NCBI GenBank assembly: GCA_002256345.1
Contig: NKIY01000002.1
Span: 310,001 to 374,000, forward strand
Reading direction: 5' to 3'
Origin: Bradyrhizobiaceae bacterium PARB1
GTDB lineage: Bacteria; Pseudomonadota; Alphaproteobacteria; Rhizobiales; Xanthobacteraceae
DNA length: 64,000 nucleotides
Shown: piece after piece, positions 1 to 64,000 of the stretch
Layout: each line of letters starts with the position of its first letter
How positions within the stretch are numbered: the stretch's first letter is position 1
The notes under the pieces: generated by a model
Seen by the model: the letters and a program-made list of their open reading frames with translations, nothing else
Told to the model about the DNA's origin: nothing
Database searches by the model: none
Program-made: the position numbers and the translations under genes

Positions 1-1
1 A

Positions 2-1147
2 GCCACCGACATTCCGCTTACCGAACAGGCTGGCAAGGTAGTCAAGACATATGAACAGGAGCTCGCGGCTTGGCTGAAGGATCGTTATGGTTTTGACGGC
101 ACGATCGCCGATGCTCGCGCTTATTTCGGCGGCCTCGCGCAAGAGCAGCGAAACATCTTCCTGCGCGAGGTCTATTTCTCGGAGCTGCGCGCCGGCGGCC
201 GCGAATACAATGATCCGACCAGCAAGCGTTACCATTCTTATCTGCGCGGCCGCGACGCCATCGCCACGCTGTTCCCGACAGCTAACGGTTCGGGCGATAT
301 CACGATGTTCGGCGGCGCCGGCGTGCGCTCCAATTTCGGCGGCGCGATCCAGTTGATGGCGCCGGCGGGCCGCGTCGTGATTGGAGTCGAGGGCACGGCA
401 CCGCCGGCGACGGCGGGTCTGGTCACCCAAGGTAGTGGCGACATCCAGGTTTATGCGAATGGCAGTGTGCTGCTCGGCCTGTCACGGATCATGACCACGT
501 TCGGTGGTGACATTCTCGCCTGGTCCGCCAATGGCGATATCAACGCGGGCCGGGGCGCCAAGACGACGGTGCTCTACACCCCGCCGAAGCGCGTCACAGA
601 CAACTACGGCAATGTCGTGCTGTCACCGCAGGTACCATCCTCGGGCGCCGGCATCGCCACGCTCAACCCGATTCCCGAAGTGCCGGCCGGCAATATCGAC
701 CTGATCGCGCCGCTCGGCACCATCGATGCAGGCGAGGCGGGCATCCGTGTGTCGGGCAATATCAACCTTGCGGCTTTGCAGGTACTGAACGCTGCGAATA
801 TTCAGGTGCAAGGTACCTCATCGGGCATCCCAACGGTGCAGGTGCCGAGCATTTCAGCGGCGCTGTCGAGCTCGAATGCAACGGCGGCAACGCAACAGAC
901 CGCGACGCCGACGCAAAGCGCCAGCGCCCAGCCGTCGGTGATCATCGTCGAAGTGCTTGGCTATGGCGGAGGCGAGCCGCAGAGGCCCGGCCAGCCCGAT
1001 GAAGACGACGCGCAGAAGCGCCGATCCGGTGAGCGGTCGAGCTACGATCCGAATAGCATGTTCCAGGTGGTCGGTGGTGGAGAGCTCAACAACGACCAGA
1101 AAAACAAGCTGACCCAACAAGAACGGGCGGCCATGTCGATTAGGTAG
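2..1147 (+). CDS. Filamentous haemagglutinin-like protein, C-terminal part (DUF3739 type)
   Basis: The reading frame is open from base 2 to the TAG at 1145-1147, so this is the 3' end of a larger gene that begins outside the window. The 381 visible residues start with a charged helical stretch containing LREVYFSELRAGGREY and then repeat short glycine-rich beta-strand units (SGDITMFGGAG, GSGDIQVYANGSV, GNIDLIAPLGTIDAGEAGI), as in the C-terminal DUF3739 region of alphaproteobacterial filamentous haemagglutinin/TpsA-like secreted adhesins. The tail is low-complexity Ser/Ala/Thr/Gln followed by a charged end (NNDQKNKLTQQERAAM). By family the protein would be exported by a TpsB-type two-partner transporter and act at the cell surface. 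No partner gene is in the window. The gene is followed by a scar region rather than another gene of the system. Confidence 0.8.
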   Translation, partial: ATDIPLTEQAGKVVKTYEQELAAWLKDRYGFDGTIADARAYFGGLAQEQRNIFLREVYFSELRAGGREYNDPTSKRYHSYLRGRDAIATLFPTANGSGDITMFGGAGVRSNFGGAIQLMAPAGRVVIGVEGTAPPATAGLVTQGSGDIQVYANGSVLLGLSRIMTTFGGDILAWSANGDINAGRGAKTTVLYTPPKRVTDNYGNVVLSPQVPSSGAGIATLNPIPEVPAGNIDLIAPLGTIDAGEAGIRVSGNINLAALQVLNAANIQVQGTSSGIPTVQVPSISAALSSSNATAATQQTATPTQSASAQPSVIIVEVLGYGGGEPQRPGQPDEDDAQKRRSGERSSYDPNSMFQVVGGGELNNDQKNKLTQQERAAMSIR

Positions 1148-1297
1148 TAACCGCGCGTGGGGCTTCAGACTTAAGCTCTGGTACTGACGAGATTGATGGT
1201 ACTGCGACGGCCGTGGACTGCCGTGACCGCCTGATGCCCGGTCATTGCGCAAAGCGGTCGTTCTAGATTAGTTGGTCGGGTCGGCTAACCGTAAAAC

Positions 1298-1490
1298 TCA
1301 CGCGTATGCGGTTGCTACGGCATCTGAATGACTCACGGCAATGATGGCGGTGTTCGGCAATTTTGCACGAGCCAAACGATGCATTGAGACCTCAAGTGCC
1401 CTTGCGATGGATAGGCGCTGTTTCTCTCCCTCGGACAGTCGCACATCTCAATGGATCACCTGATCGAGTTCCGGAATAAGCGTATCGATA
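1298..1490 (-). pseudogene. ABC transporter ATPase remnant (C-terminal fragment, in-frame stop)
   Basis: On the minus strand the codons after the stop at 1448-1450 read DVRLSEGEKQRLSIARAL and, further on, KLPNTAIIAVSHSDAVATAY before a stop at 1298-1300. LSEGEKQRLSIARAL is a good ABC signature motif. The second piece resembles the region after the switch histidine in YddA/SbmA-type exporters (usually a form of LPxTTIISIGHR). The Walker B segment that should lie between them is missing and an in-frame TGA interrupts the upstream part, so this is a decayed, internally deleted fragment. It runs in the same frame into the integrase fragment upstream. The exact upstream boundary is uncertain by some tens of bases. 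Confidence 0.5.
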
Positions 1491-1603
1491 CCGAAGCCGG
1501 GGACTAGGGCGTCCATAATTTGGTAACGCTGTCCTGGCGGAGCAGGTTTCAGGCGTGCAACCTTGGTTGGGGTCAGGTTCACACAATGGTTAGTCTTTGG
1601 CAT
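1491..1603 (-). pseudogene. Tyrosine integrase remnant, N-terminal DUF4102 piece
   Basis: From the ATG at 1603 the minus strand encodes MPKTNHCVNLTPTKVARLKP and then APPGQRYQIMDALVPGFGI. This matches the start of many P4-type tRNA-island integrases (MPK..LT...V..LKPAP.G.RY.I.D..VPGFGI, DUF4102). After FGI the similarity stops and the frame passes into the ABC-ATPase fragment, so only about 38 codons of a roughly 400-codon gene remain. A tRNA 3'-end-like sequence lies about 160 bp away at 1766-1807, the usual place for such an integrase. No catalytic R/H/Y box survives. Confidence 0.6.
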
Positions 1604-1765
1604 TTGGGGCCTCTTTAGGGCCACATTAGGGCCACAAAAACGAGTAATGCGAAGTGGCCGAATAAGACCGCATGATGCGCGCCGTTCCGCTAAGGTCCAG
1701 AATTGGTTAGCATTTTGGCTCAATGCAACGCTTTAATATTGAAAGAAACGCTGTGACAGCCAGCG

Positions 1766-1807
1766 GTTGATCGATGGTCGCTAGTTCGAATCCAGCCCGG
1801 GGATCCA
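1766..1807 (+). other. tRNA-Asn-like 3' half, candidate attachment-site remnant
   Basis: The segment contains GGTCGCTAGTTCGAATCC, then CAGC, then CCGGGGATCCA. It folds as a T-arm (GCTAG / TTCGAAT loop / CCAGC, one mismatch), a 7-base 3' acceptor strand CCGGGGA, a discriminator T and CCA. Together with the preceding GGTTGATCGATGG it looks like the anticodon-to-CCA half of an alphaproteobacterial tRNA-Asn(GTT). No 5' half is present, so it is not a functional tRNA. Given the integrase remnant nearby it is best read as one arm (attL or attR) of an old integration event. The tRNA identity is an inference from memory of tRNA-Asn sequences. Confidence 0.5.
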
Positions 1808-1956
1808 TTCATCTTTTTCCTGACATCGATGCTTCCTGGACCGCTCGCGAGCCAACGCTTGCGCGCGATCTGTGCTTTCCCGCACCTTGCCCGCGGCATC
1901 GCGTTGCCGTAATTCGTCAGTTTCGAGACCTTCCAGACTCACGCCAAGGGATTGCC

Positions 1957-2538
1957 ATGTCCGACTTCTCCGCCGCCCGCCAGAAAATGGTCGATGGTCA
2001 GATCCGTCCGAGCGACGTTACCGATCTGCGCATCATCGACGCCATGCTGTCGGTGCCGCGGGAGGAGTATGTGCCGGCACATCTGCGCCCGATGGCCTAC
2101 CTCGACCTCGACCTCGATCTGGGCGCAGCCGGCGAGGCCAAGCGATTCCTGATCAAGCCAGTCGTGCTGGCGAAGATGCTCCAGGCCGCAGAACTTAAGG
2201 CGACCGACAAGGTGCTCGTGGTCGGTTGCCCCAGCGGCTATTCCGCTGCTGTGATCGGCCGGATCGTTGGCAAGGTGATCAATTCGGGCACCGAGGGCGA
2301 CGCAGCGAACGGTCCTTATGATGTCATCGTGATGGCGGGAACCACCGAGGTTACTCCAACGGGCCTCTATCGGCAGCTCGCGGCCGGCGGCAAGCTGCTT
2401 GGCGTGTTCGCCCAGAGCAGGCCGCAGCGCGCCACCATCGTCACCCATTCTCACGACGATTTCGGCAGCCGGCCGCTGTTCGACGCTGTCGCGCCGGTGC
2501 TGTCGGGCCTGGAGCGCAAGCCCGAATTCGTCTTCTAA
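1957..2538 (+). CDS. Protein-L-isoaspartate O-methyltransferase-like protein, shortened
   Basis: The 193-residue protein begins MSDFSAARQKMVDGQIRPSD, the standard start of alphaproteobacterial PIMT-family proteins, and keeps the C-terminal block LGVFAQSRPQRATIVTHSHD with the FVF end. ATG 1957 is chosen over an in-frame upstream start (1774) because family similarity begins there. The SAM-binding motif I reads VLVVGCPSGYSAAV instead of VLDVGCGTGY. About 25-30 residues that normally follow (the post-I acidic loop and next helix) are absent: VGKV passes straight to INSGTEGDAANGPYDVIVMA. The protein may therefore have lost SAM binding and methyltransferase activity. It precedes tolC by about 240 bp, as in related genomes. 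The gene itself is certain; catalytic function is doubtful. Confidence 0.85.
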   Translation: MSDFSAARQKMVDGQIRPSDVTDLRIIDAMLSVPREEYVPAHLRPMAYLDLDLDLGAAGEAKRFLIKPVVLAKMLQAAELKATDKVLVVGCPSGYSAAVIGRIVGKVINSGTEGDAANGPYDVIVMAGTTEVTPTGLYRQLAAGGKLLGVFAQSRPQRATIVTHSHDDFGSRPLFDAVAPVLSGLERKPEFVF

Positions 2539-2656
2539 ACGTCATACGGTATCGGCCAACCGCGCCGGTAACTGGCTGGGCGCGCATGGGAATGCCAGTG
2601 GGAACCGCAAGTGTGGCTAGTATGTCCCAGCCGCCAAGTTTCCACTTCGATCTTGT

Positions 2657-2677
2657 CGCGAGAGGTTCCGTCTCGCG
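2657..2677 (+). promoter_or_regulatory. Hairpin in the tolC leader
   Basis: CGCGAGA (2657-2663) and TCTCGCG (2671-2677) form a perfect 7-bp stem with a 7-base loop, about 100 bp upstream of tolC. There is no T-run after it, so it is not a typical intrinsic terminator. It could be a leader structure or a dyad operator. No regulator can be named. Confidence 0.3.
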
Positions 2678-2781
2678 CATGCGAGGAATATGGTGAGTGG
2701 AGACTCGCTAACGGACCTTACCCGCCCGGGCCAGCACCGCTGCGTCCCGGATAGGTGAGTAGCAAGAATGGATTACCTAGA

Positions 2782-4173
2782 ATGGGCCGCGTAAAAGTTT
2801 CCACCGGCGCTGCTGTTGCGGCCTTGTTGTTGTCGCTCGCCGGCACGACCCCGAGCATTGCCGACACGATTGAAGCGGCACTGGTCCGCGCCTATCAGAA
2901 CAATCCGCAGCTAAATGCCCAGCGCGCATCGGTGCGCGCCACCGACGAGAACGTGCCGCAGGCACTCTCCGGCTATCGCCCGAAGGTCGCGATCACCGCG
3001 AGCGGCGGTTATCAATATACGGATGCGCTCAGCGTGATCGGTGGCCAGGCTGTTGCGCTTCATGGCGGACAGTTGCCGCGCGCCGTCGGTGCGACCGTGA
3101 CCCAGACCCTCTACAATGGCAATCAGACGGCGAACCGCACCCGCGCCGCAGAAGGTCAGGTGTCGGCCGCCCGCGAAGGCCTTCGCGTGCTCGAACAGAC
3201 CGTGATGCTGTCGGCTGCGACCATCTACATGGACTATCTGCGCGACTCGGCCGTGGTCGAAGTTCAGAAGAGCAATGTCCGCGTGCTGGAACAGACGCTG
3301 AAGCAGACGCGCGACCGTTTCAATGTCGGCGAAGTCACCCGTACCGACGTTGCGCAGTCGGAAGCACAGCTCGCCGCCGGACGCACCCAGCTTCTGACCG
3401 CCGAATCGAACCTGACCACGACGCGTTCGAACTTCCGCCGCATCATCGGCAATGAGCCTGCTGCGTTGCAGGCTGGTTCGCCGGTTGATCGTTTCCTGCC
3501 GGGCTCGCTGCCGGCGTCGGTCGATCTCGCCTTGATCGAAAATCCGAACGTCACCGCTGCGATGTACGGTATCGATGTGAGCTTCCTCAATGTGAAGGTC
3601 AATGAAGGCGCGCTGTTCCCGAGCGTATCGCTGCAGGCCAGCGTCCAGCAGGGGTGGGAGCAGTCGATCACCGCACCGCGCGGTCTCACCGCCGGAGCCA
3701 TCGCGCAGATCTCCATCCCCGTCTATCAGGGCGGGGCCGAGTATTCGCTGATCCGCCAGTCGAAGGAAACACTGGCGCAGCAGCGTCTGGCGCTCGAGCA
3801 GGTGCGTGACCAGACCCGCGCCAGTGTCGTACAGGCCTGGGGCCAGTTGCTTGCGGGCAGGGCGCAGGTCGCCTCCGCGCAGGCGCAGGTGCAGGCTTCG
3901 GAAATCGCACTGAATGGCGTACGCGAAGAAGCGAAGGCCGGCCAACGCACCACGCTCGACGTCTTGAACGCACAGCAGGCTCTGGTGAATGCGCGTGTTG
4001 CGCTCGTCACTGCGCAACACGATCGCGTGGTTGCTTCCTACGCAGTGCTCAACGCGGTTGGTCGCTTGTCACCGACCGTGATGAAGCTCAATACCAATGT
4101 CTACGATCCCAGCGTTCACTATCATCAGGTGCGCGACAGCTGGGCCGGCGTGCGCACGCCGGACGGTCGCTGA
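2782..4173 (+). CDS. tolC: TolC family outer-membrane efflux protein
   Basis: The 463-residue product is an outer-membrane channel of type I secretion or tripartite efflux. A signal peptide (MGRVKVSTGAAVAALLLSLA, cleaved near PSIAD) is followed by two OEP repeats, roughly residues 30-220 and 245-430. Features of the family include NNPQLNAQRASVRATDENVPQA, the TLYNGNQTANR strand and GQRTTLDVLNAQQALVNARV. Length is normal. ATG 2782 was chosen because it opens directly into the signal peptide; a GTG at 2755 would add nine residues and cannot be excluded. No inner-membrane or adaptor partner is adjacent. The gene lies between the PIMT-like gene and popZ, a conserved order in this group, and is followed by a strong terminator. 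Confidence 0.93.
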   Translation: MGRVKVSTGAAVAALLLSLAGTTPSIADTIEAALVRAYQNNPQLNAQRASVRATDENVPQALSGYRPKVAITASGGYQYTDALSVIGGQAVALHGGQLPRAVGATVTQTLYNGNQTANRTRAAEGQVSAAREGLRVLEQTVMLSAATIYMDYLRDSAVVEVQKSNVRVLEQTLKQTRDRFNVGEVTRTDVAQSEAQLAAGRTQLLTAESNLTTTRSNFRRIIGNEPAALQAGSPVDRFLPGSLPASVDLALIENPNVTAAMYGIDVSFLNVKVNEGALFPSVSLQASVQQGWEQSITAPRGLTAGAIAQISIPVYQGGAEYSLIRQSKETLAQQRLALEQVRDQTRASVVQAWGQLLAGRAQVASAQAQVQASEIALNGVREEAKAGQRTTLDVLNAQQALVNARVALVTAQHDRVVASYAVLNAVGRLSPTVMKLNTNVYDPSVHYHQVRDSWAGVRTPDGR

Positions 4174-4222
4174 GACGCTGACGACTCAGGTCGTCAGGTA
4201 TTACTTCATCGCATCTGGTTCG

Positions 4223-4255
4223 AAGGGCCGCGTAACGCGGCCCTTTCGCTTTTCG
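4223..4255 (+). terminator. Rho-independent terminator after tolC
   Basis: AAGGGCCGCG-TAA-CGCGGCCCTT forms a perfect 10-bp, GC-rich stem with a 3-base loop at 4223-4245, followed by the T-rich stretch TCGCTTTTCG. It lies 50 bp after the tolC stop. The rest of the 313-bp interval up to popZ (4256-4486) shows no convincing ORF or promoter box. Confidence 0.8.
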
Positions 4256-4486
4256 CCTTTGCTTGCAATCATTTGATGCAATGACGTAGCGTTCAACGCA
4301 GTAGCGACGCGATTCGGAATGCATCACGCAGGATCTTTCGCGACAGCTAGCGGTCAGGCGTCGCTTGATCTGGGGACAAGTCGGGCTTGCGCGATGAATG
4401 GTCAGCCCAACGCAACCGGGCGCCGCCAAACTCGGCCTCGTCCGGTGTAGGATAGTGACGAGAGCTTTGACGATGCGGAGTCGGAC

Positions 4487-5173
4487 ATGACGCAACCTGC
4501 AAAGGTCCAGGAACCCTCCATGGAGGAGATTCTGGCGTCGATCCGCCGCATCATTGCCGACGACGAAGCCAAGCCCGCCGAAGCAGCACCGGCTGCACCA
4601 GCACCGCCGAAGCCGGCGGTCGTCGCCAGCGCGCCGGCGCCGGCGGCCAAGGTACCGGAAAGGGCGCCCGAGCCTGCTGCCAGCAACAGTCAGGACGATA
4701 TCGACGCGATGCTCGCGAGTCTCGACGCGGTCGCTTCCGAGCCGGAAGTCCGTGCCGCGCCGCCGTCGCCAGTCGATGATGTGTTCGAGCTCACTGACGA
4801 GATGGTTGTGGCGGAAGAGCCGGAGCCAGCTTTCAGGCGTGTGGAGCCCGCAGACGATCTCGAATTCGCCGAAGCCGTCGCGGCGAGCATGCAACAGCCT
4901 CGCTTTGATCCGCCGTCCTACGAGCCGCCGCCGCGCGAACAGCCGGCGATCGCGCCGCAGATGATGTCGCAGTCCACTGCCTCGGCAGTGGAATCGGCGT
5001 TCCATTCGCTGGCGAATACCGTCCTCAGCAACAATGCCCGTACGCTCGAGGATCTCGTCAAGGAGATGTTGCGGCCGATGCTGAAATCCTGGCTCGACGA
5101 TAATTTGCCGGGTCTGGTGGAGCGCATCGTCAAGGCCGAGATCGAGCGAGTCTCGCGCGGCGGCGGCCGCTAG
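4487..5173 (+). CDS. popZ: PopZ-type cell-pole organizing protein (DUF2497)
   Basis: The 228-residue protein has the three-part layout of alphaproteobacterial PopZ. The N-terminal helix EPSMEEILASIRRIIADDE (residues 9-27) binds partner proteins in known PopZ. It is followed by a long acidic, Pro/Ala-rich disordered region (about 28-175) and a C-terminal helical oligomerisation domain (about 180-222; LEDLVKEMLRPMLKSWLDDN, ending VERIVKAEIERVSRGG). In Caulobacter PopZ forms a polar matrix that tethers ParB-parS and cell-cycle kinases; the same role is inferred here. It is longer than Caulobacter PopZ, mostly in the linker, as usual for Rhizobiales. It sits directly upstream of valS in the same direction. 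Confidence 0.85.
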   Translation: MTQPAKVQEPSMEEILASIRRIIADDEAKPAEAAPAAPAPPKPAVVASAPAPAAKVPERAPEPAASNSQDDIDAMLASLDAVASEPEVRAAPPSPVDDVFELTDEMVVAEEPEPAFRRVEPADDLEFAEAVAASMQQPRFDPPSYEPPPREQPAIAPQMMSQSTASAVESAFHSLANTVLSNNARTLEDLVKEMLRPMLKSWLDDNLPGLVERIVKAEIERVSRGGGR

Positions 5174-5348
5174 CCGCCGTCAAGCCGTTTCGGGCAGAAA
5201 CCGGCCTTCGTTTGACCCATTCCGGGCTTATATACCGGCCATCTGTTGACTTGCACGTGCCCGGCGGGTTTCTAGCCCACGGGCATGAATGGCTGCTTCT
5301 GCGGCCGAAATCCCTAATCTGCAAACCTCTGGCTTGATTGCATCCGTC

Positions 5349-8225
5349 ATGATCGAAAAGACCTATCAGCCCGCCGATATCGAAGCCCGCATTGCGGCTG
5401 CGTGGGAGAGCGAAGGCGCCTTCAAGGCCGGCCGGCCGGAACGGGCGGAGGCCGAGCCCTATACGATCGTGATCCCGCCGCCGAACGTCACCGGCTCGCT
5501 GCATATGGGCCACGCGCTCAACAACACACTGCAGGACGTTCTCTGTCGTTTCGAGCGCATGCGCGGCCGCGACGTGCTGTGGCAGCCCGGCACCGATCAT
5601 GCCGGCATTGCGACGCAGATGGTCGTGGAACGCCAGTTGATGGAACGGCAGGAGCCCGGCCGTCGCGACATGGGTCGCGAAGCGTTCCTCGAACGTGTCT
5701 GGAAGTGGAAGGCCGAGAGCGGCGGTACAATCGTCAATCAGCTGAAACGCCTCGGCGCCTCCTGCGACTGGTCGCGCGAGCGTTTCACCATGGACGAGGG
5801 GCTCTCCGAGGCCGTCATCAAGGTGTTCGTGCAACTCTATCGCGAGGGCCTGATCTACAAGGACAAACGCCTCGTCAATTGGGATCCGAAGCTGCTCACC
5901 GCGATCTCCGATCTCGAAGTGCAGCAGGTCGAGGTGAAGGGCCATCTCTGGCATCTGCGCTATCCGATTGAGGGCAAGACCTTCAATCCGGAAGATCCGA
6001 CGAGCTTCATGGTCGTCGCGACGACGCGTCCGGAGACGATGCTGGGCGACAGTGGCGTTGCCGTGAATCCGGAAGACGATCGCTACACCAAGCTGATCGG
6101 CAAGAAGGTCGTGCTGCCGCTGGTCGGCCGACTGATTCCGATCGTCGGCGACGAATATTCCGACCCCGAGAAGGGCTCGGGCGCGGTGAAGATCACGCCG
6201 GCGCACGACTTCAACGACTTCGAAGTTGGCAACCGTCACGGCCTGGCGCGTATCAGCATTCTCGATATCGAAGGCAAGCTCGCGCTTGCGGACAATGAAG
6301 ACTATCTGCGCGGTCTTCCCGAGGGCTCGTCGCAGCTCGTCGAGGAACTGCACGGCATGGAGCGCTTCGCCGCGCGCAAGGCCATCGTGCGGCGGCTCGA
6401 GGATTTCGGCTTCCTCGAGAAGATCGAGCCGAACGTCCACATGGTCCCGCATGGCGACCGTTCGAACGTCGTTATTGAACCGTTCCTCACCGACCAGTGG
6501 TATGTCGACGCCAAGACCATGGCGCAGCCAGCGATCGCAGCCGTTCGCACCGGCGCGACGGAGTTCGTGCCGAAGAACTGGGAAAAGACCTATTACGAGT
6601 GGATGGAGAACATCCAGCCATGGTGCATTTCGCGCCAGCTGTGGTGGGGCCATCAGATCCCGGCATGGTACGGCCCGGACGGCAAGGTGTTCGTCGCCGA
6701 GACCGAAGAGGAAGCCGTCGCCAATGCGCTCGGCTATTACGTCGAGCAGGAAGTCATCACGGAAGAGCAGGGCCATGACATGGCCCTCGATCCGGATCTG
6801 CGCGCCGGTTTCATCACCCGCGACGAGGACGTGCTCGATACCTGGTTCTCTTCGGCGCTGTGGCCTTTCTCGACCCTCGGCTGGCCGCAGACCGAGGTCG
6901 ATGTGAAGCGTTACTATCCGAACAATGCGCTGGTCACCGGCTTCGACATCATCTTCTTCTGGGTCGCCCGCATGATGATGATGGGTCTGCACTTCATGAA
7001 GGAAGCGCCGTTCCCGACGATCTACATGCACGCCCTCGTTCGTGACGAGAAGGGCGCGAAGATGTCGAAGTCGAAAGGCAACGTCATCGATCCGCTCAAC
7101 CTGATCGACCAGTTCGGCGCCGACGCGCTGCGCTTCACGCTGGCCGCCATGGCTGCCCAGGGCCGCGACATCAAGCTCGCGACCTCGCGCGTCGAAGGCT
7201 ATCGCAATTTCGCGACCAAGCTGTGGAATGCCTGCCGCTTCGCCGAAATGAATGAGTGCGTGCTGCCGCCCGGCTTCGATCCGACCGCGGCGCAGGAAGT
7301 GCTCAACCGTTGGATCGCCCACGAGACCGTGAAGGCGACCCGCGAGGTGACCGAGGCCATCGAGGCCTATCGGTTCAACGACGCCGCCGGCGCCGCCTAC
7401 CGCTTCGTCTGGAATGTCTATTGCGACTGGTATCTCGAACTCGCAAAACCCTTCATGATGGGCGAGGACGGCCCCGCCAAGGCCGAGACGCGCGCTATGG
7501 TCGCCTGGGCCCGCGACGAGATCCTCAAGCTGCTGCATCCTTTCATGCCCTTCATTACCGAAGAGCTGTGGGCGGTCACTGCCAAGCGCGATGGCCTGCT
7601 GGTCCTGACGCCATGGTCGCGCAAGACGAGGGGCATCACGCGCGAGCAGGAGGCTCTGATCGTGGCGACGGCTGCGAGCGACCCGATCGTCGCGCCGATC
7701 CTGCTCGGCGATCCCGCGCCAGCTGCAGAAGACTTCACCGATGAAGCAGCCGAGGCCGAGATCGGCTGGGTGGTCGATCTCGTCACCGCCGTGCGCTCGC
7801 TGCGCGCCGAGATGAACATCGCGCCCGCCACGCTGACACCGCTGGTGCTGGTGGCGGCCTCGGCCGAGACGCAGTCGCGCGCACAACGCTGGAACGATGT
7901 CATCAAGCGCCTCGCACGCCTCGGTGACATCTCCTTCGCGGACAAGGCGCCGGAAGGGACCGTGCAACTCATCGTCCGCGGCGAAGTTGCCGGCCTGCCG
8001 CTGAAGGGCCTGATCGATGTCGCGGCCGAACAGGCACGGCTCGAAAAGGAGCTCGCCAAGGCCGAAGGCGACATCAAACGCGCCGACGCGAAGCTCTCGA
8101 ACGAGAAGTTCGTGGCCAATGCGGCGGAAGAGGTCGTCGAGGAGGAGCGCGAAAAGCGTGCGGCGGCTGATGCCCGGAAAGTCAAGGTGCTGGAAGCAAT
8201 CGAGCGGCTGAAGAGGATGAGCTGA
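5349..8225 (+). CDS. valS: Valyl-tRNA synthetase
   Basis: The enzyme charges tRNA-Val with valine in the cytoplasm. The 958-residue product has the class I signatures HMGH (residues 52-55, in [17 protein letters not shown]) and KMSKS (571-575). A CP1 editing domain lies between them ([20 protein letters not shown]). The anticodon-binding domain follows, then a C-terminal coiled coil rich in Lys/Glu/Ala (about 885-955) typical of ValRS. ATG 5349 is chosen because [15 protein letters not shown] is the conserved start; an in-frame ATG at 5289 would add 20 residues unlike the family. Length and all core motifs are intact. It is followed by a repeat-type hairpin at 8233-8258. Confidence 0.97.
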
Positions 8226-8232
8226 TCTGCAG

Positions 8233-8258
8233 GGTGGGCAAAGCGAAGCTTGCCCACC
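8233..8258 (+). repeat. Intergenic palindromic repeat after valS, possible terminator
   Basis: GGTGGGCAA (8233-8241) and TTGCCCACC (8250-8258) form a perfect 9-bp stem around AGCGAAGC. Motifs of the form GGTGGGCA...TGCCCACC are, as I recall, dispersed in many copies in Bradyrhizobium-type intergenic regions, so this is probably one of a family of short palindromic repeats. It could also end valS transcripts, although there is no clear T-run. Only this copy is seen in the window. Confidence 0.55.
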
Positions 8259-8434
8259 GTCGGTTCTTGCGCGTTTGATGTGCGGGACGAAATTATGAAT
8301 GCCAGCCCCGAAACATAGCCTTTCCCCCGCGAAGTCAGGATCGAAATCACACGAACACGGAACGATGGCTCATAAGTGTAGAACCCATGTGTTCTTCACC
8401 GCTCCGGGCAAAACGATAAGGCGAACGCCACCGC

Positions 8435-9388
8435 ATGATGGACGTCCTCAATCTCGCGCTGCCTTACTTCGGGTTGATCTTCATCGGCTTCGCCTGCGGC
8501 AAGGCGAAGAGCCTTCCGGAATCCGGCCTGGCCTGGATGAACTTTTTTCTTCTCTATGTGTCGTTGCCGGCGCTGTTCTTTCGCATCATGGCGAAGACGC
8601 CGTTCGAGGAGCTGAACAACCTTCCTTTTGTGGTTGGCACCACGCTGGCAACCGCCACCGCATTCTTCATGTCGGTGTTCATCGGCAAGATCGTCGGGAA
8701 GTTGACCATGCGCGAAGCGGGCATGGCGGGGCTGGCCGGCGGCTATGGCAATATCGGCTATATGGGCCCGGGGCTCGCGCTTGCGGTGCTCGGTTCAAAG
8801 GCGGCAGTGCCCACGGCGCTCGTGTTCTGCTTCGACAGCATCTTCCTGTTCTCGATCGCGCCCTTGATGATGGCGCTGACCGCGCCGGAGAAACGGCCGC
8901 TGCTGTCGACCATCGGGATTGTCATCAAGCATATCGTGCTGCATCCGCTGATCGTCGCCGCCTATCTCGGCGCGGCCGTTGCGGCCTTCCACGTGCAAAT
9001 GCCGGTGGCGGTCGATGGCATGCTGCTCTTTCTACAGAATTCGGCCGCGCCTGTGGCGCTGTTTGCGCTTGGCGTCACCGTAGCTTTGCGGCCGCTGGGC
9101 CGTGTGCCATGGGAAATTCCGGGCCTCATCGCGATCAAGCTGCTGCTGCATCCGCTGATCGTCTTCGGCCTGATGCTGGCGCTCGGGCCGTTTCCGCCGG
9201 TATGGGCGGCGACTGCCGTTCTGCTGGCTTCGCTACCGCCGGCGCTCAATGTGTTCGTGATTGCACGACAATACGACAGTTGGGTCGAGCCGGCATCGGT
9301 TGCCGTGTTGCTCGGTACGTTCGTATCGGTGCTGACGCTGACCTCGGTGATGTATTTCCTGAAGTCAGGTCAGATCGCGTTTCCGTAG
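8435..9388 (+). CDS. AEC family (auxin efflux carrier-like) transporter
   Basis: A 317-residue integral membrane protein with about ten hydrophobic segments in two halves, as in the AEC/PIN-like family. Family features are the N-terminal LALPYFGLIFIGFACGK and the broken helix with GGYGNIGYMGPGLAL. The second half has SLPPALNVFVIARQYD with the conserved N-x-F-V-x-A-x-x-Y/F pattern. Bacterial members carry malonate or other organic acids, but the substrate cannot be told from sequence. ATG 8435 is immediately followed by a second ATG at 8438 that could also be the start. It stands alone: valS is 209 bp upstream and the next gene converges on it. Confidence 0.88.
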   Translation: MMDVLNLALPYFGLIFIGFACGKAKSLPESGLAWMNFFLLYVSLPALFFRIMAKTPFEELNNLPFVVGTTLATATAFFMSVFIGKIVGKLTMREAGMAGLAGGYGNIGYMGPGLALAVLGSKAAVPTALVFCFDSIFLFSIAPLMMALTAPEKRPLLSTIGIVIKHIVLHPLIVAAYLGAAVAAFHVQMPVAVDGMLLFLQNSAAPVALFALGVTVALRPLGRVPWEIPGLIAIKLLLHPLIVFGLMLALGPFPPVWAATAVLLASLPPALNVFVIARQYDSWVEPASVAVLLGTFVSVLTLTSVMYFLKSGQIAFP

Positions 9389-9408
9389 CCCGGATAGAGC
9401 GACGAGTT

Positions 9409-10593
9409 CTACCGCCAACCCGGCGATAAACCCTCGCGCATCGCAAGTCTGCGCAGCGGGCCGATGGCGCTCATGGCATGCATCCCGGCTGCACGGATCG
9501 CTTGTACGGGCAGGAAGTCGCTGAGCAATGTACGGTTTGCCATGTCGATGGCGAAAGTGCGCGAGCGGATATCGCTGCGGCGCATGCGGGCGAAGCGGGC
9601 GATCACGTCGGGCGCGCCGATGTCGTGGCCTTGCACCCCGGCGTCACGCACCATCTCGGCGAGATCGGAGGCATCGCGCAGGCCGAGGTTAAGGCCTTGG
9701 GCGCCGATCGGCGGCACAACGTGAGCCGCTTCGCCAACGAGCACAATACGGTTTCTCGCCAGCTCATACGGCTCCTCGATGCCGAGCGGGAAAAGGTGCC
9801 GGCCGGGGGCGGCCGTGATGCGGCCCAGAATATGATGCGATTGTTTTTCGGTGGCTGCCGACAGCGCGGCGTCATCGAGCGCCATCAGGGCTTCGGCGTC
9901 CTTCGGCCTGTTGACCCAGACGATGCTGGAACGATCGCCGGGCAGCGGCACGAATACGCAGGGGCCGTGCGGTGTGTGGAATTCGGTCGAGATGTTTCTG
10001 TGCGGCCGGCTGTGGCTGATGTTGAAGGTCAAGGCCATCTGGCCGAGCGGACGCCGCTTGACGGTGATACCGGCCGCTTCCCGGCACATTGACTGGCGAC
10101 CGTCGGCCCCCACCGCGAGGCGTGCGGCGAGAATCTCGCCCTGCGCCGTGCGGATCGTCACCTGCGCTTCGCTCGGGACCACCGTTTCAGCTTCATCATC
10201 GCTGCGGATGAGGTTGGTCAGCTCGCTGGCGCGCGCTTCCAACGCCGCGACCAGTTCGCGGTTCTCGATATTGTAACCGAAGGTTTCTAGGCCGATCTCG
10301 TCGCAGACGAATTTGACTTCGGGCGCACGGATCAGACGCCCGGTATCGTCCACGAGCCGCATGGTGGTGAGCGCCGCGGCCTTGCCGGCGCAGCGCTGCC
10401 AGACGCCGAGACCGTTCAGGAAATCCACGGATCCGCCGAGCAAAGCGGTAGTGCGGTTGTCCCCGTAGGGGGCGCGGCGGGCGACCAGCGCCGTACGGGC
10501 GCCGGTCTCGGCAATGGCGATGGCCGCAGCCAGACCGGCCGGGCCGCCCCCGACAATGGCGACATCATAAGAAGAGACGGGTGTATCGGTCAT
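9409..10593 (-). CDS. UbiH/UbiF/VisC family FAD-dependent hydroxylase
   Basis: The 394-residue flavoprotein monooxygenase resembles ubiquinone-ring hydroxylases (UbiH/UbiL class). It has an N-terminal dinucleotide fold DVAIVGGGPAGLAAAIAIAE, the mid-protein DG motif AVGADGRQS, and the C-terminal FAD motif VLVGEAAHVVPPIGAQGLNL. There Glu replaces the usual Asp of GDAAH. GAQGLNLGLRD is the family hallmark. ATG 10593 (MTDTPVSSYDVAI) is preferred over an upstream in-frame start because the Rossmann strand begins just after it. The likely role is aerobic ubiquinone biosynthesis; the exact ring position is not readable from sequence. It converges with the AEC gene, 20 bp apart. Confidence 0.88.
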   Translation of the reverse strand: MTDTPVSSYDVAIVGGGPAGLAAAIAIAETGARTALVARRAPYGDNRTTALLGGSVDFLNGLGVWQRCAGKAAALTTMRLVDDTGRLIRAPEVKFVCDEIGLETFGYNIENRELVAALEARASELTNLIRSDDEAETVVPSEAQVTIRTAQGEILAARLAVGADGRQSMCREAAGITVKRRPLGQMALTFNISHSRPHRNISTEFHTPHGPCVFVPLPGDRSSIVWVNRPKDAEALMALDDAALSAATEKQSHHILGRITAAPGRHLFPLGIEEPYELARNRIVLVGEAAHVVPPIGAQGLNLGLRDASDLAEMVRDAGVQGHDIGAPDVIARFARMRRSDIRSRTFAIDMANRTLLSDFLPVQAIRAAGMHAMSAIGPLRRLAMREGLSPGWR

Positions 10594-10753
10594 GAGCGGA
10601 CCATCTGCCTTTGCGACGGTATTTTCAAGCCATGACGCACCCCGAAATCGTTCCATACGCGATTAGCGGCCGAACGCTGCGCGGTACGATGTGACAACGG
10701 TCAAGGAATTCTGCTAGCCCTCCATTTCCAGTGCTCGCGAGGCCTTAAACGCC

Positions 10754-11479
10754 ATGATCGAACTGTTCTCCAGCCCGGAAGCCTGGGCTGCATTACTGAC
10801 GCTGACCGCCCTCGAAATCGTGCTCGGCATCGACAATGTAATCTTCCTCTCGGTGCTGGTTGCACGACTGCCGCCGGATCAGGCGAAGCGTGCACGGCAA
10901 ATCGGCCTCGCGCTGGCGCTTGTCTTCCGCATTGCGCTGCTCAGCATTCTGGTCTGGCTGATCGGGCTGACAGCGCCGGTTGTCACGGCGTTCGGGCTGG
11001 CGCTGTCATGGCGCGACCTGATCCTGATCGGCGGCGGGCTGTTCCTGATCGCCAAGGCGACGCATGAGATACATGCGGAGGTCGAAGCGCGGGAAGGGCA
11101 TGCAAGCGAGAAGCCCGCCGCCAACGCATTCGCATGGGTGATCCTGCAGGTTGTGATCGTCGATCTCGTCTTCTCTCTCGACAGTATCATCACCGCTATC
11201 GGCATGGCGGATCGTATCGAGATCATGGTAGCCGCCGTGATCATCGCCTGCGCTGTGATGTATGTATCGTCCGGTCCGGTGGCGCGCTTCGTCGCAGCCT
11301 ATCCGACCACAAAAATGCTGGCACTGGCATTCCTCGTGCTGATCGGCGTGTCGCTGGTGGCGGACGGATTCAAATTCCATATTCCGCGCGGCTACATCTA
11401 TTTCGCCATCCTGTTTTCGGTTGCCGTGGAATTGTTCAACATCCTCGCTAAACGTAACCGCCGCAGGCGCGCGAGCTAG
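10754..11479 (+). CDS. TerC family integral membrane protein
   Basis: The 241-residue protein has seven to eight hydrophobic segments and the two TerC acidic-motif repeats, LTALEIVLGIDNVIFLSVL near the N-terminus and IVDLVFSLDSIITAIGMA in the middle. The intramembrane Asp residues in GIDN and SLDS are the conserved putative metal-binding sites. TerC-family proteins include tellurite resistance proteins and, in other bacteria, manganese exporters that help metallate exported enzymes. The C-terminus is very basic (KRNRRRRAS) and should face the cytoplasm. I see no yybP-type manganese riboswitch in the 160-bp upstream interval. Substrate not determined. Confidence 0.9.
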   Translation: MIELFSSPEAWAALLTLTALEIVLGIDNVIFLSVLVARLPPDQAKRARQIGLALALVFRIALLSILVWLIGLTAPVVTAFGLALSWRDLILIGGGLFLIAKATHEIHAEVEAREGHASEKPAANAFAWVILQVVIVDLVFSLDSIITAIGMADRIEIMVAAVIIACAVMYVSSGPVARFVAAYPTTKMLALAFLVLIGVSLVADGFKFHIPRGYIYFAILFSVAVELFNILAKRNRRRRAS

Positions 11480-11544
11480 CGGCGGTTGACATCTTCAGGC
11501 CATTGGTATCGCTTGTGGCCAAAGTCATTCAGGGAGATTGAGCG

Positions 11545-12519
11545 ATGACCAAGGCCGTGCGCGTCCATCAAACAGGCGGACCCGAAGTTCTGACTTATGA
11601 GGACATCGAAGTACCGGCGCCCGGCGCAGGCGAGGTGCGCATCCGCCAGCATGCGGTCGGTGTCAATTTCATCGACACTTATTTCCGCACGGGCCTCTAC
11701 AAGGCCCCGCAATTGCCTTTCATCGCCGGCAACGAGGCGGCGGGCGAGGTGGTCGAGGTGGGGCCGGGCGTCACCGATTTCCATCCCGGCGATCGCGTCG
11801 CCTACTATTCCAATCTCGGCAGCTATGCCACTGAGCGCGTATTCACCGCCGATCGCCTGGTGAAGCTGCCGGATCGGATCACCTATGAGCAGGGCGCCGT
11901 GCTGATGCTCAAGGGCCTCACGGTCTGGTACCTGTTGCACAAGACCTTCAAGGTCGAGCCGCATCATCGCGTGCTGATCCATGCCGCGGCCGGTGGCATC
12001 GGCCTGATCGCGTGCCAATGGGCCAAGGCGATGGGCGCGCACGTCATCGGCACGGTTGGCTCGAAGGAGAAGGGCGAGCTGGCACTCGCCAATGGCTGCG
12101 ATCACGTCATCTATTACAACGAAGAGAACTTCGTCGATCGGGTGAAACAGATCACGCGGAACGAATTGTGCGATGTGGTCTATGACGGTGTCGGCAAGAC
12201 CACCTATCCGGGCTCGCTGTCATGCTTGAAGACGCGCGGTCTGTGGGTTTCGTTCGGCAACGCGTCCGGCCCCGTGCCGCCATTCGCCATCGCCGAACTC
12301 AACAATCACGGCTCGCTGTTTGCGACGCGCCCGAAGCTGAACGACTATGTGGCAAAGCGCTCGGAACTGCTGGAGGGCGCGGACACGCTGTTCTCCGCGG
12401 TGATCGACGGCAAGCTGCATGTGCCGATCAACCATGCCTATGCGTTGAAGGATGCAGCGAAGGCGCACATCGATCTCGAAGCACGCAAGACGACCGGGGC
12501 GGTGATCTTGAAGGTGTGA
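11545..12519 (+). CDS. NADPH:quinone oxidoreductase (zeta-crystallin type)
   Basis: The 324-residue member of the zinc-independent medium-chain dehydrogenase family reduces quinones with NADPH in the cytoplasm. Evidence: N-terminal GroES-like fold with GVNFIDTYFRTGLY and FIAGNEAAGEVVEVG. The zinc-binding cysteines of alcohol dehydrogenases are absent. The Rossmann motif is VLIHAAAGGIGLIACQWAKA, and the family-specific CDVVYDGVGKTTYPGSLSCL follows it. A GGGAGA ribosome-binding site precedes ATG 11545. It is 65 bp downstream of the terC-family gene in the same direction and converges on rimO across a double-hairpin repeat. Confidence 0.92.
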   Translation: MTKAVRVHQTGGPEVLTYEDIEVPAPGAGEVRIRQHAVGVNFIDTYFRTGLYKAPQLPFIAGNEAAGEVVEVGPGVTDFHPGDRVAYYSNLGSYATERVFTADRLVKLPDRITYEQGAVLMLKGLTVWYLLHKTFKVEPHHRVLIHAAAGGIGLIACQWAKAMGAHVIGTVGSKEKGELALANGCDHVIYYNEENFVDRVKQITRNELCDVVYDGVGKTTYPGSLSCLKTRGLWVSFGNASGPVPPFAIAELNNHGSLFATRPKLNDYVAKRSELLEGADTLFSAVIDGKLHVPINHAYALKDAAKAHIDLEARKTTGAVILKV

Positions 12520-12543
12520 GCGATTGCTCGCCGACACTTTGAT

Positions 12544-12645
12544 TGTCATCCCCCGCAAAAGCGGGGGATCCAGTAAATTCAGAGCTGAGCGAATGTCCGT
12601 ATCGGCTGTGTCTACTGGATCGCCCGGTTGAACCGGGCGATGACA
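12544..12645. repeat. Composite palindromic element between convergent genes
   Basis: An outer inverted repeat TGTCATC (12544-12550) / GATGACA (12639-12645) encloses GATCCAGTA / TACTGGATC (12567-12575 and 12613-12621). Two GC-rich hairpins, CCCCCGC-AAAA-GCGGGGG and CGCCCGGTT-G-AACCGGGCG, flank the centre. This arrangement is that of mosaic REP/BIME-like elements common in Bradyrhizobium relatives. Because both hairpins sit between the 3' ends of the quinone oxidoreductase gene and rimO, they may also act as a bidirectional terminator. Confidence 0.7.
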
Positions 12646-12659
12646 AGAGAGTGGGTAGC

Positions 12660-13988
12660 CTAGAACCCTGCCACGGTCCCGTGCAGATCGTAATTGTCCG
12701 CACGCTCGATTTTCGCCGTGACGATTTCGCCGACCTTCAACGGACGGCGCGCGGTCACATAGACTGCGCCATCGATCTGCGGAGCATCCGCTTTCGAGCG
12801 ACCTTTCGAGACGGTCGGGCCAACCTCGTCGATGATCACCTGTTGCCGCGTGCCGACCTTGCGCTTGAGGCGGCGTGCCGAGATCTTCTGCTGGCGCTCC
12901 ATCAGCGCGTTCCAGCGCTGCTGCTTCAGCTCATCCGGCACGTCGAGGCCGATGCTATTCGAGACCGCTCCCGCCACCGGTTCGTATTTGAATGCGCCGA
13001 CGCGATCGATCTGCGCCTCCTCCAGCCAGTCGAGCAGATACTGGAAATCGTCCTCGGTCTCGCCGGGGAAGCCGACGATGAAGGTCGAGCGCAGCACAAG
13101 GTCCGGGCACTGTTCGCGCCACGCCTTGATGCGGCCGAGGGTTTTGTCCTGCGAGGCCGGGCGCTTCATCGCCTTGAGCACATTCGGTGCCGCATGCTGG
13201 AACGGGATGTCGAGATAAGGCAGCACATTGCTGCCAGGTGTCATCAGCCCAATGACATCATCCACGTGGGGGTAGGGGTAGACATATTGCAGTCGCACCC
13301 AGGCGCCGAGCTCGCCGAGTTCCTTGGCGAGGTCGTAGAATTTCGCGCGGACATTGCGATCCTTCCACTGGCTTTCGGCGTATTTGATATCGACTCCGTA
13401 AGCCGAGGTGTCCTGCGAAACCACAAGCAGTTCCTTGACGCCGGCCTTCACCAGCTTCTCGGCTTCGAGCAGCACGTCCTTGGCCGAGCGCGAGACGAGA
13501 TCGCCGCGTAGCTTCGGGATGATGCAGAAGGTGCAGCGATTGTTGCAGCCTTCGGAAATCTTCAGATAGGCATAGTGCCGCGGCGTCAGCTTGATGCCCT
13601 GCGGCGGAACGAGATCGATATGCGGATTGTGCACCGGCGGCAGCGCGCGGTGCACTGCCTCCAGCACGCTCTCATATTGCTGCGGGCCGGTGATCGACAG
13701 CACGTTGGGATAGGCCGCTTCGATCTGCTCCGGTTCGGCACCCATGCAGCCGGTGACGATCACCTTGCCATTGGTCGCCATAGCCTCGCCGATGGCGCCG
13801 AGGGATTCCTGCTTCGCGCTGTCGAGGAAACCGCAGGTGTTGACGATGACGACATCGGCGCCGTCATGCTTGCGGGCAAGCTCGTAGCCCTCGGCGCGCA
13901 GGCGCGTGATGATGCGCTCGGAATCCACCAGGGCTTTGGGGCATCCCATCGAGACAAAGGAAATTTTGGGCGCGGCGGCCTGTTGCAT
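12660..13988 (-). CDS. rimO: Ribosomal protein S12 methylthiotransferase RimO
   Basis: This radical-SAM enzyme methylthiolates the conserved aspartate of ribosomal protein S12. The 442-residue product has the UPF0004 domain with cysteines 16, 52 and 81 for the auxiliary [4Fe-4S] cluster ([33 protein letters not shown]). The radical-SAM CxxxCxxC is at C148, C152 and C155 ([16 protein letters not shown]). A TRAM domain ends the protein. [11 protein letters not shown]...[13 protein letters not shown] is characteristic of RimO rather than MiaB. The gene is monocistronic, convergent with the quinone oxidoreductase gene and divergent from nasT. Confidence 0.96.
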
Positions 13989-14097
13989 ATTCGATCTGCC
14001 TGATTGAAGGCAGCTCGTAGTCCCATTTGCTCACAAATTCAAGGCTTTATGCGGGGCTGCAGCGTGCTATGGGTATGCGTATCCAGCTGAGTGCCCG

Positions 14098-14685
14098 ATG
14101 TCCGACAAGTCGCCCAAGATCGTCATCGTCGATGAGAGCCCGATCCGGGCTGCGATCCTCGAAGAGGGGCTACGCGAGGCCGGCTATGGCGATGTGCACC
14201 ATATTTCGGAAATGCAGAATCTCCTGAGCCGGATTTACCAGCTCGATCCCGAGGTCATCCTCATCGATCTCGAAAATCCCAGCCGCGACGTGCTGGAACA
14301 GATGTTCCAGGTGTCGCGCGCCGTCCGCCGGCCGGTCGCCATGTTTGTCGACCAGAGCGACGCTGAGTCGGCGCGGGCTTCCGTCGAGGCAGGGGTATCT
14401 TCCTACATCGTGGACGGGCTGAAGAAGGAGAGGATCAAGCCGATCCTCGATCTCTGCATCTCCCGCTTCAATGCCTTTTCCAAGCTGCAGGACGAGCTAG
14501 AGCGCACCAAGTCGGCGCTCGAGGAGCGCAAGATCATTGATCGCGCCAAGGGCATCCTGATGAAGCTCAAGGGCCTCAATGAAGAAGAGGCCTATGTGCT
14601 GCTGCGCTCGACGGCGATGCGCGAGAAGAAGAAAATCGGTGAGATCGCACAGTCGATCATCACCGCAGCGGAGTTGTTGAAATGA
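14098..14685 (+). CDS. nasT: NasT-type ANTAR antitermination regulator
   Basis: The 195-residue protein has an N-terminal response-regulator-like domain (about 1-125; KIVIVDESPIRAAILEEGLR, EVILIDLENPSRD, AGVSSYIVDGLKKERI). A coiled linker leads to a C-terminal ANTAR RNA-binding domain (about 130-190; KIIDRAKGILMKLKGLNEEEAYVLLRSTAM in two parts, then IGEIAQSII). In characterised NasS-NasT systems NasT binds a two-hairpin leader RNA and prevents termination ahead of nitrate/nitrite assimilation genes. NasS holds it inactive until nitrate or nitrite binds. The stop overlaps the nasS start (ATGA), so the two are co-translated. Confidence 0.93.
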   Translation: MSDKSPKIVIVDESPIRAAILEEGLREAGYGDVHHISEMQNLLSRIYQLDPEVILIDLENPSRDVLEQMFQVSRAVRRPVAMFVDQSDAESARASVEAGVSSYIVDGLKKERIKPILDLCISRFNAFSKLQDELERTKSALEERKIIDRAKGILMKLKGLNEEEAYVLLRSTAMREKKKIGEIAQSIITAAELLK

Positions 14686-15851
14686 CCCATCCGCTTCGCA
14701 TCGGCTTCATTCCGCTGGTCGATGCCGCCGCCTTGATCGTCGCTGCGGACAAGGGTTTCGCTAAGGATGAGGGGGTCGAGGTCGAACTGGTCCGCGAAGT
14801 TTCGTGGTCGAATGTCCGCGACAAGCTGAATATCGGCCTGTTCGAGGCCGCACATCTACTCGCACCTGTCGCCATCGCGTCCAGTCTCGGTCTCGGCCAC
14901 GTGAAGGTGCCGATCGTGGCGCCGTTCAATCTCGGCATCAACGGCAATGCGATCACGGTGTCGCCGGCCTTGCACGGCGCAATCATGTCGGAGCTTGATG
15001 GCGACCCCACGGATCCAATGGCGACGGCACGGGCACTAAAGCGGGTCGTGGTTGGGCGGGCTCGGGCGGGAGCAGATCCGCTGACATTCGGCATGACCTT
15101 TCCGTTCTCGACCCACAATTACCAGCTCCGCTTCTGGATGGCGGCGGGTGGTGTCGATCCGGACGAGGATGTCCGTCTCGTCGTGCTGCCGCCGCCCTAC
15201 ATGGTGGACAGTCTCGCCAACGGCCATGTCGACGCCTTCTGCGTCGGTGCGCCCTGGAACTCGATCGCGGTCGATCTCGGCATCGGCCACATCCTGCATT
15301 TCGTCTCGGATCTCCTGCAGCGCGCGGCCGAAAAAGTGCTGGCGATGCGGCAGAACTGGGCGGAGAAGAACCCGGACGTGGTTGCGGCGCTCACGCGAGC
15401 CCATGTGAAGGCCGCAGAGTTCATCGAGGCGCCGCAGAACCGTGACGAGGTCACGGCCATCCTGGCGAAGCCGGAGCGTATCGGCGTCTCGCCCGAGGTG
15501 CTGTTGCGGACGCTGGATGGCAAGCTCAAGGTCTCGCCGGATGGCACCTGGCGCGAGAGTGGACGGTATTTGCTGGTAGGCCGGGAGCATGCTGGCCGTC
15601 CCGATCCTGCACAGGCGGCGTGGCTCTATGCCCAGATGGTGCGTTGGGGACAAACGGCGATCAGTCCGCAGGCGCTGGCGACGGCAAAGGCTGTGTTCCG
15701 GCCGGATTTATATGATGCCGCGGTCGGCGAAGCGGGCACAATCAGCCATGGTGGGGAAGATGCGGTCGGCGCCTTTGCCGGGCCGGCTTTTGATCCCGAC
15801 CGGATCGAGGCGCACCTTGCCGCCTTCGAGATTGCGCATTTGAAGGGCTGA
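14682..15851 (+). CDS. nasS: NasS-type nitrate/nitrite sensor (periplasmic-binding-protein fold)
   Basis: The 389-residue protein resembles NrtA/NasF-type nitrate-binding proteins (MTHPLRIGFIPLVDAAALIV, KDEGVEVELVREVSWSNVRD, PVAIASSLGLGHVKVPIVAP) but has no signal peptide or lipobox, so it stays in the cytoplasm. That is the defining feature of NasS, the ligand-sensing partner that sequesters NasT. The block GAPWNSIAVDLGIGHILH and the TFPFSTHNYQLRFWMAAGG segment are shared with nitrate-binding proteins. ATGA overlap with nasT. The adjacent nirA is the expected target of the pair. Confidence 0.92.
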   Translation: MTHPLRIGFIPLVDAAALIVAADKGFAKDEGVEVELVREVSWSNVRDKLNIGLFEAAHLLAPVAIASSLGLGHVKVPIVAPFNLGINGNAITVSPALHGAIMSELDGDPTDPMATARALKRVVVGRARAGADPLTFGMTFPFSTHNYQLRFWMAAGGVDPDEDVRLVVLPPPYMVDSLANGHVDAFCVGAPWNSIAVDLGIGHILHFVSDLLQRAAEKVLAMRQNWAEKNPDVVAALTRAHVKAAEFIEAPQNRDEVTAILAKPERIGVSPEVLLRTLDGKLKVSPDGTWRESGRYLLVGREHAGRPDPAQAAWLYAQMVRWGQTAISPQALATAKAVFRPDLYDAAVGEAGTISHGGEDAVGAFAGPAFDPDRIEAHLAAFEIAHLKG

Positions 15852-16155
15852 CGAACGCAGCCGCCTCATTATTGTGCGTGCAGTGCAAAAGAGCTGCAGC
15901 GACACACTTGTGGGATCGATCCCCACAGTCAGGCGACTGATTTCTCGCATGAAAACAACCTTCTGAGGCTGGCACAGGACTTGAATGTCTTCTCCCGCCG
16001 GCACCCGCTGATGTCTGCCGGCCAATCCAGATGGATATCCGCAGCAACGAGGCTGATCGGACCGTCCTCCAAATCAAGCCGGCCCTCGCGGTCCGGATGA
16101 TGCGGAGCGGTCTCGTCCGTCGCATCCCGTTGCCTTGCAGGAGCTTCGTCGCCGC
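15852..16155 (+). promoter_or_regulatory. nirA leader region: sigma-54-like box and GC-rich hairpins
   Basis: This 304-bp interval between nasS and nirA has no gene. It holds an imperfect dyad, TGTGGG-ATCGATC-CCCACA, at 15909-15927. At 15970-15985 the sequence TGGCAC-AGGAC-TTGAA fits a sigma-54 -24/-12 element except that the -12 GC is GA. Downstream are a 7-bp stem GCCGGCA/TGCCGGC (15997-16022) and a GGACCG...CGGTCC pair (about 16058-16094). A GATGCG...CGCATC structure lies close to the start codon. The context predicts a NasT target leader here, but I could not find a clean pair of ANTAR hexaloops (A at loop position 1, G at 4). Confidence 0.4.
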
Positions 16156-17943
16156 ATGAAAATTGAACCGCTCTCCATCGACTTCTCCGACGAGCAGAAG
16201 CGCTATCTCGAAGGCTTTACGACCGGCCTGCAGATCAGCCGCGTCGGCAAGGGTTTTGGCGGCAGCGCTGCGGCGAAGAGCGATGCCGAACCGACCGGGC
16301 CCGATGCGCCGCATATCAAGGCGCAGGATCGCACCACGGCCGCCGGCAAGAAGCTCGTCGATCAGGAAAAGTGGAAGCGCGAGGAGCATCCTTTCGACGC
16401 CTATGCCAGGCTGCGCGAGCAGGCAGCAAACGATGCACGGCCGTCGCCCGCCGACAACTTCCGCTGGCGCTATTACGGCATCTTCTATGTCGGGCCGACG
16501 CAGGACAGCTACATGTCGCGCCTGCGCATCCCGAACGGGATCATGAAACACTGGCAGCTTTTGGGCCTTGCCGATCTCAGCGACGAGCTGTGTGGGCCGT
16601 TCAGCCATGTCACCACGCGTGCCAATCTGCAGGTGCGCGAGATCCCGCCGAAGAACGCGGTGAAGCTGATCGAAGGCATCCAGGATCTCGGCCTGTGCTC
16701 GCGCGGCTCCGGCGCCGACAATATCCGCAATGTCACGGGCACGCCGACCGCGGGTATCGATCCGCAGGAACTGCTCGACACCCGGCCCTATGCGCGCGAG
16801 TGGCACTATCACATTCTCAACGACCGCTCTCTGTATGGCCTACCGCGAAAATTCAATGTGGCTTTCGACGGCGCCGGCAAGATTGCCGTGCTCGAAGACA
16901 CCAATGACATCGCCTTTCAGGCCGTCGAGGTGAAGGATGGCTTTGGCGTTTCCCCCGGCGTGTGGTTCAAGCTGGGGATCGGCGGCATCACCGGCCACAA
17001 GGATTTTGCCACCGACACCGGCATCATCGTGAAGCTGGAAGACGCGACAAAAGTGTCCGATGCCATCGTGCGCGTCTTCATCGATCTTGGCGACCGTACC
17101 AACCGGCTCAAGGCGCGTCTGAAATACGTCATCGACGGCATGGGCATGGAGAAGTTTCTCGTGCTCGTCGAGGAGAAGCTGGGTGCGCCGTTCACGCGCA
17201 TCGCTGCGGAGGCGCTACTGCCGCGTCCGCAGTTCGATCGCACGGCGCATATCGGTGTGCACAAGCAGAAGCAGGACGGCCTCAACTGGATCGGCGTGGT
17301 GCTGCCGCTCGGCAAGATGACGACCGACCAGATGCGCGGCCTCGCCAAAATCGCAACCGATCTCGGCGATGGCGATATCCGTCTCACCGTGTGGCAGAAC
17401 TTGCTCATTCCGGGCGTGAAGGACGAGAATGTCGCGTTGGCGATTGCCGCTATTGAAGCAATCGGGCTTGCCGTGAAGACCACGGAAATCCGCGCCGGCC
17501 TGATCGCGTGCACGGGGCGCGCCGGCTGCAAGTTCGGCAATGCCGACACCAAGTACACCGCAAGCAATATCGCCGAATGGTGCGATACCCGGGTCGAAGT
17601 GGATACGCCGATCAACATCCATCTGACCGGCTGTCATCATTCCTGCGCGCAACATTACATCAGCGATATCGGCATGATCGGCGCGCGCGTGCAGGTCGAG
17701 GACAGTGATGACGCCGTCGACGGTTTCCACATCTTCACCGGCGGCGGATTCGGTCCGCAGGCCGATGTGGGGCAGGAACTCTATCAGAACATTAAATCCG
17801 AGGACGCGCCGGTTGTCGTCGAGAAGCTGCTGAAGGCCTATCTCGCCAACCGTGCCTCGCCGGACGAAACCTTCCTCACATTCTCGCGCCGCCATGATGC
17901 GGCAAGCTTGCGCAAACTTGCCGATGAACAGGTGTCCGCATGA
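16156..17943 (+). CDS. nirA: Assimilatory nitrite reductase, siroheme/[4Fe-4S] (NirA type)
   Basis: The 595-residue enzyme catalyses six-electron reduction of nitrite to ammonium in the cytoplasm. It has the two sulfite/nitrite reductase repeats (half-domains rich in the DNIRNVTGTP type). Four cysteines bind siroheme and the cluster: C452 and C458 (CTGRAGC) and C493 and C497 (GCHHSCAQH). The CTG at the first cysteine is typical of nitrite rather than sulfite reductases, which usually have CPA. ATG 16156 has AGGAG 13 bases upstream and is preferred over a TTG at 16135. The N-terminus FSDEQKRYLEGFTTGL recurs in the next protein. Its stop overlaps the flavoprotein start (ATGA), pointing to a two-subunit enzyme controlled by NasST. 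Confidence 0.88.
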   Translation: MKIEPLSIDFSDEQKRYLEGFTTGLQISRVGKGFGGSAAAKSDAEPTGPDAPHIKAQDRTTAAGKKLVDQEKWKREEHPFDAYARLREQAANDARPSPADNFRWRYYGIFYVGPTQDSYMSRLRIPNGIMKHWQLLGLADLSDELCGPFSHVTTRANLQVREIPPKNAVKLIEGIQDLGLCSRGSGADNIRNVTGTPTAGIDPQELLDTRPYAREWHYHILNDRSLYGLPRKFNVAFDGAGKIAVLEDTNDIAFQAVEVKDGFGVSPGVWFKLGIGGITGHKDFATDTGIIVKLEDATKVSDAIVRVFIDLGDRTNRLKARLKYVIDGMGMEKFLVLVEEKLGAPFTRIAAEALLPRPQFDRTAHIGVHKQKQDGLNWIGVVLPLGKMTTDQMRGLAKIATDLGDGDIRLTVWQNLLIPGVKDENVALAIAAIEAIGLAVKTTEIRAGLIACTGRAGCKFGNADTKYTASNIAEWCDTRVEVDTPINIHLTGCHHSCAQHYISDIGMIGARVQVEDSDDAVDGFHIFTGGGFGPQADVGQELYQNIKSEDAPVVVEKLLKAYLANRASPDETFLTFSRRHDAASLRKLADEQVSA

Positions 17944-19541
17944 ACCAGATGGTGACGCCTCCGAAGATTGAGATCATCCCGTCCTCGGCTCCGTTCTCCG
18001 AGGCGCAGCGCTCCTGGCTCAACGGCTTCTTCGCCGGTCTGTTGTCGGATGGCCCCGCGCCGCTATCGGCCGAGCAGGGCGCGGCGATCATAGAGGAGGA
18101 CGACGGCGCGCCGTGGCACGACCAGACCATGCCGATCGCCGACCGCATGAAACTGGCGGAGGGCAAGCCCGTCCGTCGCAGGATGATGGCGGCGATGGCG
18201 CAGCAGGATTGCGGCCAGTGTGGCTATAACTGCAACGATTATTCCGACGCCATCGCCTCCAAGGCCGAGTCGCGTCTCAATCTCTGTGTCCCTGGCGGCA
18301 AGGAAACTGCGCGGATTCTGAAGTCGCTCTATGAAGAACTCGACAAGGCACCGGCGGCAGGTGCTGCTCCGGTTGCAAAGCCAATCGTCGTGGAGCCTAT
18401 CGAAGCGGCCGCGCCGGACCCGTGCACCCTCGGCCGTTCGCGCGACAATCCCGCACCAGCGATCTTCCTTGGTCGTCGCCTGCTGAACGGTGCCGGCTCC
18501 GAGAAGGAGACCTGGCACATCGATTTCGATCTGTCGGGATGTGGGCTCGACTATGTAGTCGGCGATTCGTTCGGCATTTTCGCCAGCAACGATCTTGGCC
18601 ATGTCGATCAGATCATCGCGCTGCTTGGAGCTTCGCACACGACCGAGGTGCGTGGAAAGACCTTGCGCGACGTCCTGCAACACGAAGTGTCGCTGGCGCC
18701 TGCGCCGGATTCGCTATTCGAACTGCTCTCTTATCTGACCGGCGGCGCGCATCGTGCCAAGGCGCGTGCGCTGGCGCAGGGCGAGGATCCCGATGGCGAT
18801 GCTGCCACTCTCGATGTGATGGCGGCGCTACAGAAGTTTTCAGGCGTGCGACCGCATCCCGAAGCGTTCATCGAGGCGCTCGAGTCGCTGCAGCCGCGGC
18901 TTTATTCGATCTCGTCGTCGCATAATGCGACGCCCGGAAAACTGTCGCTCACCGTCGATACGGTTCGCTATGTGATCGGCAAGCGCAAACGGCATGGTCT
19001 TGCCTCGACCTTTCTCGCCGACCGCATCAAGCCGGGCGATGAACTCAAGGTCTATGTGCAGAAAGCCCACGGTTTCGCGCTGCCGGATAATCCGGAGACG
19101 CCGATCATCATGGTTGGTCCCGGCACCGGTATCGCTCCGTTCCGGGCCTTCTTGCATGATCGCAAGGCGACGCTGGCGCCCGGCAAGAACTGGCTCTTCT
19201 TCGGTCATCAGCGCAGCGCTTCGGATTTCTTCTATGCCGACGAGCTGAATGGGATGAAGAATGACGGCTTCCTGACGCGACTGTCGCTCGCGTGGTCGCG
19301 CGACACCGGAGAGAAGTTCTATGTCCAGGATCGCATGCGCGAGGTCGGCCGCGATCTTTGGGTGTGGCTCGCCGAGGGCGCTCATGTCTATGTCTGCGGC
19401 GATGCCAAACGCATGGCCAAGGACGTCGAGCGCGCTCTGGTGGACGTCACAGCGCAGCACGGCGCGCGTTCGATCGACGAGGCTGTTGCGTTTGTGAGTG
19501 AGCTGAAGAAGAAGGGCCGCTTCCAGCTCGACGTGTATTGA
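17940..19541 (+). CDS. CysJ-like reductase flavoprotein with RnfB-type [4Fe-4S] domain
   Basis: The 533-residue protein is the probable electron donor to NirA. Residues 18-35 (PFSEAQRSWLNGFFAGLL) match the N-terminal motif of CysJ. Instead of the FMN-binding flavodoxin domain there is a four-cysteine motif, C91-x2-C94-x3-C98 and C116 (CGQCGYNCNDYSDAI, then LNLCVPGG), closely resembling the [4Fe-4S] domain of RnfB. A linker leads to a ferredoxin-NADP reductase module: FAD domain with RLYSISSS, NADPH domain with MVGPGTGIAPFRAFL and YVCGDAKRM, ending DVY as in CysJ. The inferred path is NADPH to FAD to [4Fe-4S] to siroheme. The start overlaps the nirA stop by 4 bp. Confidence 0.85.
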   Translation: MNQMVTPPKIEIIPSSAPFSEAQRSWLNGFFAGLLSDGPAPLSAEQGAAIIEEDDGAPWHDQTMPIADRMKLAEGKPVRRRMMAAMAQQDCGQCGYNCNDYSDAIASKAESRLNLCVPGGKETARILKSLYEELDKAPAAGAAPVAKPIVVEPIEAAAPDPCTLGRSRDNPAPAIFLGRRLLNGAGSEKETWHIDFDLSGCGLDYVVGDSFGIFASNDLGHVDQIIALLGASHTTEVRGKTLRDVLQHEVSLAPAPDSLFELLSYLTGGAHRAKARALAQGEDPDGDAATLDVMAALQKFSGVRPHPEAFIEALESLQPRLYSISSSHNATPGKLSLTVDTVRYVIGKRKRHGLASTFLADRIKPGDELKVYVQKAHGFALPDNPETPIIMVGPGTGIAPFRAFLHDRKATLAPGKNWLFFGHQRSASDFFYADELNGMKNDGFLTRLSLAWSRDTGEKFYVQDRMREVGRDLWVWLAEGAHVYVCGDAKRMAKDVERALVDVTAQHGARSIDEAVAFVSELKKKGRFQLDVY

Positions 19542-19631
19542 TACGACGGAAAGTCGAAATGCACCACGGCGACGGCGCGATATAGAATGGTTCTCCGGGG
19601 CTATTCCTCGTCGTCTCCCCACGCTGCCTGA

Positions 19632-19652
19632 GTTGGAGATAATCTCTCCAAC
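19632..19652. promoter_or_regulatory. Perfect inverted repeat upstream of the sulfonate-type cluster
   Basis: GTTGGAGA-TAATC-TCTCCAAC is an 8-bp perfect dyad with a 5-base spacer, about 200 bp before the first gene of the ABC cluster. No T-run follows, so an operator is more likely than a terminator. The surrounding 311-bp interval (19542-19852) shows no coding potential. An AT-richer stretch (CATTCAAAATTCCATTTTATTGACC) follows the dyad and could hold the promoter. Confidence 0.4.
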
Positions 19653-19852
19653 ACCAGCGACATTCAAAATTCCATTTTATTGACCCTCATGCGTCGCGCC
19701 GCGCATTCTCGCTTCACCAACAACGGTGGCGTGAGAGTCGTAGGGCGCTGACGCCGCATACGAATTCAAACATTTCATCATCGTATCAGCGCGAGCTGCA
19801 ACGTTATGCCTTGCGCTAAGGGGCCGTGCTGTGCCTAAGCCGAGGAGACTGT

Positions 19853-20950
19853 ATGTCCGACAATGACAAGAAACGTGCGCCGCTGATGGATCGCCGCGCG
19901 CTGCTCGGGGCCGGCGCCGCAGCTGCGTTTGCAGCGCCGCTTGGCGTCTGGGGTGCGCAGGCCTTTCCGTTCAAGCAGGCATCGCCGATCGACTTTTCGG
20001 AATTTCCCATTTGCAAGGCATCGTCAGACGCGCCCGCACTCACCGGCGCGCCACGAAAACTGAAGCTGTCGTGGAATGCCGGCGCAGTTTGCCTGGCGCC
20101 GTTGCCGGTCGCCATCGATCATGGCTTCTTTGCCAAACAGAATCTCGACGTCGAACTCGTGAACTACAGCGGCTCTACCGACCAGTTGCTGGAAGCCATC
20201 GCCACCGGAAAGTCTGACGCAGGACTGGGTATGGCCCTGCGCTGGCTGAAGCCTCTGGAGCAGGGGTTTGACGTCAAGATCGTCGCCGGCACCCATGGCG
20301 GCTGCCTGCGCGCGCTGGCGCCGGCGAAGTCCGATGTGAAGGGCATCGCCGACTTCAAGGGCAAGGTGATCGCCGTCGGCGATATGGCTGGTCCGGACAA
20401 GAACTTCTTTTCGATCCAGCTCGCCAAGGCCGGTCTCAATCCGGACAAGGATGTCGAGTTTCGCCAGTATCCCGGCAATCTCGTGCGGCTGGCGCTGGAG
20501 AAGGGCGAGGCGCAGATCGGTCTTGCCTCCGATCCGCTCGCTTATCTCTGGCTCAAGGATGGAGAGTTCAAGGAGGTCGGCTCCAACCTCGACGGCGCAT
20601 ATCGCGACATCAGCTGCTGCATCGTCGGCGTGCGCGGTAGCTTGTTGCGGGCAGAGCCACTGGTGGCTCGTGCGTTGACCCAGGCGCTGCTCGATGCCGC
20701 GATGTTTGCGTCGCAGAACCCGGACAAGGCCGCTGCCTCGTTCCAGCCTTATGCGCCGAAGGCTGCGACCATCGAAGATCTGCAGGGCATGGTGAAATAT
20801 CACACCCATCATCACCATCCGGTCGGCGATCAGCTCAAGCGCGAACTGAAGACCTATGCGGATGAGCTGAAACAGGTGTCGGTGTTCAAGCCGTCCACCG
20901 ACACGGCCAAATTTGCGGAGCGCATCTATGCCGACGTATTCCGCGTCTGA
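19853..20950 (+). CDS. ABC importer substrate-binding protein, sulfonate/nitrate/taurine type
   Basis: The 365-residue protein starts with a twin-arginine-like signal (MDRRALLGAGAAAAFAAPLG, cut near AQAFP) and then has the SsuA/TauA/NrtA-like fold (KLKLSWNAGAVCLAPLPVAI, HGFFAKQNLDVELVNYSGST). ATG 19853 (MSDNDKK) has a GGAGAC ribosome-binding site; an in-frame upstream start lacks one. A His-rich patch, HTHHHHP, near residue 320 is unusual. The permease and ATPase genes follow with overlaps, so it feeds that transporter. Neighbouring SfnB- and SsuD-like oxidoreductases favour an organosulfur substrate over nitrate. Confidence 0.85.
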   Translation: MSDNDKKRAPLMDRRALLGAGAAAAFAAPLGVWGAQAFPFKQASPIDFSEFPICKASSDAPALTGAPRKLKLSWNAGAVCLAPLPVAIDHGFFAKQNLDVELVNYSGSTDQLLEAIATGKSDAGLGMALRWLKPLEQGFDVKIVAGTHGGCLRALAPAKSDVKGIADFKGKVIAVGDMAGPDKNFFSIQLAKAGLNPDKDVEFRQYPGNLVRLALEKGEAQIGLASDPLAYLWLKDGEFKEVGSNLDGAYRDISCCIVGVRGSLLRAEPLVARALTQALLDAAMFASQNPDKAAASFQPYAPKAATIEDLQGMVKYHTHHHHPVGDQLKRELKTYADELKQVSVFKPSTDTAKFAERIYADVFRV

Positions 20951-21968
20951 TATCGCGCCGACCGGCGTCGACCGCGAGAGCCTTGTCGTCGCAGGCGATG
21001 GCGGCCTCGCGATCGCCGGCAAGCTGCGTCCGACACTGTCGGGCGTTGGCGCGGGAGCGACCTGGCTAGCTTTCGGCTGGTCCAGCCTGCACTGGCCCGA
21101 TATCGGCGACTGGGCGCGCACCGACGCCGTCGCCTATGTGGCCTTCGGCGTCGCCGCCCTGATCGTCGTGACGACGACGGCGCATGCTGTGCTCGGCCGG
21201 TTCGGGCAGGGCATGCAGCAGCGCGCGCCATGGCTGCTCGCACTCGGCGTCTTCCTGACCGTCTGGGAGCTGGCCACCGCCAAATTCGGCTGGCTGCCGC
21301 TGCCGTTCTTCCCGCCGCCGCAGTCGATCGTCGAGGTCTATACCGACGATCTGCCAAAATTGCTCGACAGCGTGGTCGCGTCGGTGAAGCTGCAGCTCGG
21401 CGGCTATTTCATCGGCGCCGCCGTCGGCTTCCTCACCGGCGTCTCCATCGGCTGGTCGCGTCTCGCCGGCTATTGGGTGCACCCGATCCTGCGCTTCATC
21501 GGACCGCTGCCGGCAACCGCTTGGTTGCCGATCGCCTTCTTTACCTTCCCGTCAAGCTGGAGCGCCTCGACCTTCCTCATCGCACTCGCCACCGGCTTTC
21601 CGGTGACGGTGCTGACCTGGTCCGGCGTCGCCAGCGTGAGCAGCGCCTATTACGACGTCGCGCGCACGCTTGGCGCGAGGCCGTCTTTCCTCGTCACCAA
21701 GGTCGCGATTCCAGCAGCTCTGCCGCATGTCTTCGTTGGCCTGTTCATGGGGCTCGGCGCGTCTTTCGCTGTGCTGGTCGTCGCCGAGATGATCGGCGTG
21801 AAAGCCGGGCTTGGCTGGTATCTGCAATGGGCACAGGGATGGGCTTCCTACAACAATATGTACGCGGCATTGATTGTGATGTCGCTGCTCTGCTCGGGGG
21901 CCATTACGCTCCTGTTCCGAGTCCGCGACCGCCTTCTGGTCTGGCAGAAGGGAGTCGTGAAATGGTAG
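20928..21968 (+). CDS. ABC importer permease, sulfonate/nitrate/taurine type
   Basis: The 346-residue membrane protein has the BPD_transp_1 core in its second half with an EAA loop (SSAYYDVARTLGARPSFLVTK) typical of SsuC/TauC/NrtB. An extra hydrophobic N-terminal third (residues about 25-90, two to three segments) is not present in E. coli SsuC. ATG 20928 has GGAG at 20917-20920 with 7-base spacing and starts inside the 3' end of the binding-protein gene, a 23-bp overlap. A further ATG at 20913 is less well placed. It overlaps the ATPase gene by 7 bp. Confidence 0.88.
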   Translation: MPTYSASDIAPTGVDRESLVVAGDGGLAIAGKLRPTLSGVGAGATWLAFGWSSLHWPDIGDWARTDAVAYVAFGVAALIVVTTTAHAVLGRFGQGMQQRAPWLLALGVFLTVWELATAKFGWLPLPFFPPPQSIVEVYTDDLPKLLDSVVASVKLQLGGYFIGAAVGFLTGVSIGWSRLAGYWVHPILRFIGPLPATAWLPIAFFTFPSSWSASTFLIALATGFPVTVLTWSGVASVSSAYYDVARTLGARPSFLVTKVAIPAALPHVFVGLFMGLGASFAVLVVAEMIGVKAGLGWYLQWAQGWASYNNMYAALIVMSLLCSGAITLLFRVRDRLLVWQKGVVKW

Positions 21969-22753
21969 CGCTCGCCAGAGCCGTGCCGGCCGAGGCCACG
22001 GGCGCCTCGCTGGAGATCGCCGGCGTCAGCCATGCCTTCGATATCGACGGCAATATACTGCCTGTTCTCGACGACGTGACGATCAAGGTTGCGCCCGGCG
22101 AGTTCGTCGCGCTGCTCGGTCCGTCAGGATGCGGCAAGTCCACACTGTTGCGTCTCGTCGCGGGTCTTGAACCGCCGTGTGCAGGCACCCTGGCCGAAGA
22201 TGGCGAGGCTATCACTGGTCCATACCCGTCACGCGTCGTGGTGTTTCAGGATCCGACATTATTTCCGTGGTGTACGGTCTGGGATAATGTGGCGCTTGGA
22301 CTGGAAGCGCAGGGCGTTCTGAAGACGCAGCGCCATCGCGTCGATGCTGCCATCGATCTCGTTGGCCTCGGTGCGTTCCGAAAAGCCTATCCGCACCAGC
22401 TCTCCGGAGGCATGGCGCAGCGCGTCGCGCTGGCACGTGCGCTTGTCAACGATCCGCGCATCCTTGTGCTCGACGAACCGCTCGGCAAGCTGGACTCACT
22501 GACACGCATCACCATGCAGTCGGAACTCGTCTCGCTCTGGCAGCGCAACGGATTCACCGCGCTCCTGGTGACACATGACGTTGAGGAAGCGCTGTTCCTC
22601 GCCAACCGCGTCATCGTGTTCAGCGATCGTCCTGCGCGGGTGAAGGCGGATATTTCCGTCGATCGTCCGTATCCCCGCCACCGCGGCGATCCGTATCTGG
22701 CGGAACTGCGACGCGACATTCTCGGTCTGCTGGGACTCGATGCCACATGGTGA
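21962..22753 (+). CDS. ABC importer ATPase, sulfonate/nitrate/taurine type
   Basis: The 263-residue ATPase energises the preceding permease. Motifs: Walker A LLGPSGCGKST, Q-loop VVFQDPTLFPW, signature LSGGMAQRVALARAL, Walker B ILVLDEPLGKLD, and switch histidine VTHDVEEALFLANRV, the pattern of SsuB/TauB/NrtD. The start ATG 21962 overlaps the permease stop. The ORF is open far upstream, but that part is antisense-like shadow over the permease. It is probably the last gene before a weak terminator. Confidence 0.9.
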   Translation: MVALARAVPAEATGASLEIAGVSHAFDIDGNILPVLDDVTIKVAPGEFVALLGPSGCGKSTLLRLVAGLEPPCAGTLAEDGEAITGPYPSRVVVFQDPTLFPWCTVWDNVALGLEAQGVLKTQRHRVDAAIDLVGLGAFRKAYPHQLSGGMAQRVALARALVNDPRILVLDEPLGKLDSLTRITMQSELVSLWQRNGFTALLVTHDVEEALFLANRVIVFSDRPARVKADISVDRPYPRHRGDPYLAELRRDILGLLGLDATW

Positions 22754-22779
22754 ACACCGCAGCACAAATCCGCACGAAT

Positions 22780-22814
22780 GATCTTCTCTGTCGAAGATCG
22801 CGGAGAGAATTTTT
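22780..22814 (+). terminator. Possible terminator after the ABC genes
   Basis: GATCTTC/GAAGATC (22780-22799) and, alternatively, TTCTCT/AGAGAA (22784-22809) can pair. The second stem is followed directly by TTTTT (22810-22814). The stems are short and only moderately GC-rich, and the next gene runs in the same direction, so readthrough or attenuation is possible. Confidence 0.35.
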
Positions 22815-22972
22815 CATCTGCCCGCCGTGATGGACATAGCGCGTGTGTCGTTATTTCCCGCCACCGCTTGTAACAGCGGCCAAACGGTCTTTTCTCCATG
22901 CAGCAGATACAGGCGAGGGCCGTCTATCGCGGCCTTCGGATACCACACAGACAGCGCGGGCCGTTTTCTATC

Positions 22973-24115
22973 ATGGACGCCATTCCGGGAATCATCGACA
23001 GGGTCAGTTTGCTGACACCGGGTTTCGCGGAGCGTGCGTCCCTGCATGACCGCACCGCCGGCTTCCCGTTCGAGAACTTTCAGGAGCTTGCCGACGCCGG
23101 CCTGCTTGCACTCCCGGTGCCGAAAGCCATCGGCGGCGGAGGCGGCAGCGTTGCCGACGCTGTCCGCGTCGTCGGTCTCGTGGCCGCGGCGGATGCCGCC
23201 ACTGGCCTCGTTCTGGCGATGCATTACATCCATCATCTCGTCATCGCGAAGAATGGTCATTGGCCGGCGTCGCTTGCGGAGAAAGTCGGCCGGGACGCCA
23301 TCGACGACATCGCGCTGATCAACGCGCTGCGCGTCGAGCCCGATCTCGGTTCGCCCGCGCGTGGCGGCCTACCGGCGACTATCGCGCGTCGCACGCCCGA
23401 AGGTTGGCGAATCTCCGGCCGCAAGATCTATTCAACGGGCGCACCGATCCTGAAATGGATGACGGTGTGGGCGAAGACCGACGAGGCCGACATACGCGTC
23501 GGTCAGTTCCTGGTGCCGGCAAAATCCGATGGTATTCGCATTGTTGAGACTTGGGACCATCTCGGATTGCGTGCGAGCGGCAGCCACGACGTCGTGTTCG
23601 ACGACGTTCTGATCCCACTTGATCATGAGATCGACGTGCGCCCGCCTGCCGCCTGGGGCCCGCCAGATGTGGCGCAGGCGACCATTCAGGCCGTGCTGGT
23701 CGGTGCGGTCTATGATGGCGTCGCCCGTGCCGCCCGCGACTGGCTGATCGAGTTTCTCAGGACCCGCGTGCCATCGAGCCTGGGCGCGCCGCTATCGACG
23801 CTGCCGCGTGCACAGGAAATCGTCGGCGGTATCGAAGCGAAACTCGCCGTCAATGCACGCCTGCTGAACAGTTTTGCGAGCGACATCGATGGCCGCGTCT
23901 CCCTCTCGGCAAGCGAGGGCAATATCGTCAAGCTTACGGTTACCAATAACGCCGTGGCGACGGTCGAGGACGCGTTATCGCTGACCAGCAATCATGGTCT
24001 CACCCGCGCCAACCCGCTCGAACGGCACTATCGCGACGTCCTCTGCGGACGTGTGCATACGCCGCAGGACGACAGCACTCGTATAGCCGCCGGCCGCCGC
24101 GCGCTCGGCATCTGA
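22973..24115 (+). CDS. Acyl-CoA dehydrogenase-fold flavoprotein, SfnB/DszC-like
   Basis: The 380-residue protein has the acyl-CoA dehydrogenase fold: an N-terminal helical domain (FPFENFQELADAGLLALPVP), a beta domain (GWRISGRKIYSTGAPILKWM, LGLRASGSHDVVFDDVLIP) and a C-terminal helical domain. LGLRASGS and the absence of an obvious catalytic glutamate in the usual place are features of the FMN-using monooxygenase branch (DszC, SfnB) that works with sulfur compounds. The placement between a sulfonate-type ABC transporter and an SsuD-like monooxygenase supports a role in scavenging sulfur. ATG 22973 is chosen as the start because family similarity begins with MDAIPGIIDRV. Confidence 0.8.
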   Translation: MDAIPGIIDRVSLLTPGFAERASLHDRTAGFPFENFQELADAGLLALPVPKAIGGGGGSVADAVRVVGLVAAADAATGLVLAMHYIHHLVIAKNGHWPASLAEKVGRDAIDDIALINALRVEPDLGSPARGGLPATIARRTPEGWRISGRKIYSTGAPILKWMTVWAKTDEADIRVGQFLVPAKSDGIRIVETWDHLGLRASGSHDVVFDDVLIPLDHEIDVRPPAAWGPPDVAQATIQAVLVGAVYDGVARAARDWLIEFLRTRVPSSLGAPLSTLPRAQEIVGGIEAKLAVNARLLNSFASDIDGRVSLSASEGNIVKLTVTNNAVATVEDALSLTSNHGLTRANPLERHYRDVLCGRVHTPQDDSTRIAAGRRALGI

Positions 24116-24143
24116 CAATCACCATCCGGAATTGGAGGAAGAC

Positions 24144-25238
24144 ATGTCCGTCGAATTCATCGGTTTCATCACCAACAATGACGCATCCGAGACCCGCGTT
24201 CGTTCTGGTCCGGTGATCGATCCCGCCTATATCGAGACTGTCGCGAAGGCGCATGAACTCGCCGGCTTCGATCGCGCGCTGCTCGCGTTTCATTCGACCA
24301 CCCCGGACGGTCTGCAGGTCGCCCAGCATGCGCTCGGCGCCACTCAGAAACTGAAAGTGATGATCGCACAGCGTCCCGGCTTTACCGCGCCGACGGTGCT
24401 GGCACGCCAGCTTGCGACCATCGAGAATTTCCACAACGGCCGCGTCTCGCTGCATGTGATCACCGGCGGCAATGCCAAGGAGCTTCGGCAGGACGGCAAC
24501 ACGCTGGACGACAAAGATGAGCGTTATGCCCGCACCGGCGAGTGGCTCGACATCATCAAGCAGGAGTGGATCAGCGAAAAGCCGTTCGACTACCATGGCA
24601 AATATTATCAGGTCGAAGGCGGGTTCTCGCAGGTGAAGCCGACCGTGCCGATCCACGTCTTCGTCGGCGGCGCATCGGATGCAGCCATCGAGGTCTCCGG
24701 CAAGCACGCGGACACCTTTGCGCTGTGGGGCGAGTCCTACGCGCAGGTCCGCGATGTGACCACCCGTGTCCGCGCCGCCGCCAAGAAGTATGGCCGCCCG
24801 TCGCCGCGCTTCAGCCTGTCGGTACGGCCGATCATCGCCGACACCGAGGAGAAGGCCTGGGCCAAGGCCGACGATATTCTCGCTCGTGCCACCGCGCTGC
24901 AGGACCAAACCGGCTATCGCAAGCCGGCAGATGGTCATGCCACCGACGGTGCCAAGCGTCTGCTGGCGCTGGCGGAGCAGGGCACCCGGATCGACAAGCG
25001 GCTGTGGACCGAAATCGCAAAACTCACCGGCGCCAACAGCAACACGACGGCGCTGGTCGGCACCCCGGAACAGGTCGCCGAAGTCTTTGCCGACTATTAC
25101 GATCTCGGCGTCAGCCACTTCCTGATCCGTGGTTTCGATCCGCTGATCGATGCGATCGACTATGGTCGCGAACTGATCCCTGCGACGCGCGCGCTGATTG
25201 CGGCGCGCGAGGCGGACAGGGGAGTTGTCGCAGCATGA
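24144..25238 (+). CDS. LLM-class FMN-dependent monooxygenase, SsuD-like
   Basis: The 364-residue (beta/alpha)8 luciferase-like monooxygenase resembles SsuD alkanesulfonate monooxygenase and related dialkylsulfone monooxygenases. Supporting blocks are GFDRALLAFHSTTPDGLQ, FHNGRVSLHVITGGNAKELR, HGKYYQVEGGFSQVKPTVP and FVGGASDAAIEVSGKHAD. The enzyme would need FMNH2 from a separate reductase, which is not in the window. A strong ribosome-binding site (GGAGGAAG) precedes ATG 24144. The stop overlaps the next start (ATGA). The likely reaction is oxygenolytic C-S cleavage of an aliphatic sulfonate or sulfone; the substrate is an inference from context. Confidence 0.86.
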   Translation: MSVEFIGFITNNDASETRVRSGPVIDPAYIETVAKAHELAGFDRALLAFHSTTPDGLQVAQHALGATQKLKVMIAQRPGFTAPTVLARQLATIENFHNGRVSLHVITGGNAKELRQDGNTLDDKDERYARTGEWLDIIKQEWISEKPFDYHGKYYQVEGGFSQVKPTVPIHVFVGGASDAAIEVSGKHADTFALWGESYAQVRDVTTRVRAAAKKYGRPSPRFSLSVRPIIADTEEKAWAKADDILARATALQDQTGYRKPADGHATDGAKRLLALAEQGTRIDKRLWTEIAKLTGANSNTTALVGTPEQVAEVFADYYDLGVSHFLIRGFDPLIDAIDYGRELIPATRALIAAREADRGVVAA

Positions 25239-26179
25239 AAGGTCTTGCATTTGCGATCGGTTTGGTTGCGGCGGCCCTTGTCAATTCCGCCCATGCCGAG
25301 ACGACGCTGGTCGTCGGCGATCAGAAAGGCAATGCGCGCGCCGTGATGGAGGCATCCGGCGTGCTCAAGGACGTGCCCTACAAGATCGAGTGGAAGGAGT
25401 TCGCCGCAGCCGCGCCGTTGCTGGAAGCACTCGGCGCCGGCGCACTCGATAGCGGACTTGTGGGCGATGCGCCCTTTACGTTTGCCGCAGCGGCCAATGT
25501 GCCGGTCAAGGCGATCGGCGCGATCCGGCAGACCGGCGACGGTCTGGCCGTTTTGGTGCCGAAGGATTCCCCGATCAAGAGTTTTGACGATCTGAAGGGC
25601 AAGAAGATCGCCACCGGCCGTGGCTCGATCGGGCATCAGCTCGTTCTTGCTGCACTTGAGAAGAAAGGCTGGACGGCCAGCGATGTGCAGATCGTGTTCC
25701 TCGCGCCGTCGGATGCCAAGGTCGCTTATACCCGTGGCTCCGTCGATGCATGGTCGACTTGGGAGCCTTATGTGAGTCAGGAAGAGGTGCTGTTCCAGTC
25801 GCGCGTCCTGCTCAACGCCGAGGGGCTGACATCGGGGCTCAGCTTTGTCGTGGCGACCCCGAATGCCATCCGCGACAAGCATGCCGAACTCGAGGATTAT
25901 CTACGCCGCCTCACCACGGCCCGCGCCTGGGCACTGAAGAACGCAGATACCTACGCGCAGACCTGGGGCAAGCTGATGAATGTGGCGCCGTCGGTGCCAC
26001 TGAACTGGCTGAACCGCGCGCAGGTCAGGATCGCGCCGGTCGATGACGGCGTTGTCGCCGATGAACAGAAGACGATCGACCTGTATCTGCGCAGCGGGCT
26101 GATCAAGCAGAAGCTTGACGCCAATGCGCTGGTGGACCGCTCGTTCAATGATGCGATCGGCAAGGGAGCGGGATTGTAG
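25235..26179 (+). CDS. Second sulfonate-type ABC substrate-binding protein, SsuA-like
   Basis: The 314-residue periplasmic protein has a Sec signal peptide (MKGLAFAIGLVAAALVNSAHA) and the SsuA-type NMT1/binding-protein-2 fold: TTLVVGDQKGNARAVMEASG, DSGLVGDAPFTFAAAA, KKIATGRGSIGHQLVLAALE, VDAWSTWEPYVS. It overlaps the SsuD-like gene by 4 bp. No permease or ATPase follows, so it either shares the transporter at 20928-22753 or a distant one. The cluster thus carries two binding proteins, one Tat-type and one Sec-type, for a single visible transporter. Confidence 0.87.
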   Translation: MKGLAFAIGLVAAALVNSAHAETTLVVGDQKGNARAVMEASGVLKDVPYKIEWKEFAAAAPLLEALGAGALDSGLVGDAPFTFAAAANVPVKAIGAIRQTGDGLAVLVPKDSPIKSFDDLKGKKIATGRGSIGHQLVLAALEKKGWTASDVQIVFLAPSDAKVAYTRGSVDAWSTWEPYVSQEEVLFQSRVLLNAEGLTSGLSFVVATPNAIRDKHAELEDYLRRLTTARAWALKNADTYAQTWGKLMNVAPSVPLNWLNRAQVRIAPVDDGVVADEQKTIDLYLRSGLIKQKLDANALVDRSFNDAIGKGAGL

Positions 26180-26323
26180 ATCACGCCGATTTTCGCTCTG
26201 CAAGTTCCATGATGCCCGGCCTCGTGCCGGCCGTTTGCGCTTTCATGGGGACTATCCGTAAATCCACGTATGGCCGGTCTCCGGCGCTCGGCACAGGATC
26301 GCCGTCAAACGGAGGTCCATTCC

Positions 26324-27364
26324 ATGCATCACGGCGATATTTCATCCAGCAAGGACGCGGTCGGCGTCGCGGTCGTGAACTACAAGATGCCGCGGCTGCA
26401 TACCAAGGCCGAGGTGCTCGCCAATGCGCAGAAGATCGCCGACATGATTGTTGGCATGAAGGTCGGCCTGCCTGGCATGGATCTCGTCGTCTTCCCGGAA
26501 TATTCGACCCAAGGCATCATGTATGACGAGAAGGAGATGTATGAGACCGCGTCTCTCGTACCGGGCGATGAAACCGAGATATTCGCCGAAGCATGTCGCA
26601 AGGCGAAAGTCTGGGGCGTGTTTTCGCTGACCGGCGAACGGCACGAACAGCATCCGCACAAGGCACCTTACAACACGCTCATACTGATGAACGACAAGGG
26701 CGAGATCGTTCAGAAGTATCGCAAGATCATGCCATGGGTGCCGATCGAGGGCTGGTATCCCGGCAACTGCACCTATGTCTCCGAGGGTCCGAAGGGGCTC
26801 AAGATCTCGCTGATCATCTGCGACGACGGCAACTATCCCGAGATCTGGCGCGACTGCGCCATGAAAGGTGCCGAGCTGATCGTGCGCTGCCAAGGCTATA
26901 TGTATCCGGCCAAGGACCAGCAGGTACTGATGGCGAAAGCGATGGCCTGGGCCAACAACACCTATGTCGCCGTTGCCAATGCGTCGGGATTCGATGGCGT
27001 CTATTCGTATTTCGGCCATTCGGCCATCATCGGCTTCGACGGTCGCACGCTTGGCGAATGCGGCGAGGAGGATTACGGCATCCAGTATGCCGCGCTGTCG
27101 AAATCGTTAATCCGCGATGCCCGCCACAACGGGCAGTCGGAGAACCATCTCTTCAAGCTGCTGCATCGCGGCTATACCGGCACCATCAATTCCGGTGAAA
27201 GCAACAAGGGTGTCGCGGCGTGCCCGTTCGATTTCTATTCGACCTGGGTCACCAATCCGGACAAGGCGCGGGAGAATGTCGAGGCCATCACGCGGCGCAC
27301 GGTCGGGGTCGAAGAGTGCCCGATCGAAGGCTTGCCGCATGAGGGCATGTTGAACGACAGGTGA
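26324..27364 (+). CDS. amiE: Aliphatic amidase
   Basis: The 346-residue nitrilase-superfamily enzyme hydrolyses short aliphatic amides to the acid and ammonium. It is very similar along its whole length to Pseudomonas AmiE ([41 protein letters not shown]-type C-terminal blocks). The catalytic residues are E59 ([10 protein letters not shown]), the lysine in [17 protein letters not shown] (K134 in AmiE numbering) and the cysteine in [15 protein letters not shown] (C166). ATG 26324 fits the conserved start; an upstream in-frame ATG would add 18 unrelated residues. No amiC/amiR regulators or amide channel are adjacent. It converges on the pxp operon with 12 bp between. Confidence 0.95.
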
Positions 27365-27376
27365 CGGGTATAGACG

Positions 27377-28144
27377 CTACAACACCGTCTTGAACGGTTT
27401 GACGTCAATCCCGGCCGCCTGCAATCCGGCCCGCACCTGACGGCCGATCTCCACGGCGCCATGTGTGTCGCCGTGGATGCAGACAGTATCCATCTTCATC
27501 TTCATCACCTTGCCGGTGACGGAAATCACTTCGCCGGTCTGCGCCATCCTGACCACGCGGTCAGCGATCATCTTCGCATCGTGCAGCACCGCGCCTTCCT
27601 TCTTGCGCGAGACGAGGTTGCCGTTGTCCTCATAGGCGCGGTCGGCAAACACTTCGAGTGCGAGCGGCAATCCCGCGGCTTCGCCGGCGGTGACGAGCTT
27701 GGAATTCGCCAGCACGACAAAGGTCAGATTGCGATCCACCGCCTTGATGCCAGCGGCGATGGCACGGGCCGTCATGTCGTCCTCGCAGGCGACATTGGAA
27801 ATCGCTCCATGGGCCTTCACATGGGTGACCTTATAGCCTTCCATCGCAGCGATGCCCTGCAGCGCGCCGATCTGATAGGCGATCAGGTTCTCGATTTCGA
27901 GTGCCGTGAGGCCGACGATGGGACGGCGTCCGAAGCCATGCAGGTCGCGGTAGCCGGGATGTGCGCCGATCCTGACGCCCCGCGCTTTTGCCAGTTGCAC
28001 CGTCTTGCGCATGACGTCGGCATCTCCGGCGTGATAGCCGCAGGCGATGTTGACGGATGTCGCGAGATCGATCATCGCGGCGTCATTGCCCATCTCCCAC
28101 ATGCCAAAGCTTTCGCCGAGATCGCAATTGAGATCGATGGTCAT
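27377..28144 (-). CDS. pxpA: 5-oxoprolinase subunit PxpA (LamB/YcsF family)
   Basis: The 255-residue protein is the LamB/YcsF subunit of ATP-dependent 5-oxoprolinase, which opens pyroglutamate to glutamate. The start [20 protein letters not shown] and the blocks [36 protein letters not shown] and [14 protein letters not shown] are family hallmarks. It is the last gene of the minus-strand order pxpB-pxpC-pxpA, 20 bp after pxpC. ATG 28144 is used because it opens directly into the conserved sequence. Confidence 0.94.
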
Positions 28145-28164
28145 GATGGGCTCTCCCGTGTGTT

Positions 28165-29202
28165 CTAGTTGTCGGCGTTGGCGAACTGCCACGTCGCGTC
28201 ATTGATGGCGTCGATCGCCGTACCGGCGACATTGGCGTGCAACAGAGCCTTGATGTCGAGCATCAGGATATTGGCATCGTGGACACGGACCGGCAGGCTC
28301 TGCAGCAATTCTGCATAAGCGCGATACGCGGCTTGCGCTTCCGCCATCGTGACGGCCTTGAAGCGGAACGGCATGCCCGGCTGGGTCTGGCCGAAGCGGC
28401 CGAGATCGGCCGAGATCACGGTCGCGATCTTGGGATAGCCGCCCGACGTGCCGCGGTCCGGCATCAGCACGATCGGCTGACCATTGCCGGGGACCTGGAT
28501 CGAGCCGTTCACGGTGCCATCGGAGACGATGTTGTGACCGTGCAGATGCTTGATCGCCGGCCCCTCGAGCCGGTAACCCATACGATCGCTGGTGGCGGAG
28601 ATCTTCCAGTCGCTGCTGAGGAACACGTCCTTGTCCTCGGCAAATTCGTCATCCTGCGGTCCCATCACGACGCGGATCGGACCTTCGACCGGTGCGGGCA
28701 GCTCGATGCGTTTCTCTGGCGTCGCATTCGCAGTTGCGACCAGCAATTCATCTCCCGCCTGCAGCGGCCGCGGATAGGGACTGCCGAGACCTGCACGCGC
28801 ATTGACGGCGAGACTGCCGAACATCGGCTTGCCGTGCACCCCGCCCTCGATGGCGAGATAGCCGAAGGTGCCGGAGCGCGCGACGCCGATATTGAGGCTC
28901 TCACCGTCCGCCAGCATCACTGTCGTATTGATAGCAACCTGGCTGCCGGCGACATCGGCAGGGCGCAGTGCGCCGCTCAGCGCCACACGGACTGCGCCGC
29001 CCTTTGCGGTAAAGACCGAGTTGAGCGGGCCAAGCTCGATGGTTGCTGCGAACAGCGGATTGCCGAGCAGCGCATTGGCTGCGGCCATTGCCAAACGATC
29101 CACGGCGCCGGAGGGCACGAGGCCGTAGCGCTGTGCGCCGAAACGGCCAACGTCCTGAACGGAGGTGCCGGGGCTGACGGATGCAACGATCAGCTTGCTC
29201 AT
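28165..29202 (-). CDS. pxpC: 5-oxoprolinase subunit PxpC (biotin-dependent carboxylase-like)
   Basis: The 345-residue protein belongs to the KipA/urea-amidolyase-related family (AHS2 domain). The start [20 protein letters not shown], the block [19 protein letters not shown] and [20 protein letters not shown] are typical. In the PxpABC complex it works with PxpB and PxpA on 5-oxoproline. The start overlaps the pxpB stop by 4 bp, and pxpA follows after 20 bp. Confidence 0.93.
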
Positions 29203-29930
29203 GACGGGATCAACTCGGCGACGAATTCGCCAGCCTCGGCCGCACGGTCCTGTTCCTTGAACGTCTGCTCATCGACGGCGGTGAAGGTGATGGCATCGCC
29301 GGGTTCGAGCAGGAAAGTCGGATCGCGGCCGAGCTGATAGGTGCGTACAGCGGTGCGGCCGAGCAGGTGCCAGCCGCTGGGGCCGGCGAGGCATTGCACG
29401 CCGGTCTGGATACCGCCAATGGAAATGGTGCCGGCCGGCGTTAGCAACCGTGGGTTCTGCCGGCGCGACATCTGCATCTCGCTCGGCAAGCCGCTGAGAT
29501 AGGACCAACCTGGCGTGAAGCCGATCATGGCGACCTTGTAGTCGCCGGCCACATGGCGCCTGACGACTTCCTCAGGCGAGATGTCGAGCGCCTTGGCAAC
29601 GTCCTCGAGATCGATACCGTTCTCACCACCATAGGCGACAGGAATGCGCCAGCGTCGTACGGCCTTGGCTTCCGGCAAGGGCTTCAGAGCCAGTTCCGTA
29701 AGCTTCGCCCCAAGCGCTTCGAAGTCGATCTGCAGCGGATCGTAATGCACCAGCAGCGAGCGATAGGTCGGCACGGTCTCGGTGACGGCCGGTAACGCCT
29801 CGGCCGTGACGAGCTTGTCCAGCGCAAGCACGCGGCGATTGGCGTTGTCATCGATCGTCCGGCTGAATTCGACCGTGATGGCGGCATCGCCGGACGGCAG
29901 GATGCGGGGCGGGGAGAGAGCTACGGCCAT
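29199..29930 (-). CDS. pxpB: 5-oxoprolinase subunit PxpB (KipI family)
   Basis: The 243-residue KipI/AHS1-domain protein is the first gene of pxpBCA. Features: RILPSGDAAITVEFSRTIDD near the N-terminus, VPTYRSLLVHYDP, the GFTPGWSYLSGLP loop, and GTISIGGIQTGVQCLAGPSGWH. The N-terminal half binds the KipA-like partner PxpC. The 237-bp interval to the divergent RraA-like gene (29931-30167) should hold the pxp promoter; I see no clear dyad there. Confidence 0.93.
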   Translation of the reverse strand: MAVALSPPRILPSGDAAITVEFSRTIDDNANRRVLALDKLVTAEALPAVTETVPTYRSLLVHYDPLQIDFEALGAKLTELALKPLPEAKAVRRWRIPVAYGGENGIDLEDVAKALDISPEEVVRRHVAGDYKVAMIGFTPGWSYLSGLPSEMQMSRRQNPRLLTPAGTISIGGIQTGVQCLAGPSGWHLLGRTAVRTYQLGRDPTFLLEPGDAITFTAVDEQTFKEQDRAAEAGEFVAELIPS

Positions 29931-30167
29931 GGCGTCTCAGGTCTGTCGCTTACACGTCACGCATACCGCATTTTGCCGGCGAGTGGAATTCGCAATCTCG
30001 AAATAGTCTTGTATCTTCAATAAATTAAAACGCATGGGAGCGATAAGTTGTAGTGATCGCAATGCGTTTCGTGCGGCGGAGCCGTGCGTGCAATCGCGCC
30101 CCTTGACGTCGAGGTATTCCACCGCAAGATGCGCGGCCTGAACATCCTCTGACGGAAAGCTCCGCGC

Positions 30168-30866
30168 ATGTCCCTGTCTCCCGAAGTCGTTGCCACTCTG
30201 TCCAAGATCTCCACTGCAACCATCACCACGGTGCTGCTGAAGAAAGGACTGCGCAATGTCTGGATGCGTGGCGCCAAGCCGTTGCGCCCGGGCATGCCGC
30301 GCCTTGTCGGACCGGCTTTCACGCTGCGCTTCGTGCCGGCCCGTGAAGACCTTGCCACGCCGGAATCCTGGTCATCGCCGATCTCCACCCGCACCGCCAT
30401 TGAGGCGATGCCGGAAGGCTGCATCGCCGTGGTCGATGCCATGGGCATCACCGATGCCGGCATCTTCGGCGATATCCTCTGTGCCCGCATGCAGAAGCGC
30501 GGCGTCGCTGCGCTGGTTTCCGATGGCGTCGTGCGCGATATCGAAGGCGTGCTCGGTACCAATCTGCCGGTCTGGTGCGACGGCTTCGCCGCGCCCGCTT
30601 CGGTGACGGGGCTGACCTTCGTCGGTTGGGGCGAACCGATCGGCTGCGGCGGCGTTGCCGTGTTCCCGGATGACGTGATCGTTGCCGATCAGGACGGCGC
30701 CGTCGTGATTCCGAAGGCCTTCCTTGAGCACGTTCTCGCCGAAGGTGAAGAGCAGGAGCGTATGGAAGCCTGGATCGTCAATGAAGTGAACAACGGTGCG
30801 ACGTTGCCGGGCCTGTACCCGATGAATGCAGAGACCAAGGCGCGCTACGCCGCGTCGAAGAAGTAA
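30168..30866 (+). CDS. RraA-family protein (HMG/CHA aldolase-like)
   Basis: The 232-residue RraA-like protein resembles class II pyruvate aldolases and oxaloacetate decarboxylases (4-hydroxy-4-methyl-2-oxoglutarate aldolase type). It carries the metal and substrate loop GDILCARMQKRGVAALVSDG followed by VVRDIEGV, and the C-terminal block VAVFPDDVIVADQDGAVVIP. The name RNase E inhibitor RraA is often given by similarity, but the VSDGVVRD motif and extra C-terminal helix favour the enzyme branch. A cupin gene follows after 23 bp, suggesting a two-gene unit. The substrate is unknown. Confidence 0.82.
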   Translation: MSLSPEVVATLSKISTATITTVLLKKGLRNVWMRGAKPLRPGMPRLVGPAFTLRFVPAREDLATPESWSSPISTRTAIEAMPEGCIAVVDAMGITDAGIFGDILCARMQKRGVAALVSDGVVRDIEGVLGTNLPVWCDGFAAPASVTGLTFVGWGEPIGCGGVAVFPDDVIVADQDGAVVIPKAFLEHVLAEGEEQERMEAWIVNEVNNGATLPGLYPMNAETKARYAASKK

Positions 30867-30889
30867 CGAGACGAAAGCGAGGCCGTGCC

Positions 30890-31294
30890 ATGAAACTTTT
30901 TCCCGCAGGTTCGCGTCCGACCAAACGGGCGCCGGAAGAGTATTTCACCGGCACGGTCTGGCAGGATCCGGTCGTCGTCGCCGAAGCGCCCGCGCGGCTG
31001 GTGACATTTCGCGTGAGCTTCGAGCCAGGCGCCCGCACCGCCTGGCACACGCATCCATTCGGCCAGACGCTGTATGTGCTTTCGGGTGTCGGTCGTTTTC
31101 AGACCGGAGGCCAACCGATCGTCGAGCTCAAGCCCGGCGATACCGTCTGGATTCCGCCGGGTGAGAAGCACTGGCACGGTGCTGCACCGACCACGGGCAT
31201 GGTCCATATCGCCATGCAGGAAGCGCTGGACGGCAAGACGGCCGACTGGATGGAGAAGGTAACCGACGAGCAGTATGGAAAGCCCGTCGGTTAG
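30890..31294 (+). CDS. Small cupin-domain protein
   Basis: The 134-residue single-domain cupin has both motifs: first, SFEPGARTAWHTHPFGQTLY with HTH metal ligands, and second, VELKPGDTVWIPPGEKHWHG. The N-terminal EEYFTGTVWQDPVV is seen in the manganese-dependent (R)-mandelonitrile lyase-like/carboxymuconolactone-associated cupins. It probably binds a divalent metal. The 23-bp distance to the RraA-like gene suggests co-expression; its reaction cannot be told. Confidence 0.85.
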   Translation: MKLFPAGSRPTKRAPEEYFTGTVWQDPVVVAEAPARLVTFRVSFEPGARTAWHTHPFGQTLYVLSGVGRFQTGGQPIVELKPGDTVWIPPGEKHWHGAAPTTGMVHIAMQEALDGKTADWMEKVTDEQYGKPVG

Positions 31295-31300
31295 TCCGCG

Positions 31301-32053
31301 TCAGTTCACCCGCGTCCAGGTCTGACCACCGCAGAACATGCCGCCGAAGGCGCAGCCTTGGACACTCAGGGATTCGTTACCCTTCAGCGCAATGGTCGAG
31401 TCGTAGGTGTTGCCGCTCTTTGGGTCGTATATCTTGCCGATCCAGTTATTGTCGCCCGGCTTCATGTTGATCAGCACCTTGTCGCCATTGGCTTCGGTCT
31501 TCTTGTCCATGGCATAACCGCAGATATCGTTGCCGCAGGCTTCGATGCGAATCTTGCCTTCGTTCTTCTCGGTCATCCAGATGCCGAGTGGGGAGGCGGC
31601 CGCGGCCGGCGTGGGTGCCGGCTTGATTGCGGGGTCTGTGGGCGGCGTATTTGCTGCGACCGCCGATTGCGCTGGCTTTGCCGTTTCAGCTGCTGGCGGA
31701 GTGGCGGCGGGTGGCGATACCGGAGCTGGTGTCGTTGTTGAAGCGGCCGCGGCCGGTGCGGGCATGGGTGAAGGTTTCGCGGGCTGAGCCGTCGAGGGCT
31801 CGGCGGGTTTCACACGGTCTTCCCTTGGGCTCGGTGCCGTGTTGCTCTCGCGGCTGTCACGATCGCGGCGGCCGCGTTTTGTGTTGTATTCGAACACGCC
31901 GGGGATCGAGATCGAGATGCAGTCCGCCGAGCGGCAATCTTTCGGCGCATCGATGGTGACGCTCTGATCGCCGATGTCGAAGGAGTAGCTGTCGCCGGCA
32001 TGTGCGGCAGTGGTGACCAGCAGGATCGCGGCTGCGGCAACGAAGCGCTTCAT
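31301..32053 (-). CDS. Secreted DUF2147-domain protein with proline/alanine linker
   Basis: The 250-residue protein has a signal peptide (MKRFVAAAAILLVTTAAHAG) and an N-terminal segment with a Cys pair (CRSADCISISIPGVFEYN). A long Pro/Ala/Thr-rich linker spans about residues 75-160. The C-terminal domain of about 85 residues is of DUF2147 type (PLGIWMTEKNEGKIRIEACG, LINMKPGDNNWIGKIYDP, WTRVN end). DUF2147 domains are small periplasmic beta-barrels of unknown function. It converges with the cupin gene, 6 bp apart. ATG 32053 is chosen because it gives a clean signal peptide. Confidence 0.8.
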   Translation of the reverse strand: MKRFVAAAAILLVTTAAHAGDSYSFDIGDQSVTIDAPKDCRSADCISISIPGVFEYNTKRGRRDRDSRESNTAPSPREDRVKPAEPSTAQPAKPSPMPAPAAAASTTTPAPVSPPAATPPAAETAKPAQSAVAANTPPTDPAIKPAPTPAAAASPLGIWMTEKNEGKIRIEACGNDICGYAMDKKTEANGDKVLINMKPGDNNWIGKIYDPKSGNTYDSTIALKGNESLSVQGCAFGGMFCGGQTWTRVN

Positions 32054-32201
32054 GATGTTCCCCTGAACGTTTGCGCACTCGATTCCATTCGTGAGTCGCA
32101 TCTCCCCTCCAGGGCGCGCACCTCACAGAATACGTTGTGCTTCTTCGTCGTCGGGAAGAAACTGCGGGTTCATGCCACCGTTCCGAAAAGTTCCAGCGAT
32201 C

Positions 32202-32768
32202 TCAGTTTTCACCGACAGCCGCGGTTTCAGGCATATGATGGCCGAGGGTCATTTGTCGCTTCAGACTCTGGAACCGTTCGCGTGCCGCACTTTCACGGGC
32301 GTCAATGAACGCGACCACGTCTTGCCGCGACATCGGGCCAGACGTAATCGGACGCGAATGGTGCCCGATAGTCTCATCGACGAAGTACTGGCCGTTGTCG
32401 CCACGACGCGCCGCCCAACGGAAGCGAATGGCGTCGAGGGGGCCGGGACCGAGACGGGTATAGCCATCGACTTCAGCAGGCTCGAGCGCAGCAGTATGCT
32501 GGGGCTCTAGGTCGATCTCCGGCTCCGGCGCCGTGGTCGGCCCATCCATCTCGGCGAGCACGGTTTCCTGCTTGACAGTTACAGTGACCCGCTCAGCGAC
32601 GACCGTGACGGGCCGATGCTCGCGGTTGCCGGCAGGATCCGCGTCGGCAATATGGGACAGCGAGGACTCCTTGCTGTCGAGAATGCTGGCAATCGCGGCG
32701 AGGGCGTGATCCGTCGGATCGTTCTGAGTCAAAGCGAAGCTCCCGGCAAATCCAAAAGGCAAGTCCAA
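32202..32768 (-). CDS. Conserved hypothetical protein
   Basis: The 188-residue soluble, acidic protein has no signal peptide or membrane segment. The C-terminal half has a regular, conserved-looking stretch (LDAIRFRWAARRGDNGQYFV, TSGPMSRQDVVAFIDARESA, ARERFQSLKRQM) that I recall from Bradyrhizobium relatives as a short domain of unknown function. The N-terminal half looks disordered. It stands alone between the DUF2147 gene and a hydroxyacid dehydrogenase gene. No function is proposed; the start could lie some codons downstream. Confidence 0.6.
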   Translation of the reverse strand: MDLPFGFAGSFALTQNDPTDHALAAIASILDSKESSLSHIADADPAGNREHRPVTVVAERVTVTVKQETVLAEMDGPTTAPEPEIDLEPQHTAALEPAEVDGYTRLGPGPLDAIRFRWAARRGDNGQYFVDETIGHHSRPITSGPMSRQDVVAFIDARESAARERFQSLKRQMTLGHHMPETAAVGEN

Positions 32769-32842
32769 GGCAAATCAAAGTGTTATGGCCGGCAGCGCCG
32801 ACACATGACACTTTCACAACGCCTGTGGCCCTTTTGGGGCGT

Positions 32843-32871
32843 GCCGGGCGACCATTTGCTGGCCGCCCGGC
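32843..32871. terminator. GC-rich hairpin at the 3' end of the dehydrogenase gene
   Basis: GCCGGGCG (32843-32850) and CGCCCGGC (32864-32871) form a perfect 8-bp stem with a 13-base loop that can pair further (ACC/GGC). It begins 11 bp after the stop of the minus-strand dehydrogenase gene. There is no T-run on either side, so termination is plausible but not shown. Confidence 0.35.
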
Positions 32872-32881
32872 CGGGATTCCG

Positions 32882-33871
32882 TCAGTTTAGAACATCCGCG
32901 TTGACCACATTTGCCCGGATCGGATCGCCATCGAGCGCGCTCAACATGTTGCGGGCGGTCTGCAAGCCCATGCGGTCAAGCGCCTCCCGGGTCACGCCGG
33001 CGACGTGCGGGGCGATGATGACGTTGGGCAGTTCGAACAATGCGTGACCGAGCGGCGGCGGTTCGGCTTCGAACACATCGAGACCCGCGCCCGCCAGCTT
33101 GCCGCATGTCAGTGCGTCATAGAGTGCCGCTTCCACGACGATGCCGCCGCGGGCGGTGTTGATGAGATAAGCCGTCGGCTTCATCTTGGCGATGCGTGCC
33201 GCGTCGAACAGGCCGGCGGTCTCCGGCGTCTTCGGGCAGTGCAGGGTGACGAAATCAGCGCGCGCCACACCGGCATCGAGATCGACCACCGGTTCGTAGC
33301 CAGCGGCTTTGATCGCGTCTGCGGACACATAGGGGTCGTAGACCAGCACATTCATTTCCATCGCCTGGCAGCGTGTCGCGGTGCGGCTGCCGATCCGGCC
33401 AAAACCGACCACGAGGACTGTTTTGCCAAACAGGTCGAACGGCAGAGCGGTGAAACGCGTCGCCCATTTCCCGTCCTTGACCATGGCGTGCAGTTCGGCC
33501 GCGCGCTTCGCGAGCGTGAGCATCATGAATAGCGCCTGTTCGGCGACCGAGGGCGAGTTGGCGGTGCCGGCAATCATCAGCGGTACCTTGCGTTTGCTGA
33601 GCGCAGGCACATCCACCGCGTCATAACCGACACCAATGCGGGCCACCACTTGCAAGTCTTTGCTGGCTTCGAGCTCGGCTGCACCGAAGCGCGTCGCGCC
33701 AAGCGCTGCACCATGCACCGGCGCGTTTGCCTCAATGAGCTTGAGAAAATCTGGCGCCGAAATCAGATTGCTGAATTCGATCGTCTCGATGTCGTCGCGC
33801 GCGTCGAACAGTGCGCGGCCTTGCGGCGACAGAGACTCGGTGATCAGAAGTTTCTTCTTGTTGGTCGCCAT
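32882..33871 (-). CDS. D-isomer-specific 2-hydroxyacid dehydrogenase (SerA-like)
   Basis: The 329-residue NAD-dependent dehydrogenase belongs to the phosphoglycerate/glycerate/hydroxypyruvate group. Evidence: the substrate-loop pattern VARIGVGYDAVDVPALSKRK, the Rossmann motif VLVVGFGRIGSRTATRC, the catalytic Arg in LINTARGGIV, Glu in DVFEAEPPP, and His in IIAPHVAGVTREAL. It lacks the C-terminal ACT domain of full-length SerA, so it is probably not the biosynthetic enzyme. ATG 33871 (MATNKKKLLI) is chosen over an ATG two codons upstream. The exact substrate is unknown. Confidence 0.88.
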   Translation of the reverse strand: MATNKKKLLITESLSPQGRALFDARDDIETIEFSNLISAPDFLKLIEANAPVHGAALGATRFGAAELEASKDLQVVARIGVGYDAVDVPALSKRKVPLMIAGTANSPSVAEQALFMMLTLAKRAAELHAMVKDGKWATRFTALPFDLFGKTVLVVGFGRIGSRTATRCQAMEMNVLVYDPYVSADAIKAAGYEPVVDLDAGVARADFVTLHCPKTPETAGLFDAARIAKMKPTAYLINTARGGIVVEAALYDALTCGKLAGAGLDVFEAEPPPLGHALFELPNVIIAPHVAGVTREALDRMGLQTARNMLSALDGDPIRANVVNADVLN

Positions 33872-34084
33872 TTCCACCCCTTGAACAATGCAATTTGTGA
33901 TGCGCCGCGTTCCTCGTTGCGCCGGATTTATCTAACAGGCTTGTTGCGACGAGGTCCACATCGGCGGCTGCAACACTGCATGGTACCGCTGATGGACTTC
34001 GTCGACGGGAAACTACTATGGTTGATGCTGCAGATTCCGGTCTGCGGATTTTGCTGCGCCGCAAAAGCGGCCATGGAGATGCTG

Positions 34085-35043
<959 letters not shown>

Positions 35044-35157
35044 TGAACGAGGCATTCGCTAGTCGCTTGTCTGTGGTCGTACCGTGATCCAAGACGAACC
35101 ATTGCTGTGAAAATGTACAATCCGTGCACATAGTATTATCTGGGCTTGATCACATGG

Positions 35158-35179
35158 GTCCGCATTCGGGAATGCGGAC
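35158..35179. promoter_or_regulatory. Perfect 10-bp palindrome in an otherwise empty interval
   Basis: GTCCGCATTC-GG-GAATGCGGAC is a perfect inverted repeat with a 2-base centre, within the 301-bp gene-free stretch 35044-35344. It lacks a T-run and lies about 165 bp before the DUF930 gene. It may be an operator or a small-RNA hairpin. Nothing else in the interval could be assigned. Confidence 0.35.
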
Positions 35180-35344
35180 GCAAGTTCAAGCTGCCCAATT
35201 TCTACCGCTCTTGCGCCACAAATGCGTTGGCAAACGTCGCTGCAGCCCTGCCATTGCAGCAGAGGGGTTTCTTGTACCTCGGAACATGCTAGCTTACGTG
35301 GATAGCTTTCTTCAAAATCTATCCTAAGTTCCCGACATAAACCT

Positions 35345-35740
35345 ATGCAGAAACTCTCTCTTGGCGTCGTTCTCGTCGCAGGAATCAGTGGCGTGTTGCC
35401 CGCTGTCGCCAAATCCTCTCGTTCCGATCAGATGTTGAAACTTGATCCGGCAACTCGTGTGGAACAACGCTGCGACGCCCGGGCGATGGGTATCGTCGGC
35501 CGCGAACACAAAGGCTATAGGCCCGACGAGTTCGTCGCCTACGCCTTCGCGGATCCGGTGATGCGCGGCACTCACATCAAAGCCCCGGGCGGGGCGATCC
35601 GTTCCGGGGGCAAATGGTACAAGCTTTCATATATGTGCGAGACGTCGTCGGACGGCCTCGAGATCAAGTCATTCAGCTACCAACTCGGTGCTGAAGTTCC
35701 ACGCAGCGAATGGGACGCGCACTACCTTGTTCCTCGATAA
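35345..35740 (+). CDS. Secreted DUF930-domain protein
   Basis: The 131-residue protein has a signal peptide (MQKLSLGVVLVAGISGVLPA, cleaved near AVAKS). A compact domain with two cysteines follows: KLDPATRVEQRCDARAMGIV and GKWYKLSYMCETSSDGLEIK. This pattern (L.P.TR.EQ.CD.EAM, then WY.L...C..) is that of DUF930, a small rhizobial exported domain of unknown function; the two cysteines probably form a disulfide. It converges with the LysR gene, 9 bp apart. Confidence 0.78.
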   Translation: MQKLSLGVVLVAGISGVLPAVAKSSRSDQMLKLDPATRVEQRCDARAMGIVGREHKGYRPDEFVAYAFADPVMRGTHIKAPGGAIRSGGKWYKLSYMCETSSDGLEIKSFSYQLGAEVPRSEWDAHYLVPR

Positions 35741-35749
35741 TCGCGCGAT

Positions 35750-36625
35750 CTACAGGTTCATGACCCGCTGAGTCTTGAAGAACCGCTCCGATATCGCCTT
35801 CAGCAAATCTGTACTCTGTGCACTCTCCAGATGAGATCTTGCGCAAAGGAGGGCTTTTAGAGGTGGTAGTGGCGGCAGGTAATAATCCTGCGCCCATACG
35901 AGGGGCTCTGAGACCATGCGTTTGGGAATCGCGGCGATGCCAATTCCTGCTTCCAGCGCCGCCAGCTTCGCGTGATAATCGGGGCTGTTGAATACGATCT
36001 TGTAGGCAAGGCCGTGCCGCGTCAAAGTGCGGATCATCAGATTGTCCCCCGGCCAGGTCAGCAGCGGGATGGGCGCGCCGGGACTGAGCACGAAATCCCG
36101 GGCGCGTACCCAGACAAATTCTTCGTCCATTTCGTTGACGATAAGATGTGAGATCTCGCTGGTCATCTCCGGGTTTTCGAACATGTAAGCGATGTCGATG
36201 AAGCCCTCGATCAACCCCTTTGTGATGCCGACCGAATTGTCCGTATGGATGACGATGTCGGTGAGCTTTCCTGTGCTCCGCTCGCTGAGGAACTGGCGCA
36301 CAAACAACGTACTCAGCCCCAAACGGATCGGTTGCGGCGTATGCGCAGCACCGCCGATCCGCAACATCTGATCGTTCGCATCGAGGATGCGGCGTGCCTG
36401 GTGTAGCACCAGCTTGCCGAGCTGGGTCGCGGTCGCTCCCTGAGATGTCTTGGTGAAGAGCGCGCCGCCAACCAGCCCTTGAATCCGTTTGATCTGGGAG
36501 CTGACGGCCGGCTGGCTCAGCCCGAGCCGCTCTGCGGCCTTGGTGAGAGACCCCGTTTCCGAAATCGCCACGACGGTGCGAACAATTTCGATCGGAATGT
36601 TCAGCGGCTGATATTGCTTGTGCAT
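35750..36625 (-). CDS. LysR-type transcriptional regulator
   Basis: The 291-residue protein has an N-terminal winged-helix domain (about residues 9-68; IVRTVVAISETGSLTKAAER, GLSQPAVSSQIKRIQG) and a C-terminal effector-binding domain of the LysR type. The target is not evident: the gene converges with the DUF930 gene, and the upstream 476-bp interval separates it from a small divergent ORF. The closing part of the effector domain (LPPLPPLKALLCARSHLESA) is unremarkable. Confidence 0.9.
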   Translation of the reverse strand: MHKQYQPLNIPIEIVRTVVAISETGSLTKAAERLGLSQPAVSSQIKRIQGLVGGALFTKTSQGATATQLGKLVLHQARRILDANDQMLRIGGAAHTPQPIRLGLSTLFVRQFLSERSTGKLTDIVIHTDNSVGITKGLIEGFIDIAYMFENPEMTSEISHLIVNEMDEEFVWVRARDFVLSPGAPIPLLTWPGDNLMIRTLTRHGLAYKIVFNSPDYHAKLAALEAGIGIAAIPKRMVSEPLVWAQDYYLPPLPPLKALLCARSHLESAQSTDLLKAISERFFKTQRVMNL

Positions 36626-37101
36626 GCCACGCTCCCGGCCCCGGAACCGTTGACGTCATAAAAATCTATAGTTGTAGCAGGGTGGACCGCAATCGAATTT
36701 AGAGCCTGCTTCATCAAATTGGAGTCTTGTCTCGGATAGAGAGCATCACGAAGTGGTGCGCTGCTGAGCCGGGCTCGTGCCAAACGCCGTATTTCGTTAT
36801 GGCCCGATATGCGCGGCAATGTTGCCTGACAATGCTTCACCTAGCTGCAGGGCGTCTCAGACGACGCCGCGATTTTCAAACCCAAGGATCGGACGATAGT
36901 GACCTGTTGTCACACCGCGCGAAAAACAGCACCTCGGTTCCGTGTGGTATCTAGATTTTCAACCTCAAGTGAGGTACCTCCATACGCCTCGATTCCTTTG
37001 TCGGTTAATATTCCCATTGACAATTTAGGTTGTGTTCCGGAGCTTTTGAGAAGCCGAAATGGCACCGGAAGCGAACACCTAGGCGGTTTCGGAGATCAGA
37101 T
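36626..37101. other. Gene-free interval upstream of the LysR gene
   Basis: No convincing coding sequence in 476 bp. Two short dyads are visible: GGCGTC-TCAGAC-GACGCC at 36851-36868, followed by GCGATTTT, and ACCTCA-AG-TGAGGT at 36962-36975. A consensus -35 box TTGACA is at 37017-37022, but no good -10 box follows at 16-18 bp. The interval probably holds the promoters of the LysR gene and of the small zinc-ribbon ORF at 37102. Confidence 0.4.
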
Positions 37102-37329
37102 ATGCCGTCCAGACGCAGAGCGTATCTCAACGACAATATCAGGACCGAGCATTTGAAATGCTCAAGCTGTCGCACCCAGTCATTTTTGATGAAGATCGAG
37201 TCCGACGGCAGCGGGGGCGAAGTCAGAACCTTTGTGTGTCCCCATTGTCAGGCGCGGCGGCTGCTCCGACTGACACCGCCACAGCGAGCGCTTGGCCTGA
37301 TCTCGCCGCAGGAGCAAATCCGATGCTGA
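37102..37329 (+). CDS. Small zinc-ribbon-like protein
   Basis: The 75-residue basic protein contains two CxxC knuckles 33 residues apart, CSSC and CPHC (LKCSSCRTQSFLMKIESDG and VRTFVCPHCQARRLLRL), the layout of a small zinc ribbon. GGAG lies about 9 bases before ATG 37102. It has no signal peptide. Such stand-alone ribbons often bind nucleic acid or another protein. No neighbour suggests a role. Confidence 0.55.
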   Translation: MPSRRRAYLNDNIRTEHLKCSSCRTQSFLMKIESDGSGGEVRTFVCPHCQARRLLRLTPPQRALGLISPQEQIRC

Positions 37330-37445
37330 CGGAGGACATGGCGCGTCGCCAGTTATCGATTGGCGGAGCGTGTGTGCTTAAAAACTTGTTAACCGCGACT
37401 CGCTGACGCTCCGATTCGAGCATCATCTAATCGCGGGAGGCCTGT

Positions 37446-37670
37446 TTGGCCACATATGAAACGACGTCCTACGCCCAGATGCGCCGCTGCCGAATCGCAC
37501 ACCTTCATGGCGAGATGATCGACGAGCGTTTCAGCGAAGCATCCGATAGCGCCTATGTGGGCGGATATGTGCACGCGGTGCGTCCCGATCTGACCTGCTG
37601 GCCACTGCGGTGGACCGTGATCGTCGAGGTTTTCCCGGTGCCGGGGCGCAACATGGCGTTTGCTGGCTAA
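37446..37670 (+). CDS. Possible small hypothetical protein, TTG start
   Basis: An ORF of 74 residues (MATYETTSYAQMRRCRIAHL...) with GGGAGG five bases before a TTG codon. It has no recognisable motif. The opposite strand also carries an ORF (37389-37730), so coding is uncertain. It is listed because the ribosome-binding site is good and the stretch is otherwise empty. Confidence 0.25.
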   Translation: MATYETTSYAQMRRCRIAHLHGEMIDERFSEASDSAYVGGYVHAVRPDLTCWPLRWTVIVEVFPVPGRNMAFAG

Positions 37671-37704
37671 GGGCTTTGCCGTCGCCCACCGTGAATGCGT
37701 CGCG

Positions 37705-38508
37705 TCAGTATTTGCCGAATGGCGGGCCACTGAAATGATAGTTCAGGCCGCCGCGCACCGTATTGGTCCGCAGATCGACGTCCTGAGCGATCAGGCCATT
37801 GGCTGAACCCGCTCCTGAAATGATCGGTGTGGTCACGGTTTGCTTGCCGAAATCCGCATAGAGATATTCGACTTTGACGGTCCAGTTCTTGGTAAAGGCG
37901 TGCTCGATTCCGGCGCCGGCAACCCAGCCGACCCTGGTTTTGCTGAAACCGGCTGTCGCGCTTTGACCGGCCGTGTCGGCATAGGATGACGCGAAGTTGA
38001 GATCCGTGAGGGCGAGGCCGCCCGTTAGATAAAACAGTGTGCGATCTACCGAATAGCCTGCACGCGGGCGCAGGGTTGCGATCCAGTCGCTCCCCACCGA
38101 ACTGTTCGTCGTCAAGGCGCCGCCAGCTGGGAATGGCGCCGTCACGGTGCGATTCTGGCGCAGGCCGGTATAGCTGGCGTCCGCTTCTATACCGAACAGC
38201 CAGCGATCGATCTGATGATTGTAGCCGATCTGACCGCCGCCGCTGAAGCCGGCAGGGCTTAGCTGGGGCGAGGCTGCAGCGAATGTCTGCTGATTTGCGA
38301 TCGGGGCAGCACCGTTGACGAAGGCGTTACCGATCTCGCTCGTGCCCCAGACGCCGCCGATCTGACCGCCGACATACCAACCGCCCCAGTTATAGGCGGG
38401 ATCGGTAACAGCAGGAGCTTTGGTCAGGATTCGCGACGGCAGATCTGCGGCCGTGGCAGGGGCCACGCCAGAAACTGCAATCAACAATGCCAATCCAAGC
38501 CGTTTCAT
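37705..38508 (-). CDS. Outer-membrane beta-barrel protein (Omp25/Omp31-like)
   Basis: The 267-residue protein has a signal peptide (MKRLGLALLIAVSGVAPATA, then ADLPSRILTKAPAV). It contains eight predicted amphipathic beta-strands typical of rhizobial Omp25/Omp31/RopB-like porin-family proteins: YNWGGWYVGGQIGGVWGTSE, GQIGYNHQIDRWLFGIEADA, WIATLRPRAGYSVDRTLFYL, WTVKVEYLYADFGKQTV, and a final strand LNYHF. The family gives outer-membrane stability and is abundant in Rhizobiales. The terminal residues (SGPPFGKY) extend beyond the usual final aromatic residue. Confidence 0.9.
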   Translation of the reverse strand: MKRLGLALLIAVSGVAPATAADLPSRILTKAPAVTDPAYNWGGWYVGGQIGGVWGTSEIGNAFVNGAAPIANQQTFAAASPQLSPAGFSGGGQIGYNHQIDRWLFGIEADASYTGLRQNRTVTAPFPAGGALTTNSSVGSDWIATLRPRAGYSVDRTLFYLTGGLALTDLNFASSYADTAGQSATAGFSKTRVGWVAGAGIEHAFTKNWTVKVEYLYADFGKQTVTTPIISGAGSANGLIAQDVDLRTNTVRGGLNYHFSGPPFGKY

Positions 38509-38775
38509 CTAGAACCTTACGTCGCCGGCAGCCGACGATCAGGAAAGTTCTAACGAGTCTTGACCCGGCAGGCTGTCACCAGCCGGCAACAGCAGTCAAA
38601 CAATACCTGAGTGTGGTTTACAGGGTGGACCCGCCAGGGGTGAGAGTGGCCAGGGACGACCGTGATCACAGCCAAAGGCTCGGGGCGACAATCTCGGCGC
38701 GCCGGAGCCAACATGTTGGAGCGAGCGAACATCGATGGATGCCGCGTTGGCGGCATCGGTTGCGCCAATCGGAAA

Positions 38776-38865
38776 TCAGAAGCGGGCCCGGAAGCCGTCA
38801 TAGGCGTGAGCGACAATGATGCTTGCGCTGAGTACGCCGAACAGTGCGGTAACGGTGTCGATCAT
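38776..38865 (-). CDS. Putative 29-residue single-span membrane protein
   Basis: On the minus strand ATG 38865 is preceded by a strong purine-rich ribosome-binding site (GGGGGAGAAGGA, 8 bases upstream). It encodes MIDTVTALFGVLSASIIVAH then AYDGFRARF before TGA. Residues 4-20 form one hydrophobic helix followed by a basic tail, the layout of bacterial small membrane proteins. It is too short for routine gene calling. The rest of the interval 38509-39159 shows no other gene; a CCAAGCC-GAGT-GGCTTGG hairpin is at 39071-39088. Confidence 0.5.
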   Translation of the reverse strand: MIDTVTALFGVLSASIIVAHAYDGFRARF

Positions 38866-39070
38866 GGTCGTGGTCCTTCTCCCCCGCGCTGAGCAAACGT
38901 CACGAGAGCCCGCACAGTCAAAGATAATCATGCGGCAACTTTCATTCGGTCGCACGGTGATGCGCGGCTGCAACATCCACGCGCGCTAAACCGTGGCACC
39001 ATCTTGCAGATTCCTTGGCACGCGCGTGGCGCAAGCTCCTCGCAAGCCCGGTGAAAGAGATACGTTGCTG

Positions 39071-39088
39071 CCAAGCCGAGTGGCTTGG
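39071..39088. promoter_or_regulatory. 7-bp hairpin upstream of the coiled-coil gene
   Basis: CCAAGCC (39071-39077) and GGCTTGG (39082-39088) pair perfectly around GAGT, 72 bp upstream of the GTG start at 39160. No T-run follows. It may be an operator or leader hairpin; nothing more can be said. Confidence 0.25.
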
Positions 39089-39159
39089 GTAGTTCGCCCG
39101 GAGAGTTCCTGCAGTCGATTCAAGCGCAGGAATGAGGATGCAAGGCGCGGGGAAGTTCA

Positions 39160-39747
39160 GTGGCTGATACGTTTGGAAGTGAGATCAATGTCGGGCCGCC
39201 CCCAGCGACGCTGCGCAAGCGGCGACCTTTGGGAGCAATTGGCATCCTGGCGCTGCTACTTCTCATAGGTGTGGCCGGTGGGGTCCTCTGGTTCAATCTC
39301 GATGGGATCACTGACATGCTGCATGGCGCGGCCGGCCCGGCATCCAGCAGCGGCTCGAATTCGGAGGTCCTGGCCAGCGCCCCCGAACCGACGGTGAGTG
39401 CGGCGGATTTCAGCGCGTTCCAGCAGCAGACCGGCGGCTCGATCCGGGCGGCAACCGATTTGCTCAATGCCCAGCAAGCTGAGCTTAAGCGGCTGTCCGA
39501 CCAGATCCGGGGCCTGACCATGCTGGTCTCCAGCCTGTCGACGCGTATCGAGCAGATGCAGCAGGGCCGAGCAGCAATCGCGCCGACAGCAGCAGCCAGC
39601 GTGCCGGTAGCGCCGATCGCCGCGGCGCCGGTCGCAGCGGCTCCACGTTCGGTTCCAGCCGCACCGCGCAAGCGCGCGCCGGTGGATCGGCCGGCAGGCG
39701 CCATCTCGGTGGGCGGCGCTCCGCTGCAAACAGCGCCTGCACGCTGA
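39160..39747 (+). CDS. Single-span membrane protein with periplasmic coiled coil
   Basis: The 195-residue protein starts at a GTG with GGGGAAG six bases upstream. It has a short basic cytoplasmic tail (LRKRRPLGAIG), one transmembrane helix (about residues 24-46; ILALLLLIGVAGGVLWF), then a helical segment likely to form a coiled coil (about 80-135; AATDLLNAQQAELKRLSDQI). An Ala/Pro/Val-rich tail ends the protein. This resembles small rhizobial membrane proteins of unknown function. No neighbour suggests a role. Confidence 0.65.
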   Translation: MADTFGSEINVGPPPATLRKRRPLGAIGILALLLLIGVAGGVLWFNLDGITDMLHGAAGPASSSGSNSEVLASAPEPTVSAADFSAFQQQTGGSIRAATDLLNAQQAELKRLSDQIRGLTMLVSSLSTRIEQMQQGRAAIAPTAAASVPVAPIAAAPVAAAPRSVPAAPRKRAPVDRPAGAISVGGAPLQTAPAR

Positions 39748-40009
39748 GCGCGGTTGGTGGTATTGGTCTCATTGGCCAGCCCATGCTCGAACAAGGCCTT
39801 GAGGAATTCGGCGGAGCCCTGGTGAGCAAATTCGGCTCGTCCTCGCGCTTGAGCTTCCGCATTGTTGTCACCGCGTCGGCGTCGAGGAGGTGGCTGTTCT
39901 GCAAGGCGCCCTCAGACCCGCATGCTGCAGCAACCAATCGCAGCGCCAATCAAACGCAAGGCATTGATATAACTTCGATTAATAGAGACGTGGAGCTTGG
40001 CTGACAGAT

Positions 40010-40098
40010 GGCGGAAGGGGTGGGATTCGAACCCACGGTACCCTTGCAGGCACGGCGGTTTTCAAGACCGCTGCCTTAAACCACTCGGCCACCCTTCC
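40010..40098 (-). tRNA. tRNA-Ser (anticodon TGA)
   Basis: Read on the minus strand: acceptor GGAAGGG pairs with CCCTTCC, discriminator G, encoded CCA at 40012-40010. The D-arm includes GGCCGAGTGGTTTAAGGC. The anticodon arm is GCGGT-CTTGAAA-ACCGC with anticodon TGA. A long variable arm (GTGCCTGCAAGGGTACC) is diagnostic of class II tRNAs such as tRNA-Ser. The T-arm is GTGGG-TTCGAAT-CCCAC. All stems are intact. The 262 bp downstream (39748-40009) and 173 bp upstream (40099-40271) show no convincing gene or integrase. Confidence 0.96.
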
Positions 40099-40271
40099 GT
40101 TCGCACAGCGCTTAGCAAAGGGGGGCTCTAAGGGGAAGCGAAATGCGGGGGCGCTGGGCTCATCGCCCACTGTTCGTGGCATCAATCAATACGTCGCGCC
40201 ACAGTGCAGCCATGAACGAGGCGAAGCACCTTCGGCCAAACCGAGGCAGGAAGGCCTGTCCTTAGCCCTGT

Positions 40272-40625
40272 TCACTGGCCTGTATTGTCGATCCACACTT
40301 GAGCGTCATCGAGGTGAACGCGAAAACGGCGCAGGGGACGGCTTGGCCATCCCGCCGAAACCTGACCAGTCGCCAGACTGAACGAGGCGCGATGATGCGG
40401 GCAGTATAGCCGCCCATCGGCGACATGACCGCGGCTGAGATCGGCCTGTTCGTGCGGGCAAGCACGTTCGCAGGCGACGACCCTTTCGCCATCTCGAATG
40501 ATCAGAATGCCGACGCCCGCAACAGTGGCGCAGACGATCCGCTGAGTTGTGAGCCTGTCCCGCGTACAGACTGCGACCCAGCGATCCCGATCATCCGCCG
40601 AGATAGGCGCGGCGCACATGTTCAT
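40272..40625 (-). CDS. Rieske-type [2Fe-2S] ferredoxin
   Basis: The 117-residue single-domain protein has the Rieske motifs C-x-H (ERACPHEQADLSRGH) and C-x2-H (GRLYCPHHRASFSLATG), which bind a [2Fe-2S] cluster with two Cys and two His. Small stand-alone Rieske ferredoxins carry electrons to oxygenases or other redox enzymes. Its start lies within the 3' end of livF, a 35-bp overlap, so it is the last gene of the long minus-strand train that begins with the amidohydrolase. No ring-hydroxylating oxygenase is in the window; the molybdenum hydroxylase of the same train is a possible partner. Confidence 0.85.
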   Translation of the reverse strand: MNMCAAPISADDRDRWVAVCTRDRLTTQRIVCATVAGVGILIIRDGERVVACERACPHEQADLSRGHVADGRLYCPHHRASFSLATGQVSAGWPSRPLRRFRVHLDDAQVWIDNTGQ

Positions 40626-41295
40626 TGGCGATCAGTTCGGCGCCGCCGCCAGCAAGAACGACGCGGCCCGATTCCAAGAGATAAGCGTAGTCGCACATGT
40701 CCAGCGCGGCGAAGGCGTTCTGTTCGACCAGCAGCACGGTGGTGCCGCTATCGCGGATCGAACGGATGATGGCGAACGTGCGCTCGACGATGTTCGGTGC
40801 GAGGCCGAGCGAAGGCTCGTCGAACATCACGAGGCGCGGGCGCGACATCAGCGCGCGGCCGATCGCCAGCATCTGCTGTTCACCGCCGGAGAGCGTGCCG
40901 GCCGCCTGCTTGCGGCGCTCTGCGAGCCGGGGAAATTCGGTGTAGATGCGTTCGCGGTCGATGGTGACTTCGCTGGCGTCGGTGCGCAGATAGGCACCCA
41001 TGTCGAGATTTTCTGCCACCGTCATATGCGGGAAAACGCGGCGGCCTTCCGGGCAATGCGCGATGCCTTTGGTCAGCACGCGCTGGGCGCCGATGCCGGT
41101 GATGTCCTCGCCATTGAACGTCATCTTGCCCGCGTGCGCGGGCACTAGGCCGGAGATGGCGCGCAAGGTCGTACTCTTGCCGGCGCCATTGGCGCCGATC
41201 AGAGCGACCAGCTGGCCGGCCTTCACCGAAAGCGAGATGCCCTTGAGGGCGGAGATCTGCCCATAGGTGCAGACCATGTCGCGAATCTCAAGCAT
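40591..41295 (-). CDS. livF: Branched-chain amino acid-type ABC importer ATPase (LivF family)
   Basis: The 234-residue ATPase has Walker A LIGANGAGKST, signature LSGGEQQMLAIGRAL, Walker B LVMFDEPSLGLAP and the switch-His region VLLVEQNAFAALDMCDYAYL, where Asn/Ala follow Gln as in LivF. The alternation ISGLVPAHAGKMTFNGEDIT is typical. It overlaps livG by 8 bp and the Rieske ferredoxin by 35 bp. The system is probably specific for the substrate of the adjoining molybdenum hydroxylase rather than for amino acids. Confidence 0.93.
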   Translation of the reverse strand: MLEIRDMVCTYGQISALKGISLSVKAGQLVALIGANGAGKSTTLRAISGLVPAHAGKMTFNGEDITGIGAQRVLTKGIAHCPEGRRVFPHMTVAENLDMGAYLRTDASEVTIDRERIYTEFPRLAERRKQAAGTLSGGEQQMLAIGRALMSRPRLVMFDEPSLGLAPNIVERTFAIIRSIRDSGTTVLLVEQNAFAALDMCDYAYLLESGRVVLAGGGAELIANEHVRRAYLGG

Positions 41296-42088
41296 GGGCG
41301 GCGATCTCCCTCACGGTGTCCTTGGCGCTCTGGCCGAGATAGGCCTCGATGACCGCCGGATTGCTGCGGATCTCGTCGGGCGGGCCTTCCGCGATGATGC
41401 GGCCGTAGTTGAGTACGACGATGCGATCGGACACGCTCATCACCATCGGCATGTCGTGCTCGACAAGGAGGATGGTGACGCCGCTATCGCGGATGGTGCG
41501 AATGAGCTGCACGAAGGTATGCGTTTCCGAGGCATTCATGCCCGAGACAGGCTCGTCCAGTAGCAGCATGTTCGGCTTCGCTGCCAGCGCCAGTGCGACA
41601 CCGACGAGGCGCTGCTCGCCATAGGAGAGCGAGCCGGCGAGATCATGAGCGCGTGCTTCGAGGCCGACCCAGCGGACGAGTTCAACAGCGCGCTCGCGCA
41701 GCGCCTTTTCGGAGGCGCGGGCGCGCGGCAGGCGGAGGATTGCCTCCATCAGGCCGAGCTTGCCTTGGCGATGCAGGCCGATCAGCACATTGTCGAACAC
41801 GGTGTCGTTGGGAAACACGCTGGTGCGTTGGAATGTACGGGCGAGGCCGAGATCGGCGATGTCGTGCGGCTTCATCCCGCGCAGGTCGCGTCCGCAATAT
41901 TTCACCGCGCCCCTGGTGGGGGTGAGGAAGCCGGTCATGACGTTGAAGGCCGTGGTCTTGCCGGCGCCATTGGGGCCGATCAGGCTGACGATCTCACCTT
42001 TGCCCACATGGAAGTTCATGTCGGAGATGGCAACGAGGCCGCCGAATTGCACGCCGACATGTTCGATGCTGAGGACGGGCTCGGTCAT
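41288..42088 (-). CDS. livG: Branched-chain amino acid-type ABC importer ATPase (LivG family)
   Basis: The 266-residue ATPase has Walker A LIGPNGAGKTT, the LivG-specific ARTFQRTSVFPNDTVFDNVL region, signature LSYGEQRLVGVALAL, Walker B MLLLDEPVSGMN and switch His in LLVEHDMPMVMSVSDRI. The start ATG 42088 overlaps the livM stop by one base. The open frame continues far upstream over livM but is not coding there. Confidence 0.93.
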   Translation of the reverse strand: MTEPVLSIEHVGVQFGGLVAISDMNFHVGKGEIVSLIGPNGAGKTTAFNVMTGFLTPTRGAVKYCGRDLRGMKPHDIADLGLARTFQRTSVFPNDTVFDNVLIGLHRQGKLGLMEAILRLPRARASEKALRERAVELVRWVGLEARAHDLAGSLSYGEQRLVGVALALAAKPNMLLLDEPVSGMNASETHTFVQLIRTIRDSGVTILLVEHDMPMVMSVSDRIVVLNYGRIIAEGPPDEIRSNPAVIEAYLGQSAKDTVREIAAHA

Positions 42089-43128
42089 CACGCATGCTCC
42101 TCGGCGGTACGCTCGGTCACGATGGGCTTCGGCCTGGTCGGTCGCCGTCCGAAGCCAAGCTTCGGCGCCAGCGATGGCACAATTCCGCGCGGCAGCACGA
42201 ACAGGATGGCGATCAGCACGAGGCCATAAGTGATCCATTGTGCTTCCGGCGCCATGATGGGACGCAGGAACACCGGCAACAAGCCGAAGATCACGCCGCC
42301 GACCACAGGGCCTGCGAGCGAGCCTTTGCCGCCTGACACCACCATGATCACCATCGTGACCGTCGAGATGAAGGCGAACACTTCGGGATCGATGATACGG
42401 ATGTAATGCGCGTACAGACTGCCCGCCGCACCCGCGATGGCAGCGGAGATTACCGCCGTCAGCGTCAGCGCCTTGGTGACGTCGATGCCGACTGACACCG
42501 CCAGCGTCTCGTTCTCCATCAGCCCGCGCATGGCGCGGCCGTAATGCGAATGCACGAGGCGGGAGATCAGGAAATAGGAGACCGCGGCCACGGCGAGCAC
42601 GAGGTAGTAATTCTGCAGCTTGGTCTTCAGCACGAGATAGCCGAGGCCGGGGAGGCCGACGGTGATGGACGGAATATTGGTCAGCGCCAGTGGGCCTTGG
42701 GTGAGCTCGATCCAGTTCAGCGCCACCAGCCGCACCACTTCGGCAAAGGAGATGGTGACGATAACGAAGTAGGCGCCACGTACGCGGAACGACAGCCGCC
42801 CGACGAGATAGCCGCACAGGCCTGAGATTACGATGGCAAGCGCCAAACCGGCGATCGGCGGCCATGGCTCATGCACGATACGGAAACCGCCGATCAACTC
42901 AACATCGAAGCCGAGCGCCGTGAGCGCGCTGACATAAGCGCCAATGCCGAAGAAGGCGATATGCCCCAGGCTCAGTTGCCCGGTGAAGCCGAGCAGCAGG
43001 TTCATGCTCATGGCGCCGATGATGAAGATGCCGGTCGTGATCAGCGCATTGAGCAGATACGGGTCCTTCAGCCACAGCGGTACCGAGGCGAAGATGGCGA
43101 GGGCGAGGAGAGAGACAATCCTGGTCAT
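42088..43128 (-). CDS. livM: Branched-chain amino acid-type ABC importer permease (LivM family)
   Basis: The 346-residue permease has eight to ten membrane segments and the LivM pattern: SMNLLLGFTGQLSLGHIAFF, GIGAYVSALTAL, a central charged loop with MRGLMENETLAVSVGIDVTK (the EAA-like coupling region), and GGKGSLAGPVVGGVIF. The C-terminus is a basic cytoplasmic tail (KLGFGRRPTRPKPIV). It overlaps livH by 4 bp. Confidence 0.93.
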   Translation of the reverse strand: MTRIVSLLALAIFASVPLWLKDPYLLNALITTGIFIIGAMSMNLLLGFTGQLSLGHIAFFGIGAYVSALTALGFDVELIGGFRIVHEPWPPIAGLALAIVISGLCGYLVGRLSFRVRGAYFVIVTISFAEVVRLVALNWIELTQGPLALTNIPSITVGLPGLGYLVLKTKLQNYYLVLAVAAVSYFLISRLVHSHYGRAMRGLMENETLAVSVGIDVTKALTLTAVISAAIAGAAGSLYAHYIRIIDPEVFAFISTVTMVIMVVSGGKGSLAGPVVGGVIFGLLPVFLRPIMAPEAQWITYGLVLIAILFVLPRGIVPSLAPKLGFGRRPTRPKPIVTERTAEEHA

Positions 43129-43997
43129 CCGACACGCTCCGCACGGGCAAACAAGCCGGTGGGTTTGAAGACCAGCACGGCAATGATGATGAGGAAGCCC
43201 ATGGCGTCGCGATAACCCGACGACACGTAGCCGGCGCCGAGTTCTTCGGCGAGTGCCAGGATGAAGCCACCGATCACGGCACCAGTGATGTTGCCGAGGC
43301 CGCCGAGGATCACGATGGCGAATGCCTTCACCGCGGCGAGGTCGCCCATTTGCGGGAACACGACATAGACCGGACCGAGCAGTGCGCCCGCGGCGGCGGC
43401 AAGACTCGATCCGATGGCAAAGGTCGAGGTGTAGATCCAGCCGACATTGACACCCATCAGTGCGGCGGTGTCAGAATCCTGGAAGGCTGCGCGCATCGCC
43501 TTGCCGAGCTTGGTCAGGTTGATTAGCGAATATGCGGCCACGATCAACAACGCGGCGGCGAACAGCACGAACAGGCGCAGCCACGAGACCGAGACCGGGC
43601 CGATCACCAGCGGTGCATCGGGGAAGGGATTGTCGATGGATTTCGCGACGCCACCCCATATCCACAGCGCGCCGGACTGCATGGCGATCCAGGCGCCGAT
43701 CATCACCAGCATCGTCGTGTCGATATCGGCGCCGCGCAGCGGGCGCAGCAGCGTGATTTCGATGGCGGCGCCGAGCAGCCAGCCGGCGACGATCGCGACC
43801 GGCAGCGCGAGAAAGAAGTTCAGGCCCAGCTGATGCACGACGATGAACATCATATAGGCGCCGAACGTGTAGAGAATGCCGTGGGTGAAATTCACCACAT
43901 TCATGATGCCGAAGATCAACGTCAGGCCGATACCGAGCAGGGCGTAGGTGCCGCCGAGCACGAGCATGTTGACGACATGTTGGAGAAGCTGGTCCAC
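43125..43997 (-). CDS. livH: Branched-chain amino acid-type ABC importer permease (LivH family)
   Basis: The 290-residue permease has the LivH signatures GLTLIFGIMNVVNFTHGILY, the coupling loop KAMRAAFQDSDTAALMGVNV, and VILGGLGNITGAVIGGFILA. It is separated from the upstream binding-protein gene by 82 bp containing a strong hairpin, and overlaps livM by 4 bp. Confidence 0.93.
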   Translation of the reverse strand: MDQLLQHVVNMLVLGGTYALLGIGLTLIFGIMNVVNFTHGILYTFGAYMMFIVVHQLGLNFFLALPVAIVAGWLLGAAIEITLLRPLRGADIDTTMLVMIGAWIAMQSGALWIWGGVAKSIDNPFPDAPLVIGPVSVSWLRLFVLFAAALLIVAAYSLINLTKLGKAMRAAFQDSDTAALMGVNVGWIYTSTFAIGSSLAAAAGALLGPVYVVFPQMGDLAAVKAFAIVILGGLGNITGAVIGGFILALAEELGAGYVSSGYRDAMGFLIIIAVLVFKPTGLFARAERVG

Positions 43998-44028
43998 GGT
44001 GAATCCGGAAATTCGAGATGAAGGGCAG

Positions 44029-44058
44029 TCTCTCTCCGCTCAGCGAAGCGGAGAGAGA
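44029..44058 (-). promoter_or_regulatory. 12-bp intercistronic hairpin between binding-protein gene and livH
   Basis: TCTCTCTCCGCT (44029-44040) and AGCGGAGAGAGA (44047-44058) pair perfectly around CAGCGA. Neither strand has a following T-run, so it is probably not a full terminator. In binding-protein-dependent transporter operons a hairpin at this position often protects the upstream mRNA from 3' decay or partly attenuates it, giving more binding protein than permease. Confidence 0.6.
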
Positions 44059-44079
44059 TAGTTCAGTGTCTCGTGAAGA

Positions 44080-45234
44080 TCACAGGTCCTTCATGTGGAT
44101 CTTGCCGTCAGCGATCTCGACCAGATAGACGTTCGGGAAGCTCTGGCCACTCTCGGAGCCAGCCGGGCCCGACTTCTTGAAGATGATGTCGCCGTTCAAG
44201 CCCTTGACGTCGATCTTCCAGAGCGCGTCCTTGATCGCCGCCGGCTCGGCCTTGCCGGCCTTCTCGATCGCAGCTGCAATGGTTCGGATGCCGTCATAGC
44301 CGCGGAAGCTCTCGGTGCAGCCAGCGAAATCGTAGCCGCGCTTCTTCCACTCGGTGATGAAATAGGCAGTGGCTTCCGGGTTCGGGGTCTTTTCGGGCAT
44401 CCAGGGGAGGAACGTCGTCAGATGCATGGTGTTGTTCGCCGCGGCGCCAGCCTGGGCGATGATCTGGTCGGGATTCTGTGAACCGCCGGTGGTGATGATA
44501 CGTTTCTTGAAGCCGAGAGCAGCGGCCTGTTTGAAGATAAGCGTCAACTGATCGACGGCGGCGGTGATGATCACCGTCTCCGAATCCGTCGCTTTGATCT
44601 TGGCGAGTTGGGCGCTCATGTCCTGCGCCGACTGGTCCATGGTCTCGGTGAGGCCGATGGTGATGCCCTTTTCCTTCATCATCTTGCTGAAGTCTTCGGC
44701 GGTGCCGCGGCCCCAGTCATTGTTGATGACGAGGAAGTCCACCTTCTTGAGCGCCAGCTTGTCGACGATGTTCTTGAACGCAGCGGCTTCAACAAAAGAG
44801 GGCGGTGAAATGCGGAAGACATAGGGATTGCCGGAGGTGGTGATCTTCGAGGCCGAGGAGGTCTCGACCACCATCGCGGTTTCGTATTCCACCAGCTTCG
44901 GCATCACAGCGAGCGTCAGGCTTGAGCCCCAGGCACCGAGCAGCACCGGCGTCTTGTCGCGGGTAATCAGCTTTTCTGCGACGGCAGCAGCTTCCGTCGG
45001 ATTGCTCTTGTTGTCTTCGATGACGAGTTCGATCTTCTTGCCGAGCACGCCGCCCTTGGCATTGATCTCGTCGGCGGCGATCTTGGCGCCGTTGACGACA
45101 TAGGTGCCCGATGCAGCGAAGGCGCCGGTCAGCGGCTCATTAACGCCGATCTTGATGGTCTGCGCAAAGGCCGTACTGCCGAGCATGGCGAGCGCGAATG
45201 CCGTTGCGGTGGCAGCCTTGAATGTTTGTATCAT
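44080..45234 (-). CDS. Branched-chain amino acid-type ABC substrate-binding protein
   Basis: The 384-residue periplasmic protein has a Sec signal (MIQTFKAATATAFALAMLGS, cleaved after AFAQ) and the type I LivJ-like fold: IKIGVNEPLTGAFAASGTYV, AADEINAKGGVLGKKIELVI, KLITRDKTPVLLGAWGSSLT, and a Trp-Gly-Arg-Gly ligand-loop region. ATG 45234 has GGAGGA upstream. It follows the CoxS-CoxG fusion gene by 79 bp on the same strand. The ligand is unknown; the context suggests the substrate of the molybdenum hydroxylase and amidohydrolase. Confidence 0.9.
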   Translation of the reverse strand: MIQTFKAATATAFALAMLGSTAFAQTIKIGVNEPLTGAFAASGTYVVNGAKIAADEINAKGGVLGKKIELVIEDNKSNPTEAAAVAEKLITRDKTPVLLGAWGSSLTLAVMPKLVEYETAMVVETSSASKITTSGNPYVFRISPPSFVEAAAFKNIVDKLALKKVDFLVINNDWGRGTAEDFSKMMKEKGITIGLTETMDQSAQDMSAQLAKIKATDSETVIITAAVDQLTLIFKQAAALGFKKRIITTGGSQNPDQIIAQAGAAANNTMHLTTFLPWMPEKTPNPEATAYFITEWKKRGYDFAGCTESFRGYDGIRTIAAAIEKAGKAEPAAIKDALWKIDVKGLNGDIIFKKSGPAGSESGQSFPNVYLVEIADGKIHMKDL

Positions 45235-45313
45235 GTGGTCCTCCAGTGAAACGCTGATGAAACTTGAAACGCGCCAAACTCGCCGTCGCACACGATGTGC
45301 AAGCGTCGATCCC

Positions 45314-46516
45314 TCATGTCGCTCTTCCGCGTCCGGTGAGCCGTTGCAGCAATCGTGCCGCACGGTCCCGCAACAAGCCGAAGACGAGCGAAATTCCGTT
45401 CAGGTCTGCCGTCGCAGCAGGTGCAGATGTGGTGCCTCCCGACAGACTCCGGTCGAGATTTCCGGCGAACTCCGCGACCAGCCGCGCCGCGAGATCGCGC
45501 ACGAGGCCGCTGCGTCCGATCTGTGCCAGCATGCCAGTTAGGCTGTAGCCGATACCGAGTTCGACACGCGTTGCCGTGCCGTTGGTCTCGGGCACGAGCC
45601 GATAGCGGATTTCGCCTTGCGTCGTGGAGCGGCTGCGCTGGTCATTACCGATGCCGATGATGCGGCCGGCGAAATTTTCTTCGTCACGCTCGACACGCGC
45701 CGCGCCGTTGAAGTTGGCAGAGATCGGCCCGATCTTGACCTTGATGGCGCCTTCGACGCGTTCGGGGCGCGGCGTTCCGTTCAGCGTCGCGCCGGGAAGG
45801 CACGACGCGACGGCCGCGATATCGTCAAACAGAGCGAACACCTGTGCCGGCGGATGCGCGACAGTGAATTGCTGCTCCATCACCGTCGATGGTGTGAAGT
45901 CGGGGATCTCGAGCGGCGCGCCGGAGCTCGCAGCTTCCGCAACTGCCGGCTTCGCCGGTGCGAGCTTCTGCGAAGCCGTGCATGCCGCGTGGCCCGAACC
46001 GGCCGGGCCCAGCGCTGTGCGCCCGGCACTCGGCATCGCCGGGATATCCCGTGCCCGCCGTGCCTCGATCACCGATTTTACGGCGCGCACGATTCCGACA
46101 TAGCCCGTGCAGCGACAAAGATTACCAGACATGCCAACGCGGATCGCCTTGTCGTCGGGCTCATGCAGGCGCAGTACGAGATCGCGTGCCGACACCAGCA
46201 TGCCCGGCGTGCAATAACCACACTGCAGCGCATGTTCGCGGGTAAAGGCAGCGCGCAGTTCGGTGGCGATCTCGTCGTCGTCGAGGCCTTCGATCGTCGT
46301 GACGTCGGCACCATCGCAGGCAAGGGCGTAAGTGATGCAAGAGCGTGTCGGTACGCCATCGACAAGGATGGTGCAGGCGCCGCAGACGCCGTGCTCGCAA
46401 CCGAGATGCGTCCCGGTCAGATCCAGCGTATCGCGCATCATGTCGGCGAGGCTGGTGCGCGGCTCGATGGCTTTTTGCACGCTGCGCCGGTTGACGGTGA
46501 GTTCGACGGTATTCAT
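45314..46516 (-). CDS. Molybdenum hydroxylase [2Fe-2S] subunit fused to CoxG/SRPBCC domain
   Basis: The 400-residue protein joins two parts. Residues 1-155 are a CoxS-type subunit with a plant-type [2Fe-2S] site (C40, C45, C48, C60; LGCEHGVCGACTILVDG) and the second cluster (C99, C102, C134, C136; QCGYCTPGM, GNLCRCTGYVGIVRAV). After an Ala/Pro linker (about 156-205), residues about 212-350 form a CoxG-like SRPBCC domain (FTVAHPPAQVFALFDDIAAV, ASCLPGATLNG, GAIKVKIGPISANFNGAARV). A basic amphipathic tail ends the protein. In CO dehydrogenase operons CoxG is a separate membrane-associated protein; here it is covalently attached. It overlaps coxM by 4 bp. Confidence 0.9.
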   Translation of the reverse strand: MNTVELTVNRRSVQKAIEPRTSLADMMRDTLDLTGTHLGCEHGVCGACTILVDGVPTRSCITYALACDGADVTTIEGLDDDEIATELRAAFTREHALQCGYCTPGMLVSARDLVLRLHEPDDKAIRVGMSGNLCRCTGYVGIVRAVKSVIEARRARDIPAMPSAGRTALGPAGSGHAACTASQKLAPAKPAVAEAASSGAPLEIPDFTPSTVMEQQFTVAHPPAQVFALFDDIAAVASCLPGATLNGTPRPERVEGAIKVKIGPISANFNGAARVERDEENFAGRIIGIGNDQRSRSTTQGEIRYRLVPETNGTATRVELGIGYSLTGMLAQIGRSGLVRDLAARLVAEFAGNLDRSLSGGTTSAPAATADLNGISLVFGLLRDRAARLLQRLTGRGRAT

Positions 46517-47346
46517 GCAGCCTCCGCGACAGCTTTGCGGAGCACCGCGACATGGATGTACCGGTCGGCGGCGTCGGTCATACCGGCTGCGACGAGGAGT
46601 CGGTCGGCGACGCGAGCGTCGAAACGCGACTTGAACGCACCATCGATCCTGCCGCCGAAGAATTCCGCGGCGTCATCGACCACCACGGGTGCGGCCTCGA
46701 CGGCGCCGATGACGATGCGTGCCTTGCCCGCATCAGGATCGATCAGCACTGCCCCGATGGCATGGGCGAATTCGCCGGTCTTGCGGCAGCTCTTCACATA
46801 GGCCCAACGTGCTGCCGGCGACATCACCGGCACATGCACGGCTTCCAGCATTTCGCCGGGCTCGATCACGCTTTCCAGCGCGCCGAGGATGAAATCCTTC
46901 ATCGCCACGCGGCGCGTGCCCCTGGCGCTGCGCAGCGTCAGCGACGCGCCGAGCGCCGTGAGCGACGACACCCAGTCGGCAGAGGGATCGGCATGGCTGA
47001 GCGAACCGCCAACCGTGCCGCGATTGCGTACGGCACGGTAAGCGATATTGGCAGCTACGCGCTGCATCGCGCCGCGCGTAACGTCCGGGACGCGACCGTC
47101 CTCGATATCGGCGTGGGTGATGCAGGCGCCGAGCGTTAGTTCGCTGCCGTTGACATCCGCGCGCTTCAGCTCAGCGATGCCGGTGATGTCCAGGATCGTG
47201 TCGGGAGCGACGAGGCGGAGATTGAGCATCGGGCCGAGTGACTGGCCGCCGGCGATGATCTTCACCGTACCGTCCGCAGCATTCATCACCGCCAGGGTCG
47301 AGGCGATGTCGCGCGGGCGCTCGTAGTTGAATGGCGCGGGCTTCAT
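46513..47346 (-). CDS. Molybdenum hydroxylase FAD-binding medium subunit (CoxM/XdhB-like)
   Basis: The 277-residue FAD subunit has the two binding segments of the family, IIAGGQSLGPMLNLRLVAPD and RNRGTVGGSLSHADPSADW, and a C-terminal CO-dehydrogenase flavoprotein domain (GAVEAAPVVVDDAAEFFGG). It passes electrons from the [2Fe-2S] clusters to the final acceptor. It overlaps both the large-subunit gene and the Fe-S/CoxG gene by 4 bp, consistent with a stoichiometric complex. Confidence 0.93.
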   Translation of the reverse strand: MKPAPFNYERPRDIASTLAVMNAADGTVKIIAGGQSLGPMLNLRLVAPDTILDITGIAELKRADVNGSELTLGACITHADIEDGRVPDVTRGAMQRVAANIAYRAVRNRGTVGGSLSHADPSADWVSSLTALGASLTLRSARGTRRVAMKDFILGALESVIEPGEMLEAVHVPVMSPAARWAYVKSCRKTGEFAHAIGAVLIDPDAGKARIVIGAVEAAPVVVDDAAEFFGGRIDGAFKSRFDARVADRLLVAAGMTDAADRYIHVAVLRKAVAEAA

Positions 47347-49724
47347 GCGGCCGGCCTTTCCGCATCGCGTGCTTCGATGATGGCCTCGACGATCCGTTTC
47401 GGCGTGATCGGCGAATGCAGCATCTCAACTTTGAGACCGCGCAGCGCGTCGTTGATTGCATTGCCGATGGCGGCCGGCGGCGCGATGGCGCCGCCTTCGC
47501 CGATGCCCTTGACGCCGAACTTGGTGTAGGGCGACGGCGTCTCCATGTGATCGAGCCATGGCTCCGGCACTTCGGTCGGGCCGGGCAGGAGGTAGTCGGC
47601 GAGCGTGGTGTTGAGCGGCTGGCCGGCGCGGTCGAACGGCATCTCCTCATAGAGTGCGGTGCCGATGCCTTGCGCGAGGCCGCCATAAATCTGGCCATCG
47701 ACGATCATTGGATTGACCAGCACGCCGCCGTCTTCGACAATGACGTAATCGAGGATCTCGACATCGCCGAGATCGGGATCGATAGCTACGGTGACTGCAT
47801 GCGCCGCATAGCTGAATGTGCCGGTATCGCGCTTCGGCTTGTAACCGGACGTCGCCTCGAGCCCGGCGGGATCGACGTCACCGGGCAGATCCTGTGGGCG
47901 GCGATACCAGGTATGGGCGATTTCCTTCAGGGTTACGCTGCCATTCGGCCCGCGGATCTCGCCGTCCGCCAGCACGACGCTGGCTTCGTCCACCTGCAGC
48001 AGCTTGGCGCCGATCTTCTTGGCGCGCTCGGCGAGTTCGTGACATGCCGTCGCGACGGCGCCGCCGGCCATCACCATGGCGCGCGATCCCCAGGTGCCGG
48101 TCGAGTAGGGAGTCATGGTCGTATCGCCATGAACGAGCCTGATCCTGGCGATGTCCACGCCGAGCAATTCATTGGCGACCTGAGCCATGGTGGTTTCCAT
48201 GCCCTGGCCGTGCGAATGCACGCCAATGCGCAGTTCAAGCCCGCCATCCGGCGTCAGGCGCGCAGTCGCCTGCTCGTGGCCGGGCACCATGGGAATGCCC
48301 CAGCCGGAATAGACCGAGGTGCCATGCGCAGCCTGTTCGCAATAGATCGACAGCCCGACGCCGATCAGGCGGCCATCATCTTCACCCTTGCGCTGGCGTA
48401 CCCGGATGCTGTCGATATCGATCTGCTTCAACGCACGGCGCATCGCTTCGGGATAGTCGCCGCTGTCGAAATGTTTTTTGGTGATGTTGTCGAACGGCAT
48501 CTGCTCTGGTTGCGGCAAATTGCGCAGGCGCACCTCGCCGGGTTCGAGCCCGGCTTCCACGGCAACCAGATCCAGCATCAGTTCGAGCGCGAAGCAGACG
48601 CCCGTGCGGGCTACGCCGCGATAGGGCAAGATCGGGCACTTGTTGGTCGCCACCGAAAATGTGCGACAGCGATAGGCCGGCATCTTGTAAGGGCCGGGCA
48701 GGATGCTGACGACTTGCGCCGCTTCGAGGCAGGCCGAGAACGGATAGGACGAGTAAGCGCCGGAATCGACCAGTGCCTCGCAGTCGATGCCGCGCAGCGT
48801 GCCGTCGCGATCGGCATAGACGGTGATCTTGTAGAAATGCTCGCGGCAATTCGCGGCGGCCGTGAGGTGTTCGCGGCGATCCTCGATCCAGCGCACCGGG
48901 AAGCCACGCTTCATGGTCAGCCACGACAGACACACTTCCTCGGGCAGCAGGATGCCCTTGTGTCCGAAGCCACCGCCGACGTCGGGCGAGACGATCCTGA
49001 TCTGTCCCTGATCCATCTCAAGGCAATCGGACAGGCCGTTGCGCACGATGTGCGGCATCTGGCTGCCCGAATAGAGCGTGAGCTGATCAAGACGATGATC
49101 GAATGTGGCAACGACACCCCGACCTTCCAGCGGCGACATGCACTGCCGCGCGGTCGAGATCTCGCGCGTCACCTTGATCGGCGCATCGAAAGCGGAATCG
49201 ATATTGGTTTCGAAGAAGCTTTCGAGGAAGACGTTGTCGCTCCAGTGCTCATGAACCAGCGGCGCGCCCGGTTCGAGCGCCTTGCGCATATCGTAGACGG
49301 CGGGCAGCTCTTCGAGATCGAGCGTGACGGAGGCAGCAATATCTTCCGCCTCCGCACGCGTCGGCGCGACGCACATGGCGATCAGCTCGCCGACCTGGCG
49401 CACTTTGCCGGTGGCGAGGATCGGCTGGTCAGACACCTTGAAGCCGGTGAGCGACGTTACGGCGCGGATTGGCTTGATGCCGACGAGATCATCGGCCGTG
49501 AACACCACATCGCGATAGCGTTCGGGAACATGAATCCCCTTGATGCGGGCATGGGCGAGAGGGCTGCGCACAAAGGCGACGTCCTGCAACCCGGCCAGGC
49601 GGATATCGCCGACGAATTGCCCGCGGCCGCGCATCAGGCGGTCATCCTCCTTGCGGGGCACGCGCGCGCCGACACCCTGCCGTGAGGCAGGGCTGGCTGG
49701 CGCGATGTCTCGCTCGTTGCGCAT
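47343..49724 (-). CDS. Molybdenum hydroxylase large subunit (xanthine dehydrogenase family)
   Basis: The 793-residue protein has the ald_Xan_dh N-terminal domain (VPRKEDDRLMRGRGQFVGDI) and the molybdopterin-binding domain. Visible cofactor motifs are VSPDVGGGFGHKGILLPEE, VHSHGQGMETTMAQVANELL, TGTWGSRAMVMAGGAVATAC and the catalytic Glu in VKGIGEGGAIAPPAAIGNAI. The active-site loop reads PYRGVARTG, unlike the AYxCSFR loop of form I CO dehydrogenase, so the substrate is an organic ring or aldehyde and not CO. ATG 49724 (MRNERDIAP) is preferred to an upstream start at 49760. A long ORF on the opposite strand is a composition artefact. Confidence 0.93.
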   Translation of the reverse strand: MRNERDIAPASPASRQGVGARVPRKEDDRLMRGRGQFVGDIRLAGLQDVAFVRSPLAHARIKGIHVPERYRDVVFTADDLVGIKPIRAVTSLTGFKVSDQPILATGKVRQVGELIAMCVAPTRAEAEDIAASVTLDLEELPAVYDMRKALEPGAPLVHEHWSDNVFLESFFETNIDSAFDAPIKVTREISTARQCMSPLEGRGVVATFDHRLDQLTLYSGSQMPHIVRNGLSDCLEMDQGQIRIVSPDVGGGFGHKGILLPEEVCLSWLTMKRGFPVRWIEDRREHLTAAANCREHFYKITVYADRDGTLRGIDCEALVDSGAYSSYPFSACLEAAQVVSILPGPYKMPAYRCRTFSVATNKCPILPYRGVARTGVCFALELMLDLVAVEAGLEPGEVRLRNLPQPEQMPFDNITKKHFDSGDYPEAMRRALKQIDIDSIRVRQRKGEDDGRLIGVGLSIYCEQAAHGTSVYSGWGIPMVPGHEQATARLTPDGGLELRIGVHSHGQGMETTMAQVANELLGVDIARIRLVHGDTTMTPYSTGTWGSRAMVMAGGAVATACHELAERAKKIGAKLLQVDEASVVLADGEIRGPNGSVTLKEIAHTWYRRPQDLPGDVDPAGLEATSGYKPKRDTGTFSYAAHAVTVAIDPDLGDVEILDYVIVEDGGVLVNPMIVDGQIYGGLAQGIGTALYEEMPFDRAGQPLNTTLADYLLPGPTEVPEPWLDHMETPSPYTKFGVKGIGEGGAIAPPAAIGNAINDALRGLKVEMLHSPITPKRIVEAIIEARDAERPAA

Positions 49725-49763
49725 CGACAGACTCCCAATATCTTTCGGTTCGGCGTGCAAAGC

Positions 49764-51041
49764 TCAGGCCGCGACGGCCTGAGGCAGGATTGGGGCGATG
49801 GCGTCGTAACGAACGCCGCTGCGCATGCAGAAAGCCGGCTGCAGCAGGCCTTCGGAGACAGTTTTGGTGTCCTCATTGTCGCGCAGGATGAACTTGCCGG
49901 GGATTTGCGAGATCACCGAAACGTCCGCATCCATTCCGGCTTTCAGCGAGCCGATCTTATCGGACAGGCCGATCATCTTCGCCGGGTTCGATGTCACCAT
50001 CGGCACCACCTGTTCGAGCGTAAGGCCAAGCGCCATCATCGAACTCATCGCCTGGACCAGGCTGAATTTCGCCTGGCCCTTGAACGGATGGTTCTCGTCA
50101 TCCTCGTGCTCGTCGGGCGTACCGGCAGGAGCGGGCACTTCGGTGTTGTAACCGTGGATGTCGGCACCGAGCGTGTTCGGCACGATGCCGGCGGCTATCG
50201 CCTTCTTGGCGAGGCGATAGGAGAAGTGGCTGCCATGGCCGACATCGATCTTGAGGCCGCGATCGATCGCGGCCTGGATCACCGGATGAACTTCGCCCTC
50301 GCGATTGACGAAGCCGCCGGGATGCCGCGTGAACGGATGCGCGAGCACGTCGCCTTCCTTGAGCAGCGGGATCACGCGCTCCAGGATCGTATCGACATCC
50401 TCGCCATTGGTGCCGCTTTCCGGCAGGCCCCAGAGCTGGCCGAAATGCACATAGACCGGCAGCTCGGCGCGCTTGCCGATTTCCGCCGCCATCTCAATCA
50501 CGCGGATGCCCCAGCGGGCGAAGCCGCCGATCTCGGCATGCGCCTTGATCCCGCGCACGAGATCGCGATTGGCGACGGCGGATTTCACCGTCGCGTCGAT
50601 ATCGACGCAATCGGGGCTGTAGAGATTGGGATAGAAGTGGCCCTCGAGCCCGCCGACGAGATAGGCCGACAGAAATGCGTAAACCCTGGATTTTGCCGGC
50701 TCCGCGATGAAATGACGGAAGCCGGGCAGGGTCATGCAGGACGGGCCGCCTTGATCGATCAGCGTGGTGACACCAGACTGCACGCCCACCATGTCTGGAT
50801 TCATGCCGAAGCGGCCGGAGACATATTGAAAGACGTGGCCATGGGTATCGATCAGGCCCGGCAGCACCAGCTTGCCGGTGACGTCGATCACCTCGCGTGC
50901 GCTCGTCGGAAGAATGTCGGACTGCACCGCGGCGATCTTGCCGCCCCGGATGGCGACATCCTTCATGCCGTCGATACCGGCAGCGGGATCGATGACGCGG
51001 CCGCCGCGCAGCAGGATGTCGTATGAGGCAGTAACGGACAT
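49764..51041 (-). CDS. Amidohydrolase / deacetylase-family metallohydrolase
   Basis: The 425-residue enzyme belongs to the dihydroorotase-like amidohydrolase group. The metal-binding pattern is readable: VLPGLIDTHGHVFQ (HxH), a lysine in VRGIKAHAEIGG that may be the carboxylated bridging ligand, the histidines in YVHFGQLWG and LAHPFTRHPGG, and the terminal metal aspartate in LGADIHGYN. Substrates of this group are cyclic or acyclic amides, ureas and N-acyl compounds. As first gene of the train, 39 bp ahead of the large subunit, it probably hydrolyses either the hydroxylase product or the imported precursor. ATG 51041 (MSVTASYDILLRGGRV) is the family start. Confidence 0.9.
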   Translation of the reverse strand: MSVTASYDILLRGGRVIDPAAGIDGMKDVAIRGGKIAAVQSDILPTSAREVIDVTGKLVLPGLIDTHGHVFQYVSGRFGMNPDMVGVQSGVTTLIDQGGPSCMTLPGFRHFIAEPAKSRVYAFLSAYLVGGLEGHFYPNLYSPDCVDIDATVKSAVANRDLVRGIKAHAEIGGFARWGIRVIEMAAEIGKRAELPVYVHFGQLWGLPESGTNGEDVDTILERVIPLLKEGDVLAHPFTRHPGGFVNREGEVHPVIQAAIDRGLKIDVGHGSHFSYRLAKKAIAAGIVPNTLGADIHGYNTEVPAPAGTPDEHEDDENHPFKGQAKFSLVQAMSSMMALGLTLEQVVPMVTSNPAKMIGLSDKIGSLKAGMDADVSVISQIPGKFILRDNEDTKTVSEGLLQPAFCMRSGVRYDAIAPILPQAVAA

Positions 51042-51097
51042 GATCGGTCTCCAGAATTTTTCGCGCTCGTTTCTTCCGCGTTTTCTCACGCACCGGA

Positions 51098-51121
51098 AAA
51101 TACGAAGCATGCTTCGTATTT
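51098..51121. promoter_or_regulatory. Perfect 24-bp palindrome, probable MarR operator
   Basis: The half-site AAATACGAAGCA (51098-51109) is followed directly by its exact reverse complement TGCTTCGTATTT (51110-51121). It lies 57 bp before the amidohydrolase start and 74 bp before the MarR start, in the shared divergent promoter region. MarR dimers typically bind such 16-24-bp palindromes. Control of both directions by the adjoining MarR protein is the obvious reading. Confidence 0.75.
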
Positions 51122-51194
51122 GACTAAAGCAAGGGGCGTGCCATTATTGACGAAGCGCAATTCACCGGCGCTGGCCGGTCGCGGGAGATGCAAG

Positions 51195-51689
51195 TTGTCG
51201 GCAAACAAAACGACGCGTGGCGGCGCTGCGCACAAACCCTGGCCGCTGGAACAGCGGCCGGGCTATCTGATCCGACGACTGCATCAGATCCATGTGGCTC
51301 TCTTTCAGGAAGCCTGCACGGATTTCGAAATGACGCCGTTGCAATACAGTCTGCTGTCGGCGCTCGCGGTGCGCGGAACCGCTGATCAGACCAGCTTGGC
51401 CGCTGATATTGCTCTGGATCGGACGACGACCACTGGCGCGCTGAAGCGCCTGGAAGCTCGTAAGCTGGTCGAGCGGCCGGTAAGCGACGATGATCGACGG
51501 GCGCGCGTCTGTAAGCTGACGGCCGCCGGGGCATCGCTGCTGAGCAAGATCGAGGGCGCAGCGCGCGAGGCCCATCGCGAGACGCTGGCGCCGCTCAGCC
51601 GGGCGGAGCAGGAGCTCTTTCTCGCGATGATGCAGCGCATCGTGGTCGATCATGCCGACCGTATGCGCGGTTCCGAGGCGCCGATTTGA
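51195..51689 (+). CDS. MarR-family transcriptional regulator
   Basis: The 164-residue winged-helix regulator shows the MarR pattern: YLIRRLHQIHVALFQEACTD (dimerisation helix), MTPLQYSLLSALAVRGTADQ, recognition region DRTTTTGALKRLEARKLVER, and wing SDDDRRARVCKLTAAGASLL. TTG 51195 has GGGAGA at 7-base spacing and removes an unrelated basic stretch. A TTG at 51120 overlaps the palindromic operator and is unlikely. Divergent from the amidohydrolase-hydroxylase-Liv train, it is the likely ligand-responsive repressor of that unit. Confidence 0.88.
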   Translation: MSANKTTRGGAAHKPWPLEQRPGYLIRRLHQIHVALFQEACTDFEMTPLQYSLLSALAVRGTADQTSLAADIALDRTTTTGALKRLEARKLVERPVSDDDRRARVCKLTAAGASLLSKIEGAAREAHRETLAPLSRAEQELFLAMMQRIVVDHADRMRGSEAPI

Positions 51690-51884
51690 CCAAACGGCTC
51701 TTTGGAATGATTAAAAATTGATCGCGCCTGTCGCGGATTCGTGCAAACGCGAGGACGCCCCCGGTTGGGCGAACCGACCTCTTCCGCCAATTTGCCATCC
51801 AGCATATTGAAACTGCTAAATGAGGGTGCGAATTCATTCGACCGAGTGAAATGTCGCAGATCGTGCAGCATCGACGGATACATT

Positions 51885-52244
51885 ATGGATCGTAACGACA
51901 AACTCTATGGGCTATGGCGCGAGCAGGGCGGGGCCTGTTTTTATTGCGACGGCCCTACATTCGTTCTCGATCGCGAGCCCAAGGATTCCGCGCGGCGCCG
52001 TCTTCGGATCGAAATCGGCGTCTCCGGCGCTGGCAAGCATCTCAATCAGCACGTTGCCACGATCGACAGCGCGACGAAGGCGATGGCGTGCAAATTCTGC
52101 AATTGCAGCCGCGAGGGCAAAAGTCCTGCAGCTCATCGACGATCGATTCAGGCGGTGGTCGCTGCCGATCGGCATCCGGTGAACCGTTTGATCGAGGTGT
52201 ACGGAGAAGGGCGCCTGTCGTGGCAGCTCATCGGCGGCAACTGA
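51885..52244 (+). CDS. Small HNH-nuclease-like protein, probably catalytically degenerate
   Basis: The 119-residue protein opens MDRNDKLYGLWREQGGACFY. Its paired cysteines C18/C21 (CFYC) and C69/C72/C74 (CKFCNC) are placed like the zinc knuckles that frame an HNH endonuclease core. The usual DHV(I)P / N / H core is replaced by NQHVATIDSATKAMACKFCN, so only one histidine is well placed. It may bind DNA without cutting, or the family may use a variant core. ATG 51885 is preferred because similarity begins there; an in-frame start at 51741 is possible. It stands alone between the MarR gene and a LysR gene. Confidence 0.6.
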   Translation: MDRNDKLYGLWREQGGACFYCDGPTFVLDREPKDSARRRLRIEIGVSGAGKHLNQHVATIDSATKAMACKFCNCSREGKSPAAHRRSIQAVVAADRHPVNRLIEVYGEGRLSWQLIGGN

Positions 52245-52281
52245 GAAATAACGTCTCGCCGGTCCAAGCGGAAATTGTCGC

Positions 52282-53199
52282 CTAGCGCCCGCGCCAATAT
52301 TGCCAAGGCGGTGGATCAGGGAATGCGAGTTTAAGAAAGTCCAGAAAGACGCGCACGCGGTTACTCAACAATCGCCGGCTCTGATACACGGCATAGATCG
52401 GGTGCTCTTCGGGGCATTGATGCTCTGGAAACAGTTCGATCAACCGGCCCTGCGCGAGATCGTCAGCGATCTGCGTCTCTATCAGCCTTACGATGCCGAG
52501 CCCTGCACGAGCGAATTGGATCAGGACAGAAGCCTGGTTCGAGCGAATCCGGCTTTTGACGGAAAGCGGGGCGGACTGCCCGTCCTCGCCGCGGATTGTC
52601 CAGGTGCTTGCCGCGATCGACGCATGGAAATTGAGACAGGCGTGTTGCGCCAGTTCCCGCGGATGCGACGGGATGCCGTGCTCTGCTAGATAGTCCGGCG
52701 ATGCGCAGATGATCCAGCGCGTGCTGGTAAAGCGCGTGGCCACCAGCGAGCTATCGCTGAGATGTCCGACATGAATCGTAACATCGGTGCCTTCATCGAG
52801 CAGCGGGCCGGGATCGATACGCAGTTGAATCTCGACCTGCAGGTCGGGATGGGCGCGACAGAAATCAGGAAGTTTTTGCGCCAGCACCGTCTGGCCGAAG
52901 ATGGGCATTGAGCGGATGCGCAGCGTTTCACCGCCGAGCTTGCCGTTGAAGACCGTGGCGTCCGCGGCCTCGACGGCTTCGATGGCGGAAAGAGCGGCCT
53001 GATAGAACAGTTCACCCTCGGGCGTCATGACGATGTTGCGGTGCGCACGGCGAAACAGAAGCGCGCCGACGCGCTCTTCCAGGCGCGAGACCAGCTTGCT
53101 CACCGCCGACGGTGTGATGGCGAGGTTTCGCGCTGCAGCGGAAAAGCTGCCGTCCTCTGCCGCCCTCACGAAAACCAGCATCTCGGTGTAGCGGTTCAC
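52282..53199 (-). CDS. LysR-type regulator of the Baeyer-Villiger gene cluster
   Basis: The 305-residue protein has a LysR helix-turn-helix (EMLVFVRAAEDGSFSAAARN, ITPSAVSKLVSRLEERVGAL) and an effector domain of the PBP2_CrgA-like class (WIICASPDYLAEHGIPSHPR). GTG 53199 gives the usual N-terminus (NRYTEMLVFVR); a TTG at 53217 would add six residues. It is divergent from the Baeyer-Villiger monooxygenase gene with a dyad between them (53220-53236), the standard layout for autoregulation and activation of the neighbour. Confidence 0.9.
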   Translation of the reverse strand: MNRYTEMLVFVRAAEDGSFSAAARNLAITPSAVSKLVSRLEERVGALLFRRAHRNIVMTPEGELFYQAALSAIEAVEAADATVFNGKLGGETLRIRSMPIFGQTVLAQKLPDFCRAHPDLQVEIQLRIDPGPLLDEGTDVTIHVGHLSDSSLVATRFTSTRWIICASPDYLAEHGIPSHPRELAQHACLNFHASIAASTWTIRGEDGQSAPLSVKSRIRSNQASVLIQFARAGLGIVRLIETQIADDLAQGRLIELFPEHQCPEEHPIYAVYQSRRLLSNRVRVFLDFLKLAFPDPPPWQYWRGR

Positions 53200-53219
53200 G
53201 TTTTCTCTTGTGACCAAAA

Positions 53220-53236
53220 TTCACATCAGGTGTGAA
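53220..53236. promoter_or_regulatory. Dyad in the LysR/BVMO intergenic region, candidate LysR site
   Basis: TTCACA-TCAGG-TGTGAA is a perfect 6-bp inverted repeat with 5-base spacer, located just upstream of the LysR start and about 100 bp before the monooxygenase start. The position fits a LysR recognition site used for autorepression and for activation of the divergent gene. The exact T-N11-A spacing is not met. Confidence 0.5.
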
Positions 53237-53333
53237 GGATAGAGTATGGAAAGCCATCCGGCAAATCTCTAGCCTTCGATTCAACAGGATGCGGTGCGCT
53301 GTAGCCGCCAAGAAACGAAACGGGAGATGAGCC

Positions 53334-54971
53334 TTGGCCATCAAGGAGAGCGCCGCATCTGCGGTGAATGCTGCGCCGCGTCAACTCGACGCCATTATCA
53401 TCGGCGCCGGATTTTCGGGCCTCTATCAACTACACAAATTGCGCGACGATCTCGGCTTGAATGCGGTGGTGCTGGAGAAAGCCGATGGCATCGGCGGCAC
53501 CTGGTACTGGAACCGTTATCCCGGCGCGCGCTGCGACTCCGAGAGCTACTATTACTGTTACTCCTTCAACAAGGAGATCGAACAGGAGTGGAGCTGGAGC
53601 GAGCGTTATCCCGAACACCCCGAGATCAGAAAATATCTGAACTTCGTCGCCGACAAGCTCGATCTCAAGCGCGACATCAGACTGAATACGGAAGTCTCTT
53701 CTGCCGTATTCGACGATACGGCCAATATCTGGACGGTGCGGACCAAGAGCGGCGAGACATTCTCGGCGCCATTCCTCATCACCGCCGTGGGTTGTCTCTC
53801 GACGGCCAATGTTCCGGAAATGAAGGGTCTCGAGACATTCGAGGGCCAGTGGTACCATACCGGCCTGTGGCCCCAAGACGGCGTCAACTTTGCCGGCAAG
53901 CGGGTCGGCCAGATTGGTACCGGATCGACGGGCATCCAGGCGGCGCCCGTCATTGCCGAACAGGCCAGGCATCTCACGGTGTTTCAGCGCACTGCCAATT
54001 ACAGCATTCCGGCCCGCAACGGTCCGGTCACAGCCGAGGACGTCAGGCATACCCGCGAGAATTACGACGAGATCTGGCGGCTGGCGCGTGCCGGCACCAA
54101 CGGTCATCCGTTCACCATTTCGACGCAGTCGGCATTGTCCGTGTCCGAAGCCGAGCGGCAGGGCATCTATGAGAAAGCATGGGAGCGCGGCGGATTGCGT
54201 TTTCGCGCATCTTTCTCGGACGTGCTGCAGAATGCCGATGCTAATCTTACAGCGTCCGACTTTCTCCGCAGCAAGATCAAGGAGGTGGTCAAAGATCCTG
54301 CGATCGCCGAGATGCTGACGCCCTATGATCATGGCTTTGCCACCAAGCGCCCACCGATCGACAGCGGCTACTTCGAGACCTTCAATCGCGACAATGTGCT
54401 GCTGGTCGATATCAAAGCGGAGCCGATCGTCGAGATCACCCCGAGGGGTATTCGCACCACGAAGCAGCAATACGAGCTCGATATCATCGTCTTTGCTACC
54501 GGCTTTGATGCGCTGACGGGACCGCTCGTCAACCTCAATATCAGCGGCAGCGACGGCGCCAGATTGAAGGACGAGTGGTCGGCCGGGCCGCGGACCTATC
54601 TCGGATTGCAATCGCCGAAATTCCCGAACCTGTTTACCATTACCGGCCCGGGCAGTCCGTCGGTGCTATGCAATATGCCGATCGCCATCGAGCAGCACGT
54701 AGACTGGATTACGGAGTGCATTCGCGCGATGCGCGCTAATGGGCACATGCGCATCGAGGCCGATGCGGATTCCACTGAGAAATGGGTTGCGCATGTGAAC
54801 GAAGCTGCCGACGCTACTCTGCTGCCGATGGCCAGTTCCTCGTGGTATCTCGGCGCCAATGTGCCCGGCAAGCCGCGTGTCTTCATGCCCTATGCCGGTG
54901 GGTTCGCGCGCTACACGGCCATCTGCGACGACGTTGCACAGAGCGGCTATCGCGGTTTTGCGCTGAGTTAG
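53334..54971 (+). CDS. Baeyer-Villiger flavin monooxygenase, cyclohexanone monooxygenase type
   Basis: The 545-residue FAD/NADPH enzyme inserts oxygen next to a ketone carbonyl to give a lactone or ester. It has the FAD motif IIIGAGFSGLYQL (residues 21-33), GIGGTWYWNRYPGARCDSES, the BVMO fingerprint FEGQWYHTGLWP (169-180; F-x-G-x3-H-x3-W-P) and the NADPH motif GTGSTGIQ (195-202). FATGFDALTG is the C-terminal family motif. The start is a TTG with GGGAGATGA upstream; no better start is visible. It is the first gene of a plus-strand unit with a Liv-type importer and two short-chain dehydrogenases, which suits cyclic alcohol to ketone to lactone oxidation. Confidence 0.93.
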   Translation: MAIKESAASAVNAAPRQLDAIIIGAGFSGLYQLHKLRDDLGLNAVVLEKADGIGGTWYWNRYPGARCDSESYYYCYSFNKEIEQEWSWSERYPEHPEIRKYLNFVADKLDLKRDIRLNTEVSSAVFDDTANIWTVRTKSGETFSAPFLITAVGCLSTANVPEMKGLETFEGQWYHTGLWPQDGVNFAGKRVGQIGTGSTGIQAAPVIAEQARHLTVFQRTANYSIPARNGPVTAEDVRHTRENYDEIWRLARAGTNGHPFTISTQSALSVSEAERQGIYEKAWERGGLRFRASFSDVLQNADANLTASDFLRSKIKEVVKDPAIAEMLTPYDHGFATKRPPIDSGYFETFNRDNVLLVDIKAEPIVEITPRGIRTTKQQYELDIIVFATGFDALTGPLVNLNISGSDGARLKDEWSAGPRTYLGLQSPKFPNLFTITGPGSPSVLCNMPIAIEQHVDWITECIRAMRANGHMRIEADADSTEKWVAHVNEAADATLLPMASSSWYLGANVPGKPRVFMPYAGGFARYTAICDDVAQSGYRGFALS

Positions 54972-55134
54972 CCGCTGAGGATTCGAAAGTCGTTGGACAG
55001 CGCGCCGTTCATGCGGCACGATCTTGCAAGCGAGATGATAACGTCAGGAAAGGAAATAAACGGACTACGACGCTGATTTCAAAATAATAAAATCCGTACC
55101 GGCAAAGCCGGACATCAAAATCAGGGAGGGTTCA

Positions 55135-56397
55135 ATGTCAAAGATGACGAAGGGGATTTCGCGCCGCCGCGTCCTCAAGGGGGCTGGCGTTCTTGCGGGG
55201 GTGACTGCATTCGGAACGCCGCACATCGCAGGCGCGCAGGCCAAAGTGATCAAGATCGGCTTGCCGACGATCCTGTCCGGCCGTGTGGCCATTCTCGGCA
55301 CATCCAGTCGCTCTGCAGTCCAGCTTGCATTCAGCCAGATCAACGAAGCCGGCGGTATCAATGGCCGCAAGTTCGAGGTGGTCGACCGCGATTCCAAAGG
55401 GCGTCCGGACGAAGCCGCCAAGGTGACGCGGGACCTGATCAATAATGACGGCTGCGATATCATCATCGACGGCGAGGCATCGTCGGGCAGCTTTGCCGTG
55501 CATGAGGTCGTGCGCGATCTCGGCATGCTCTGCATTCACACCTGCAGCGAAACATCGTCGCTGACGGCCGATCCCAAACTGTTTGCGAAGAATGTCTTCA
55601 GATGCGCCCGTCAGGGCATTCATGACGCCGTCGCCGGCGGCAGCTACGCCGCGACGATTGCGAAGGAGAAGGGGCTCAAGAAGTGGGCGACCTGTTCGCC
55701 CGACTATGCCTATGGCCGCGACAACACCGCTGAATTTCTGCAATATGCGAAGCTGTTCGAGCCCTCGATCGAAGTCGTCGATCAGCTCTGGCCAAAACTG
55801 TTTGCGCCCGATTACACCGAGAGCATCACCAAGCTCATGCAGGTGAAGCCACAGGCCGTCTATTCGGCGCTGTGGGGTGGCGATCTCGTCGCCTTCATCG
55901 AGCAGTCAAACCTCTATCGCGTGTTCCAGAACATCGCCTATTTCTCCGGCGGTCTTGGCGATCCGCCGGTCCTCAGTTCGATTAAGAACCTTCCGCAGGG
56001 TCTGAACACGGCCTATCGCTACAACAAGGGGTTCCCTGGCACGCCGGAGAACACCGCGTTCTGCGATGCCTATGTCAAGGTGGCGCCGCATGAGCCCACC
56101 AACTGGGCCTGGCAGAACTATGCAGCGGCACAATTCATCATCGAGGCGCTGCGACGTACCAACGGCAACACCGACAGTTCCACGCTTGCCAAGGAAATCT
56201 CTGGCATGACGGTGAAGCTGCCCTTCGGCGGCAGCGGCATCACCATGCGCGACAGCGACCATACCATCATCAATTACCCGGTCGCGTGGGGCAAGACGGT
56301 CAGCAAATCACCTTGGGTCGTCGACTATGTCGATACCGAATGGTCCAAGATCATCGAGATCGAGAAGCAGTGGAAGAAGGAGAAGGGCTACGCCTGA
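55135..56397 (+). CDS. Branched-chain amino acid-type ABC substrate-binding protein (Tat signal)
   Basis: The 420-residue periplasmic protein has a twin-arginine signal (ISRRRVLKGAGVLAGVTAFG, cleaved near GAQAK) and the type I fold (IKIGLPTILSGRVAILGTSS, QINEAGGINGRKFEVVDRDS, DGEASSGSFAVHEVVRDLGM). GGGAGGG precedes ATG 55135. Such proteins in catabolic clusters bind aromatic or alicyclic acids rather than amino acids. It is the binding protein for the transporter genes that follow. Tat export contrasts with the Sec signal of its counterpart at 44080-45234. Confidence 0.9.
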   Translation: MSKMTKGISRRRVLKGAGVLAGVTAFGTPHIAGAQAKVIKIGLPTILSGRVAILGTSSRSAVQLAFSQINEAGGINGRKFEVVDRDSKGRPDEAAKVTRDLINNDGCDIIIDGEASSGSFAVHEVVRDLGMLCIHTCSETSSLTADPKLFAKNVFRCARQGIHDAVAGGSYAATIAKEKGLKKWATCSPDYAYGRDNTAEFLQYAKLFEPSIEVVDQLWPKLFAPDYTESITKLMQVKPQAVYSALWGGDLVAFIEQSNLYRVFQNIAYFSGGLGDPPVLSSIKNLPQGLNTAYRYNKGFPGTPENTAFCDAYVKVAPHEPTNWAWQNYAAAQFIIEALRRTNGNTDSSTLAKEISGMTVKLPFGGSGITMRDSDHTIINYPVAWGKTVSKSPWVVDYVDTEWSKIIEIEKQWKKEKGYA

Positions 56398-56489
56398 TAC
56401 CCCACCGAGGCGTTATCGCACGATGGCGCCTTGAGGGCCGGGCCGGCTTTGCAGCTCCGCCAGACCTCCGGTCCGCCGTCCGCGGCGGC

Positions 56490-56507
56490 CGGAGCATGCT
56501 TGCTCCG
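56490..56507 (+). promoter_or_regulatory. 7-bp intercistronic hairpin between binding-protein gene and livH
   Basis: CGGAGCA-TGCT-TGCTCCG forms a perfect 7-bp stem with a 4-base loop 20 bp before the GTG start of the permease gene. No T-run follows. It occupies the same place as the hairpin at 44029-44058 in the other Liv operon and may likewise set a high ratio of binding protein to permease. Confidence 0.5.
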
Positions 56508-56527
56508 ATCATCGAAGGACCGCCGCC

Positions 56528-57433
56528 GTGAATCTTGAAGCCCTGTTTTCCTGTCTGTCTTCGTCCGCCTGCGCCGTAACGCAGGTCTCGACGGCGCTGA
56601 TCATCGGCATGCTGCTGTTTATGGTGGCATCCGGCCTGTCGCTGATTTTCGGCGTGCTCGGCGTCATCAACTTCGCGCATGGCGCGTTCTACATGATCGG
56701 GGCTTATTTCGCCTATTCCACCTATATGGCGACATCAAGCTTCTTCCTCGCCTTCCTCGCGGGCGGAGCCGGCGTCGGCCTGATCGGCATCATCTTCGAG
56801 CGCTTCGTCATCAGCAGGGTATACGGCAAGGACATCCTGATGCAGCTGCTGGTCTGCTACGCCGTGATCCTGATCTTCGACGATCTGGTGAAGATCATCG
56901 CCGGGCCCGAATACAAGATGATGGGTATGCCGGAAGTCTTTGCGCTGCCGCCGCTCGAGTTCCTCGGTGGTTTCATCCCGGCCTATTACGTCTTCATGAT
57001 CGCCACCAGCCTGTTGATCGGTGCAGGTCTCTGGCTCGCCATCGAGAAAACCCGGATCGGCAAGATCATCCGCGCGTTGGCGATCAACCCGCAGATGGTC
57101 GGCGCGCTCGGCATCAACACGACGCTGCTCTATGCGGCGGTGTTCGGTGTCGGCTGCGTGCTCGCCGGCATCGCTGGTGCTCTCGCAGCGCCGACCCGCA
57201 CACTGACGCCGGGCATGGGACTGTCGATCCTGATCGAGAGCTTCATCGTCACCGTGATCGGCGGCATGGGGTCGATCGTCGGTGCGCTGATCGCAGCTCT
57301 GCTGATCGGTTTCACGCGTGCCTTCGGGGCGATCGGTTTTCCGCTGTTCGTCGACGGCATCATGTTCGGCATGATGGCCATCGTTCTGATCGTCAAGCCG
57401 AGCGGTCTGCTTGGCCGGGAGGTCGCGCGATGA
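56528..57433 (+). CDS. livH: Branched-chain amino acid-type ABC importer permease (LivH family)
   Basis: The 301-residue permease has the LivH pattern ASGLSLIFGVLGVINFAHGA, the coupling loop KIIRALAINPQMVGALGINT and VIGGMGSIVGALIAALLIGF. The start is GTG 56528 with AAGGA upstream. It overlaps livM by 4 bp. It is the second LivH in the window and belongs to the Baeyer-Villiger cluster. Confidence 0.92.
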   Translation: MNLEALFSCLSSSACAVTQVSTALIIGMLLFMVASGLSLIFGVLGVINFAHGAFYMIGAYFAYSTYMATSSFFLAFLAGGAGVGLIGIIFERFVISRVYGKDILMQLLVCYAVILIFDDLVKIIAGPEYKMMGMPEVFALPPLEFLGGFIPAYYVFMIATSLLIGAGLWLAIEKTRIGKIIRALAINPQMVGALGINTTLLYAAVFGVGCVLAGIAGALAAPTRTLTPGMGLSILIESFIVTVIGGMGSIVGALIAALLIGFTRAFGAIGFPLFVDGIMFGMMAIVLIVKPSGLLGREVAR

Positions 57434-58440
57434 CGAGGCCGGGCTTCCTCCGCGACATCTCGATCGCGATTCTCGCACTTGCCATTCTGGTGGCGATCCC
57501 GTTCATCTTCACAAAGCCATCGCTGCGCGACTTCCTCATCTATGTCATGGCCTATGGCCTGCTGGCGATGTCGCTGAACCTGCTCGTCGGCCTGACCGGA
57601 CTCGTGTCGTTCGGCCATGCCGCGTTCTTCGTTTCAGGCGCCTACATGTTCGGACTGCTGATGCAGTCCGGTCGGATGTCCATTCCGATCGCCATGCTGG
57701 TTACCGTCGTCGGTACAGCCGCGCTCGCGCTGGTCATCGGTGCGATCTGCGTGCGACTGAAGGAGATCTATTTCTCCTTCATTACGCTGGCTTTTCAGAT
57801 GTTCATCCACTCGATCATCCTGACATGGGTGAGCCTTACCGGCGGCGATCAGGGCCTGCGCGGCGGCATACCGCGTCCGCCGTTTCTGGGCATCGATCTC
57901 GGCAACAGCATTGCGCTCTACATCTTCTGCGCCTTTGTCTTCGTCATTTGCATCGCCATTATGCGGCAGGTCTGGCAGTCGCCGTTCGGTTACACGCTGC
58001 GCCTGATCCGCGACAATCCGAACCGCGCCAATTATCTCGGCGTCGACATCATTCGCATGAAGCTGGGCATCTTCGTCCTGGCCGGCGCCATGGCCAGCGT
58101 CGCGGGGATCCTGCTGGCGCTGTTCGTGTCGGGCGCCTATCCGGAGTTCGGCTTCTGGACCACATCCGGTGAAGCCATCTTCATGATCATGCTCGGCAGT
58201 TCGCAGCTCTTCATCGGTCCGGTCATTGGCGCGATCCTGCTGCGCTTGCTGGAGCATTTCGTGTCGATCTATACCGAGCATCATGGCCTGGTGCTCGGCA
58301 TCGTCATCCTCGCGATCGTGCTTGGCCTGCGTCGCGGCGTCGCCGATTTCGCCATGGAGTTCTTCGAGCGGCGCAAGGCGGCGAAGGCGCCTGCGCCGAG
58401 CACCGAACAAAAGGCTTTTGCGAAAGAGAGGGTCGCATGA
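57430..58440 (+). CDS. livM: Branched-chain amino acid-type ABC importer permease (LivM family)
   Basis: The 336-residue permease has AMSLNLLVGLTGLVSFGHAA and FFVSGAYMFGLLM, the coupling loop GYTLRLIRDNPNRANYLGVD and a C-terminal MLGSSQLFIGPVIGAILLRL. The LivM glycine-rich GGxGxxxGP motif is replaced by LGSSQLFIGP. A basic cytoplasmic tail closes it. It overlaps livH and livG by 4 bp each. Confidence 0.92.
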   Translation: MTRPGFLRDISIAILALAILVAIPFIFTKPSLRDFLIYVMAYGLLAMSLNLLVGLTGLVSFGHAAFFVSGAYMFGLLMQSGRMSIPIAMLVTVVGTAALALVIGAICVRLKEIYFSFITLAFQMFIHSIILTWVSLTGGDQGLRGGIPRPPFLGIDLGNSIALYIFCAFVFVICIAIMRQVWQSPFGYTLRLIRDNPNRANYLGVDIIRMKLGIFVLAGAMASVAGILLALFVSGAYPEFGFWTTSGEAIFMIMLGSSQLFIGPVIGAILLRLLEHFVSIYTEHHGLVLGIVILAIVLGLRRGVADFAMEFFERRKAAKAPAPSTEQKAFAKERVA

Positions 58441-59207
58441 TGCTCTCGGTGCAGAATCTCGACAAGCGCTTCGGCGGCGTTCACGCGACGCGCAATGTTT
58501 CGATCGACTTTCCCGAGGGATCGCTGACCGCGATCATCGGGCCGAACGGCGCTGGGAAGACCACATTCTTCAACCTGATCTCAGGGGCATTCCGGCCGAA
58601 TTCAGGCAAGGTGATTTTCGACGGGCAGGACATTGTCGGCAAATCGAGCCTCGAAGTGGTGCGGCTCGGCATGATGCGCGCGTTTCAGGTGGCGGAGATC
58701 TTTCCGAGCCTGACAGTCAGCGAGGCCATTACCGCTGCGGTGATCTCGCATCAGCGGAAATCCTGGACCTTCCTGAGCCGCTTTCCGCTTCCGGAGACCA
58801 AAGCGCGCACGGAAGAGATCATAGAGCTGCTCGGCCTTGAGGATAAAACGGAGACCCTGTCGCGAAATCTTTCGCACGGTGACCAGAAGCTGCTCGATAT
58901 CGGCCTTGCGCTTGCCATGGACCCGAAGGTGCTGCTGCTCGACGAGCCGACCGCAGGCATGGGGCCGGACGAGCGCTGGCGCATGATCGGCAAGGTGCAG
59001 CATCTGTGGCAGGTCAGGAAGATGACCGTGCTCTTCATCGAGCATGACATGGATATCGTCTTCAAGATCGCGCAGCAGATTCACGTCCTGAAATACGGTG
59101 CCGTACTCGCGACGGGAACGGCCGACGACATCCGGCGCAACCAGGATGTCATCGATGCCTATCTCGGCACTGACCATCATCTGTCCGAAGCGGCGGGAGC
59201 GGTATGA
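58437..59207 (+). CDS. livG: Branched-chain amino acid-type ABC importer ATPase (LivG family)
   Basis: The 256-residue ATPase has Walker A IIGPNGAGKTT, the MMRAFQVAEIFPSLTVSEAI region, signature NLSHGDQKLLDIGLAL (LSHGDQ in place of LSYGEQ), Walker B VLLLDEPTAGMGPDE and switch His in FIEHDMDIVFKIAQQI. It overlaps livM and livF by 4 bp each. Confidence 0.92.
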   Translation: MMLSVQNLDKRFGGVHATRNVSIDFPEGSLTAIIGPNGAGKTTFFNLISGAFRPNSGKVIFDGQDIVGKSSLEVVRLGMMRAFQVAEIFPSLTVSEAITAAVISHQRKSWTFLSRFPLPETKARTEEIIELLGLEDKTETLSRNLSHGDQKLLDIGLALAMDPKVLLLDEPTAGMGPDERWRMIGKVQHLWQVRKMTVLFIEHDMDIVFKIAQQIHVLKYGAVLATGTADDIRRNQDVIDAYLGTDHHLSEAAGAV

Positions 59208-59920
59208 TGGGTGAACCGTTCCTCAATGTTCAAGGCGCCGATGTCTATTACGGCGCGAGCCAGATCCTGTTCGGTGTCGATCTTGCGGTCGAGCAGGGGC
59301 AGACCATGGCGTTGCTCGGCCGTAACGGGGCCGGCAAGTCCACCACCTTCAAGATGATCGCCGGCCTCGCACCGCCGAGCCGCGGCACGATCGCATTGGC
59401 CGGGCAGGGGCTGGCAGGTCGCCCTTCTTACAAGATCGCGCGTTCCGGCATAGGCTATGTGCCAGAGAACCGCCAAGTGTTTCCCGAACACACCGTCGAT
59501 GACAATCTCATCGTCGCCGCCAAGAAAGGCCCGCGCGGCGACCTGCACTGGACGCGCGAGCGGATCTACGACGTCTTTCCAATCCTCGCGACCATGAAGG
59601 AGCGCATGGCGGGGCGGCTGTCCGGTGGCGAGCAGCAGATGCTGACCATTGCGCGGACGCTGATGGGTAATCCCGACGTCCTGCTGCTCGACGAGCCGAG
59701 CGAAGGCCTCGCGCCGATCATCGTGCAGGCCATCGGGGAGCTCATCAAAACGTTGCGGGGCATGGGCGTCACTATCCTTCTGGCAGAGCAGAACATGCAT
59801 TTCTGCCTGGGCATCGCCACCCACGCCACGGTGATCGACAAGGGCCAGATCGTCTATCGCGCCACCGTCGACGAACTCCGACACAACGAGGCGATCAAGC
59901 AGCGCTATCTCGCGGTCTGA
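59204..59920 (+). CDS. livF: Branched-chain amino acid-type ABC importer ATPase (LivF family)
   Basis: The 238-residue ATPase has Walker A LLGRNGAGKST, signature LSGGEQQMLTIARTL, Walker B VLLLDEPSEGLAP and LLAEQNMHFCLGIATHATVI in the switch region. It is the last transporter gene of the cluster; a short-chain dehydrogenase gene follows after 35 bp. Confidence 0.92.
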   Translation: MMGEPFLNVQGADVYYGASQILFGVDLAVEQGQTMALLGRNGAGKSTTFKMIAGLAPPSRGTIALAGQGLAGRPSYKIARSGIGYVPENRQVFPEHTVDDNLIVAAKKGPRGDLHWTRERIYDVFPILATMKERMAGRLSGGEQQMLTIARTLMGNPDVLLLDEPSEGLAPIIVQAIGELIKTLRGMGVTILLAEQNMHFCLGIATHATVIDKGQIVYRATVDELRHNEAIKQRYLAV

Positions 59921-59955
59921 CCGCGCAACCAAGAAACGCAGAAAGGAGTGCAGTG

Positions 59956-60741
59956 ATGAAACGGGACGAAGGACGCGACCGCATTGCCGTGGTGACGGGC
60001 GGCGCCAGCGGCATTGGCCTTGCGACGGCCACTGTCCTGATCGAGCGCGGCTGGCGCGTCGTGATTTCTGACATCAATGCCAAGGCCAATACGGAATCCG
60101 CCGCGAAAATCGGCGCAGAGTCTATGCCATTCGATGTCACTGACGAGCACGCGACCGAAGCGGCCTTCGCCGATATCGAAGCGCGGCTCGGGCCGATCGA
60201 AGCCTTGTTCGCCAATGCCGGAGTGATCCAGTCGGGCGGTCGATCGGAGGAGCTTCCGCTTGCCGAATTCGACAAGGTCATCTCTGCCAATCTGCGCGGC
60301 GTCTATGTGTCCTGCATCACCGCGGGCAAACGCATGACGAGGCGCGGCCGCGGCGGCATCGTCATCACTGGCTCGGTCACCGCCTCGCGCACGGCGCCCC
60401 TCCATGCTTATGCGCCATCCAAGGCGGCAGCCGTGCACATGGCCGCGTGTCTCGCCGCCGATTGGGGGCGTTCGGGTGTGCGCGTCAATGCGGTCTCGCC
60501 GGGCTATGTCGGCACCCCGCCATTGCTTGCCAATATCGAGCGCGGCACGCGCGACAAGAGGCTATTGACCGAAGGCTCGGCGCTCGGCCGCATGGTCGAT
60601 CCCGAAGAGATCGGGCGTGGCGTCGCTTTCCTGCTGTCGGATGATGCGTCGGCCGTGACCGGCATCAACCTGCCGATCGATGCCGGCTGGCTCGCAGGCT
60701 CGCATCTCACGACCTATGGCGGCGTGCCGGCGGCACGCTGA
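59956..60741 (+). CDS. Short-chain dehydrogenase/reductase (classical SDR)
   Basis: The 261-residue NAD(P)-dependent oxidoreductase has the cofactor motif VVTGGASGIGLATA, the NAG motif FANAGV, the catalytic Ser in ITGSVTAS, YAPSK (Tyr-x3-Lys) and the PG motif VSPGYVGTPPL. An Asp after the second strand (VISDINAK) favours NAD over NADP. ATG 59956 has AAGGAG 7 bases upstream; the GTG just before it is less likely. In context it may oxidise a cyclic alcohol to the ketone used by the Baeyer-Villiger enzyme, or act on the product. Confidence 0.9.
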   Translation: MKRDEGRDRIAVVTGGASGIGLATATVLIERGWRVVISDINAKANTESAAKIGAESMPFDVTDEHATEAAFADIEARLGPIEALFANAGVIQSGGRSEELPLAEFDKVISANLRGVYVSCITAGKRMTRRGRGGIVITGSVTASRTAPLHAYAPSKAAAVHMAACLAADWGRSGVRVNAVSPGYVGTPPLLANIERGTRDKRLLTEGSALGRMVDPEEIGRGVAFLLSDDASAVTGINLPIDAGWLAGSHLTTYGGVPAAR

Positions 60742-60820
60742 GCCTTATCCTCTCGTTCGCATCGATTGTCGCTGACGCTGTGAGCGCCTGCAGCCGCCAG
60801 CCATATATGGGAAACGCATC

Positions 60821-61564
60821 ATGACATCCGCAGAGACGTCCCCCTTCGATCTGACCGGGCGCCGCATCGTGATCGCCGGTGCCGCTGGCGGCATCGGCAG
60901 CGCCACGGCCAGGCTCTGCGCAAGGCAAGGCGCTCAACTCGTACTGCTCGACATCGTCGGCAAGGATCGCATCCGTGAGCGCGTCGGCGCCGAGCTTGCC
61001 GATCGCTCCGAGATCTTCAGCCTCGACACCGGTTCGCGCGCGGATGTCACCACCGTCGCGAAGCAGGTCGGTCCCGTCTACGGTCTCGTCGATACCGCGG
61101 CCATCGCGCCGCATGACGACTGGATGGCCGAGGACTGGGACGAATCCCTCGACCGCGTCATCCGTGCCAATGTCAAAGGCCCGATCAATCTGACGCGCGC
61201 TTTCCTGCCGGGGATGATGGAGGCAGGCGAGGGCCGCATCGTGCTGTGCGGCTCGGTTGCAGGCTGGATGGGTGGCCTTCGTACAGGTCCTCACTATGCC
61301 TTCGCCAAGGGTGGCATCCACTCCTTCGTTCGCTGGCTCGCGCGTCAGGCCGCGCCACGCAATGTGCTGGTCAACGGTATCGCGCCGGGTCCGGTCGAGA
61401 CCGCGATGACCGAAGGCAAGGGCTACGACGTCTCGCTCTATCCTTTGCAGCGGATGGCGAAAGCTGAGGAAATCGCAGCGACGGCCGTTTTCCTGTGCGG
61501 TGCCGGCGCAGGCTATGCCTCTGGCGCCATCTTCGATATCAACGGCGCCACCCACTTCCACTGA
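60821..61564 (+). CDS. Short-chain dehydrogenase/reductase (classical SDR)
   Basis: The 247-residue SDR has a variant cofactor motif VIAGAAGGIGSATA, the catalytic Ser in LCGSVAGWM, YAFAK (Tyr-x3-Lys) and IAPGPVETAM. The usual NNAG is replaced by DTAAIAP. Asp in LLDIVG favours NAD. It lies 79 bp after the previous SDR and is the last plus-strand gene of the cluster. Paired SDRs could act on successive alcohol intermediates. Confidence 0.9.
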   Translation: MTSAETSPFDLTGRRIVIAGAAGGIGSATARLCARQGAQLVLLDIVGKDRIRERVGAELADRSEIFSLDTGSRADVTTVAKQVGPVYGLVDTAAIAPHDDWMAEDWDESLDRVIRANVKGPINLTRAFLPGMMEAGEGRIVLCGSVAGWMGGLRTGPHYAFAKGGIHSFVRWLARQAAPRNVLVNGIAPGPVETAMTEGKGYDVSLYPLQRMAKAEEIAATAVFLCGAGAGYASGAIFDINGATHFH

Positions 61565-61570
61565 TGGCGA

Positions 61571-63049
61571 TCAGATGGTTCTGGTCGCGATCAGGATCGA
61601 AATCGTCAGCAGCACGGCGATGATTACGGCGATGAAGGGCAGCATGGCGCGATAGGCGTCACGCTCGTGGCCGGGCGTGCCGGCCAGATTGCAGACGATC
61701 GACATCCGCACCGGCGAGACCATGTTGAGTGACAGCGCCGCCGCATGCTGGAGAGCGACCACGGCTGCCACGTCGAGGGCGGCTTCCTTCGCGAGGCTAA
61801 GTTGCGCCGGCATGAACAGCCCATTGGCGGCATTGCCGCTATTGGCGAGCGCTCCGAACACCGCGGAGATCATCGGCGTCACTGTCACCGACCAGACACC
61901 GAAGGTGTCATACATGCCGCGCGCGAGGCCGCTGGCGATCCCCGAACGCGACAGCAATTCGGCCATCATCGAGAACACGATCACCGTCAGGACGGCGAGC
62001 CGACCGGTCTTCCAGGCGGCTCTCATCTCGATCGGGAAGGCGCGATGGTGACCGCGCACCAACCCCGTCAACACAGCGGCAATCACCAGCCACGTGCCGG
62101 CGTGAAACAGTGGCGCCCAGATCGGTGTGCCGACAAATGGATTGATGGCCCAGGAGCTCTGCAGGAACTGGTTCAGCGGCGATATGAGGCGCGTCATGGC
62201 CAGCCAGCCGATCAGCAACGTGAACGGCAGCATGCGTCTTGCGGCGATGAGGAGCGCTGCACGATCCGGCTTTTCGTCGATCAGGTAACGCAGCACGATC
62301 GCTGGCCCGAACGCCGCCAGCATGGCCGGCTCGGGGCCGAGAAAGGCTGTCGCGACGATCGCGCCGCCGAGACTGGCGAGCAGCCAGATCGCTTCGCTGA
62401 TCCGCTCATGCCAACCTGCCGCGATGCCTGCCTTGTCGGCCATCCGCCAATAGATCGGCAGCCACAGGATATTGAAGGCCAGATAGATGAAGCTCGTGCG
62501 CAGCGCCAGCGCTGTGGGATCGGTGCGCGCGAAGGCAGCGCCGACCACTGCGCCGCTGCCCATGGCGCCCCACACAATCATCGTCTGGCTGATCAGCGAG
62601 AAGGCGAGCAGTTCGATCGGCTTCAGGCCAAGGCGCCGGATCAGCACCATCGTGCCCATGATGCCAATGCCGAAGCCGGTCGCGGATTCCGCGAATGGAC
62701 CGATCAGATAGCAGGCCGTGAACAGCAGGCGGCGCCGCGCGCGCGCATCGGGCAGTGACGTCTCGACCGGCATCTCCGCATTGCCGGGCCGGATCGCCAT
62801 TTGCCAGAACAGCAGGCCGCCGAGAATATAGGGCACAACAATCCAGCCGATCCAGGCGCCCCGCAGCAAGGCCGTGCCGGCGTCAGTGACAGAGAACAGA
62901 TGCGGGGCGGTCGTCATTGTCACGGCAAATGCGGTGGCGAGACCGATCAGCGATGCGGGAAGCGTTCCGGCCCATCCGCTGGCGATCGCACCGATAACGA
63001 CGAGCGCCGGCAAGGACCAGGCGAGATACAGCAATTGTGAGCCCCCCAA
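61571..63049 (-). CDS. L-lactate permease family transporter
   Basis: The 492-residue protein has about 12-13 hydrophobic segments and the LctP/GlcA family blocks: FAESATGFGIGIMGTMVLIR, GAMGSGAVVGAAFAR, SAVFGALANSGNAANGLFMP and NMVSPVRMSIVCNLAGTPGH. The C-terminal NxxSPxxxxxxC region is diagnostic. It is shorter than E. coli LctP (551 residues). The start is a TTG (63049), with another TTG at 63034 possible. A monocarboxylate or hydroxyacid is the likely substrate. It converges with the second SDR (6 bp apart). Confidence 0.85.
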   Translation of the reverse strand: MGGSQLLYLAWSLPALVVIGAIASGWAGTLPASLIGLATAFAVTMTTAPHLFSVTDAGTALLRGAWIGWIVVPYILGGLLFWQMAIRPGNAEMPVETSLPDARARRRLLFTACYLIGPFAESATGFGIGIMGTMVLIRRLGLKPIELLAFSLISQTMIVWGAMGSGAVVGAAFARTDPTALALRTSFIYLAFNILWLPIYWRMADKAGIAAGWHERISEAIWLLASLGGAIVATAFLGPEPAMLAAFGPAIVLRYLIDEKPDRAALLIAARRMLPFTLLIGWLAMTRLISPLNQFLQSSWAINPFVGTPIWAPLFHAGTWLVIAAVLTGLVRGHHRAFPIEMRAAWKTGRLAVLTVIVFSMMAELLSRSGIASGLARGMYDTFGVWSVTVTPMISAVFGALANSGNAANGLFMPAQLSLAKEAALDVAAVVALQHAAALSLNMVSPVRMSIVCNLAGTPGHERDAYRAMLPFIAVIIAVLLTISILIATRTI

Positions 63050-63121
63050 CTTTTTTGCTCAGGAGGACTGAAGAAATACGAACAAGGCACAACGCCCATG
63101 GCATCGCAACGCCATCCCTGC

Positions 63122-63138
63122 CGGGGCACAATGCCCCG
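63122..63138. promoter_or_regulatory. 7-bp hairpin between tctC-type gene and lactate permease gene
   Basis: CGGGGCA-CAA-TGCCCCG pairs perfectly. It lies between the end of the TctC-like gene (63233) and the start of the permease gene (63049), both on the minus strand. It has no T-run; it could be a weak terminator or an intercistronic structure. Confidence 0.3.
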
Positions 63139-63232
63139 ACGCGGGCTGCCGCGCCAGCGCCGTCAGGTCACGTGGCGCAGCGCTAACGGAAGGGCTGCCA
63201 TTCGCTGTTGAAGGATGACATCACCCGCCAGC

Positions 63233-64000
63233 CTATTCCGGTTTGATTCCGGCATCCTTCACCACCTTGGCCCATTTGCCAATCTCGGTCTTGATCTGGT
63301 GAGTGAAGGCCACGGGTGTGCCACCGACGGGCTCCACGCCTTGATCGAGGAAGCGTCGTTTGACATCGTCCTGTTTGAGGATCGCGTTCATCTCCGCATT
63401 GAGCTTGCGGACGATCTCTTCGGGCAATCCGGCAGGGCCGACCACGCCGAACCAGACATTGACTTCGTAGCCGTTCACGCCGGCTTCGGAGACGGTTGGC
63501 AGATCGGGCGTCAGCGTGGAGCGAGTCTTGCTGCTGACGCCGAGGGCGCGCAGCTTGCCGCCATTCACTTGAGGCAGCACATTTGGCGTATTGTCGAAGG
63601 CGACGTCGATATGACCGCCGAGCATGTCGTTCACCATCGGCGCGCTGCCTTTGTAGGGCACGTGGACGATGTCGACACCCGCCATGCTCTTGAACAGCTC
63701 CATGGACAGGTGATTGGACGAGCCAATCCCGGTCGAGCCATAGGTCACCTTGCCTGGGTTCTGGCGCGTATAGTCAATCAGCTCCTTCACGGAATTGACC
63801 GGCAACGATGGTTTCACCACAAGCAGGTTCGGGGTTTGGCCGGCGAAGATGATCGGCGTGAAATCCTTCACCGTGTCATAAGGCAGGTTCTTGTAGATGC
63901 TGGGATTGGCGCCGAACGGGAAGGCCACGCCAAGCAGCGTGTAGCCATCCGGCGCGGCCTTGGCGACGACCTCAGTGCCGATCAGCGTGCCGCCGCCGGG
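63233..64000 (-). CDS. TctC/Bug-family tripartite transporter substrate-binding protein, 5' end missing
   Basis: The frame is open to the window edge, so the N-terminus and signal peptide lie outside. The visible 255 residues include GTEVVAKAAPDGYTLLG, NLPYDTVKDFTPIIFAGQTP, GKVTYGSTGIGSSNHLSMEL, VHVPYKGSAPMVNDMLGGHI and WFGVVGPAGLPEEIVRKLNA, the standard order of the Bug/TctC family. These periplasmic proteins bind carboxylates, often for TctAB-type carriers or for sensing. The nearby permease is of a different family (LctP), so TctAB genes may be outside the window. Confidence 0.93.
   Translation of the reverse strand, partial: PGGGTLIGTEVVAKAAPDGYTLLGVAFPFGANPSIYKNLPYDTVKDFTPIIFAGQTPNLLVVKPSLPVNSVKELIDYTRQNPGKVTYGSTGIGSSNHLSMELFKSMAGVDIVHVPYKGSAPMVNDMLGGHIDVAFDNTPNVLPQVNGGKLRALGVSSKTRSTLTPDLPTVSEAGVNGYEVNVWFGVVGPAGLPEEIVRKLNAEMNAILKQDDVKRRFLDQGVEPVGGTPVAFTHQIKTEIGKWAKVVKDAGIKPE

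Follow-up and report, generated by a model that had tools for sequence, protein, structure and literature searches.

Do a molybdenum hydroxylase, an amidohydrolase and an ABC importer that are encoded side by side next to a MarR gene form one catabolic unit, and if so, on what kind of substrate might it act? The question is raised by ten co-oriented minus-strand genes in a 64-kb stretch of DNA (the window) from a Tardiphaga-type soil bacterium. The train runs in the order amidohydrolase, CoxL, CoxM, CoxS-CoxG fusion, binding protein, LivH, LivM, LivG, LivF and Rieske protein, and extends from the end of a palindrome at 51121 to the Rieske stop at 40272. A preliminary description of this DNA had given the same coordinates (40272-51121), and its gene names agree with our domain search results; its count of nine genes has to be corrected, as its own list names ten. 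It had also placed a divergent MarR gene and a perfect palindrome at the head of the train. The former matches PF01047, and the latter spans 24 bp (51098-51121).

51120..51689, plus strand: divergent MarR-family regulator (PF01047); open frame with uncertain start, perhaps TTG 51195
51098..51121, no strand: perfect 24-bp palindrome AAATACGAAGCATGCTTCGTATTT with core TRCGAAGYATRCTTCGYA, candidate MarR operator
49764..51041, minus strand: amidohydrolase of COG3964 type (NF006689, 427 bits against a cut-off of 371); expected metal-ligand residues intact
47343..49724, minus strand: CoxL-type molybdenum hydroxylase large subunit (domain matches; PYRGVAR signature)
46513..47346, minus strand: CoxM-type FAD subunit (PF00941)
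45314..46516, minus strand: fused CoxS (2Fe-2S) and CoxG (SRPBCC-type) subunit (PF01799, PF00111, PF06240)
44080..45234, minus strand: Peripla_BP_6 substrate-binding protein (PF13458)
44029..44058, minus strand: RNA hairpin of 13 bp between the binding-protein gene and livH (z-score -3.23 for a 96-nt stretch; 1 of 200 shuffles equally stable)
43125..43997, minus strand: LivH-type permease (PF02653)
42088..43128, minus strand: LivM-type permease (PF02653)
41288..42088, minus strand: LivG-type ATPase (PF00005, PF12399)
40591..41295, minus strand: LivF-type ATPase (top NCBIfam match LivF, 265 bits, under the cut-off of 441)
40272..40625, minus strand: Rieske [2Fe-2S] ferredoxin (PF00355)

The amidohydrolase and CoxL genes are 39 nt apart, given a CoxL start at ATG 49724, and CoxL/CoxM and CoxM/CoxS-CoxG overlap by 4 nt each. 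Gaps of 79 and 82 nt flank the binding-protein gene. Further overlaps occur at LivH/LivM (4 nt), LivM/LivG (1 nt, or 4 with a GTG start of LivG), LivG/LivF (8 nt) and LivF/Rieske (35 nt). A consensus scan returned no minus-strand promoter-like site (two sites in total, both on the plus strand; shuffles gave 2.5), a result that speaks neither for nor against internal promoters.

Conserved order and a common operator

The preliminary description had named a neighborhood comparison as a check on whether the genes are together by accident. Among 68 related loci with full flanks, which are close relatives and not independent samples, 58 retain all ten genes and the MarR gene, in every case in the same order and on the same strand; we therefore do not regard the train as an accidental grouping. 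The MarR gene is found in 67 of these 68 loci and a Rieske orthologue in 60, and nine lack a complete Liv set. Locus L070 carries all ten genes together in a rearranged form and L078 nine of the ten, while L010 and L066 retain the amidohydrolase, the MarR gene and the operator without CoxL.

The operator core TRCGAAGYATRCTTCGYA lies at the train head in 76 of 80 loci. In the 6.95-Mb genome of the window, the 18-bp core has a single site at up to two mismatches, and this site has none; the reversed pattern used as control also gave one match, so that the single genomic site is by itself weak evidence. Conservation of the train across loci is stronger evidence. Promoter-like hexamers (51120-51147, consensus match only) abut the palindrome. 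The MarR gene is divergent and the palindrome in the common promoter region is conserved; the locus has the layout of a MarR-controlled divergent operon, and the palindrome is a candidate operator to which MarR is predicted to bind.

Within 1.585 Mb of sequence, the operator pattern matches 145 times at up to three mismatches (143 times at up to two); each of ten shuffles gave 1-10 matches, none with fewer than two mismatches, and the reversed pattern gave 2. Train heads account for 97 of the 145 matches. Another 39 mark a second kind of promoter, that of an NCS1 nucleobase-type permease (PF02133) in 39 loci. The remaining nine lie upstream of an operon for a nitroreductase, an amino-acid-type importer, RidA and DUF1989, in nine loci without a Liv orthologue. 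This nitroreductase/SBP3 operon occurs in eight of the nine loci that lack a complete Liv set, versus none of the 59 that have one. Rid and UAAP1/2 families were identified among the proteins of the relatives' loci. At the level of sequence, gene content, gene order and operator are conserved, and the importer is exchangeable (Liv, NCS1, SBP3) under that one operator. This exchangeability, and a regulon that reaches past the train in relatives, go beyond the preliminary description; the operator also offers a handle, as a single motif defines the regulon.

It is conceivable that importer and enzymes are chance neighbors, given that Liv importers are common, that a complete set is missing from nine of the 68 loci and that the compared loci are closely related. 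The ordered full set in 58 loci, two outlier loci that keep the genes together in other arrangements and the swapping of importers under a single operator make this extremely improbable. The proposal that importer, molybdenum hydroxylase and amidohydrolase form one unit under MarR is strongly supported by the conserved order and the common operator.

Enzymes and binding protein

The molybdenum, FAD and 2Fe-2S subunits, with their domain set and the catalytic Glu, place the hydroxylase in the xanthine oxidase superfamily, and the genome contains 15 matches to the xanthine dehydrogenase family large-subunit model. All 17 aligned CoxL orthologues, including that of the window, carry the motif GE[GS]GAI; an 18th alignment row, a CoxL relative from locus L120, does not. 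The protein is not a form I CoxL of aerobic CO dehydrogenase: it has PYRGVAR in place of the copper motif AYXCSFR and scores 555 bits against a cut-off of 950 and 465 against 991. Nor is it a canonical xanthine dehydrogenase. The best such model gives 350.7 bits against 780, and Gly or Ala in GGGFG[HY]K[GA] occupies the place of the expected purine-binding Glu, presumably Glu802 of the bovine enzyme. That the train belongs to purine (xanthine/urate) catabolism proper is suggested by L120, where the neighborhood of an amidohydrolase with 49% identity includes a xanthine permease, AllA, allantoicase, PuuE-UraD, HIU hydrolase and XDH-like subunits. However, L120 contains only a 33% relative in place of a CoxL orthologue, its amidohydrolase falls just below the family cut-off (367.3 versus 371) and differs in two motifs, and the CoxL of the window stays below curated XDH cut-offs. 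We consider this role highly unlikely.

The closest solved relative of CoxL is quinoline 2-oxidoreductase, which also has YRGV and the catalytic Glu. QorMSL and other three-part molybdenum hydroxylases, among them nicotine and caffeine enzymes, resemble the present enzyme in subunit types and catalytic motifs; unlike them, it combines CoxS fused to CoxG, a linked amidohydrolase and Liv importer, and the PYRGVAR signature. This likeness, together with a known MarR repressor that controls a picolinate molybdenum hydroxylase, would fit a heteroaromatic of the pyridine or quinoline type that lacks a urea unit; the molybdenum enzyme would hydroxylate it, and the amidohydrolase would either open a lactam formed later or cleave off an acyl group. 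Such a substrate is unlikely, as no ring-cleaving dioxygenase was recognized in the flanks read by eye or among clusters recurring in at least six loci, and the partners that recur belong to ureide and nucleobase families.

The amidohydrolase clears the NF006689/COG3964 cut-off and falls below that of TIGR03583. Its HxH, K, H, H and D metal-ligand residues are conserved in 22 of 22 aligned sequences; its structure model, with a mean pLDDT of 55.3, is of too low quality for use. Dihydroorotase, hydantoinase and allantoinase models all lie far below cut-off (among the best 25 of 68 families). The protein matches PF07969 and PF01979 only, which sets it apart from the AtzD/barbiturase family (PF09663); PF09663 has no match in the genome, in a search in which the control was also silent. 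To our knowledge, the characterized COG3964 enzymes are esterases. The closest solved relatives are 8wzy (145.4 bits) and 2ogj (138.6 bits). We take 2ogj to be Atu3266, whose family presumably acts on acetyl-(R)-mandelate, and EF0837 to be a further COG3964 member; both share the broad family and the metal ligands with our protein. The amidohydrolase, whose gene comes first in the train and which belongs to NF006689, might thus take the first step, with esterase or deacylase activity as in Atu3266; what it releases, such as an aldehyde or a hydroxy acid, would then be oxidized by the molybdenum enzyme. The low similarity to both structures and the NCS1, AllG, HpxZ and UAAP partners in relatives speak against this sequence of events, which we find decidedly unlikely.

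At the domain level the importer is of the Liv/HAAT type (a binding protein, two permeases and two ATPases), and it misses the LivHMGF equivalog or subfamily cut-offs. Gln229 of the binding protein is invariant in 14 aligned sequences and aligns with Glu in the amino-acid binders 4gnr, 3td9 and 3ip5; we assume that this position is Glu226 of E. coli LIVBP, which holds the alpha-amino group. A carboxylate-site position, presumably Thr102 of LIVBP, is Ala128 in the window and Ala or Ser in relatives (the 3ip5 alignment is one residue off, and Ser could serve). The structure model has a mean pLDDT of 67.6, is poor over the N-lobe and is likewise of too low quality for use. Because Gln229 replaces the Glu of amino-acid binders, import of an amino acid appears less likely.

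A candidate pathway for cyclic ureides

In a set of 18 genomes from outside the order, AllG is encoded close to the amidohydrolase in 10, a CoxL orthologue in 12 (none in the stretch read for five), and HpxZ with an amidase in two; in seven, CoxL and the amidohydrolase occur without CoxM/CoxS in the stretch read. HpxZ scores above cut-off in L131 and L135, and the amidases there below that of AtzE. L117 contains AtzF, and a phosphoribosyltransferase also belongs to the relatives' partner families. AllG and HpxZ-type families handle ureides such as oxalurate. The E. coli partners of AllG are AllF and AllH, and near the amidohydrolase its role may differ. The window's genome has AtzE, HpxZ/AtzH and AtzF together at another locus. 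It has no AllG or DUF1989 (positive controls worked) and gave no match for an NCS1 permease in a search run without positive control; the ureide clues therefore come mostly from relatives. A dihydropyrimidinase/D-hydantoinase scores above cut-off in this genome, so a reductive pyrimidine route could still operate there.

As a separate observation, "hydantoinase plus hydantoin racemase" genes are neighbors in 9 and 8 of the 68 loci, with no operator copy; the window's genome has relatives of both (66% and 69% identical) on another contig (L144).

The preliminary description had proposed an N-heterocycle or cyclic amide as substrate. The partners in relatives (NCS1, AllG, HpxZ/AtzH, UAAP/DUF1989, RidA and phosphoribosyltransferase) favor that class, and the substrate itself we infer. 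Since an NCS1 permease stands under the same operator and ureide-family proteins recur nearby, the partners narrow the class to a ring that contains a ureide. On balance, we think it somewhat probable that MarR controls the train as a catabolic unit whose substrate is a cyclic ureide: a nucleobase-like N-CO-N ring of the pyrimidine or hydantoin kind. LivFGHM and the binding protein would import the ring, and CoxL/CoxM/CoxS-G would hydroxylate a carbon next to nitrogen, with FAD and 2Fe-2S relaying the electrons; the CoxG domain and the Rieske ferredoxin are candidates for the connection to the respiratory chain. The new lactam would be hydrolyzed to an acylurea by the metal-dependent amidohydrolase, and general ureide enzymes, such as the AtzE, HpxZ/AtzH and AtzF encoded elsewhere, may complete the breakdown. 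Repression would be lifted once MarR binds a ligand.

Known systems resemble parts of this scheme. Genome G028 has HpxZ/AtzH, an amidase and AtzF beside the amidohydrolase/CoxL pair, reminiscent of the AtzD-AtzG-AtzE-AtzH-AtzF cyanuric acid operon; in contrast to that operon, no AtzD was recognized by eye in the stretch, the amidase is below the AtzE cut-off, and a molybdenum hydroxylase and COG3964 amidohydrolase are present instead. The nitroreductase and RidA protein of the variant loci recall the Rut pyrimidine pathway, but the window's genome has no RutA above cut-off and the variant RidA scores below that of RutC. Oxidative pyrimidine degradation proceeds by oxidation to barbiturate, then barbiturase Bar and ureidomalonase (PMC3758960). 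We propose a likeness in two steps, hydroxylation next to nitrogen and then opening of the ring at an amide to yield an acylurea; the known barbiturase has the AtzD fold, whereas the ring-opening candidate here is a COG3964 amidohydrolase. A tentative and rather unlikely idea is that CoxL/CoxM/CoxS-G acts as a uracil/thymine-type dehydrogenase and that the COG3964 enzyme represents a second, metal-dependent barbiturase unrelated to AtzD. Among the matches listed in a search of the open-access literature, we found no paper that joins these elements.

If the train did encode such a dehydrogenase and a second kind of barbiturase, many Bradyrhizobium, Tardiphaga and Rhodopseudomonas strains would have an oxidative pyrimidine route within one MarR regulon whose importers (Liv, NCS1, SBP3) can be swapped; this would also point to acylurea breakdown as an ancestral function of HpxZ/AtzH-type modules. 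The unit supplies concrete candidates both for an amidohydrolase family about which little is understood and for one paralogue out of the numerous members of the "xanthine dehydrogenase family". The published account describes oxidative pyrimidine degradation as rare, judging from AtzD/Bar homologues (PMC3758960). Should the unit perform this chemistry with other enzymes, the route would be common in soil Bradyrhizobiaceae and overlooked so far.

The ten-gene unit and its neighborhood in close relatives

In the genome from which the window is taken (6.95 Mb; G000:C26:310001-374000), the train holds ten minus-strand genes rather than the nine counted in the preliminary description. The divergent MarR gene and the perfect palindrome described at its head are both present. 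By gene coordinates, neighboring genes overlap by 4, 4, 4, 1, 8 and 35 nt or are separated by gaps of 39, 79 and 82 nt.

Features of the unit in the window
51098-51121: perfect palindrome of 24 bp, AAATACGAAGCATGCTTCGTATTT
Head of the train: MarR gene, divergent from the ten genes
49764-51041, minus strand: amidohydrolase gene, first of the train
Following genes, minus strand, in order: CoxL, CoxM, CoxS-CoxG fusion, periplasmic binding protein, LivH, LivM, LivG, LivF, Rieske
40272-40625, minus strand: Rieske ferredoxin gene, end of the train

The gap between the binding-protein gene and livH contains a 13-bp RNA hairpin (44029-44058, minus strand; z-score -3.23), which perhaps keeps the binding-protein message above the permease message. 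Two other groups of genes in the window were named by eye. Positions 52282-61564 form a separate cluster of a LysR gene, a BVMO-type flavin monooxygenase, a second Liv-type importer and two SDR dehydrogenases; the related locus L001 retains its LysR, monooxygenase and importer part. Positions 26270-31294, about 9 kb from the unit, appear to be another cyclic-amide module, with an amidase/formamidase-like gene and three 5-oxoprolinase PxpABC-like genes accompanied by an RraA-like and a cupin gene.

A search with the amidohydrolase retained 80 of 85 relatives. Nearly all are Bradyrhizobium, Tardiphaga or Rhodopseudomonas, so these loci are not independent of each other; among the named relatives found, a Tardiphaga MAG comes closest, with a 98% identical amidohydrolase. 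Counts refer to the 68 loci with at least 8.5 kb of upstream and 10 kb of downstream sequence (full-flank loci), leaving the remaining 12 aside. The complete set of ten genes plus MarR, and with it the combination of amidohydrolase, CoxL and CoxS-CoxG singled out in the preliminary description, recurs in 58 of the 68, with the order and strands of the window in all 58. Two outliers differ from the window in order and strand: L070 (Enterovirga) holds the ten genes together without MarR, and L078 (Hyphomicrobiaceae) holds nine, the Rieske gene not being found in its 10.9 kb of sequence. Since these genes were rearranged and still kept together, their association points to function, beyond common descent alone. 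The proposed link between importer and enzymes is very unlikely to be accidental; the association is robust and the observation real.

A BD-FAE-type alpha/beta hydrolase gene (family assigned from L106) lies inside or beside the unit in L106 (8248-9114), in L132 (8354-9238) and in 47 of the 68 full-flank loci, in many loci 3' of the Rieske gene, and has no match within the window. At L010:11345-12412, a ureidoglycolate/sulfolactate dehydrogenase family gene, under all equivalog cut-offs, stands immediately behind the amidohydrolase at the place of the missing coxL.

Candidate operator and importer exchange

The 18-bp core of the palindrome, TRCGAAGYATRCTTCGYA, heads the amidohydrolase gene in 76 of the 80 loci. 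The exceptions are L067 and L074, whose contigs start within or at this gene, and the two outliers, L070 and L078. Allowing up to 3 mismatches, we found 145 matches in 1.585 Mb of locus sequence: 97 at the head, 39 immediately 5' to an NCS1 permease gene and 9 in front of a nitroreductase operon. Seven of these 9 carry that label; L019 and L049 are labelled 'other' and map upstream of the nitroreductase. All except two have at most 2 mismatches (143/145). Eleven shuffled patterns gave 1-10 matches each, all with at least 2 mismatches; reading the pattern backwards yielded 2 matches. Because shuffles also reach 2 or more mismatches, the two 3-mismatch matches (L008, L049) alone carry little weight.

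Among 42 loci that hold the NCS1 permease gene, 39 carry the operator there; L006 has the gene with no match at that place, and in L008 and L043 the permease follows directly behind coxSG. The operator-linked permease matches PF02133 ('cytosine/purines, uracil, thiamine, allantoin') and falls under the curated ncs1 cut-off. The nitroreductase operon encodes, besides the nitroreductase itself, RidA, two or three DUF1989 proteins and an importer of the amino-acid type (SBP3). With the nitroreductase and SBP3 genes as its markers, it is present in 8 of the 9 full-flank loci without a complete Liv importer as opposed to 0 of the 59 with one; the ninth, L066, lacks this operon too. Of three DUF1989 proteins tested, two exceed the cut-off of UAAP1 or UAAP2 and the third does not; RidA scored over the Rid-family and under the RutC cut-off, and the nitroreductase passed Pfam and no NCBIfam equivalog.

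Judged from these matches, the shared candidate operator would define a regulon that extends beyond the unit in relatives. In the window's own genome the core occurs at one place (the backwards-read control also has one match, here or elsewhere), so MarR there probably controls only the ten-gene unit and itself. The motif also heads the unit in three genomes of the same order (L106, L132, L133); in 14 farther stretches it is limited to two stray matches with 4 mismatches.

Farther relatives

The amidohydrolase (E up to 1e-60) was found in 19 of 385 class-level and 11 of 398 phylum-level genomes; the two samples overlap in the window's genome and a few more. Outside the order this left 18 distinct genomes, in which stretches of about 7 to 31 kb were read, farther in G028, G236 and G342 than in the other 15. 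A CoxL orthologue with at least half coverage is present in 12 of the 18; a thirteenth (G080) is cut by an edge. AllG (PF06545, oxamate carbamoyltransferase subunit) occurs in 10, and a phosphoribosyltransferase, MarR and Rieske in 6 each; 5 have CoxM together with CoxS-G, and 2 have both an amidase and HpxZ. Seven stretches, some on short contigs, have CoxL without CoxM/CoxS, and five (G298, G376, G157, G553, G654) have no CoxL orthologue in the stretch read, which argues against a simple picture. At L107-L113, a CoxL orthologue adjoins the amidohydrolase with no CoxM/CoxS detectable in the stretch read.

Gene order in G028 (loci L117 and L135)
First half: AtzF, peptide-type importer (by eye), LysR (by eye), amidohydrolase, CoxL-CoxM-CoxSG, MarR
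Then: AllG, Rieske, phosphoribosyltransferase, Liv importer, amidase, HpxZ

The AtzF (allophanate hydrolase) of G028 is over cut-off; the amidases of L131 and L135 passed NF006169 ('amidase') and did not pass AtzE. In L120, a 49%-identical amidohydrolase sits inside a urate/allantoin cluster that includes a xanthine permease gene, and the stretch read holds no CoxL orthologue (only a 33% relative). At L120:9146-17761, the COG3964 amidohydrolase and a PcaD/RutD-like hydrolase have as neighbors the genes for xanthine permease, AllA, allantoicase, PuuE-UraD and HIU hydrolase, and may represent a new step of purine catabolism.

Enzymes, partner families and substrate class

The solved structure closest to the window's CoxL is quinoline 2-oxidoreductase (484 bits). 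Across 17 orthologues including the window (the L120 relative set aside), CoxL keeps QMPH (QQPH in one), GGGFG[HY]K[GA], P[YF]RGVAR[TS] and GE[GS]GAI, and the copper motif of form I CO dehydrogenase is absent. With these motifs kept, the enzyme looks competent. CoxG is a candidate quinone or membrane link. The own genome has 15 matches to the CoxL/XDH large-subunit model, 0 of them over the TIGR02965 cut-off. The amidohydrolase has HxH, Lys, His, His and Asp at the expected metal-binding places in all 22 aligned sequences. The binding protein aligns with the amino-acid binders 4gnr, 3td9 and 3ip5, which have Glu where it has Gln229, invariant in 14 sequences; a Thr position is Ala or Ser across sequences. 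Taking the role of this Glu to be that in E. coli LIVBP, the Glu-to-Gln difference speaks mildly against an alpha-amino acid ligand. Predicted structure models of amidohydrolase and binding protein were too weak for use.

The ureide clues for the unit stem from relatives, where recurring partner families have a theme in common. NCS1 permeases transport nucleobases and hydantoins. The names of AllG and HpxZ, as profile matches, refer to oxamate/oxalurate steps, which we take to reflect their biology, and UAAP1/2 are named for an association with urea amidolyase. Lactam hydrolysis in a pyrimidinedione or hydantoin would leave an N-acyl urea or close analogue, the kind of compound on which the partner enzymes act. 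The substrate class is therefore probably a cyclic ureide of the pyrimidinedione or hydantoin kind.

Carboxybiuret, dicarboxyurea and allophanate are processed by AtzE, AtzH and AtzF, and atzG-atzE-atzH clusters, their role unproven, also occur in the absence of atzD (PMC6219798). As carbon analogues, barbiturate corresponds to cyanurate and ureidomalonate to carboxybiuret, so that Atz-type finishing enzymes would chemically suit a pyrimidine route. Oxidative pyrimidine degradation is described as running via barbiturate to malonate and urea (PMC3758960). The window's genome holds AtzF, AtzE and HpxZ, each over cut-off and together on another contig, and a dihydropyrimidinase/D-hydantoinase over cut-off; profile search gave no RutA over cut-off there, and AllG and DUF1989 have no match in it. 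The Atz-type genes and a peptide-type importer form one putative ureide module (AtzF, importer, AtzE, HpxZ/AtzH; L147:105-9575, G000:C22).

Among candidate substrates, uracil or thymine would suit the molybdenum-hydroxylase chemistry best. Hydantoin fits some Bradyrhizobium loci, to judge by their neighbor genes: of the 68 full-flank loci, 9 have a hydantoinase and 8 a racemase. Purines fit L120. The general idea of the preliminary description, that an N-heterocycle or cyclic amide is imported, hydroxylated and ring-opened, is supported by the partner families of relatives and narrowed to a cyclic ureide. The unit would belong with a known kind, the N-heterocycle molybdenum-hydroxylase operon; its regulon is unusual, and it makes a candidate cyclic-ureide route directly testable.
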